From Polyangiaceae bacterium (GTDB lineage Bacteria; Myxococcota_A; Polyangia; Polyangiales; Polyangiaceae), in contig WQZB01000051.1 of assembly GCA_009780955.1 (NCBI GenBank), positions 1 through 35,874 on the forward strand: a stretch of DNA of 35,874 bases, written 5' to 3'. Position numbers and translations under genes: made by a program. Shown here piece after piece: positions 1 through 35,874 of this stretch; the first letter of the stretch is position 1; each line of letters starts with the position of its first letter. The notes under the pieces are model-generated. The model saw nothing but the letters and a program-made list of their open reading frames with translations. It had not been told where the DNA came from and did no database searches.

Positions 1-1542
1 CACCGTGGTCGCCGAGCTTCGACCTTCCGCCGAGAGAGACGCGAGGCGCGTGCGGTCACGGGCCGAGGTGCTGTGCGTCGCGCCGCAGCGAAGGCAGAAG
101 CGAAAGCGGCCGGGGATGAACCATGCCTTCGCGCCGGAGCCCTCCTTGCCGTTCGGTGCGATGGTGAACTCGCGCGCGCAGGCGCTGCGGTAGTGGCTCT
201 TGATGCGCGGGTTGCCCGCGGCGTCGAAGTCGAGCCAGGTCTCCGGGTAGTTCGTGTCGAGGCCGGTGAAGGTGAACTCGGCATCGTGCGCGTGCAGCGT
301 AATGAAACCAAAGACCTCGCGGTTGGGCGACTCGTTCTCCTCGCCCTCCGGCTCATCGTCGTCCGACTTCGCCGGCGCTGCATCATCGATGTCGCGAGCA
401 AGAAACTTCCGCTCGCCGTTCTCTGAGACGAGGCGGACCGGATGGTACTCGTGCCCGCACTCACGACAGAAGTGGACCGGGTATAGGCGCTTATCGGGAT
501 CGCCAGGCAGGTACTGCTGGCCCTCGACGGTCACCGAGCGTTTGCCGGGCGGCTCGAAGGTCGCGAAGGCGTGACCTGCGCCCGAGATGAACTGGTGCAA
601 CTTAAAAGCGAAGAAGCTCGAATTGGACGCCGAGTCGTCGTCCGTGCGGACTGCCTCCGGAAGGCTCGACACGAGGAGTAGCGTGCGGAGCGCGTCCTTG
701 CACGTCTGTTCATCACGTCCTGCCTCGGCGGCCAGCTCACGGGCTGCTTCATCGAGGGTGCGTGGGCGGGCGCGATGCCACGCGGGGTTCGCGTCGTTTG
801 TGGTGATGCCGAGGCGCGTCTCGGTCCAGATAGCGAGCGGGTGGCTTTTGAGCTCGTCGTTGGTGATGTTCGAACGAATGCCAACGTCGATGGCCGGACC
901 GAGCGCACTCTTCACCGATTCGGCGCACTTCGACTCGTCGGTGACGCGCTCGAGCTCCTCGATGACGACGTAGCTCGGATCGACTTCCGTCGAGAACAGC
1001 TTGGAGGCAACGTTGGCGACAACCTCCTGCTTGTTTTGCGCCGTGCCTTCGCTGGCCATCGTCGCCGACGTGCCGATGCACTGGAGCTTCTCGGGCGAGG
1101 AGAGGCGCTCGCGGACGCGGCGGACCAGCAGCGCGACATCGGCGCCCTGGCGACCTCGGTACGTGTGCAGCTCATCGAGCACCAAGAAGCGCAGTCCCTG
1201 GCAATTGCCAATGACCTTGCGATCGAGCTCGTCCTGCCGGGTCATCAGCAGTTCGAGCATCATGAAGTTGGTTAGCAGGATGTCGGGCGGGTTGTCGGCA
1301 ATGCGCCGCCGCTCTTCGCTGTCCTCCTGTCCCGTGTAGCGTGCGAAGGTGACAGGGCGCTCGCCCTGGACGTTCTTGGCGAACTTACCGAGCTCCTCGA
1401 ACTGGCTGTTGGCCAGCGCATTCATCGGGTAGATAATGATCGCCCGCGTGCGGCGTGCGGCGCTCGCGTGCTTCTCGTTGAGCGAGGTTGCAAACTTGCG
1501 GTACTCGCCAACAATCGAGTCGCGCAGCGAAAAAACGTCCAT
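1..1542 (-). pseudogene. DEAD/DEAH-box SF2 helicase fragment, Walker A region missing, runs off window
   Basis: The minus strand is open from an ATG at 1542 to the window edge (514 codons), with no stop. It begins MDVFSLRDSIVGEYRKFATS, the usual opening of very large defence-type SF2 helicases (DruE/MrfA-like, often with a DUF1998 end). It then jumps at about position 1479 to LNEKHASAARRTRAIIIYP and MNALANSQFEELGKF. In the family these two pieces are separated by a long stretch holding the Q motif and the GxGK(S/T) Walker A. Later motifs are present: the DELH Walker B in FLVLDELHTYRGRQGADV, the GTSATMAS motif, and a Cys-rich stretch (FCRECGHEY). An in-frame internal deletion has therefore removed the ATP-binding loop, so the product should not be an active helicase. 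The C-terminal helicase half lies outside the window. The family assignment is from memory of motif order; an assembly collapse is the alternative explanation. Confidence 0.75.
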
Positions 1543-1734
1543 GCTCTTGGGGCACACGTAAGGCCCGTGTGACGGTACCCCAGGGAGGGGGCATCGGAAA
1601 GAGCAGGAGAGAGTCGAACAGGATCGGTTTGAGGCTCAGGCCCTGAAACTGCTTTAAACCTCGACGGCGAGGAAGGGCTGGGGAGCGTCGTCGACAGAGA
1701 AACAGGCCGATAACCTGCGTCTGTCCAGTTATCT

Positions 1735-2040
1735 CTAGATTTCCGCGCCACAATCGAGAAGCGATGTCCTTGCCACTCGCCGCGCCTCGAGCTCCTTGGC
1801 GAGCTGCGCGACGACATCCCACCGCTGAGCGGCAGCGGCGCCTTCGAGCGCTCTCACGAGAGCTGCTTCGACGTCGATCGGATCCGGTTTTGCCGGTTGA
1901 GATTCTACCAAAACCGGCGAGTCGGAAGGTGATCGTTGCTCGATCGGATCATCGCAATTGGAGGCTGTTTTCTCGGGAGATTCTTCGAATTTTAGACCAT
2001 CGAGAAGCAACGATTTCGTACGACTTTTGACCGGTTTCAA
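1735..2040 (-). CDS. Small integrase-associated protein of myxobacterial mobile elements (putative)
   Basis: This is a 101-codon ORF from a TTG at 2040 to TAG at 1737-1735. The first half is polar and low in recognisable features. The second half, about residues 50-92, is a helical block with the pattern ALVRALEGAAAAQRWDVVA followed by QLAKELEARR. Proteins ending in this kind of Ala/Leu-rich helix plus LAxELEARR are, as I recall, often found beside tyrosine integrases in Polyangia; their function is unknown. It is in the same orientation and frame as the broken helicase downstream. A possible integrase C-terminal tail overlaps its start in another frame (1949-2077). It may be intact, but it lies in a zone of debris. 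Confidence 0.45.
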   Translation of the reverse strand: MKPVKSRTKSLLLDGLKFEESPEKTASNCDDPIEQRSPSDSPVLVESQPAKPDPIDVEAALVRALEGAAAAQRWDVVAQLAKELEARRVARTSLLDCGAEI

Positions 2041-2077
2041 GTCCCGCCCTTCGCACTTTGTCTGTAATTACGATGGC
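1949..2077 (-). pseudogene. Possible C-terminal tail of a tyrosine integrase
   Basis: This frame starts directly after a TAA and reads VRRAGLETGQKSYEIVASRW before ending at a TGA. Many tyrosine recombinases of integrative elements end in a similar Arg-rich xRRxGLEP-like tail. The match is short and could be chance. If real, only the last 40 or so residues remain, and the upstream part has been replaced by the nrdA fragment that begins on the other strand at 2082. Confidence 0.22.
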
Positions 2078-2081
2078 TTAG

Positions 2082-3108
2082 GACATCGCGCTCCTCTCGA
2101 AGTTCTCCGGCGGCATTGGCCTCGCATACCACCGCGTGCGCTCGCGCGGCTCGCTCATCGAGAGCACCAACGGGCAATGGCTGGATGACGTTCAAAGACA
2201 AGTCGAACAAGGGGTGCAACCAGACCGCGCTTCCCGGCAGGGTCGTGCACCTGTCGAATCTCTGCACAGAGATCTTGGAGATCACGTCGAGCAGCGAGAC
2301 GGCGGTATGCAACCTTGGATCTGTCAACCTCGCGCGCCACGTCATCAAGGATGGGAACGGCAAAGTTACTTTCGATTGGGCGCGCCTTGCTCGCACCGTG
2401 CGCACCGCCGTTCGTCAGCTCGATCAGGTGATCGATCACAACTACTACGCCATCGAAAGCGCGCGCGTGTCGAATGCCAAGTGGCGTCCCGTCGGGCTTG
2501 GGCTCATGGGGCTTCAAGATCTCTTCTTCCAGATGCGCGTTGCGTTCGACGCACCTGAAGCTCGCGAACTTTCGCGACGGATCTCGGAGGAGATCTACTT
2601 TCACGCTCTTTCGACTTCGGTCGATCTTGCGATGCAAAAAGGAGCGCATCCGGCGTTCGCAGAGACACGCGCAGCAAAGGGGGAACTCCAGTTCGATGCG
2701 TGAAACGTCGTGCCTGAGGATACCGCGCGCTGGGAAGCGCTCCGCGCGAAGATCTGCGAACACGGTCTGCGCAACTCGCTCATCGTCGCGATCGCGCCGA
2801 CAGCAACCATCGCGTCGATTGCCGGTTGTTACGAATGCATCGAGCCGCAGATCTCGAATCTCTTCAAGCGCGAGACGCTCTCCGGCGACTTCCTGCAGGT
2901 CAATCTCTATCTCGTCAGCGATCTCAAGGCACTTGGTCTCTGGAATGAAGCGACACGTGTTCGCCTGAAGCTTGCCGAAGGCTCGGTGCAGTCGCTTGAC
3001 GAACTGCCACCCAACCTCCGCGCCTTGTATCGCACCGCATGGGAGATCCCGATGCGCTCGCTCATCGACATGGCCGCCGACCGCGGTGCGTTCATCGATC
3101 GCAGTCTC
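2082..3108 (+). pseudogene. nrdA: Broken class I ribonucleotide reductase large subunit, fused to metE remnant
   Basis: The sequence opens without a start codon inside the protein (DIALLSKFSGGIGLAYHRVR, SLIESTNGQ). At about 2178 it shifts frame and jumps to WMTFKDKSNKGCNQTALPGR. In intact NrdA a long stretch lies between these blocks, so a large internal deletion with a frameshift has occurred. The remaining barrel shows the active-site block SNLCTEILEIT (Asn, Cys and Glu of the radical site), then [20 protein letters not shown] and [14 protein letters not shown] at 2701-2703 interrupts FDA*NVVPED, where a Trp (TGG) is expected. The sequence ends at RGAFIDRS, about 3108, where it continues in frame into metE. 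The N-terminal ATP cone and C-terminal redox tail are absent. It cannot make a working reductase. Fragment identity is secure from the motifs. Confidence 0.85.
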
Positions 3109-3993
3109 GAGACCGATCTCGACCCCGAGATCGTGAGTTGGCTGTCGTTCGCAACCGACAAGCTCGACGAGATCGTCGCGTTCTCAAAGGCGCTCGACGG
3201 TGGGAGCACATCGACGGAGGCGTTCGACAAGAGCCGCGCATCGAAGGAAAGCCGGCGCTCATCGAAAAGGGTTCACGATGCAGCGGTTTTCGCGCGCCTC
3301 GCGGCAGTAACCCCGGAGATGACGCGGCGCAAGAGCGCGTACGCCTCGCGCCGTGAAGCGCAAAAATCGCTCTCGTTGCCTTTGCTGCCAACGACCACGA
3401 TTGGCTCGTTTCCGCAAACCGCCGAGGTCCGCACCGCGAGGGCCGAGCACAAGGCAGGCAAACGAGACGACGCTGCCTACGAATCGTTCCTTCGCGCTGA
3501 AACCGAACGCACGATCCGACGCCAAGAGGAGATCGGTCTCGATGTGCTCGTTCACGGCGAGTTTGAGCGTAACGATATGGTCGAGTACTTCGGCGAGAAA
3601 CTCGCTGGCTTTGCCTTCACAAAGAACGGCTGGGTCCAGAGCTACGGTTCGCGATGTGTCAAGCCGCCAATCATCTACGGCGACGTATCGCGCCCCGAGC
3701 CGATGACCGTCACGTGGTCCCGTTACGCGCAGTCGCTGACGAACAAGCCGATGAAAGGCATGCTCACCGGGCCGGTCACGATTCTCCAGTGGTCGTTCGT
3801 CCGAGTCGATCAACCGCGCAAAACGACATGTCGTCAGATTGCGCTCGCGATTCGCGATGAGGTCGCCGATCTCGAACGCGCGGGTCTTCGCGTCATCCAG
3901 ATCGACGAGCCCGCGATTCGCGAAGGACTGCCTCTTCGTCGTTCCGAGTGGAAAGAGTACCTCGAATGGGCCGTCGATGCGTTCCGCCTCGCT
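3109..3993 (+). pseudogene. metE: Internal fragment of cobalamin-independent methionine synthase, both ends missing
   Basis: Fused in frame to the nrdA debris, the reading continues [20 protein letters not shown], then [58 protein letters not shown], and [16 protein letters not shown]. These are signature blocks of MetE, which methylates homocysteine from methyltetrahydrofolate-triglutamate. The fragment stops at AVDAFRLA (about 3993), just before the segment that carries the zinc ligands (the HxC of HTHMC and the later Glu and Cys). The N-terminal barrel is also missing. The open frame runs on to 4143 through unrecognised sequence and overlaps the ATPase start by 7 bases. A catalytically dead remnant is the only reasonable reading. 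Confidence 0.85.
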
Positions 3994-4045
3994 CCGAGCT
4001 CACTCGATGAAGTCATAAGGCGCGGGCAACGGCATGCAACCGCCG

Positions 4046-4074
4046 TTGAACACAAGGGGAACCCAGCCTATTGT
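4046..4074 (+). promoter_or_regulatory. Candidate sigma70-type promoter for the ATPase-HNH operon
   Basis: TTGAAC (4046-4051) and TATTGT (4069-4074) are separated by 17 bases. They sit in the unrecognised stretch between the end of the metE remnant and the ATPase start at 4137. The position and spacing fit a promoter driving the defence pair; this is pattern matching only. Confidence 0.35.
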
Positions 4075-4136
4075 ATGAGATTTGATGAAGTTGAACGTCT
4101 CACGAGGCAGGAAGGAACGGCTACTCGGGGGGCCAC

Positions 4137-5474
4137 ATGGTGATGCCCATGCTTGAGTCCCTTCACCTGAAGAACGTCGGGCCGGCGCCCGAGATGAAGA
4201 TGGACCTCGCTCCGAGGTTGAACCTCATCACGGGTGACAACGGACTCGGCAAGACGCTGCTCCTCGATAGCGCGTGGTGGGCGCTCACGAGCACGTGGCC
4301 TGCAACGTGGGGTGGTAAGGGCGTGGTCCCCGAGAAGGAAGACGCCCGCATCGAGTGGACAGAGCGTCGTAATGATATCGAGATCGAGTTCGAAGGTCAC
4401 TACAACTTCGACGACTCGTACTGGAAACAAACGGACGGTCCACCGAACACAACCCGCTACGAGGAGCGAATACGCAGTCGCCAACAAGGCCCGCCAGTCA
4501 TCTATCTTCGCGTTGACGGTGGTATCTCAATTTACGATCCGCTGCGCGTCGGCGAGGATTTCCGTTTTCCCTTTGGGCAGAAGGCGTGGGGCAGGAGCAA
4601 CGCGTTTCAGTTTCGTGAGCCCGACATCTGGGATGGCCTGAGCCGTGACGGGGAAAAGTCGTTCGTGTGCGAAGGTCTCGTCCGCGATGTCGGTCGCTGG
4701 GCTGTTGAGAAGGAGAACCCGGACTTCGAGCTCCTTACCAAGCTTGTTCAACAGCTCTCTGGTGAGGAGCGGTTCCGACTTACAGACAAGGTCGGTCGTG
4801 TCTACGTCGACGATCCTCGCGATTACCCCGTACTCACCGGCCCGGCAGGGGACATACCCGCGGCGCACGCTCCGGCGGGCCTTCGGCGCATCCTCGGCCT
4901 CGCGTATCTCGTTGTGTGGGCTCGGCGTGAACATCGCGTCGCCGCTGGTCTCAAGAAGATACCGCCAAGCTCGTCGCTAGTGCTCCTCATCGATGAAATG
5001 GAGAGCCACCTTCATCCGAAGTGGCAACGCACGATTCTTCCGAGCCTGCTGCGAGCGCTCGGTGCAGACGTCGAGCTGCAGGTTGTTGCTACAACCCACG
5101 CGCCGCTGGTGCTCGCCTCGGTCGAGTCGTCCTTCGATGCGAGATGCGATGCTTGGTTCGATCTGGACCTCGACTCGAACGCAAGTCCGCCGCGCGTCAA
5201 GCTCGAGAAACGCCCCTACATACGACGTGGTGAGGTCGGCAATTGGCTTGCCAGCGAGGCCTTCGACTTGAAGGAGCCGCGTTCGCTCGAGGGTGAGCGG
5301 GCGGTGCGTGCCGCGCACGACATCTTGAGTGCGAAGAACCCGTCGATCGAACAGATCGAAGCCATCGACAAGCAACTTCGAGAAGCGGGGCTCCCAGACA
5401 TCGACCGCTTCTGGGTTCGCTGGGATTACTTCGTCGAACAGGCAAGGAATGCTGCGGCGGAGAAGAATCCGTGA
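4137..5474 (+). CDS. AAA/ABC-like ATPase of a putative Septu-type defence system (PtuA-like)
   Basis: This 445-residue protein has Walker A GDNGLGKT at residues 33-40, Walker B VLLIDE with acidic pair Asp286-Glu287 followed by [10 protein letters not shown], and a switch His in ATTHAPLV (His321). The block [19 protein letters not shown] takes the place of an ABC signature. This arrangement is that of OLD/AAA_21-type ATPases such as PtuA, which sense phage or nucleic acid and license a partner nuclease. The next gene is an HNH nuclease whose GTG start overlaps this stop by four bases (GTGA), so the two are probably made in equal amounts. The start is uncertain: ATG 4137 follows GGGGGG, but ATG 4149 (MLESLHLKN) would fit the family better. 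There is no frameshift or missing motif, unlike the debris just upstream. The ATPase class is clear; the Septu assignment is inference from gene order. Confidence 0.8.
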
Positions 5475-6136
5475 TTCCTGTCACGCTGGCGAATGAACCG
5501 CCGGATTTCGACGCAAAGGTACGGCAACGTGGGCTCTCCGTCATCGACGAGCTCGTCGGACGCCCGCCACGCGTCAAGCGACCAGGTCGGAAGCGCGAAA
5601 AGCTTGTGAGCCAAGAGCAGGACATTCCAGCAGGGGTGTTCCCTCCGTATTGGCGAGAGGCCCTGCCGGATATGCTGGTCGCTTACGAACGCCGTTGTGC
5701 CTACCTCGCGATGTACATCCACCCGGCCACTGGCAATCCGACCATCGATCACGTTCTCCCGAAGTCTTACGCGTGGGACAAGGTCTACGAGTGGTCCAAC
5801 TACCGGCTCTGTGCGGGGATTATCAACACGAAGAAGGGCGAGTTGCTCACGCTCGTAGACCCATGCGCGATCGGGCCTGGTTGGTTCACGCTCAACTTGC
5901 GCACGTTTTACGTAGAACGGGGTGAAGCGGCGCCGGAGGCCGAGCGGGATCGAGTTGATGCAACTCTGCCCGTGGTGAACCAAAGGGAATGCGTGACGTT
6001 ACGTACCGAGTACGTGCTCTCGTACCAGGACGGCCCCGGCAAGGGTGGAATCGACCTTCGCCGCCTTGAGTCTCACGCCCCGTTCATTGCTTCCGAGCTT
6101 CGCCGGCAGGGGCAGCTCGCTCGAGGAGATGTTTGA
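5471..6136 (+). CDS. HNH endonuclease paired with the ATPase (PtuB-like effector)
   Basis: This 221-residue protein starts at a GTG that overlaps the ATPase stop. The nuclease core runs over about residues 73-123: RRCAYLAMYI (Cys76), then TIDHVLPKS with Asp93-His94 and Lys98, then YEWSNYRLCAGIINTKKGE with Asn110, Asn119 and Lys121/122. This is the His-Asn-His/Asn pattern of the HNH nucleases found next to AAA ATPases, in which a beta-beta-alpha-metal fold cuts DNA. The usual pair of CxxC zinc knuckles is not visible. The expected role is degradation of invading (or host) DNA once the ATPase is triggered. The C-terminal 80 residues look like the family's trailing domain. Nuclease class is confident; biological role is inferred. 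Confidence 0.8.
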   Translation: MIPVTLANEPPDFDAKVRQRGLSVIDELVGRPPRVKRPGRKREKLVSQEQDIPAGVFPPYWREALPDMLVAYERRCAYLAMYIHPATGNPTIDHVLPKSYAWDKVYEWSNYRLCAGIINTKKGELLTLVDPCAIGPGWFTLNLRTFYVERGEAAPEAERDRVDATLPVVNQRECVTLRTEYVLSYQDGPGKGGIDLRRLESHAPFIASELRRQGQLARGDV

Positions 6137-6598
6137 ACCATAAAGAAACGGCCCGAGTGGCTTGCACCTCGCTCATGCGAAGTGCGCAACAACCCGAGCC
6201 GTCCCGCTTTCGCGGCGCCCTGGGAGCTCATTCTTTCGGCTCCGGAGGCGTCGGCCCTCGATACCTGGGCTCAACGCTGCACACGTACGCTGCCTGTGTT
6301 CGACCGAGCGAACACGATGCAGCGCTCCGCGCGATTATGACGTCTGATCTCCCAGGTGAGAGCCACTACGACTGTGCATGTCTTTACCTCCTCCGGCGTG
6401 CCGGCGCCCGCGGGCTTGACGGTCCACCAAAGGCCGCCGCCTCACGCGGACGTTTCGTTGGGGATCTTGGCTGGCGTGTTCGGGCAGCTTCGATCCGTTT
6501 CTGCCGCGCCCGCAAAGGTTATCCTTTGCCGGAATAGCCCGGGACACAAGTTCCGAAGGCGGCGTCACACATCTAGTTTAGCACGCCAAATATACCTC
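6137..6598 (+). other. Stretch of 460 bases with no gene I can support
   Basis: The frame directly behind the HNH stop reads coherently for about 60 codons (to about 6340, TPSRPAFAAPWELILSAPEA-like composition) but has no good start. A second frame at 6356-6500 contains HVFTSSGVPAPAGLTVHQRP, faintly like AbiEi/DUF559 family text. Neither is convincing alone; they may be debris of a third gene. An imperfect inverted repeat (CGGCCCGAG near 6149 against CCCGAGCCG near 6195) could help end the nuclease transcript. Confidence 0.3.
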
Positions 6599-6722
6599 GC
6601 CCGCTTTCGATTTGCCGCGATCTCTTCGTTGGCGGCTCCGGTCCGGTCCTCAAAGCGCAAAGAGGCTGTTCCGGTCCGGTCCTCGCGGACCGCCTCGACC
6701 TCGCGGCAACTTGAAAGCGGGC
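6599..6722. repeat. MITE/REP-like inverted-repeat element, copy 1
   Basis: The ends are GCCCGCTTTC on both sides; the 22-base arms match at 20 positions, with TTGCCGCGA inside each. The body contains TCTTCGTTGGCGGCTCCGG and two TCCGGTCCGGTCCTC runs. The same body recurs in reverse orientation at 7744-7911 and 30736-30856. This copy is 124 bp and ends 31 bases before the start of the next gene. It holds no ORF and is probably non-autonomous. Confidence 0.8.
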
Positions 6723-6753
6723 TAGCATTACGATACGGCGGATCGGCGAAGAC

Positions 6754-7593
6754 ATGACTGCGTGGGACAAGCGCTCTTTCTTGCGCGCACTCAGTGCGAC
6801 ATTGCTCGGCGTTGCAGTCGTGTGGCTCGTCACGGCTGCGAGCGATGAGGGCAAGCTTTCAATGAGTGTTCGTGCAGGTCGCACGTTGCCCCTGACGCCT
6901 ATCGCAGGCGCTGTGGGTGTGGCGCTCGTGCTCGGCACGGCGCGCGTTCGTAGCGAAACGCGAGCACTTGAAGCCCTTGGTCGACACCCGAGCGAATCCA
7001 TTGTCGCCGCCGTGGCAGGAGCCGCGCTGCCGTCTGTTGTTGTCGCCGTGCTGCTTTTCGCAGGGGCGGCCGATGTAGCTGCATTCTACCCGCGTGCTGT
7101 TCGACAAGACGCGTTCGTGTTTCATAACGGCGCTTTCGAAAGCGCATCACTCGGCGTGCGTGTCGAGCAAAGCGGCGAGATGCAGCTACTTGCGATTGAA
7201 GCAGCCGAGGCAACCACGCGAAGCCACGGCGCAAGCTTGGCAAGCTTGCAAGCCTTGCCTCGAGATGCAAAAGGAGCTGCCGCAATTGCAACAGGTTTGA
7301 CCGGCGTTGCATTGCCGCTTGCTTCTGCGCGTGCCGCAGCCTACGCGAGCTTTTCCTCGCAGCGCGCACGAAAACGACGGCGCAACATGATTCTTGTCGT
7401 TGCCGCCATCATGTCGCTACTCACACTCATTGCATTCCAAGCTGCGGCTACCGGGCTTGCGCCAGCCATGCTTGCGGCGATCCCTGCTGCGCTACTGCTA
7501 CTGGCGCTTGGTTTTACTGTTGCTCTGGAGCGTTCGTGCTCTTGCGGTCGATCGCGTCTTGCAGACCGCAACGAATGCGAGCTGCGCGCTTGA
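6754..7593 (+). CDS. Multi-pass membrane protein, unknown function
   Basis: This 279-residue protein starts at an ATG preceded by GGCGAAG. Hydrophobic segments lie at about residues 10-30, 45-65, 83-106 and, near the C-terminus, 208-266. Between them, about residues 107-205 form an Ala-rich soluble region. I recognise no domain. The last 28 residues (VALERSCSCGRSR onward) read poorly, and a second, better-looking frame begins inside them at 7508, so a frameshift joining the two ORFs is possible. It lies between two copies of the dispersed repeat. Confidence 0.65.
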   Translation: MTAWDKRSFLRALSATLLGVAVVWLVTAASDEGKLSMSVRAGRTLPLTPIAGAVGVALVLGTARVRSETRALEALGRHPSESIVAAVAGAALPSVVVAVLLFAGAADVAAFYPRAVRQDAFVFHNGAFESASLGVRVEQSGEMQLLAIEAAEATTRSHGASLASLQALPRDAKGAAAIATGLTGVALPLASARAAAYASFSSQRARKRRRNMILVVAAIMSLLTLIAFQAAATGLAPAMLAAIPAALLLLALGFTVALERSCSCGRSRLADRNECELRA

Positions 7594-7744
7594 TGCGTTT
7601 CTTTTTGAGGGGCGTTGCAAGCCACTCGTGTCGTTTTCTCATGCTCCAGAGTGCGCGATTCGACATGCTTTGGGCGGGCAAGATGACGAAAATGCCTTGA
7701 AATTGCAAGGCCGCTTTTTGCATTTGCTAAAACGCCAAAAATAG
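7508..7744 (+). CDS. Small secreted-type protein overlapping the previous gene (hypothetical)
   Basis: Starting at TTG 7508 the frame reads MVLLLLWSVRALA, a short hydrophobic leader, then about 64 residues with three cysteines (NASCALDAFLFEGRCKPL, PECAIRH) and a basic end (LLKRQK). Codon choice is more gene-like here than in the overlapping frame. The TAG stop abuts the left end of repeat copy 2. It may be a separate small exported protein, or the true C-terminus of the upstream membrane protein after a frameshift. Confidence 0.45.
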   Translation: MVLLLLWSVRALAVDRVLQTATNASCALDAFLFEGRCKPLVSFSHAPECAIRHALGGQDDENALKLQGRFLHLLKRQK

Positions 7745-7911
7745 ACCGCTTTCAAGTTGACGCGAGATCGAGGCGGCGGCGAGGTGCGTGTGCTTGTATA
7801 GCACACGCACACGTCGTCGCACGGCTCCTCCAGGACCGGAACAGCCTCCTTGCGCTTTGAGGACCGGACCGGAGCCGCCAACGAAGAGATCGCGTCAAAT
7901 CGAAAGCGGTC
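7744..7911. repeat. MITE/REP-like inverted-repeat element, copy 2 (long form)
   Basis: The ends are GACCGCTTTC on both sides and the inner arms carry TTGACGCGA. The body is the reverse complement of copy 1, with about 45 extra bases in the middle. That insert contains a perfect 11-base-arm palindrome, GTGCGTGTGCT (7784-7794) with AGCACACGCAC (7800-7810). The right end shares its last bases with the stop codon of the minus-strand PEGA gene (7910-7912), and the left end abuts the TAG of the plus-strand ORF, so the element fills the whole convergent gap. Confidence 0.85.
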
Positions 7912-8215
7912 AGTCTGGGATTGGAACGAGACGGACATCGAAGCGTACGACCCCGTCGCCTTCGTTCACAACGGTGGTTTTGTCCCACGGAAAATACCCT
8001 GCGGCCTCCACGGTGACATGGTGCGTACCTGGCGGCAGCGCCACACCGCGCGCTGCAACCACTGCGAGAACGCCAACGAATTGGTCGTCAATGATCACCG
8101 ATGCATTCGGCGGCCCGCCGGTCATGCGCATCGAGACCGTGCTGGCCGGTGCGTGCGGACTGCATGCTGCGCTGAGCACGGCGAATGCAATGTACACCTT
8201 GTGGCTGCGGCTCAC
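7910..8215 (-). CDS. PEGA-domain-like lipoprotein
   Basis: This is about 101 residues from a GTG at 8215; an upstream start at 8257 would add an unlikely 14-residue basic extension. The N-terminus VSRSHKVYIAFAVLSAAC gives a lipobox with Cys18. The rest resembles a PEGA fold: PNASVIIDDQFVGVLAVVAA, then LPPGTHHVTVEAAGYFPWDK. Such domains decorate surface or periplasmic proteins in Myxococcota. The GTG overlaps the stop of the small ORF upstream (GTGA), suggesting translational coupling. Its own stop touches repeat copy 2. Confidence 0.7.
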   Translation of the reverse strand: MSRSHKVYIAFAVLSAACSPHAPASTVSMRMTGGPPNASVIIDDQFVGVLAVVAARGVALPPGTHHVTVEAAGYFPWDKTTVVNEGDGVVRFDVRLVPIPD

Positions 8216-8406
8216 TTGCTGATCATAGCCGAATCTATGCCGGCGTCTTGCAGGCACTCGGTCTGCTCGATGGCCTGGGCCAACTCGCCGACATCAGCAA
8301 CGACGGCGTTGGGCAGGCATTGGCCAACACCAATCGACCCAAGCACGTTCATCTCAAGCGGCCAGCCCGAGTAACGAGACGAGATACCTGACTTCGAGGT
8401 GCACAA
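8212..8406 (-). CDS. Small hypothetical protein coupled to the PEGA lipoprotein
   Basis: This is 64 codons from a TTG at 8406 (an ATG at 8352 would give a 46-residue form). The sequence includes MNVLGSIGVGQCLPNAVVAD and ends TECLQDAGIDSAMISK. No domain is recognised. It lies 60 bases after guaA on the same strand, and its stop overlaps the next start by four bases, which is the main reason to believe it is translated. Confidence 0.4.
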   Translation of the reverse strand: MCTSKSGISSRYSGWPLEMNVLGSIGVGQCLPNAVVADVGELAQAIEQTECLQDAGIDSAMISK

Positions 8407-8466
8407 CGCAAATCAGCGCTATATTGTGCGTGTGGACGGCAATGTGAAGTTGAGCAATACGACAAC

Positions 8467-10014
8467 TCATTCCCACTCAATCGTGGCTGGCGGTTTCGAC
8501 GAGATATCGTAAACAACGCGGTTGATGCCGCGTACTTCGTTGATGATGCGGCTCGACATGCGGGCGAGCAGATCATAGGGCAACGGCGACCAGTCGGCGG
8601 TCATGCCGTCGAGCGACTGCACCGCGCGAATGACACATGTTTCTTCGTAGGTGCGGCGATCGCCCATGACACCAACGCTTTTGACGGGAAGCAGCACGCA
8701 GAAGCTTTGCCAAACCTTATCGTACAGGCCTGCGCCGCGGATTTCCTCGGACACGATGCGATCGGCGGCGCGCAATACCGCGAGGCGCTCAGGGGAAACT
8801 TCGCCGAGGCAGCGGATGGCGAGCCCGGGGCCGGGGAAGGGTTGACGGCAAAGGATGTCGCGCGGCATACCGAGCGATTCGCCACACGCGCGCACTTCGT
8901 CTTTGAATAGCTCGCGCAGTGGCTCGACGAGTTTCAGTTTCATGCGCTCGGGCAAGCCGCCAACGTTGTGGTGGCTTTTGATGACAGCGCTTGGTCCTTT
9001 GAACGAAACGCTTTCGATGACATCGGGGTAGAGCGTGCCTTGAATGAGATACGATGCGTCTTTTACCTTATGAGCTTCTTCGTCGAAAACATCGATGAAC
9101 GTTTTGCCAATGATTTTACGTTTTTGCTCGGGGTTGGAAATGCCTTCGAGGGCCGACAAGAAGCGTTCGCGCGCGTCGACGGCAACGAGGTTTAGGTGAA
9201 AGGTTTCGGTGAACGTGGCAATGACTTGCTGAAACTCACCCTGACGCAATAGGCCGTTATCGACAAAGATACACGTAAGCCTGTCGCCAAGAGCCTTATG
9301 GCAAAGCACGGCGGCAACCGAGGAATCGACTCCGCCTGACAGACCGCAGATGGCGTGATCGCGCTGGCCGACCTGCTCTTTTACTCGCGCGATGGCTTCG
9401 TCGGTGAACGAACCAGGCGTCCACGACGGCGTGAGCTTGGCGACCTCGAAGAGAAACGAAGCAAGAATGTCGGAGCCGCGCGGCGTGTGCACGACTTCGG
9501 GGTGGAATTGAACGCCGTACATCTTTTTGGCAGCGTTCGCGACAGCACAAAACGGCGTGCTCGCGGAGGTGCCTATGGGTTCGAAGCCGGGTGGCATGCT
9601 TTCGACCCTGTCACCGTGGCTCATCCAAACGTCGAGCGATTCTCCTTTGGCAAAGCGATGGAAAATCCCTTCTGACTTGTCGACTGTCACCTTCGCAGGT
9701 CCAAATTCGCATTTGTTGGCGCGTTCGACTTTGCCGCCAAGCTTATGCGCCATGAGTTGCATGCCATAGCAAATGCCTAAAATTGGCACGCCGAGCGAAA
9801 AAATGCGTATATCGATTTGTGGGGCGCCTTGCTCGTAAACGCTTTCAGGGCCACCGGACAAAATGATGGCACTAGGCTTTTTCTGGGCGAGCTCTTCGAA
9901 GGAAAGCGTGCATGGATGGATCTCGCAGTAGACCTTGCTTTCACGCACACGGCGCGCGATAAGCTGCGTTGTTTGCGAGCCGAAGTCGACGATGAGAACG
10001 ATGTCCTTGAGCAT
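8467..10014 (-). CDS. guaA: GMP synthase (glutamine-hydrolysing)
   Basis: This cytosolic enzyme converts XMP, ATP and glutamine to GMP in purine synthesis. The 515 residues are the normal length. The class I amidotransferase domain is at about 4-195, with nucleophile Cys82 in GICYGMQ and the His171/Glu173 pair in FHPEV. The ATP pyrophosphatase domain follows, with P-loop SGGVDSS at 226-232. The C-terminal dimerisation domain ends in the typical IEWE. All catalytic motifs are intact. It is divergent from dut with a 59-base gap that must hold both promoters. Confidence 0.97.
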
Positions 10015-10073
10015 GTACCGCGCTCGGTAGCATGAGCCGCACTCTGAGTGGAGAGAATGTGGAGGAGAATGAG

Positions 10074-10517
10074 ATGCGTCTCGTCGTTATGACGCAGCGG
10101 GTAGGGGACATCGTGGTTCCATTACCGCGCTACCAAACGGGTGGGGCAGCAGGCATGGACTTGCATGCGGCCCTGCGCGAGCCTTTGACCCTTGCGCCGT
10201 TTGGAAGAGCAAAAATTCCTACCGGGATTGCTTTTGCCATTCCACGAGGGTTCGAAGGCCAAGTGCGTCCGCGCTCGGGGCTTGCTGCAAAGCATGGCGT
10301 GACCGTGCTCAACGCACCGGGAACGATCGATTCTGACTACCGCGGAGAAGTCGCCGTTGTCCTGGTAAACCTCGGCGCCGAGCCGTGCACCATTGCACCC
10401 CTCGATCGGATTGCGCAGATTGTTTTTGCACGATACGAAACCGTCATTCTAGAAGAGACGCAATCGCTCAGCGACACGGAGAGAGGGGCGGGGGGTTATG
10501 GATCGACTGGATTGTAA
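10074..10517 (+). CDS. dut: dUTP diphosphatase (dUTPase)
   Basis: This enzyme hydrolyses dUTP to dUMP and pyrophosphate, keeping uracil out of DNA and feeding dTMP synthesis. The product is 147 residues. Trimeric dUTPase motifs appear in order: [31 protein letters not shown], and the C-terminal P-loop-like GGYGSTGL. I chose ATG 10074 because GGAGGAGA (10061-10068) is well placed before it; an upstream ATG at 10032 would add an unrelated 14-residue leader. Confidence 0.95.
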
Positions 10518-10526
10518 GAGCGTGTT

Positions 10527-12503
10527 CTACGGTGCGCGCGAATCGGCGTGGAGCGTCGGCGCGCTCGTGACATGAAGAACGCGCGGCGATGAAAGCTCCT
10601 CGGCGGTCAGCCATATCCAGGGAGATCCACCGCGTTTTATCGCGCCGCCCAGAAGCCCGGAATCATCGACAAGGATCTTCGTGTCGTTGTCGCAGCCGTC
10701 GAACACCATCACATAGCGTGTGCCTGGATGAAGGAATGGCACGAGCGACGTGGTGAGCTCCGGGTTGTGACGACCAAGGAGCGGAATCGACTCGTCGAGA
10801 TCCGCGAGCGCTTTGCCCGCAAAATCCATAGAACGCTTATTTTCGACGGAGACTACGTTGCCAGTATAGAGATGCACGAGGCGATCGTTCATGGTGCATG
10901 CGCTCGTGGGCGGGCGCTCGAGTGGCGTGAGACGCACCCAGGCGATCATGCCAAAAAGCAATGCCATGAAGGCTGGCGCAACGAACGCGATCGGATCGGT
11001 GCGCAATAGCGACTGCACCGAGTTTGAGCGATCGGCATTTGCCTGCGCCGGGGATCCGAAAAGAATGACAGCCGGAAGGGCTGCAATGAATGCAACGGCG
11101 ACTGTTTCGACTTGATGCGCTATGGTGATCCACGGCGGCGTGAACGGCGCGGAGGCAAGCACGCCGAAAATGACCCACCGCAAGAGCGAGAGCGACGCAT
11201 CTCGGCGGCGCCTGACGAAGAGCACGAACGCCGACCACATCCAAGCGCCGACGAACCCAATGCCGAACAGGCCCATCACGAATGCATTGAGCAGGCTCAT
11301 GGTGCCTGCACGCTCTTGCCAGAGCATGGCGATGCCGAGTGGACCATGCGCTTCGAGCGCGTCGTGAACAGCCGCTCCGTCGTCGAGGAAGCGATCGTCG
11401 GGGTTCGTCCAAATATGAGAGAATAAGCCTTGCGGCGAGACGAAAAGGGCTCCAAGCGATCGGGCGAGGCCTTCGACCACGAGCCACGGATGGGCCATGG
11501 ATTCCGACACGAGAATGCGCCACGATTCCGTTACGCGCTCTGCAACCGGAAGGCTGCGCAAGGCAGGGTGAACTTCGGTGAGGAAGGTGTAGTCCTTGCC
11601 GTGAATGAGGCCGTAGGCGATGGCCGGGTAGTCTGAGAACGTAACGCCGGTGCCGGTTACGCGAAGAACGACCACATGGCACGCAACGCCGAGCACGCAG
11701 GCGAGCGAGGCGACAACAGCGAACTGGATCCGACGACCGCGCGGTGCGAGGCTCAGCGCAGCCCACCCGCCGAGAGTCGGCAAAATGAAGAGCGGCCCAG
11801 CCCTTGCCATCATGGCGAGCGTGATGGCGAACATGCCAGCAAAAACGAGTCGGCTTGCACGCTTGGGATCGTCTTTCGCGTCTTGCGCGCGCCAAAGCAA
11901 GATGAACGCAAGCACGCCAAAAGGCAGTCCGAAATGCTCTGTTTGGATGAAACCCGCCCACCGTCGCTCAAAGAAAAAAAGGACAAGCCACACAAGAAAA
12001 GCACTTTTCGGTCCGTGCGACTTCCAGAGTTCGAGCGACGCGCTGGCAACAGCAACGCCACCGGCGATGGCGCAAATGGCGAGCGATGCGTAAAGACTGC
12101 CTGATGAAAGCTTCAAAAGACCAGCAAGCGCCGCGATGAAGAGCGGACGCCTCGATGAGACGTCCGTGAAGCGAACGCCGTGCACGAGGCGGAGCGCGTC
12201 GTTGTAGAAGTCGCGAGAATCACTCCATGGCAGAATGCCGCCAAAAACTGCGTTTCGTCCCTCGTAACCAAGGGTCCAGAGGTGAACGAGCGTGGCTACG
12301 ACGAGCAATTGTGTGGTTGCGTGAATGGTAAACGCGCGTGCGCGCGGCGAGGACTCGATGCTCGTATGCGTGCACGTGTGAAAGACCAAAGCGGCGAGCG
12401 CAACGACGACGATGCAATCGTAACGAGGAAAGATCTTTGGCCCAGCGTACGCCACGGCGTAAGCCAGGGCGAGTGCAAGAAGACCACTTATGCGCATGCG
12501 CAT
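10527..12503 (-). CDS. Large multi-pass membrane protein, GT-C (PMT/ArnT-like) glycosyltransferase candidate
   Basis: This is about 658 residues with a dozen or so hydrophobic segments spread over residues 5-520 and a soluble tail of about 120 residues. An early loop reads ILPWSDSRDFYNDALRLVHG followed by VRFTDVSSRRPLF. Acidic residues in the first extracytoplasmic loop are typical of lipid-phosphosugar-dependent GT-C enzymes, but I see no diagnostic motif beyond this. ATG 12503 (MRMRISGLL) is preferred over TTG 12518 because GCGAGAG precedes it. It is the third gene of the bamD-ntrC operon, 18 bases after the ntrC stop, and converges with dut. Confidence 0.6.
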   Translation of the reverse strand: MRMRISGLLALALAYAVAYAGPKIFPRYDCIVVVALAALVFHTCTHTSIESSPRARAFTIHATTQLLVVATLVHLWTLGYEGRNAVFGGILPWSDSRDFYNDALRLVHGVRFTDVSSRRPLFIAALAGLLKLSSGSLYASLAICAIAGGVAVASASLELWKSHGPKSAFLVWLVLFFFERRWAGFIQTEHFGLPFGVLAFILLWRAQDAKDDPKRASRLVFAGMFAITLAMMARAGPLFILPTLGGWAALSLAPRGRRIQFAVVASLACVLGVACHVVVLRVTGTGVTFSDYPAIAYGLIHGKDYTFLTEVHPALRSLPVAERVTESWRILVSESMAHPWLVVEGLARSLGALFVSPQGLFSHIWTNPDDRFLDDGAAVHDALEAHGPLGIAMLWQERAGTMSLLNAFVMGLFGIGFVGAWMWSAFVLFVRRRRDASLSLLRWVIFGVLASAPFTPPWITIAHQVETVAVAFIAALPAVILFGSPAQANADRSNSVQSLLRTDPIAFVAPAFMALLFGMIAWVRLTPLERPPTSACTMNDRLVHLYTGNVVSVENKRSMDFAGKALADLDESIPLLGRHNPELTTSLVPFLHPGTRYVMVFDGCDNDTKILVDDSGLLGGAIKRGGSPWIWLTAEELSSPRVLHVTSAPTLHADSRAP

Positions 12504-12521
12504 GGCAACTCTCGCCAATCC

Positions 12522-14033
12522 TCAGCCTTCGCCGCGTTTGATTTGATATCCGCGGATCTTCTTGTGCAGGTTGGTTCGCTCGACGCCGAGAATGACCGCA
12601 GTGCGCGAGATGTTCCACCCGGTGAGCTTGAGCATGTCGACGATGTATTTGCGCTCGCTCTGCTCGCGGTGCTCGCGAAGCGTGAGGCAGTTTTTGAGAG
12701 CCTCGATGCTCGAGGGGGTTACTGATGCTGGCGCGGCAGCAGGAGGATCGGGTTCGTCAGCAAAAGCCGCCGACGCTACCAACTCGGCCTGCGTGTCGTC
12801 TTCACCGAACGGGCTGTCATGCGGATCTTCGGGAAGATCGGCGATTGTTACGCGATCGCCAGAGAGAATGGCCATGCGCTCGACCACGTTTTTGAGTTCG
12901 CGCACGTTGCCAGGCCACTTGCGTGCTGCCAGGGCCTCTAGCGCGGCGTCGTCAATCCCTTTGGGTTTCGTGCCGTTTTCTTTCGCGAAGTTTTGTAAAA
13001 AGGCAAAAACGAGTAGCGGAATATCTTCCACGCGCTCTCGCAGGCTCGGGCTGCGAATGGGGAAAACATTGAGGCGGAAGAAGAGATCTTCGCGGAAGCT
13101 GCCGCGTTCGACCTCGCGACCGAGATCTTTGTTGGTTGCCGCGAGCACGCGCACGTCGAGGCGAATGACGTGTTCGCTGCCAACGCGTGAAATCTCTCCT
13201 GACTGCAGTGCGCGCAGAACCTTGGCTTGCGCAACGAGGTCCATATCGCCAATTTCATCGAGAAACAGCGTGCCGCCATGGGCTTGCTCGAACAGCCCCC
13301 GGCGTTTCGTTTGCGCGCCGGTAAACGCGCCTTTCTCGTGACCAAACAGCTCGCTTTCAATGAGTTCGCGCGGAATGGCGGCGCAGTTGACTTTTACGAA
13401 GGGGCCGTCGTGCCGCGGACTCAGGCGGTGCACGGCACGCGCGATGAGCTCCTTGCCCGTACCGCTTTCGCCGGTAACAAGGACGCTTGCGCGCGTTGGC
13501 GCCACTTTTTCGAGATCGTGAAAAATGCGCTGGATAGGCGCGCTTTTGCCGATCATTTCATACTTCGCGAGCTCTACGCGCGAAACTTCCGCGAGCGCGC
13601 GGCGGGCCAGCGTGGCTTCGAGCACATTGCGCACGCTGACCAAGACTCGTTCGCGGGCAAGCGGTTTTTCGAAGAAATCGCTCGCGCCCAGTTTGGTGGC
13701 GTGGACAGCGTCGTTGACCGTGGCGTGTCCGCTGATGACGATGATGGGAATGTCGCGTGTCGCTTCTTCTTTGCGAATTCGCTCGAGCGCCTCGAGGCCG
13801 CTCATCTGCGGCAGCTTCACGTCGAAAATGGCCAAGTCGACGGGGGTATTTGGGCTCGCCAAGATCTCGAGCGCGCTTTCGGCGGTTTCGGCGCCAATCA
13901 CGTGGTAGCCCTCGCCTTCGAGAACGAGCGTGAGTGTGCGACGAATGTTCTTTTCGTCGTCAACGACGAGAATCGTCCGATTCGCGCGCGCAGCAGCAGC
14001 AGGCTCCTTCGTCTCCTTCGACGCGGTATTCAT
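12522..14033 (-). CDS. Sigma54-dependent response regulator (NtrC family)
   Basis: The 503 residues form three domains. The receiver is at about 20-135, with acidic pocket DDE at 25-27, phospho-acceptor Asp71 in AIFDVKLPQMSG and Lys123 in FFEKP. The AAA+ activator domain is at about 158-400, with Walker A GESGTGKE (188-195), the sigma54-contacting GAFTGA (235-240) and Walker B FLDE (257-260). The Fis-type helix-turn-helix is at about 470-497 (TGWNISRTAVILGVERTNLH). It is complete and should activate sigma54 promoters when phosphorylated. Its ATG overlaps the bamD stop (ATGA). No sensor kinase gene is adjacent. Confidence 0.95.
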   Translation of the reverse strand: MNTASKETKEPAAAARANRTILVVDDEKNIRRTLTLVLEGEGYHVIGAETAESALEILASPNTPVDLAIFDVKLPQMSGLEALERIRKEEATRDIPIIVISGHATVNDAVHATKLGASDFFEKPLARERVLVSVRNVLEATLARRALAEVSRVELAKYEMIGKSAPIQRIFHDLEKVAPTRASVLVTGESGTGKELIARAVHRLSPRHDGPFVKVNCAAIPRELIESELFGHEKGAFTGAQTKRRGLFEQAHGGTLFLDEIGDMDLVAQAKVLRALQSGEISRVGSEHVIRLDVRVLAATNKDLGREVERGSFREDLFFRLNVFPIRSPSLRERVEDIPLLVFAFLQNFAKENGTKPKGIDDAALEALAARKWPGNVRELKNVVERMAILSGDRVTIADLPEDPHDSPFGEDDTQAELVASAAFADEPDPPAAAPASVTPSSIEALKNCLTLREHREQSERKYIVDMLKLTGWNISRTAVILGVERTNLHKKIRGYQIKRGEG

Positions 14034-14929
14034 GGATACTTGGCATCCACGCCGCGCTTTTTCATGTATGCGAGGTAGTTCGATGCTTGAACGATGAGCG
14101 GGCTCTGCGGATAGTTGTGCATGAGGGCCGTGAACGCGTCTCGTGCCTCATCGGGTTTGTGCATTTTCAGGTACACCTCACCGAGCAGAAGCAGCGCCTC
14201 GGCTTCGAGGCCCGAATCAATGGGCTCGGCGAGAGCAGCCTCGCCGCCGGCAGTCTCGCTTCTTTGGCCTTTCGCAGGCGTGGTACCCGCAAAATTTCGC
14301 ATGGCGAATTGGACGCGCAGCACCGCAGCGTCGAAGTTGTCGACCCGCAGGTAGAAGCGCGCAACGTAAAGCTCGTGGCGCATCAAGCGCGCGATGACGT
14401 CGGTGAGCAATGCGCGAATTTTTTCGGACTCTTTGCCGGCAGGATAATCGTGCAGGTAGCCTTTGAGCTCTTTGAAGGCATCGAGCACCACTGCCTGATC
14501 GCGCTCGTCGGCGCTCGGCAAGAGGAACGAGTCGCCAATTTGCTTGTATTGCGCCTCGGCAATGCGTGCGCGGGCATAGCCAACTTCGTCGGCATCGGCG
14601 CGGTGGTCGTGGACGAACTGCCGATAGCCGCGGATCGCTTCCGAATACTTTTCTTGCTCGAAGTCGGAGTCGGCAATTCGGAGCTCCGCCAGCCGCGCAT
14701 ATTTCGAATAGCCGTATTTGCGCTTTACCTCACGAAAAAGCCCTTGCGCCTCGATCCAGTTGTGAGCGTTGAATTCGGTCATGGCTTCGTCGTACGCGCG
14801 CTTGGCATCGGCCGTGTAGCTGAGGGCAGCGCGGGGCTGCGGCTTTCCGCAGCCAGCAAGAGGGAACATGCAAGCAATGCCTGTCGCGAGTGCCGACGCA
14901 ACATAGGCGGAAGCGAGAACACGGCGCAT
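14030..14929 (-). CDS. bamD: Outer membrane assembly lipoprotein BamD
   Basis: BamD is a periplasm-facing TPR lipoprotein that helps BamA insert beta-barrel proteins. From ATG 14929 the leader is MRRVLASAYVASALATGIAC and onward to the lipobox LAGC (Cys27). Downstream are TPR-type repeats: AKRAYDEAMTEFNAHNWIEA, YSEAIRGYRQFVHDH, and a late one, LLLLGEVYLKMHKPDEARDA. Spacing and helix pattern fit BamD. ATG 14929 follows AAAGG; the frame extends upstream to 14959 but without a leader. It is the first gene of an operon with the NtrC-type regulator and a membrane protein. Confidence 0.85.
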   Translation of the reverse strand: MRRVLASAYVASALATGIACMFPLAGCGKPQPRAALSYTADAKRAYDEAMTEFNAHNWIEAQGLFREVKRKYGYSKYARLAELRIADSDFEQEKYSEAIRGYRQFVHDHRADADEVGYARARIAEAQYKQIGDSFLLPSADERDQAVVLDAFKELKGYLHDYPAGKESEKIRALLTDVIARLMRHELYVARFYLRVDNFDAAVLRVQFAMRNFAGTTPAKGQRSETAGGEAALAEPIDSGLEAEALLLLGEVYLKMHKPDEARDAFTALMHNYPQSPLIVQASNYLAYMKKRGVDAKYP

Positions 14930-15171
14930 AGACCAATCGCCTTTACACCATTTTTCCACCTATCAGGCTGCTCAAAAAAGGTTTCAGCTCAGCAGCCGAT
15001 CGCGCTCGTGCGCAGGCTTTGTGAGCAGCGTCGACCGACGGAAAATCCACGATGTTGGTTGCCTCCACATTGACGCACCTCGCCCGTAGGTCTAGGGATC
15101 ACGTCCAGGTTAACTGACGCCCACGATCGCATGGGCGCCTTCTTTTGAACCAGTAAGGAGAGTTCTCTTAT

Positions 15172-17529
15172 ATGAAACGTCTTTTCCTTTCCGTCCTGGG
15201 TGTGCCCGGCGTGCTTTGCATGCTCGGCGGCGCCGCGTACGCGGCGACCTCGGTTCCGTCCGGGGACTTGAACGGCAACGTGACCTGGACCGCCGCGGGC
15301 TCGCCATACAACCTCGACGGCGACGTCACCATTGTCGCCGGCTCGAGCCTCACTATCGAGGCCGGCGTCACCGTCCAGGTGAAGAAAGGCGACACGGCGA
15401 ACTCGGGCACGGACAAGACGAAGACCGAGCTCATCGTCAATGGCAGTCTCGAGACGCAGGGCACGAAGGAGAACCCCGTTGTCTTCACGTCGGCGGAGGC
15501 CGGTCCCGCGACCGATGATTGGTACGGCATCCGCGTGCTCTCTGGCGGTGCTATGGCTCTGCGCTGGACCAACTTCAGCTATGGATCGTATTGCATCGAT
15601 GCCTCCCCAGGAACCACCGGAAGCGTGAATGTGGTCGGTGGACGCGCCGAGAGTTGTGCAGTGGGGGTGAGTCTCCATGACGGTGCCCCTATTATCGATG
15701 GAATGACTGTCACCAAGTCAACGAGTTATGGGTTCAATGTTGATACAGCCAATGCCGTCCTGAATAACGTCATATCGACAGGTAATTCTTACGGCATCTA
15801 TATTAGCCAAACCACATCGGCGAGTTCGACCGTCAACATTGCCAATGCAACCGTCGCAAACAACACCACAGACGGAGTATACGGACAGAAATATAATGCA
15901 GCGACTTCGTCGCTGAGCATCAATATCGTCAATAGCATCATATCTAATAATAAGGCCTACGGAGTCGGTACGTTCACTACTGGTAATAACAACTCCAACG
16001 CGACATTTGCCGTTAGTTACTCAGATGTTTGGGGAAATACCACGTCGTCATATTATGGCTATAAGGTGAGCGCCGGCACCGGCACGATCAGCGTCAACCC
16101 CCTTTTCGTCGACGCGGCCAATGATTACCATCTCCAACCCAATTCACCCTGCATCGATACCGGCACCACGACCACGCTGACCACCGATGCCGACGGGAAC
16201 CCGCGCGTCGTCGACGGCGGGAAGGGCGCCAAGCCCGACATGGGGGCCTACGAATATCGGCCCTGCGAGGTGTCGTGCGGCGACAATGGCACCTGCAACG
16301 CGGCGACGAGAAGCTGCGCGTGCAACCCCGGGTTTGCTGGATCGGGGTGTCAATACAGTGACGCGGAGACTTGCAACAGTCATGGCGCGGCTCAGATGAA
16401 CGGAAACTGCGCGTGCAGCGATGGCTTTGCAGGAGCGAACTGCGAGCTCAGCGACGCGGTGACTTGCAATAGTCATGGCGCGGTTCAGATGAACGGAAGT
16501 TGCGCGTGCGCGAATGGCTTCGACGACGGAGCGAACTGCAGCCAATGTAAAGCCGACTACTATACCTACCCAACCTGCGCGATATTCTGCGAGGCATCGG
16601 CGACCTGCGGCGATCACGGAACCTGCAACAAAGCGGGAGGCTGTGCGTGCGCGAATGGCTTCGACGGAGCGAACTGCGAGTTTAGCGACGCGGTCACTTG
16701 CAACGATCATGGCACGACGCAGGCCGACGGAAGCTGCGTGTGCAGCGCCGGGTTCAACGGATCGGTGTGCCAATTTAGCGACGCGGTCACTTGCAATGGT
16801 CACGGCACGGCCCAGACCGACGGAAGCTGCGTGTGCAGCGCCGGGTTCGCAGGAGCGAGGTGCGAGTACAGCGACGCGGCGAACTGCAACAGTCGTGGTC
16901 AGGCCCAGGCCGACGGAAGCTGCAAATGCAGCCATGGCTTCGCAGGGCCGAAGTGCGAGTACAGCGACGCGACGACTTGTAACAGTCGTGGTCAGGCTCA
17001 GGCCAACGGAAGCTGCAAGTGCAGCGTTGGGTTCGCAGGAGTGAACTGCGAGTACAGCGATGCGGAGGCCTGCAACAGTCACGGGACGGTCCAGGCCAAC
17101 GGAAGCTGCTCTTGCAACACGGGCTTCAGCGGTGACAAATGCAGCGCGGGGACATGCAACGCATCGACGACGTGCAGCGGCCAAGGCACCTGCGACGCGG
17201 CAGGAGGCTGCTCTTGCAACACGGGCTTTAGCGGCGCAAGTTGCAATCAGTGTGTAGCTGGCTACTCCGGGTATCCTACCTGTGTACAAGACACCAACGC
17301 TGGGGAGATCGATGGCGGAGCTGACTCTGGAGGAACAGGGGTCGACTCTGGAATCGATGGCAATAAATCCGGTTCGCCTGACGATTCGGCAGGAGGCTCG
17401 GGCGGCGGCTGTAGCACATCGACCGGAAAAACCGGAAACTTGCCGTTCGCCGAACTTGGTCTTGCATCGCTGGTGCTAATCGTCCTTCGACGCCGTTCGG
17501 GACGGGCCGCTCACGCAAGAAAAGTTTGA
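15172..17529 (+). CDS. Secreted beta-helix plus EGF-repeat surface protein with MYXO-CTERM-like tail
   Basis: This is a 785-residue exported protein. A Sec signal peptide covers about 1-24 (LGGAAYAA cleavage region). Residues 25-365 form a right-handed parallel beta-helix, ending in the typical NSPCIDTG and KPDMGAYEY. About 366-705 are Cys-rich EGF-like modules; one 31-residue unit (SDAxTCNSHG, then GSCxCxxGFxGxxCE) recurs six or more times, in places nearly identical in DNA (16360-17120). After a Gly/Ser/Asp linker, the end GGGCSTSTGKTGNLPFAELG is followed by a hydrophobic stretch and RRRSGR. This matches the MYXO-CTERM plan, in which the Cys is thought to be processed for surface anchoring. 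The start has AAGGAGA nine bases upstream. The stretch from about 15690 to 16080, inside the beta-helix, is visibly richer in A and T. A role in adhesion or contact is only a guess. Confidence 0.85.
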   Translation: MKRLFLSVLGVPGVLCMLGGAAYAATSVPSGDLNGNVTWTAAGSPYNLDGDVTIVAGSSLTIEAGVTVQVKKGDTANSGTDKTKTELIVNGSLETQGTKENPVVFTSAEAGPATDDWYGIRVLSGGAMALRWTNFSYGSYCIDASPGTTGSVNVVGGRAESCAVGVSLHDGAPIIDGMTVTKSTSYGFNVDTANAVLNNVISTGNSYGIYISQTTSASSTVNIANATVANNTTDGVYGQKYNAATSSLSINIVNSIISNNKAYGVGTFTTGNNNSNATFAVSYSDVWGNTTSSYYGYKVSAGTGTISVNPLFVDAANDYHLQPNSPCIDTGTTTTLTTDADGNPRVVDGGKGAKPDMGAYEYRPCEVSCGDNGTCNAATRSCACNPGFAGSGCQYSDAETCNSHGAAQMNGNCACSDGFAGANCELSDAVTCNSHGAVQMNGSCACANGFDDGANCSQCKADYYTYPTCAIFCEASATCGDHGTCNKAGGCACANGFDGANCEFSDAVTCNDHGTTQADGSCVCSAGFNGSVCQFSDAVTCNGHGTAQTDGSCVCSAGFAGARCEYSDAANCNSRGQAQADGSCKCSHGFAGPKCEYSDATTCNSRGQAQANGSCKCSVGFAGVNCEYSDAEACNSHGTVQANGSCSCNTGFSGDKCSAGTCNASTTCSGQGTCDAAGGCSCNTGFSGASCNQCVAGYSGYPTCVQDTNAGEIDGGADSGGTGVDSGIDGNKSGSPDDSAGGSGGGCSTSTGKTGNLPFAELGLASLVLIVLRRRSGRAAHARKV

Positions 17530-17566
17530 CGTTTTCGCCAAACTCTCTCCAACGGGAAAGCGGCGA

Positions 17567-17602
17567 GTAGGGGCGCAGCATGCTGCGCCCCTACAGCTTT
17601 TT
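17567..17602 (+). terminator. Perfect 28-bp palindrome plus T-run, terminator of the EGF-repeat gene
   Basis: The arm GTAGGGGCGCAGCA (17567-17580) is followed directly by its exact complement (17581-17594), then AGCTTTTT. It lies 38 bases after the stop. The core TAGGGGCG...CGCCCCTA is shared with the palindrome at 23834, so this may be a mobile palindrome co-opted as a terminator. Confidence 0.75.
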
Positions 17603-17686
17603 CGACAGTACCGTACGCTCACGGCGCCGACGTACCATAATATCGGCTCGCCTCCGCCAAGAAGATAAGGCTAAAAAGATCACGAC

Positions 17687-18196
17687 ATGGTCGACAAGAA
17701 CCCGATCACTCCCGAAGGGGCCGCCCGGCTGCGCGATGAACTTTACAACCGCAAGACCGTGGAGCGGCCCGCAATTACGCAGCTCATCGCCGAAGCGCGT
17801 GCGCATGGTGATCTCAGCGAGAACGCCGAGTACCATGCGGCTCGCGAGCGCCAGGGGTTCAACGAGGCGCGCATCAAAGATCTCGAAGACAAGCTTGCGC
17901 GTGCCGAGGTGATCGACCCCACGAAAATCGTAGGCAGCAAGGTTGCTTTTGGTGCAACGGTAAAGCTTCTCAACGCCGACACCGACGAGGAAGTCAGCTA
18001 TCGCATTCTCGGCGCCGACGAAGCCGATATCAACGCCGGCAGCATTAGCATTACCGCGCCCATGGCGCGCTCGCTGCTCGGCAAAGAGATCGGCGACGAG
18101 GTAAAGGTCATTACCCCCGCCGGCGCGCGCGTTTACGAGATTCTCGATGTTCGTTACACGTTGGCCACGTCGATGAGCGGCGGCAAAAACGGTTGA
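17687..18196 (+). CDS. greA: Transcription elongation factor GreA
   Basis: GreA rescues backtracked RNA polymerase by stimulating transcript cleavage. The 169 residues are the normal size. The N-terminal coiled coil is at about 8-78 and carries the acidic tip in [20 protein letters not shown], the loop that reaches the polymerase active site. The FKBP-like C-terminal half is at about 85-158 ([26 protein letters not shown]). The 11-residue tail after YEILDVRY is lineage-specific. It is followed 30 bases later by a large inverted repeat and the sulfatase-fold gene on the same strand. Confidence 0.95.
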
Positions 18197-18220
18197 AGCA
18201 TTTCGGAGATCGGGCACTAG

Positions 18221-18297
18221 AAGAGCATGTTTGCCAGCCGTTGCGAGCGACGTAACGAAGGCATCGCGGCGCGCAGCAGGCTGGTAAACATGCTCTT
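18221..18297. repeat. 18-bp inverted repeat spanning the annotated 5' end of the sulfatase-fold gene
   Basis: AAGAGCATGTTTGCCAGC (18221-18238) and GCTGGTAAACATGCTCTT (18280-18297) are complementary at 17 of 18 positions, with 41 bases between. Each arm contains one of the two candidate ATG starts of the next gene. It could form a hairpin that ends greA transcription or that hides the start codon, or it could be a repeat element. There is no T-run. Confidence 0.55.
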
Positions 18298-21274
18298 AGA
18301 GCTGGTTGCTGACGTCGGCGGCGTGCTCGCCGTATGGGCAGGCCTGCTTTGGCTTGAAAGTACGATTCTCGCGCTCGGCTGGCGGCACGAGTTCGTTGGA
18401 TCGTGGGAGATCAGCCTTGCGCGTAGAACCGCCGGTCCGGTGGCGCTCGCGAGTCTCCTCCCAGCGGCCGTGCTGATCGCTACCGCGAGTCGGCTCGTAA
18501 AAAAACGCAAAGCCACGCAGCTTGCGGCAGTCGCGTTTGCCTTTGGCGCTATGGTTGGGTTCGGTGTTTCAACGGGCCGCCACATGGCAAACCCGCTTGT
18601 GCGCGCGCTCTTCGTGCTTGCTCTAGCAGGCTTGTCGTGCAGCGCCGTGTATGTGCTCATCAAGCGCTTGCCGCTCAATCGGCCGATCGTGCTCGCAGGG
18701 TTCGGCGTGCTCGTCACCGCGCTTGGGTGGCTCGCCGACAACTTCGTTTTGCCGCGCCTTTATCCGGCTTTCCATCATGCCCTGTTCGCCATCACGCTTG
18801 CGGCAAGCGCGTCGATTTGGTTCTTCGTACGCGGTAGCAAGCTCACGTGGCCCACGGCCGCCATTGGCGTCGGCGGCCTCGGCATAACTGGGCTCGCCAT
18901 TGTAACAGCTGGCAGCGGTGCCCGAAGCATTGCGGTCGACGACAACGCACGCCGCGTGCTCGTGGAGCATGCGCCGCTGCTTGGTCGTGCGGTTTTCGTC
19001 GCAAAAGCAATTGCGCCGCCACCACCCATGGACGACGGCGCCGCCACCACCGAAGACAGCGCCCACACAATCCAGGGCGCCGCGCGCACGCCGCGCACGC
19101 TCGACTGGACGGGCAAAGACATCGTTCTCATTTCGATCGACGCTTTGCGTGCCGACCACTTGTCGTCGTATGGCTATGCGCGAAAAACGAGCCCAAATAT
19201 CGATCGCCTGGCAGCTCGTGGCGTCCGCTTCACACACGCTTATTGCCCAACACCGCACACGTCGTATTCGATAACGTCAATGATGGCGGGAACCTACATG
19301 CGACCGCTGCTTACGCTGGGCGTGGGCGATGACTCCGAGATGTGGGCCGATATCCTTCGCCGCTATGGATACCGCACGGCGGCCTTCTACCCGCCGGCTG
19401 TTTTTTTTATCGACGCGCATCGCTTTACGACGATTCGCGACAGATCCCTTGGCTTCGAATACAAAAAAGAAGAATTCACCAAACCAGAACTTCGGCGGGC
19501 ACAAATTGCTGAGTATCTCGCCAACGCGAGCAGCGATCACGGCCCGAATCACGGCCTAAATCACGAAGGGCAGCCGCTTTTCTTATGGGTTCATCTTTTC
19601 GAGCCGCATGAGCCTTACGAAATGCACCCGGAGCATCCGTTTTCCGGTAGCTCCGGTAGCGATTCGCTCGACGCCTACGACAGCGAAATCGCTACGGCCG
19701 ATGCTTTCGTCGGCGAGGTCATCGACCTTGTGAACGCATACCGGCCCGGCGCAACCATCCTTGTCACAGCCGACCACGGAGAGGAATTCGGCGATCACGG
19801 CGGGCATTACCACGGCACGAGCGTCTACGAAGAGCAGGTACGCGTTCCGCTCGTGATCGCAGGGCAGGGCATTGCACCGCGCGTCGTCGATACGCCCGTG
19901 CAAACGATCGATCTTTTGCCGACCACGCTTGCAGCGCTCGATATCCCAATGCCAGCGCGCCTGCGCGGTCGCGATCTCGGCCCGCTCATCACGGGCCATG
20001 CTCCTGCCAACGACGAAGGCTTGGCGTTTGCTGAGACCGACGACTACACGCTCGTTGCACGCGGCACCGACAGACTGGTATGTGCGCGCAAGATCTCGGC
20101 GTGCACGCTCTTCGACGTCCAGCAGGATCCGGGCGAGACGCACGCCGTGCCGGACCGCCCCGAGCGCGTGCAAGAACTCCGGCGCATCACAGCCCGGATC
20201 GAGCGCGAAAGCGGCAAAGTCGAAGCCTCGGACATGCCGGAAGCGCTGCGACGAGGAATGCAAGGCGATCGCGATGCGGCCGAAGACGTCGCGCTCTTGT
20301 TCGACGATGCGCGCGTCGACATCCGACGCGCTGCAGCCGAATGCGCGTTCCGTCTGCGTGCACCCGAGATGGCGCCGCAGCTTCGGCGCGCGCTCGCGCA
20401 AGATGAAGACGACGAAGTGAAGAAGTGGAGTGCGCTTGCACTCATGAGACTCGGTCCCGAAGGCCTCCGCGACGAAGCAACCAAGGCAAAGATGCTCACA
20501 ACGACTTTGCTCGGAACAAGCACGCGCCTCCAGACAGCCGCGGCTCTTGCCCTTGCGGAACAAGGCGATCCGCGTGGGCAAGACGTGCTCGTCGCGCGTT
20601 GGGAATCGGCGTTCGTGCCAGGGGCGAAAGAGCACGGCGAGCTCGAGGAAGGCCGCGAGCTACTTGGTGCCTTCGCGAAGCTTCGCACACACTCGGCGGT
20701 TCTGCCGCTCACCCGCGCGCTCGACGACGTACGTTTGCGGCCCTACATCGTTGATGCGCTCGCGGACATCGGCGACACTCGTGCGAAAGAAGCTCTTGTC
20801 AGGGTGTTTTCAACGGAAAAATACGTGAACGTGCGGCCTCGCGAGGCCCGCGCGCTCGTCCGGCTTGGCGCGCGCGAAGAGCTCCGAGCACCGCTCGAGC
20901 GCTTTGCAGGCGCACCCGTGCCAATGCCTGAAGCCATCGCGTTCGCACGCGACGCTGGCTTGCTCGATCCTGCTCACGGTGGCTACGTGGGGCATGCGAG
21001 CACGGCACAAACTGCATCATCGGTGAGCGTGCGGCTTCGATTTTCGGCCGCGGGCCCAGCGCGCCTGCTCGTGCTCCTTGGCAGCGATGCAAGGGCAGGG
21101 GGTCTTGTGGTGTCCGTCGATGGGGAAGCCATGACGGCACAGCCGAAAGATGAAATTTGGATCGTCGAACTGCCAGGCGGAAAAGGACCTTTCGTCGACG
21201 TGCGTCTGGAACATCCTCGTGGCATCTTGGCCGCTTGGATTGTCCCCCGTGCGCTAGTAGAGTCCGCGCCGTGA
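18290..21274 (+). CDS. Membrane-anchored sulfatase-fold (alkaline phosphatase superfamily) hydrolase with HEAT-repeat tail
   Basis: From ATG 18290 there are 994 residues; an ATG at 18227 would add 21 residues coded inside an inverted repeat. Five or so membrane segments occupy about residues 1-235. The catalytic domain begins at VLISIDALRADHLSSYGY (metal-binding Asp) and includes LFLWVHLFEPHEPY and TADHGEEFGDHGGHYHG, which bind the second metal site. The nucleophile region reads CPTPHTSYSITSMMAG: the C/S-x-P-x-R formylglycine motif is absent, so a Thr or Ser may serve directly, as in phosphoglycerol or phosphoethanolamine transferases. HEAT-like repeats follow (AAECAFRLRAPEMAPQLRRA, then ALALMRLGPEG), then a beta-rich end. 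A substrate in the envelope is likely but unidentified. Its stop overlaps the next start (GTGA). Confidence 0.8.
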   Translation: MLLELVADVGGVLAVWAGLLWLESTILALGWRHEFVGSWEISLARRTAGPVALASLLPAAVLIATASRLVKKRKATQLAAVAFAFGAMVGFGVSTGRHMANPLVRALFVLALAGLSCSAVYVLIKRLPLNRPIVLAGFGVLVTALGWLADNFVLPRLYPAFHHALFAITLAASASIWFFVRGSKLTWPTAAIGVGGLGITGLAIVTAGSGARSIAVDDNARRVLVEHAPLLGRAVFVAKAIAPPPPMDDGAATTEDSAHTIQGAARTPRTLDWTGKDIVLISIDALRADHLSSYGYARKTSPNIDRLAARGVRFTHAYCPTPHTSYSITSMMAGTYMRPLLTLGVGDDSEMWADILRRYGYRTAAFYPPAVFFIDAHRFTTIRDRSLGFEYKKEEFTKPELRRAQIAEYLANASSDHGPNHGLNHEGQPLFLWVHLFEPHEPYEMHPEHPFSGSSGSDSLDAYDSEIATADAFVGEVIDLVNAYRPGATILVTADHGEEFGDHGGHYHGTSVYEEQVRVPLVIAGQGIAPRVVDTPVQTIDLLPTTLAALDIPMPARLRGRDLGPLITGHAPANDEGLAFAETDDYTLVARGTDRLVCARKISACTLFDVQQDPGETHAVPDRPERVQELRRITARIERESGKVEASDMPEALRRGMQGDRDAAEDVALLFDDARVDIRRAAAECAFRLRAPEMAPQLRRALAQDEDDEVKKWSALALMRLGPEGLRDEATKAKMLTTTLLGTSTRLQTAAALALAEQGDPRGQDVLVARWESAFVPGAKEHGELEEGRELLGAFAKLRTHSAVLPLTRALDDVRLRPYIVDALADIGDTRAKEALVRVFSTEKYVNVRPREARALVRLGAREELRAPLERFAGAPVPMPEAIAFARDAGLLDPAHGGYVGHASTAQTASSVSVRLRFSAAGPARLLVLLGSDARAGGLVVSVDGEAMTAQPKDEIWIVELPGGKGPFVDVRLEHPRGILAAWIVPRALVESAP

Positions 21275-22434
21275 GTGACGAAGGTGACGAAAAACATGGC
21301 GACGGCGAAGCAAAAGACGCCGCCGACGCAAACTCGAACGACTCGCCCGACAACGCGACGAGCGACGCCGAAAACGTGACGCCCGAAGATGTCGACGAGG
21401 CCAACCCAGAGGCGATCGCGCGCCGTGTCGCGGCCTTGGGCGACGACGATCCGTTAGAGAGCCGCGCGCGCGAAGAGGAACGCAAGCTCGCCGAACGCCG
21501 CACGGCCGCAAAGGCCACCAAGAAAGCTGGCAAGGCAGGCAAGAAAAGCGGCCTCGAGGTGGCCGCTTCGAAGAAGCTTGCGAAGATAGGCACGCGGGCC
21601 GAGCCACGCCGCAGGCTTGCTGTTTCCGCCGATGCCGATCCACTGCTTGCGCGCACGGAGAAGCTCGGTGATTGGGCAAGGAAGAACCAGAAAGTCGTGC
21701 AAGTGGTTGCTGGCGCGCTTGCCGTTGCGGTGCTCGGAATTGTTGGCTTCCGTTATTACGATAACAGGCGTGAAATAGAGGCCTCGGTCTTGCTTGCCAA
21801 GGCTGTTGCAGACGAGCGCGGACACATTGGCGAACCCCCGAAAGACGAAGCAGCTCGCAATGCCATGGGTCCGACTTTCAACACATTCGACGAGCGCAGA
21901 GACGCGGCTCTCAGTCGCTTTCGTGAAGTCGAAACCAAGTTCCCGAAAACAGGAGCGGCCATTCTCGCTCGGCTTGCCGAGGGGTCGCTTTTGCTCGACA
22001 AAAGGGACGCCAATGGCGCCTTCGCCGCGTTCGACAGCGTGAGAAATTCGCCGCTTGCCGCGGTGGACAAAGAAGTCAAGGGTCGCTCAATCGAGGGCAT
22101 TGGCTTTGCCTACGAGCTCAAGGCCGACGCGAATGCCGCCGACGCGCCGAAGTATCTCGATGATGCGCTCCGGGCGTACAAAGATCTCGAAGGTACCGAT
22201 GTTCGCGGCTTCAAAGAGCTTGCAATGTACCATCAGGCCCGCGTTGCCGAGAAAAAGGGCGACAAGGACAAGGCCCGAGAAATCCTTCTTGCACTCAAAG
22301 AGTCATTCAGCAAACCGGGTGACAGCGTTGCCAATCTCCCAAGCGGTGCAGAGTTTCCGTATCTAAGTGAGGTCGCGATGGATCGCCTTCGTATGCTCGA
22401 TCCCACGGCGATGCCGAAGAGCGGCGAAGATTGA
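21271..22434 (+). CDS. YfgM-like single-pass membrane protein with TPR region
   Basis: This is about 387 residues from a GTG overlapping the previous stop. The first 140 residues are highly charged and Ala/Lys-rich (KATKKAGKAGKKSGLEV) and look disordered. One membrane span lies at about 146-168 (VVQVVAGALAVAVLGIVGF). The periplasmic part has TPR-type helices (ALSRFREVETKFPKTGAAIL, ARLAEGSLLLDKRDANGAFA, AMYHQARVAEKKGDKDKARE). This plan matches YfgM, a chaperone-like partner of the Sec translocon, and in E. coli yfgM sits directly before bamB, as here. An upstream-extended frame from 21157 is unlikely because it lies inside the sulfatase gene. Confidence 0.75.
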   Translation: MSDEGDEKHGDGEAKDAADANSNDSPDNATSDAENVTPEDVDEANPEAIARRVAALGDDDPLESRAREEERKLAERRTAAKATKKAGKAGKKSGLEVAASKKLAKIGTRAEPRRRLAVSADADPLLARTEKLGDWARKNQKVVQVVAGALAVAVLGIVGFRYYDNRREIEASVLLAKAVADERGHIGEPPKDEAARNAMGPTFNTFDERRDAALSRFREVETKFPKTGAAILARLAEGSLLLDKRDANGAFAAFDSVRNSPLAAVDKEVKGRSIEGIGFAYELKADANAADAPKYLDDALRAYKDLEGTDVRGFKELAMYHQARVAEKKGDKDKAREILLALKESFSKPGDSVANLPSGAEFPYLSEVAMDRLRMLDPTAMPKSGED

Positions 22435-22467
22435 CATGACGTTGCAAAAGCAAGAGAAGGCGCATCC

Positions 22468-23814
22468 TTGAGCCGCACGCCAAGCCGCACGCGAAAGAGT
22501 CTTGTAACGCCTTTCGCGCCTTTCACGTTCGTCGTGTTTGCCACGTTCGCATCAGCCTGCGGTGCGGACGTTTTTGCTGGCGATCGGACGAATCCCGCGG
22601 TGCCTTTGTGGTACGCGCGGCCGAACGGCGCCATGAGTGTTTTTGTGCGTCGCACGCTAACGGCTCCATCGCGCACTGTCGGCGAAGACTGGGAGCGCGG
22701 CCGCCCCGAAATCGACAGCGCGCGCAACCGCGTGTTCGTTGGGTCCTCCGACCATGGGCTTTATGCGTTGCGCGCAGGCGATGGCAGCACAATCTGGCGC
22801 TTCGAAACACTCGCCGTCGTGCAAAGCGAGCCACTTTACGATTCGGAAATGGACTACGTCTATTTTGGGTCGAACGATGGCGCGCTTTATTGTGTGCGCG
22901 CGCAAACCGGTAAGCTCGTTTATCGGTTCGACACAGGCGCCGAGGTTTCGCGAAAGCCGGTGCGCGCAGGCGAGAATCTATTTTTCTCGAATGCCGCTGA
23001 CTTTCTTTTTTCGATCGACCGTCGCACGGGCAAGCAAAACTGGCAGGTGCATCGAACGCCGGCATTGGGCATGGAAATCAGCGGCCACGCTGGACCAGCG
23101 TACGATCCTGCGAGCAACCTCGTGTTCATGGCCTACTCCGACGGGCACGTGATTGCATACAGTGGCGCCGACGGCTCGGAGAAATGGAGCCCGGTCGATC
23201 TTTCTGCTGACGCCGAGCAGGCTGGCGGTGAAGCGCCACGCTACCTTGATGTCGACACGACGCCGGTGCTCGACGACAGCCCGCAAGGACGCGTCGTTTA
23301 CGTCGCAAGCTACGCCGCGGGCGTGTATGCGCTCGATGCAACGACCGGCTCGCGAGCGTGGGCGAACGACAAGGTCATTGGAGTCACCGATCTGCTCCTG
23401 TGGAAAGAGCGCGCACACATGCCGAATCCCAATGGCCCTGACCGCGGCGGGCCCATGGTGCCCGAACGCAAGTTGATTGTCGTCTCGAGTGCAGCCGTCG
23501 GGCTCACGGCGCTCGACACCGTAACAGGCCGCGTTGTTTGGCAGAACAAGGTGCCCGAAGGCGGAATCACGGCGCCCGCGGCTCTAGCCGGTGCGCTGTT
23601 TGTGGGTACGAGTCGCTACGGCGCGTTTCTTTTGTCGCCGCGCAATGGCAAAGTCATCGACGGAATCGATTTTGGTACGGGCTTTTCGCAAACCCCTGCG
23701 GCGTACGGGAATCGTGCCTACGTGATGACGAATGCAGGAACATTCCTCGGCGTCTCCGTTGCACCGCCGCTTCCTCTTGCCCACGCGATGTACAGCGCAA
23801 CTCAGTCGCGCTGA
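22468..23814 (+). CDS. PQQ-repeat beta-propeller lipoprotein, BamB-like
   Basis: This is 448 residues from a TTG. The leader ends FVVFATFASAC, a lipobox with Cys31. The mature part has repeated propeller blades: NRVFVGSSDHGLYALRAGDG, DYVYFGSNDGALYCVRAQTG, ADFLFSIDRRTGKQNW, GRVVYVASYAAGVYALDATT and GAFLLSPRNGK. BamB is the accessory scaffold of the Bam complex. The position right after a yfgM-like gene supports that role, and bamD lies elsewhere in the window, but other PQQ-propeller lipoproteins look alike. A palindrome lies 20 bases after the stop. Confidence 0.75.
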   Translation: MSRTPSRTRKSLVTPFAPFTFVVFATFASACGADVFAGDRTNPAVPLWYARPNGAMSVFVRRTLTAPSRTVGEDWERGRPEIDSARNRVFVGSSDHGLYALRAGDGSTIWRFETLAVVQSEPLYDSEMDYVYFGSNDGALYCVRAQTGKLVYRFDTGAEVSRKPVRAGENLFFSNAADFLFSIDRRTGKQNWQVHRTPALGMEISGHAGPAYDPASNLVFMAYSDGHVIAYSGADGSEKWSPVDLSADAEQAGGEAPRYLDVDTTPVLDDSPQGRVVYVASYAAGVYALDATTGSRAWANDKVIGVTDLLLWKERAHMPNPNGPDRGGPMVPERKLIVVSSAAVGLTALDTVTGRVVWQNKVPEGGITAPAALAGALFVGTSRYGAFLLSPRNGKVIDGIDFGTGFSQTPAAYGNRAYVMTNAGTFLGVSVAPPLPLAHAMYSATQSR

Positions 23815-23833
23815 ATTTGAAAATCCAAGGCGA

Positions 23834-23859
23834 TAGGGGCGTATGACCATACGCCCCTA
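23834..23859. repeat. TAGGGGCG-type palindrome between convergent genes
   Basis: TAGGGGCGTATG (23834-23845) and its exact complement (23848-23859) flank a 2-base loop. It shares the eight outer bases of each arm with the palindrome at 17567 but not the inner ones. It sits between the convergent bamB-like gene and the Cys-rich lipoprotein gene and may act as a two-way terminator; no T-run follows. Confidence 0.65.
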
Positions 23860-23878
23860 CACGCAAATCGCGAATAGT

Positions 23879-23900
23879 GCGCGTCGAATCGAAAGCGGGT
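23879..23900. repeat. Solo arm of the MITE/REP-like family
   Basis: Read on the minus strand it begins ACCCGCTTTCGATTCGACG, differing at few positions from the arms of copies 1-3. Its outer T is the first base of the TTA stop codon (23900-23902) of the lipoprotein gene, the same contact seen at copy 2. No partner arm is nearby. Confidence 0.55.
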
Positions 23901-24643
23901 TAAGGTATCGGTGGTACCGGTTCTGCGCACACGATATCGCATGTAATGGCGTCGAACGCGCAGCCCGCTTCTAGATCGGCTTGGGTCAGGCCGCTCGTCC
24001 CGCAAGTACACGTATCGACTACGAGCTCGCAGCCGCAATCGTAGCGGGTGTTGGTCCCGTCGGCGACGGTGGTCGTGATCGCGCAGCTGGCGAAATCCCA
24101 GGTCTTCGAGGCATTCTCGGAGGTGCAGATGATATGGTTTGTATTGACCCCTGGATTGAGCGGTTCTACCGATTCATTGGGGTGGGCTTGTGTCGCGAGA
24201 TCACGCGAATCGTAACATACGAAATCGTGCGTTCCGTCGTTGAGCTGCGTGCCTTCGCAATCCGGGCTGTCGTAAATCGCGTAGGTGAAGCTCCAATTCG
24301 CAGGGGGAATGTTTGCCGAGGGGCAGAGATCGCTGATGACCACGGGCACTCCATTCGTATCGACGAGCTGCCCGTCTGGGGTGAAGTTGAAACAGGGACA
24401 CTCCTCCTGATTGGGCGTCAGCGATGAGAGACACCGGTACTCCGGATTAGAAGGGTCCTGACGATCGCCGCAAATGCGGACCGACTGGTCGGTGAAGTCA
24501 TTGCCCGCTAGGGTGAACCCGATGGATCCATTTTCGCCTCCATCATCGCTACCGCCACTCGCACTGTTGTCGGTCGAATTCGACGAACAAGCGAAAATCA
24601 TGACAGCGGCGAACGCGGGTGCAATTGCAATACGGCCTTTCAT
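23900..24643 (-). CDS. Cys-rich lipoprotein, paralogue of the gene at 24844
   Basis: This 247-residue protein has a lipobox in AFAAVMIFAC (Cys19) and a polar Ser/Asn/Gly linker (about 20-40). The mature domain has many cysteines in fixed positions: VRICGDR, YRCLSS, ECPCFNF, SDLCPSA, DSPDCEGTQLNDG, VCYDSRD, NHIICTSENASKTWDFASC, YDCGCELV, CTCGTSGLT and AGCAFDAITCDIVCA. No known domain is recognised. GGAGGA is nine bases before the ATG. About half of the residues match the neighbouring paralogue in colinear order, so the two arose by tandem duplication. It is probably a disulphide-stabilised surface or periplasmic protein. Confidence 0.8.
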   Translation of the reverse strand: MKGRIAIAPAFAAVMIFACSSNSTDNSASGGSDDGGENGSIGFTLAGNDFTDQSVRICGDRQDPSNPEYRCLSSLTPNQEECPCFNFTPDGQLVDTNGVPVVISDLCPSANIPPANWSFTYAIYDSPDCEGTQLNDGTHDFVCYDSRDLATQAHPNESVEPLNPGVNTNHIICTSENASKTWDFASCAITTTVADGTNTRYDCGCELVVDTCTCGTSGLTQADLEAGCAFDAITCDIVCAEPVPPIP

Positions 24644-24843
24644 TCTTCAATCCTCCGAGTAAATCCGAGATTGATTCTCGTTTTTAGGTGGAGGTTGCAA
24701 CGCCTGTTCCGTGACCTCGTTCATACCGTATGTGATGGAAGTGGCCGTCATCGTTACGCGAGATCATCGTGGTCACACGCATGTTTACCATGCAACCCGC
24801 TTTTGCCACGCACATGAGATCCAGACGTGTGCATCCGCGGTCG

Positions 24844-25590
24844 TTATCTCGTGATCGGCCCGCCACCGGCACACAGGATGTCACACGTCTTGAGATCGAA
24901 CACGCAACCGGTTTCCAAGTCATCCACAGTAAGACCGCCATTGCCGCAAGTGCATGTGCCACCGGCCGGAGTCAGAGTGCAGCCGCAATCGTAGCGCTTC
25001 GCTCCAGCTGCAGCCTCATCCGGCGTTGTCGCGATCACACAGCTCAAAAAGTCCCAAGACTTTGACGCGTTCAGCGAAGTGCAAAGTACATGGTTCGTGT
25101 TCACGCCGGAATTCAGGACTTCGTTGGCCGACTGGTTTGGGAATGCCTGTGTTGACACATCGTGCGAGTCGTAGCACGTGAAGTTGTGTGCGCCATTGTT
25201 GAGCTGTGTTCCACTACAATCAAGGGCCGAGAAGACCTCATACTGGAATGTCCAATTGGCCGCCGGAAGGTCCGACGACGAGCAGAGGTCGGGAATTGCT
25301 GCCGGCATTCCCGTTGCGGGATCGACGAGGCTGCCGTCCGCCGCGAAATTGAAACACGGGCATGGAGTGAGCGTCGACGTGCACCGGTATTTCGCGTCTG
25401 GCGCCGAGCGCGAGCCGCAAATGCGAACCGAGTTGCCCGTGAAGTCGGCACCCGATAGAGCAAGTGTCATGGACGCGGTTTCGTAGCCGCTGCCGCCATC
25501 TGGCCCGTCTGCTGCGGTCGTTGAGTTTGACGAACAAGCGAGAATCGAAGTGACGATGACGGCAGGCACAAATAGAATATAAGTTTTCAT
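24844..25590 (-). CDS. Cys-rich lipoprotein, paralogue of the gene at 23900
   Basis: This 248-residue protein has a leader MKTYILFVPAVIVTSILAC (lipobox Cys19), then a Gly/Asp linker and the same Cys-spaced domain as its neighbour: VRICGSR, YRCTSTLTPCPCFNF, DLCSSSDLPAANWTFQY, DCSGTQLNNGAHNFTCYDS, NHVLCTSLNASKSWDFLSC, YDCGCTL, CTCGNGGLT and TCDILCA. One loop is four residues shorter than in the paralogue (before CPCFNF). A TATAAT-type promoter is visible upstream, but there is no clear ribosome site before the ATG. The 200 bases between the two genes show no terminator and no ORF I trust. Confidence 0.8.
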   Translation of the reverse strand: MKTYILFVPAVIVTSILACSSNSTTAADGPDGGSGYETASMTLALSGADFTGNSVRICGSRSAPDAKYRCTSTLTPCPCFNFAADGSLVDPATGMPAAIPDLCSSSDLPAANWTFQYEVFSALDCSGTQLNNGAHNFTCYDSHDVSTQAFPNQSANEVLNSGVNTNHVLCTSLNASKSWDFLSCVIATTPDEAAAGAKRYDCGCTLTPAGGTCTCGNGGLTVDDLETGCVFDLKTCDILCAGGGPITR

Positions 25591-25633
25591 GGAATGCCAA
25601 GCGAAGTTAGACCGTAAGGTGTGTAAAATACGA

Positions 25634-25661
25634 ATTATAGTTACATATGTGTCTATTGTAA
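25634..25661 (-). promoter_or_regulatory. Sigma70-type promoter of the Cys-rich lipoprotein gene
   Basis: On the minus strand TTACAA (25661-25656) and a perfect TATAAT (25639-25634) are 16 bases apart, inside an AT-rich island (25605-25680) unlike its surroundings. The implied transcript would start near 25627, about 37 bases before the ATG. Confidence 0.55.
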
Positions 25662-25716
25662 TAATCGAATAAGAATGAAGAATGCGAATTTCATGTCGAT
25701 TCCAGTAGCCCTGCTA

Positions 25717-25762
25717 GGGGGCGGCAGCAGCCAGACATCTTGCCCTGGCCGCTGCCGCCCCC
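25717..25762. repeat. Strong GC hairpin upstream of the lipoprotein promoter
   Basis: GGGGGCGGCAGC (25717-25728) pairs exactly with GCTGCCGCCCCC (25751-25762), and five more pairs form inside after one mismatch. There is no T-run. It may insulate the lipoprotein promoter from the left or be a REP-like unit. Confidence 0.5.
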
Positions 25763-26104
25763 GCCTCGAGCCGCCGCGTGCCGCGTGCCTGGCACGCTCA
25801 GTCGAGACGCAGAACCACGACGCCGGGTGGAGGTATAGTGCCCGGCACATGCGCGTCGCTGAGTCGGTGCTGCTGGTTCGCGGCACAATGGCGGGATGGA
25901 GATCATGTTTCGTTCCGTTCCTGACTTTGCAGTGCGACGGTCTATCGAATGGGTTTGCAACGGGTATTCCCACACACCAAGACGAACTCCGCAGCGCGAA
26001 TCGTGGCTTGCTCGCTCTTGCCGCGCCGCAAGCTGCTACGCGCCAGCCTCGGTGCCCCGCATGTGCATGCTGCGGCAAATCACGTGCGAATGCGAAAACA
26101 CGCG
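25763..26104. other. Non-coding or decayed stretch of about 340 bases
   Basis: Several frames are open here on both strands, but none has a convincing start, composition or motif. The bases just before the tandem array read AATCACGTGCGAATGCGAAAA. I see no gene. Confidence 0.4.
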
Positions 26105-26326
26105 GAGTCTGCCGATCTCACGAAGGCGTTACGCGCCGGAGTCTGCCGATCTCACGAAGGCATTACGCGCCGGAATCTGCCGATCTCACGAAGGCATTAC
26201 GCGCCGAGTCTGCCGATCTCACGAAGGCGTTACGCGCCGAGTCTGCCGATCCTCACGAAGGCGTTACGCGCCGAGTCTGCCGATCTCACGAAGGCGTTAC
26301 GCGCCGAGTCTGCCGATCTCACGAAG
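26105..26326. repeat. Tandem array, seven units of 33-34 bp
   Basis: Units start at 26105, 26139, 26173, 26206, 26239, 26273 and 26306; the last is cut after 21 bases. Each begins GAGTCTGCCGATCTCACGAA and goes on to GGCGTTACGCGCC. Differences are limited to G/A changes at two sites, one extra C in unit 5 and a 33/34-base length alternation. There are no unique spacers, so it is not a CRISPR. The plus strand has no stops in any frame, so long ORFs across it are artefacts; the length alternation would shift any reading frame. Confidence 0.9.
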
Positions 26327-26374
26327 ACATTATGTCAACTAACCCGAAAGCCTTCGGGTTAGTTGACATAATGT
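26327..26374. repeat. Perfect 22-bp-arm palindrome at the end of the tandem array
   Basis: Arms at 26327-26348 and 26353-26374 are exact complements with a 4-base loop (AGCC). The left arm starts ACATTATGTCAACTAACC. The right arm supplies the XerC-like half of the dif candidate (26361-26371), so the left arm is an inverted second copy of that half. It is AT-rich against a GC-rich background. Confidence 0.85.
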
Positions 26375-26388
26375 ATCTTATGCGAAAT
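26361..26388 (+). other. dif: Candidate dif site (XerC/XerD chromosome-dimer resolution)
   Basis: The layout is XerC-like arm AGTTGACATAA, centre TGTATC, XerD-like arm TTATGCGAAAT. Against the E. coli dif from memory, 7 of 11, 5 of 6 and 9 of 11 positions match (21 of 28), including the CATAA and TTATG cores that face the crossover. Chromosomal dif sites are single-copy, intergenic and near the terminus; this one is intergenic and unusually AT-rich for its surroundings. A plasmid- or phage-type Xer site is the alternative. Confidence 0.6.
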
Positions 26389-26434
26389 TTAGTGGCACTA
26401 GTGTCTAGCCTTCACAATCGGCCTTCAGAGGGCT

Positions 26435-27448
26435 CTACGATAAACCCAGGAGCTCGTGCTTGGGCGCGCGCGTCGTCAGAAGCCTCATCGCATCGAGTAT
26501 CGAGCGGCGCTCGTAAAGCACATGGTAAACTTGCTCGGTGATTGGCACATCGACGCTGAACTTCTGCGCAAGCGCCCATGCAGCTTTCGTCGTGCCATAT
26601 CCTTCGGCAACGGTTCGCTGCGAGCCAAGGAAGCCTGCTGGGTCAACCCCCTCGGCGAGCTTCAATCCGAGAGCGCGGTTTCGCGAAAGCGGACCCGTTG
26701 CCGTCAAGATGAGATCGCCCACGCCGGAAAGTCCCATGAACGTGAGCGGATCGCCGCCGAGCGCAACGCCGAGACGAGCCATTTCCGACAAACCTCGTGT
26801 GATGAGCGCCGCGCGCGCGTTGGTTCCGAGCCCCAAGCCGTCGCACGCGCCCGTGGCAATCGCAAGCACGTTCTTCAGCGCACCGCCAACCTCGACACCA
26901 ACCGGATCGCGGTTTGTGTAAACGCGGAATATTGGCGAATGCAAAGCGTTCGCAATTTTTGCGGCCACAACGTCTGTTTGCGACGCGACAACAACATCGG
27001 CAGGAAGGCCCGCAGCCACCTCACGCGCAAAGCTTGGCCCGGAAAGCACGGCGAGATCCGCGCGCCTGTGGCCCGGCATCGCCTCGGCCACGACGTCTCT
27101 CATGAGCATGAAGGTGTCGTTCTCGATGCCCTTGGTGGCAATGACAATGCTTGCGGCAGACGGCACGTCGCGGGCCACGCTCGCTGCGACTTGACGGAGA
27201 TACGCCGACGGCGGCACGAAGATAACAATGTTGGCGCCGTGCAAAACTTCGCCTGGATCGATGGACGCGCGAATCGTTTTTGGGAGCGTTATGCCCTGGA
27301 GAAAAAGCGAATTTTCGTGATGCTGTTCAATGTCGTAAAGCACTTCGGGCTCTCGCACCCAAAGGTGGACTTCGTGATTGCATCGCGCTGCCTGCGCCGC
27401 AAGCGCGGTACCCCATGCTCCCGCCCCAAGGACCGCAATCTTGCTCAC
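26435..27448 (-). CDS. gpsA: NAD(P)-dependent glycerol-3-phosphate dehydrogenase
   Basis: GpsA reduces dihydroxyacetone phosphate to sn-glycerol 3-phosphate for phospholipid synthesis. The 337 residues are the normal length. It starts at a GTG with KIAVLGAGAWGTALAAQ, the Rossmann GxGxxG. Later blocks are FVPPSAYLRQV, ATKGIEND, LSGPSFAREVAAGLPADVVV and GGALKNVLAIATGACDGLGL (catalytic Lys), then TRGLSEMARLG and GLSGVGDLILTATG. It is complete. The upstream gap contains three 9-base GCCGCGTCA repeats (about 27517-27545) and a degenerate solo arm of the dispersed repeat. Confidence 0.96.
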   Translation of the reverse strand: MSKIAVLGAGAWGTALAAQAARCNHEVHLWVREPEVLYDIEQHHENSLFLQGITLPKTIRASIDPGEVLHGANIVIFVPPSAYLRQVAASVARDVPSAASIVIATKGIENDTFMLMRDVVAEAMPGHRRADLAVLSGPSFAREVAAGLPADVVVASQTDVVAAKIANALHSPIFRVYTNRDPVGVEVGGALKNVLAIATGACDGLGLGTNARAALITRGLSEMARLGVALGGDPLTFMGLSGVGDLILTATGPLSRNRALGLKLAEGVDPAGFLGSQRTVAEGYGTTKAAWALAQKFSVDVPITEQVYHVLYERRSILDAMRLLTTRAPKHELLGLS

Positions 27449-27489
27449 AACCTTTAGCCTATGTCACACACGGAAATCAGTCACGAGAT

Positions 27490-27506
27490 CGCTTCGATTT
27501 GACGCG
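27490..27506. repeat. Degenerate solo arm of the MITE/REP-like family
   Basis: CGCTTCGATTTGACGCG differs from the arm of copies 2 and 3 by one missing T. It lies in the short gap between gpsA and the UvrD-type helicase. No partner arm is seen. Confidence 0.4.
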
Positions 27507-27569
27507 CCATCTTTTCGCGTCAGCCGCGTCAGCCGCGTCAGCCGTTGACTCGTTAGCGGCGGCAGTGCG

Positions 27570-30113
27570 TTATGACGCGGGCGTGGGCAGTGCGCCCGTG
27601 ACGAGCGTCGATGGCGTGTCGCTCGTCGTGCACCAAAGCTGGTAGGCTGCACGCGTTGCACCAACGTAGAGTGCTTGCCTCGCTTGTGGGGTTTCGGGGT
27701 AGCTCGATCGGGTGGTTTCGAGCAGGATCACTTCGTCGAACTCGAGGCCTTTGGTTTGGCGAATATCGGTAATGTCGAAGCCGCGCTCCCAGGTGAAATC
27801 CTGATGACGAACGCGACGCACGTTCGGCACTTCGGCGCGCACGAGACCTTCGTAATAAACGTCGGCCTGCTGGGCAAAGCGCGCGAGCAGCGCAACGTTC
27901 GCCTCGGGCTCGTCGGCCGCAAGCTCACGAAGCGCGTCGGCCAAGAACGCAACGCACTCGCCCGCCGATGAAAACGAGAAAAGCTCGACGGGCGGACCTT
28001 GGCGGTTGGCGATTGGCTCGGCGTCGTGCGCGAGCGGGCCGAGCACGGCTTGTGCGAACGAGGTGATTTCAGCGGTCGACCGATAGCTAACCTTGAGCGG
28101 TTCGATCACCCCTGCCCCGCCTGGCACGCCGAGCTCTTTGAGGGTTGCGTCCCAATCGAATGCAGCATGCTCGTCGTCCTCTTCACGCATGCGCTGCGCA
28201 ACGTCGCCTGCGAGTGTGATCGAAAGCTGACTCGGATCGACCGCGTCGTCTTTCATGCCGGAGGCAACGTCGAGAAGCACCTTCAGCTCGATTGGGCTTG
28301 TGTCTTGCACCTCGTCGACGAAAAGATGAGGCACGCTCAGCGCGACACCGTCGGCGTCAACGATGGGGCCGCGCAAAAGCTGGAACAGCCGCAGGATGAG
28401 CGCACGATCTTCGAAGTCGATGGTCGGCGTTGCACCGTCGCGTTCGCCTTCGGCGCGGATGCGCGCCTGCCGAACGCACCATTCGTGCACCTGATCGAGT
28501 TGCCCCTTGCCGAAATCATTTCGAAAGTGCTTGTTGAGTCTTAATCGGTTCGTTGTCACGTCATCCCATGCGGCAAGCACCGCGCGCGACTCGCTTCGCA
28601 TCTGCTGGCAAAGTGCAAGGGCGGCGCTGCGCGTGACTTCGGGTAGCGATCCAGCAGCAATGCCAGAAAGCTCCTTTTTGCCAGTGACCCACTGCAAAAG
28701 GTGCGTAACACGGCGGTCTGGTGCGCCGCGCGCTGCCCGCCACGCTAGAACGACCTTGTTGCCAAAGGGCCACCTAGCCATCGCACGTTCCACCATCGTG
28801 TGGAGGCGGGCCATGATTTCGCTCGCGACTTCGCCCATCGCGAGCAGCATGGCCGGGTGGTTTTTCACCCGCGAGACGAGCGGCGGCGTTTCCTCGCTCA
28901 CCGCGCTTGGCAGCTTCGGGAAGATGTCTGCGAGAACGCGCAAAGACCAGCGTGAGAAGGTCATCACGGGCACGCCGTCGACCCCGAGCTCTGGCAAGAC
29001 ACGGCTTGTGTAGTGTACAAGTGCTTCGTTCGGTACGATGACGAGCATCTTGTGTGGACGGAAAGTGTTCGGGCTGGTTGCGTGCAAGAACGCGACGCGA
29101 TGCAAACCTACGGTGGTCTTGCCGCTTCCGGCACTGCCTTGGATGGCAACCAGGCCAGCACCCGGGCGCGTGATGAGATCGTACTGCTCCTTGTCGAGCA
29201 TTGCGGCGATCGCGGGCAGTAGCCTGTCGGCCGAGGTGGACGTGCCGCTGCTGCTGCGCGCGTTCAACGTGCCTTGGCTTGCAGCAGAAGCAGCATTCTC
29301 GTGCCCAGTCTCGTGCTCAGGCGCATGCCTCGAGCCCGGAAGACGAAGTCGCGCAACATGAGTCTCTGCGCGACGCCATCGCCCATTGGGATCACGCACG
29401 AAAATGCCTTGCGGTGAGGTCACTTTGCGTAGTTCTCCGTTGACGATGGCTACTGTTCGGCGCGCGACGACTGTGCCCTCGACGAGGTGATCGCCGAGTG
29501 TTTCTTCGTACGAGTCGTCTTCGCGGTAGCGATAAAAGATGCGACTGACGGGCGCGTTCCGCCAATCCACGATACGCACGCCACAGGCTGGATCGACGTA
29601 CTGGCGCGAGCCAACTAGGATATCGCGCCGCCGCTCTTTCGATCCCGCACGACAGCGTTCGATCACGGTTTCTTGGAGACGCAAATGGGCGAAGTATGGT
29701 GCTTTGCGATCGACACTGCCCACCATGCCTTTGCCGCGATGCGCGCGCAGGGCGCCAAGGTGGTGCATTTGTTCGAGCAGCGCTGGCAGATCTTCCGGCT
29801 TCGCGACTGCCGCAGCGTCGCGCAGCTCGAGGAGCCGCCGATCGTCATCGGCAAGCGCCTGGGCAAGGCCTGACCCAAACGCCAGCTGGCTTGACCTGCT
29901 GCTTGGCCCATTTGTCCCTTCGCTCCCTGCCTGGCTATCGGGACCAGTGGCTGGACCAATGGCGCCGAGCACGATTTCGAGCAGGCGCAGCTCTTCACCG
30001 ACGATGCGGCGGGCTTGCTCGTCCGACTCGAGGCCGACAACGCAGCATTCGTTGGTTGTGTTGCCTTTGACGTTTTCAGATGCGTCACCCACGGGAACAT
30101 GCCGGCATAGCAC
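27570..30113 (-). CDS. UvrD/Rep-type SF1 helicase, HelD-like
   Basis: This is about 847 residues from a GTG at 30113; the exact start is uncertain. The N-terminal region (about 28-320) includes an early helical hairpin (ESDEQARRIVGEELRLLEIV) and DWRNAPVSRIFYRYREDD, typical of HelD/HelR factors, which pull stalled RNA polymerase off DNA using ATP. Walker A is GSAGSGKT at 326-333, Walker B is in HLFVDEVQDTSPIE, and late motifs are FDITDIRQTKGLEFDEVILL and ALYVGATRAAYQLW. Full-length SF1 motifs are present. The start lies 27 bases from the divergent thioredoxin gene. Confidence 0.85.
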   Translation of the reverse strand: MLCRHVPVGDASENVKGNTTNECCVVGLESDEQARRIVGEELRLLEIVLGAIGPATGPDSQAGSEGTNGPSSRSSQLAFGSGLAQALADDDRRLLELRDAAAVAKPEDLPALLEQMHHLGALRAHRGKGMVGSVDRKAPYFAHLRLQETVIERCRAGSKERRRDILVGSRQYVDPACGVRIVDWRNAPVSRIFYRYREDDSYEETLGDHLVEGTVVARRTVAIVNGELRKVTSPQGIFVRDPNGRWRRAETHVARLRLPGSRHAPEHETGHENAASAASQGTLNARSSSGTSTSADRLLPAIAAMLDKEQYDLITRPGAGLVAIQGSAGSGKTTVGLHRVAFLHATSPNTFRPHKMLVIVPNEALVHYTSRVLPELGVDGVPVMTFSRWSLRVLADIFPKLPSAVSEETPPLVSRVKNHPAMLLAMGEVASEIMARLHTMVERAMARWPFGNKVVLAWRAARGAPDRRVTHLLQWVTGKKELSGIAAGSLPEVTRSAALALCQQMRSESRAVLAAWDDVTTNRLRLNKHFRNDFGKGQLDQVHEWCVRQARIRAEGERDGATPTIDFEDRALILRLFQLLRGPIVDADGVALSVPHLFVDEVQDTSPIELKVLLDVASGMKDDAVDPSQLSITLAGDVAQRMREEDDEHAAFDWDATLKELGVPGGAGVIEPLKVSYRSTAEITSFAQAVLGPLAHDAEPIANRQGPPVELFSFSSAGECVAFLADALRELAADEPEANVALLARFAQQADVYYEGLVRAEVPNVRRVRHQDFTWERGFDITDIRQTKGLEFDEVILLETTRSSYPETPQARQALYVGATRAAYQLWCTTSDTPSTLVTGALPTPAS

Positions 30114-30139
30114 CAGCCCGCGATGTAGACTTGGGTTTT

Positions 30140-30724
30140 ATGCAGCCTGCAATTCTGGCGGCGTTTGCTGCGTTCTTTTCCCTCTTCACAGCGGCTTGCG
30201 CCAAAGATGCGAACTCGGAGTCGGCGAAGAGCCCAGGCAGCCCGGGCAGCCCAGGTAACTACGCCGCGGTGAACGCGAAAGCGTCGAGCTCGGTCGAGGG
30301 CGGCATCCAGGAAGGCGACAAAGCTCCCAGTTTCTCGATCGACTCGGTGAACGGGCAGGGCCAAGTCGCCATCACTCCTGGCAAGGTTACCCTCGTCGAT
30401 CTCTGGGCAACGTGGTGTTACCCGTGCAAGCAAAACTTTCCAAAGTACCAAGAGATATATGCAAAATACAAGGAAAATGGGCTTGAGATTGCGGCCGTTT
30501 CCGTCGACGACGAAAAAGACAGCGTGATTGCCTTTGCCGCGGCAAGCGGCGCAACGTTTCCTATTGGCTGGGACGAAGGGCGCAAAATCGAAAACCAATT
30601 CCAGCCGGCCGGCGTACCCACCTTGTATGTCATCGGGAAAGACGGAACGGTGAAGCACATTCACCGTGGCGAAAGCGCTGGCAACGAGATTCAACTCGAT
30701 AAGGAAATCGAAAACCTGCTGTGA
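30140..30724 (+). CDS. TlpA/ResA-type thioredoxin-fold lipoprotein
   Basis: This is 194 residues from ATG 30140. The leader MQPAILAAFAAFFSLFTAAC gives a lipobox at Cys20. A Ser/Pro/Gly linker (PGSPGSPG) follows. The thioredoxin domain at about 55-190 has the redox motif WCYPC (Cys93 and Cys96) and the cis-Pro loop AGVPTLYVIG. Such proteins reduce disulphides in the periplasm, often for cytochrome c maturation, but no such genes are adjacent. The stop is followed after 11 bases by repeat copy 3. An in-frame start at 30080 would remove the signal peptide from the N-terminus. Confidence 0.88.
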   Translation: MQPAILAAFAAFFSLFTAACAKDANSESAKSPGSPGSPGNYAAVNAKASSSVEGGIQEGDKAPSFSIDSVNGQGQVAITPGKVTLVDLWATWCYPCKQNFPKYQEIYAKYKENGLEIAAVSVDDEKDSVIAFAAASGATFPIGWDEGRKIENQFQPAGVPTLYVIGKDGTVKHIHRGESAGNEIQLDKEIENLL

Positions 30725-30735
30725 CGAGGGATGGA

Positions 30736-30856
30736 ACCGCTTTCAAGTTGACGCGAGTTCGAGGCGGCGGCGAGGAGCGGACCGGAACAGCCTGCTTCGG
30801 CTTTGAGGACCGCACCGCAGCCGCCAACGAAGAAATCGCGTCAAATCGAAAGCGGT
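30736..30856. repeat. MITE/REP-like inverted-repeat element, copy 3
   Basis: This is 121 bp with ends ACCGCTTTC and its complement; the inner arms carry TTGACGCGA. It is colinear with copy 2 without the central insert. It exactly fills the gap between the convergent thioredoxin gene and groEL, ending one base before the groEL stop (30858-30860). Confidence 0.85.
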
Positions 30857-30857
30857 C

Positions 30858-32570
<1,713 letters not shown>

Positions 32571-32861
32571 TCAATGCGTGAACACGGCGAGAATGTCGTC
32601 CTCGCGGAGGAGAACGAGCTCTTCACCATCAACCTTGACTTCCGTGCCCGAGTACTTGCCGAACAGAACCTTGTCGCCGGCTTTCACGTCGAGCGGTACG
32701 ACCTTGCCATTCTTCCGAGCAGCGCCGGGGCCTGCCGCGACGACAACGCCTTCGAGTGGCTTTTCCTTGGCAGTGTCGGGGATAATGATGCCTCCCTTGG
32801 TTTTTTGCTCTTCTTGTGTGCGTTTGACGACGAGCCTGTCGGCGAGAGGGCGAATCTTCAT
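32571..32861 (-). CDS. groES: Co-chaperonin GroES (10 kDa)
   Basis: This is 96 residues from ATG 32861 ([14 protein letters not shown]); the open frame continues upstream to 32897, but the family start is at 32861. The mobile loop is [19 protein letters not shown]. The end [17 protein letters not shown] is standard. It caps GroEL rings. It is the first gene of the groES-groEL operon, with CIRCE 68 bases upstream of the start. Confidence 0.97.
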
Positions 32862-32928
32862 GAGTTTTTCCGTGGTTTCCGTGGTTAAAGCCGGCAAACG
32901 TGAATGATTCAGGCTGAGCCGGCGGTTG

Positions 32929-32955
32929 TTAGCACTCGAGCTGGATGAGTGCCAG
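32929..32955. promoter_or_regulatory. CIRCE operator (HrcA binding site) of the groES-groEL operon
   Basis: TTAGCACTC (32929-32937), nine bases, then GAGTGCCAG (32947-32955). The left arm is the exact consensus; the right arm differs at two outer positions (consensus GAGTGCTAA). Position upstream of groES is as expected for heat-shock repression by HrcA. Confidence 0.85.
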
Positions 32956-33203
32956 CGCTAGCGGGCGCAAACCTATGTCTCGCTGGCGCGGCGTCAAGGA
33001 CTGCGATGCCGGATCAAGGGTCGATTCTGTGAGATCGCACCAGGCGGTCGATCGCGAGCCAGGCCGTCACAAAGGGTGTCAAGATGAGGCGTTCCGCCCT
33101 TGTGGAGCTGACAAAAACATAATAATTTTCATGGCTTGATTGCTGCTCCACCACCTTGCCTGAGGGCTTCGCCCGCGCTGTTAGCGGACGAAGTGCAGAG
33201 CTT

Positions 33204-34691
33204 ATGGCGGCAAAAAAGCCCAAGGTTGGGATTGGCTTAAGCAATGGTTCAAACGGCGTTCTCGTCACTCCACCTCCGCCACCAATAGAGGCGGGTGAGA
33301 TCGTTGCCGGCAAGTACCGCGTCGAGCACCTCATCAAGGTGAGTCCCTCGACTTTCGTACTCGCGGCTCGGCATGTTCAGCTTCGATCGCCTGTCATCAT
33401 CAAGTTATTTGCAGCATACACAGACGAACAAGGCGTTGCGCTCACCCAGCGGATCGAACTCGCGCGTGCGGCGGCCGTGCTCCGCGGTGCACACGTTGCG
33501 CCGATCGTCGAGGTCGGAACAACGGCAGACGGCATGCCGTACATCGCGACCGAACGGTTCGAAGGTCCCACCCTCGAGGACGAACTCAACGCACGACAAT
33601 GCTTGCCGTTCCCCGAAGCCGCGCGATGGATTGTCGAGGCGTGTGACGGTGTCGCGGAAGCGCACGCGCGAGGTATCGTTCACGGTGATCTCCGACCAAC
33701 GAACCTCCTGCTTGCCGAGCCCGGACAAGGGACTGTTTGGAGCGCCAGCGCCAGTGTCAAGTCAGACGCACGTGCAGACAACGATTCCGCAGATCGTCGG
33801 ATCTTAAAAGTTCTCGACTTTGGGGTGGCGAGCCCCATCGATACAGCGAGTGTGTCGGACGACAGCGCATCGGTTTTCTGCGGCTCGCCTGCGTACCTTG
33901 CGCCCGAGCAGATCCGTGAGCCCGAACGAGTGAGCCCGCGAACGGACATCTGGGCTCTCGGCGTGATTTTACACGAGCTCGTGGCTGGCACCCTGCCCTT
34001 CCCAGCCGAGGCACCGTCCGAAGTACTCTTGGCTGTCATTTTCGACGCCGCTCCGCTCTTGACCGATGCGCCATACGAGCTTGCACGCGTAGTCAACAAG
34101 TGCCTGTCCAAAGATCCTGCGAGCCGACCTGCCGATGTCGGCGAGCTCGCCCGAGCCCTTGCACCGTTCGTGGGCGAGGATGGCGCGCAGATGGCAGATC
34201 ACGTTTGCAAAGTGCTTTCGGAGCGCGATGAAACGTCTGGCAGGCGAAAGCGTCGGCGTTCAGACCGAAAAAAAGAGGTGCCTCTACCAGCGATCATGCC
34301 GGCCATGCCGGTGCTTGACCGTACGATGGGTGGCTCGATTGGGCCGTCACTCCGCGCACGCGCACTTCATTACCGTCGCATTCGTCGGACCACGGGCGCG
34401 GCGTTCGCAGCGGTCGTTGCGGTCGGCATCTTCGCACTCCGAACCACTCTCCACGTGACCCCACGCGATCCGCAGCCAGAGTTCGATCTCCCGCAGCTTG
34501 AACCACTGCCGGTCACGGCGTTCGTCCCAACGACTGCGCCCGACGACCACGCGCACTCAAATACTGTCAGTGCTGTCGAAACGAAGTCTCGAGCAACGCC
34601 AACATCCCATTCCGTGGCACAGCGGTCCGTCTCCACTCCTCGGTTCCTTTCGCAGCAGCCTGCCAGCAGAGCACCGAAACAGACTCCTTGA
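33204..34691 (+). CDS. Ser/Thr protein kinase-like membrane protein with a degenerate nucleotide loop
   Basis: This is 495 residues from ATG 33204. The kinase fold is at about 37-325. Present are the VAIK-type Lys67 (VIIKLF), catalytic-loop HGDLRPTN with Asp162 and Asn167 (family HRDxKxxN), DFG at 205-207, and APE at 233-235 with DIWALGVILHELVAGTLPF after it. Missing is the glycine-rich loop: GKYRVEHLIKVSPSTFVLAA has no GxGxxG. The Arg of HRD is Gly and the Lys is Arg, features of atypical or weak kinases. A basic stretch (RRKRRRSDRKK), one membrane span at about 392-410 and a Pro/Ser/Thr tail of about 80 residues follow. Myxobacteria have many such kinases. The partner is unknown. Confidence 0.8.
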   Translation: MAAKKPKVGIGLSNGSNGVLVTPPPPPIEAGEIVAGKYRVEHLIKVSPSTFVLAARHVQLRSPVIIKLFAAYTDEQGVALTQRIELARAAAVLRGAHVAPIVEVGTTADGMPYIATERFEGPTLEDELNARQCLPFPEAARWIVEACDGVAEAHARGIVHGDLRPTNLLLAEPGQGTVWSASASVKSDARADNDSADRRILKVLDFGVASPIDTASVSDDSASVFCGSPAYLAPEQIREPERVSPRTDIWALGVILHELVAGTLPFPAEAPSEVLLAVIFDAAPLLTDAPYELARVVNKCLSKDPASRPADVGELARALAPFVGEDGAQMADHVCKVLSERDETSGRRKRRRSDRKKEVPLPAIMPAMPVLDRTMGGSIGPSLRARALHYRRIRRTTGAAFAAVVAVGIFALRTTLHVTPRDPQPEFDLPQLEPLPVTAFVPTTAPDDHAHSNTVSAVETKSRATPTSHSVAQRSVSTPRFLSQQPASRAPKQTP

Positions 34692-34697
34692 AGAGAG

Positions 34698-34714
34698 ATC
34701 GCGAGGTTCGCGAT
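34698..34714 (+). terminator. Short hairpin after the kinase gene
   Basis: ATCGCGA and TCGCGAT form a perfect 7-base stem with loop GGT, nine bases after the kinase stop. Only a weak T-rich tract follows (CTTCTT), so this is a modest terminator at best. Confidence 0.45.
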
Positions 34715-34722
34715 TGACCTTC

Positions 34723-34750
34723 TTGACAACGAATACGGCGACGGTAAGGT
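34723..34750 (+). promoter_or_regulatory. Promoter of the tRNA-Gln/tRNA-Glu pair
   Basis: A perfect TTGACA (34723-34728) and TAAGGT (34745-34750) are 16 bases apart. The start would be near 34757, 65 bases before tRNA-Gln. A perfect -35 is rare in this GC-rich window. Confidence 0.6.
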
Positions 34751-34821
34751 GCGCGAACCCTTTGGCACCACCGTAGGCCTAATAGGCCCACGGTTGCGCA
34801 CCAGCCAGCGCGTTTGCTTGG

Positions 34822-34892
34822 TGGGGGATCGTCTAATGGCAGGACGACGGATTCTGGCTCCGTCTATCTAGGTTCGAATCCTAGTCCCCCAG
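34822..34892 (+). tRNA. tRNA-Gln (CTG)
   Basis: The acceptor is TGGGGGA/TCCCCCA, D stem GTC/GAC, anticodon stem ACGGA/TCCGT around loop TTCTGGC (anticodon CTG), and T arm CTAGG-TTCGAAT-CCTAG. The discriminator is G. The 3' CCA is not encoded. A T-run at 34953-34960 lies between this gene and tRNA-Glu. Confidence 0.95.
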
Positions 34893-34966
34893 CTCCCCCA
34901 GTCTTGTTTGTCCTCGTTTGCTCCGTTCACGGTCCGTTTCGTTTCACGCAGGTTTTTTTTGGATTA

Positions 34967-35041
34967 GGCCCCATCGTCTAGCGGCTAGGACATCGGCCTC
35001 TCACGCCGGTAACGCGGGTTCAATTCCCGCTGGGGTCGCCA
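34967..35041 (+). tRNA. tRNA-Glu (CTC)
   Basis: The acceptor is GGCCCCA/TGGGGTC with one G-U pair, D stem GTC/GAC, anticodon loop CTCTCAC (anticodon CTC), and T arm GCGGG-TTCAATT-CCCGC. The discriminator is G, and CCA is encoded (35039-35041), unlike the neighbouring tRNA-Gln. A decayed integrase lies just downstream, so its 3' end is a candidate attachment site. Confidence 0.95.
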
Positions 35042-35118
35042 ATTGACCGTGAAAATTCTGGCTGATTCTGCGCAGTTGGCCGGTTTGCTTTTGTATTCCT
35101 AAGCACTTGGCCCAATGC

Positions 35119-35149
35119 TTGGCCCGATTGTCGGGCCAATAGTGTTTTT
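35119..35149 (+). terminator. Rho-independent terminator downstream of tRNA-Glu
   Basis: TTGGCCCGA, loop TTG, then TCGGGCCAA give a perfect 9-base stem, with TTTTT at 35145-35149. It lies 78 bases after tRNA-Glu. The minus-strand integrase frame reads through it, which shows that the recognisable integrase ends before this point. Confidence 0.75.
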
Positions 35150-35175
35150 GGTAATGGCGGATGTGGCTGGCCAAA

Positions 35176-35594
35176 CTTCGCCGAGAGCCCCGGCTTGCGG
35201 CCCTTGTGCGGCTTTCCCTCCCCTTCCCGCTCCTCGTAGAAGGCCGAGCGTGCGCGGATCGCCTCGTCGAGCCGCTGCACGACGCGGCGAAGATCCGCGC
35301 TCGTCACGCCCGTCATCGGCAAGCGGCCGATCAACGGCTCCACCCAGATCCGGAACCGTGCACGGCGATCGTCGATGGACGCTTGCGGCTTGCCCCGGTT
35401 TTTCCGTCCGACAGCGCCCTTCGCCGCCGCGTCGTAGTAGCGGGCGTACCATTCATTGGCTTACCGACTCGACGCCAGGCGGCGCCTCGCGATTTGCGTG
35501 CGCCGTCGCCGAGGCGGATGCGACCGCGGAAGTAGGTCGTTCCGTCGGCGCGCTTGCGCAACTCGGCACTGCCGGTACGAGATGGGCCGCTCAT
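35176..35594 (-). pseudogene. Truncated tyrosine integrase, N-terminal part only, with internal deletion
   Basis: From ATG 35594 the frame gives MSGPSRTGSAELRKRADGTT and YFRGRIRLGDGARKSR, a typical arm-type DNA-binding start. At about 35460 the frame changes, and the other frame resumes with EWYARYYDAAAKG, then RFRIWVEPLIGRLPMTGVTS and ADLRRVVQRLDEAIRAR, the SAM-like core-binding domain. Recognisable text ends at GRKPGLSAK (35176); the frame then drifts to a stop at 35020 through the tRNA terminator. The catalytic domain with the R-H-R-Y residues is absent. It points at tRNA-Glu, a classic integration target. Its ATG overlaps the stop of the small gene upstream (ATGA). Confidence 0.75.
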
Positions 35595-35794
35595 CTTGAC
35601 CCGCGTTTCAGCGTCGCAGGCGGCGGTGCATCGAGGCCAAACCGCATGCCGTATTTAATCCGCACGAGGGCTCGCACGAAGACGGCGATCGACACGTCGC
35701 TGTCGTCGCATATCCGATGCAGCATGTTTATCTCCTCGTCGGAGTACTTTACGACGAGGTTTCGTTTCCGCTTCACCATGAGTGTTACATGCAC
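35591..35794 (-). CDS. Small ribbon-helix-helix-like protein upstream of the integrase
   Basis: This is 67 codons from GTG 35794, or 62 from ATG 35779 (MVKRKRNLVVKYSDEEINML). The beta strand KRNLVVKYS, followed by helices SDEEINMLHRICDDSD and VSIAVFVRALVRIKYGM, matches the ribbon-helix-helix plan. Such small proteins next to integrases often act as excisionase or repressor; the role here is inferred. It is still intact although the integrase it is coupled to is broken. Confidence 0.6.
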   Translation of the reverse strand: MHVTLMVKRKRNLVVKYSDEEINMLHRICDDSDVSIAVFVRALVRIKYGMRFGLDAPPPATLKRGSR

Positions 35795-35830
35795 CCTACT
35801 TCAATAGACCACTAGTCCGTTGGGAGTCCC

Positions 35831-35843
35831 CCGGCTTTGCCGG
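35831..35843. repeat. Small GC hairpin at the right edge
   Basis: CCGGC-TTT-GCCGG within GTCCCCCGGCTTTGCCGGCG. Hairpins of this form are common around insertion sequences and REP units; only one arm context is visible before the window ends. Confidence 0.3.
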
Positions 35844-35874
35844 CGAGGCATTCGAAGTTTGACGTATCCGGGGG

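Follow-up and report, generated by a model that had tools for sequence, protein, structure and literature searches.

A very likely chromosomal dif site abutted by an inverted half-copy of itself in a Polyangiaceae bacterium

Bacterial chromosomes normally carry a dif site, where joined sister chromosomes are separated by XerC and XerD. Is an AT-rich intergenic block in a Polyangiaceae bacterium the dif of its chromosome, and if so, how did a perfect palindrome come to run into it? We addressed this question within a window of 35,874 nucleotides, i.e., positions 1-35,874 of contig WQZB01000051.1 (assembly GCA_009780955.1; Table 1). The original prediction described a 28-base block at 26361-26388 that lies in an AT-rich island and matches E. 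coli dif at 21 bases. Coordinates and count were both reproduced: the plus-strand 28-mer is AGTTGACATAATGTATCTTATGCGAAAT, i.e., AGTTGACATAA/TGTATC/TTATGCGAAAT, and agrees with E. coli dif at 21/28 positions in the orientation first proposed and at 20/28 on the opposite strand. GC content is 0.39 at 26340-26400 vs 0.60 for the window, as expected of an AT-rich island. The runner-up place in the window scored 16 against E. coli dif, and the best score among 30 mononucleotide shuffles of the window was 19. Genome-wide, this likeness alone is not decisive, since a uniform-base model predicts ~0.3 chance matches of 21/28 for a genome of 4.2 Mb.

The block has the layout of a dif site, with two inverted 11-bp half-sites around a 6-bp centre. 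Because the CGCATAA/CGCAGAA and TTATGTNAACT halves match the XerC arm and the XerD arm of E. coli, respectively, the XerC-centre-XerD order is read on the minus strand. The naming of the arms in the original prediction was thus reversed: as assigned from sequence, the predicted XerC arm is the right-hand one in the window and the predicted XerD arm the left-hand one.

Table 1. Coordinates of dif, its flanking repeats, neighbour genes and polarity motifs in the window.
Feature	Coordinates	Strand	Remarks
KOPS-like GGGNAGGG toward dif	8834, 10099, 16219, 19862, 21093 (span 8834..21100)	+	
BamB/YfgL-like PQQ-repeat protein	22468..23814	+	conserved dif neighbour, transcribed toward dif
Tandem array, 33-34-bp unit, 6.8 copies	26101..26326	+	abuts hairpin
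Perfect inverted repeat	26327..26374	.	22-bp arms 26327-26348 and 26353-26374; 4-nt loop
Inverted dif half-copy	26327..26340	+	ACA (centre) + TTATGTCAACT (XerD arm); no recognisable XerC arm
Very likely dif site	26361..26388	-	minus-strand reading: XerC arm ATTTCGCATAA, centre GATACA, XerD arm TTATGTCAACT
Predicted XerD-binding half-site TTATGTCAACT	26361..26371	-	TTATGTNAACT in nearly all of 136 loci
6-bp central region GATACA	26372..26377	-	sits between arms
Predicted XerC-binding half-site ATTTCGCATAA	26378..26388	-	E. coli XerC-arm CGCATAA; assigned by sequence
GpsA (glycerol-3-phosphate dehydrogenase)	26435..27448	-	XerC-side neighbour, transcribed toward dif
HelD-like RNA polymerase recycling helicase	27570-30113		beside gpsA; in conserved terminus-side block
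KOPS-like GGGNAGGG toward dif	28110, 33991, 33996, 35216, 35221 (span 28110..35228)	-	

Copy number and conservation were evaluated in the genome itself and across the order. In the 4.2-Mb genome (112 contigs, 98.69% complete), the core 22-mer occurs once at ≤3 mismatches in 22, the single-copy status for which the original prediction had proposed a check. A better dif elsewhere, or many copies of this one, would have spoken against it; the genome scan returned neither, and a looser dif pattern yielded no rival candidate of comparable quality. At the same tolerance, the core was detected in 29 of 38 genomes (own included), in 28 of them as a single copy. For the comparison with related Polyangia that had also been suggested, we used a refined pattern, TTNACATAATNNATCTTMTGCG with 1 mismatch allowed: 123 of 183 genomes of the order were positive, 116 with exactly one copy. 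The same search gave no match in 60/183 genomes, some of which are incomplete, while others among them probably have diverged dif sites. When 136 distinct dif loci were aligned, conservation was high within the 28 bases and at background level outside, with abrupt edges, and the site in the window equalled the consensus at 27/28 bases. Within this alignment, the XerC-arm CGCATAA is either invariant or CGCAGAA in relatives, and most of the variable inner columns sit in the 6-bp centre. The dif core has a few matches in other phyla, the exact 23-mer has none in viral contigs, and the literal dif sequence has none in the literature.

The window was also predicted to hold the replication terminus, and here the polarity of GGGNAGGG, the E. 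coli KOPS, i.e., the FtsK-orienting motif, proved informative. Its strand switches exactly at dif, with 10/11 motifs in agreement (5:1 on the XerC side, 0:5 on the XerD side) and a lone wrong-way motif on the + strand at 30353, which supports the terminus reading. Pooled over 12 genomes (own window plus 11 others), 137 of 147 motifs point to dif (XerC side, 63:6; XerD side, 4:74). An unbiased scan for octamer polarity ranked GGGCAGGG first, GGGGAGGG second, and GGGAAGGG fourth, i.e., 3/4 forms of the GGGNAGGG motif fall within the four most polarised octamers. GC skew, of which a cumulative plot had been recommended, is weak in this group and noisy, whereas replichore polarity by KOPS was clear and switched at dif; KOPS polarity was used instead of skew because the latter was too noisy in the 20-kb samples of one relative, G035, whose polarity switches between the two stretches abutting dif. 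In ten relatives' assemblies with one main chromosome contig, dif and dnaA are separated by 34-50% of the circle. The location of dif at the terminus is thus indicated both by KOPS in 12 genomes and by the dnaA distance in these ten relatives.

Both recombinases and an FtsK with a gamma domain are encoded in the genome. The XerD gene (346 bits) and FtsK-gamma (E 7.6e-29) score above their cut-offs, while the second recombinase has XerC as its best family (E 7.6e-94) at 314 bits, 21 bits below the curated cut-off of 335. How FtsK and XerCD act at dif is known from earlier work (reviewed in PMC5357621). In this genome, each 11-bp arm would be bound by its recombinase, XerC or XerD. FtsK would load on the converging GGGNAGGG motifs and reach the terminus, its gamma domain would activate XerD, and two dif copies in a chromosome dimer would recombine to yield two monomers. 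Judged by its conserved parts, 26361-26388 would have this role in dimer resolution. Overall, with a single copy that is kept in relatives, no better candidate, and a polarity switch at the site, we put the probability that 26361-26388 serves this Polyangiales bacterium as its chromosomal dif at about 0.96.

Next, we considered the genes around dif. A BamB-like PQQ gene faces dif in 67 of the 68 loci with a match, on the XerC side in 54 and on the XerD side in 13, one of which is the window; these counts are lower bounds, as many loci comprise only ~500 bases per side. In two genomes of the same genus (G003, G006), the order is Sulf-TPR-PQQ [C-dif-D] GpsA-UvrD-GroEL, "UvrD" being the HelD-like helicase, and in a third (G010) it is lip1 [C-dif-D] GpsA, while the window reads PQQ-lip1 [D-dif-C] GpsA. 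The neighbours are the same and the arm order is opposite, and therefore dif has been reversed in place in the window. A second within-genus reversal separates G159 (L119) from G158 (L233). The stretch from the BamB-like gene to dif holds two adjacent, similar-looking lipoprotein-like genes, 23900-24643 and 24844-25590; neither has an NCBIfam or PHROGs family, and a relative of one of them adjoins dif in G010.

The inverted repeat that overlaps dif was missed by the original prediction. It folds as DNA with -24.8 kcal/mol (z -9.1), matches no RNA family in Rfam, and its right arm consists of the XerD half-site, 3 centre bases, and 8 flank bases. The half-copy at 26327-26340 is oriented as dif is in same-genus relatives. 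The neighbouring tandem array was found nowhere else in the genome, and we rejected it as a dispersed repeat, since it occurs only at 26101-26326. Its unit ends in GGC[AG]TTACG, the last copy entering the dif half-copy as GACATTATG, and it may derive from a decayed old dif. "Local debris" that the terminus had been invoked to explain comes down to this array and the palindromic dif half-copy, without general decay.

Half-copies similar to that of the window lie beside dif in at least five other genomes. In a scan of 80 bases outside each of the 136 dif sites at ≤1 mismatch, inverted XerD-arm copies were detected at 5 loci, compared to 0.03 expected in shuffles, along with one inverted XerC-arm copy and no direct arm copies; detection needed a whole arm, so that shorter copies would escape. 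Long stems are present in the window and at L045, L086, and L128, at L104 (spotted by eye on account of a one-base insertion), and on the XerC side at L062, while L067 has a weaker half-copy match without a clear stem. In the window, L045, L104, L128, and L062, the stem ends within the six-base centre, a common end point that, with few cases, is suggestive only. Hairpin loci with a named source are metagenome assemblies, and an assembly artefact is possible; a like error at the same 28 bases in several unrelated projects is unlikely.

As the simplest account of this local history, we tentatively propose, at somewhat below even odds, that dif underwent an inverted duplication, after which the XerC arm of the older copy was lost, and that the newer, reversed copy is the one now working. 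Under this model, a palindromic second dif copy would have arisen on the XerD side, the older copy would persist as the half-copy 26327-26340, and the newer one would be reversed relative to the flanking genes. Where the new copy was kept, dif would be reversed with respect to its neighbours, as in the window and L104; where the old copy was kept, dif would be unreversed, as in L045 and L086, which have PQQ on the XerC side, and apparently in L128, in whose genome PQQ lies on the XerC side of a second dif-bearing contig, L270. In the window, the half-copy has the ancestral orientation and is found toward PQQ/lip1, matching what the duplication would predict, although an independent flip followed by a XerD-side hairpin would give the same picture. 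PQQ is on the XerD side at 13 loci, of which 2 carry a hairpin (own and L104); for the other 11, in which none was found, hairpin decay would therefore have to be common. Three hairpin loci are unflipped. A link between hairpin and flip as a rule was rejected on the strength of the 2/13. More generally, it is conceivable, though not the more probable outcome, that Polyangiales dif sites repeatedly undergo small palindromic inverted duplications with the stem ending in the centre, and that arm loss can then reverse dif.

Two other origins of the hairpin were weighed, both of which we consider unlikely. The first is that it represents the scar, or left junction, of a Xer-exploiting integrative element (IMEX, CTXphi-like): in single-stranded form, the two inverted dif-like sites of such phages pair into a hairpin, and the dif produced by integration would be accompanied by an inverted XerD arm. 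A folded two-site attP has been described for CTXphi-type phages (PMC5357621), and the stem end in the 6-bp centre of five loci coincides with the place of Xer strand exchange. A scar of this kind would adjoin phage genes and have a second flanking junction, but we found neither: seven window reading frames near the site had no PHROGs match at E ≤ 0.001, three proteins from two relatives gave one weak match of unknown function, the genome has no second dif-like junction at ≤3 mismatches in 22, and the neighbours of the hairpin are ordinary conserved chromosomal genes. We thus rejected a phage or IMEX scar. A transcription terminator that chanced to grow into the XerD arm, given similarly low odds, would account for the GC-rich tip of the stem, for a scan that classes the hairpin as terminator-like on the + strand, and for its position at a gene 3' end in L104 and L128 too. 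However, the tail TATCTTATGC is part of dif and not a genuine T-run, the gene closest to dif on the hairpin side (24844-25590) is transcribed away from it, as is the closest one in L045, and a terminator would not need to duplicate the XerD arm and some centre bases perfectly.

As to the identity of the site, it is very improbable that we are dealing with a pdif-type site, carried by a plasmid or other element, in place of the chromosomal dif. One relative (G130) does have arrays of many dif-like sites, but where a pdif would be one of several dif-like sites bordering small gene modules, this genome has a single site, at the KOPS switch and amid conserved GpsA, HelD-like helicase, and GroEL, and a plasmid-type site was excluded by copy number and genomic context. 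That the match arose by chance in an AT-rich intergenic stretch, to which the ~0.3 matches expected at this genome size lend some room, has a negligible probability given order-wide conservation limited to 28 bases, one copy per genome, and the KOPS switch at the site.

Dif-like sites of other kinds were observed in a few relatives. G130, of the same family, has 67 of them, 66 besides its own dif in L176, with arrays on contigs C49, C51, C141, C149, C158, C164, and C81 (L167-L175). Most read TTAACATAATGTCTCTTATGCG, with a centre differing from dif, and those examined lie within a ~95-bp conserved element with a stem-loop, spaced mostly ~0.6-4 kb apart in both orientations, with genes for a FAD monooxygenase, alpha/beta hydrolases, FG-GAP, C39-like peptidase, and unknowns in between. 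By analogy, this looks like a large Xer module array comparable with Acinetobacter pdif modules. In G114, a second dif-like site, TTTACATAAGCTATCTTATGCG, occurs five times with shared flanks, mostly at or near contig ends (C32, C118, C511, C554, C659; L177-L179, L181-L182), and probably belongs to a repeated element that makes use of it. In G143 (C52/C138; L183, L184) and G164 (C274/C309; L272, L273), the same dif lies near the ends of two contigs per assembly, with identical overlapping ends in C52/C138, as if the place of dif were variable in the population.

The dif described here is a site of a well-known type; what is unusual is its local history as we infer it. It resembles E. coli dif in its 28 bp, 11-6-11 layout, 20-21/28 identical bases, and single copy at the terminus, and the two systems share converging GGGNAGGG motifs and encoded XerC, XerD, and FtsK-gamma. 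Unlike in E. coli, the Polyangiales consensus is ATTTCGCATAAGATACATTATGTAAACT, the centre is GATACA/GATGCA vs TGTATA, and the dif of the window is abutted by an inverted half-copy of its XerD arm. Kono et al. 2011 (PMC3025954) predicted dif sites near the terminus across bacterial phyla, and our site is of the same class; the main text names neither Sorangium nor Myxococcus, and some myxobacterial dif sites may already be in the supplementary tables. An inverted terminus duplication including dif is also known from Lactobacillus delbrueckii ssp. bulgaricus, where fold-back priming at a broken end was proposed as the source of a repeat viewed as being eliminated (PMC5345009); there, the repeat spans 47.5 kb with two opposite dif sites, vs 22 bp, one working dif, and a half-copy here. 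The attP hairpin of CTXphi likewise has inverted dif-like half-sites able to form a stem, but as a ~150-bp fold on phage single-stranded DNA (PMC5357621), compared to a 48-bp palindrome without adjoining phage genes.

For the organism, dif fixes the replication terminus of its chromosome, and for Polyangiales as a whole, an order with weak GC skew, a sharp consensus with the core CGCAKAAGATRYATTATGTNAACT serves to locate dif. If the proposed duplications are real, half-copies such as 26327-26340 would be fossils left by breakage followed by fold-back repair, with the breakage occurring at the Xer cutting site or at the point where sister termini break. The inverted half-copies, which recur, and the in-place reversals of dif would then constitute natural traces of terminus breakage and repair, processes that, to our knowledge, have otherwise been studied mainly in E. 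coli mutants.
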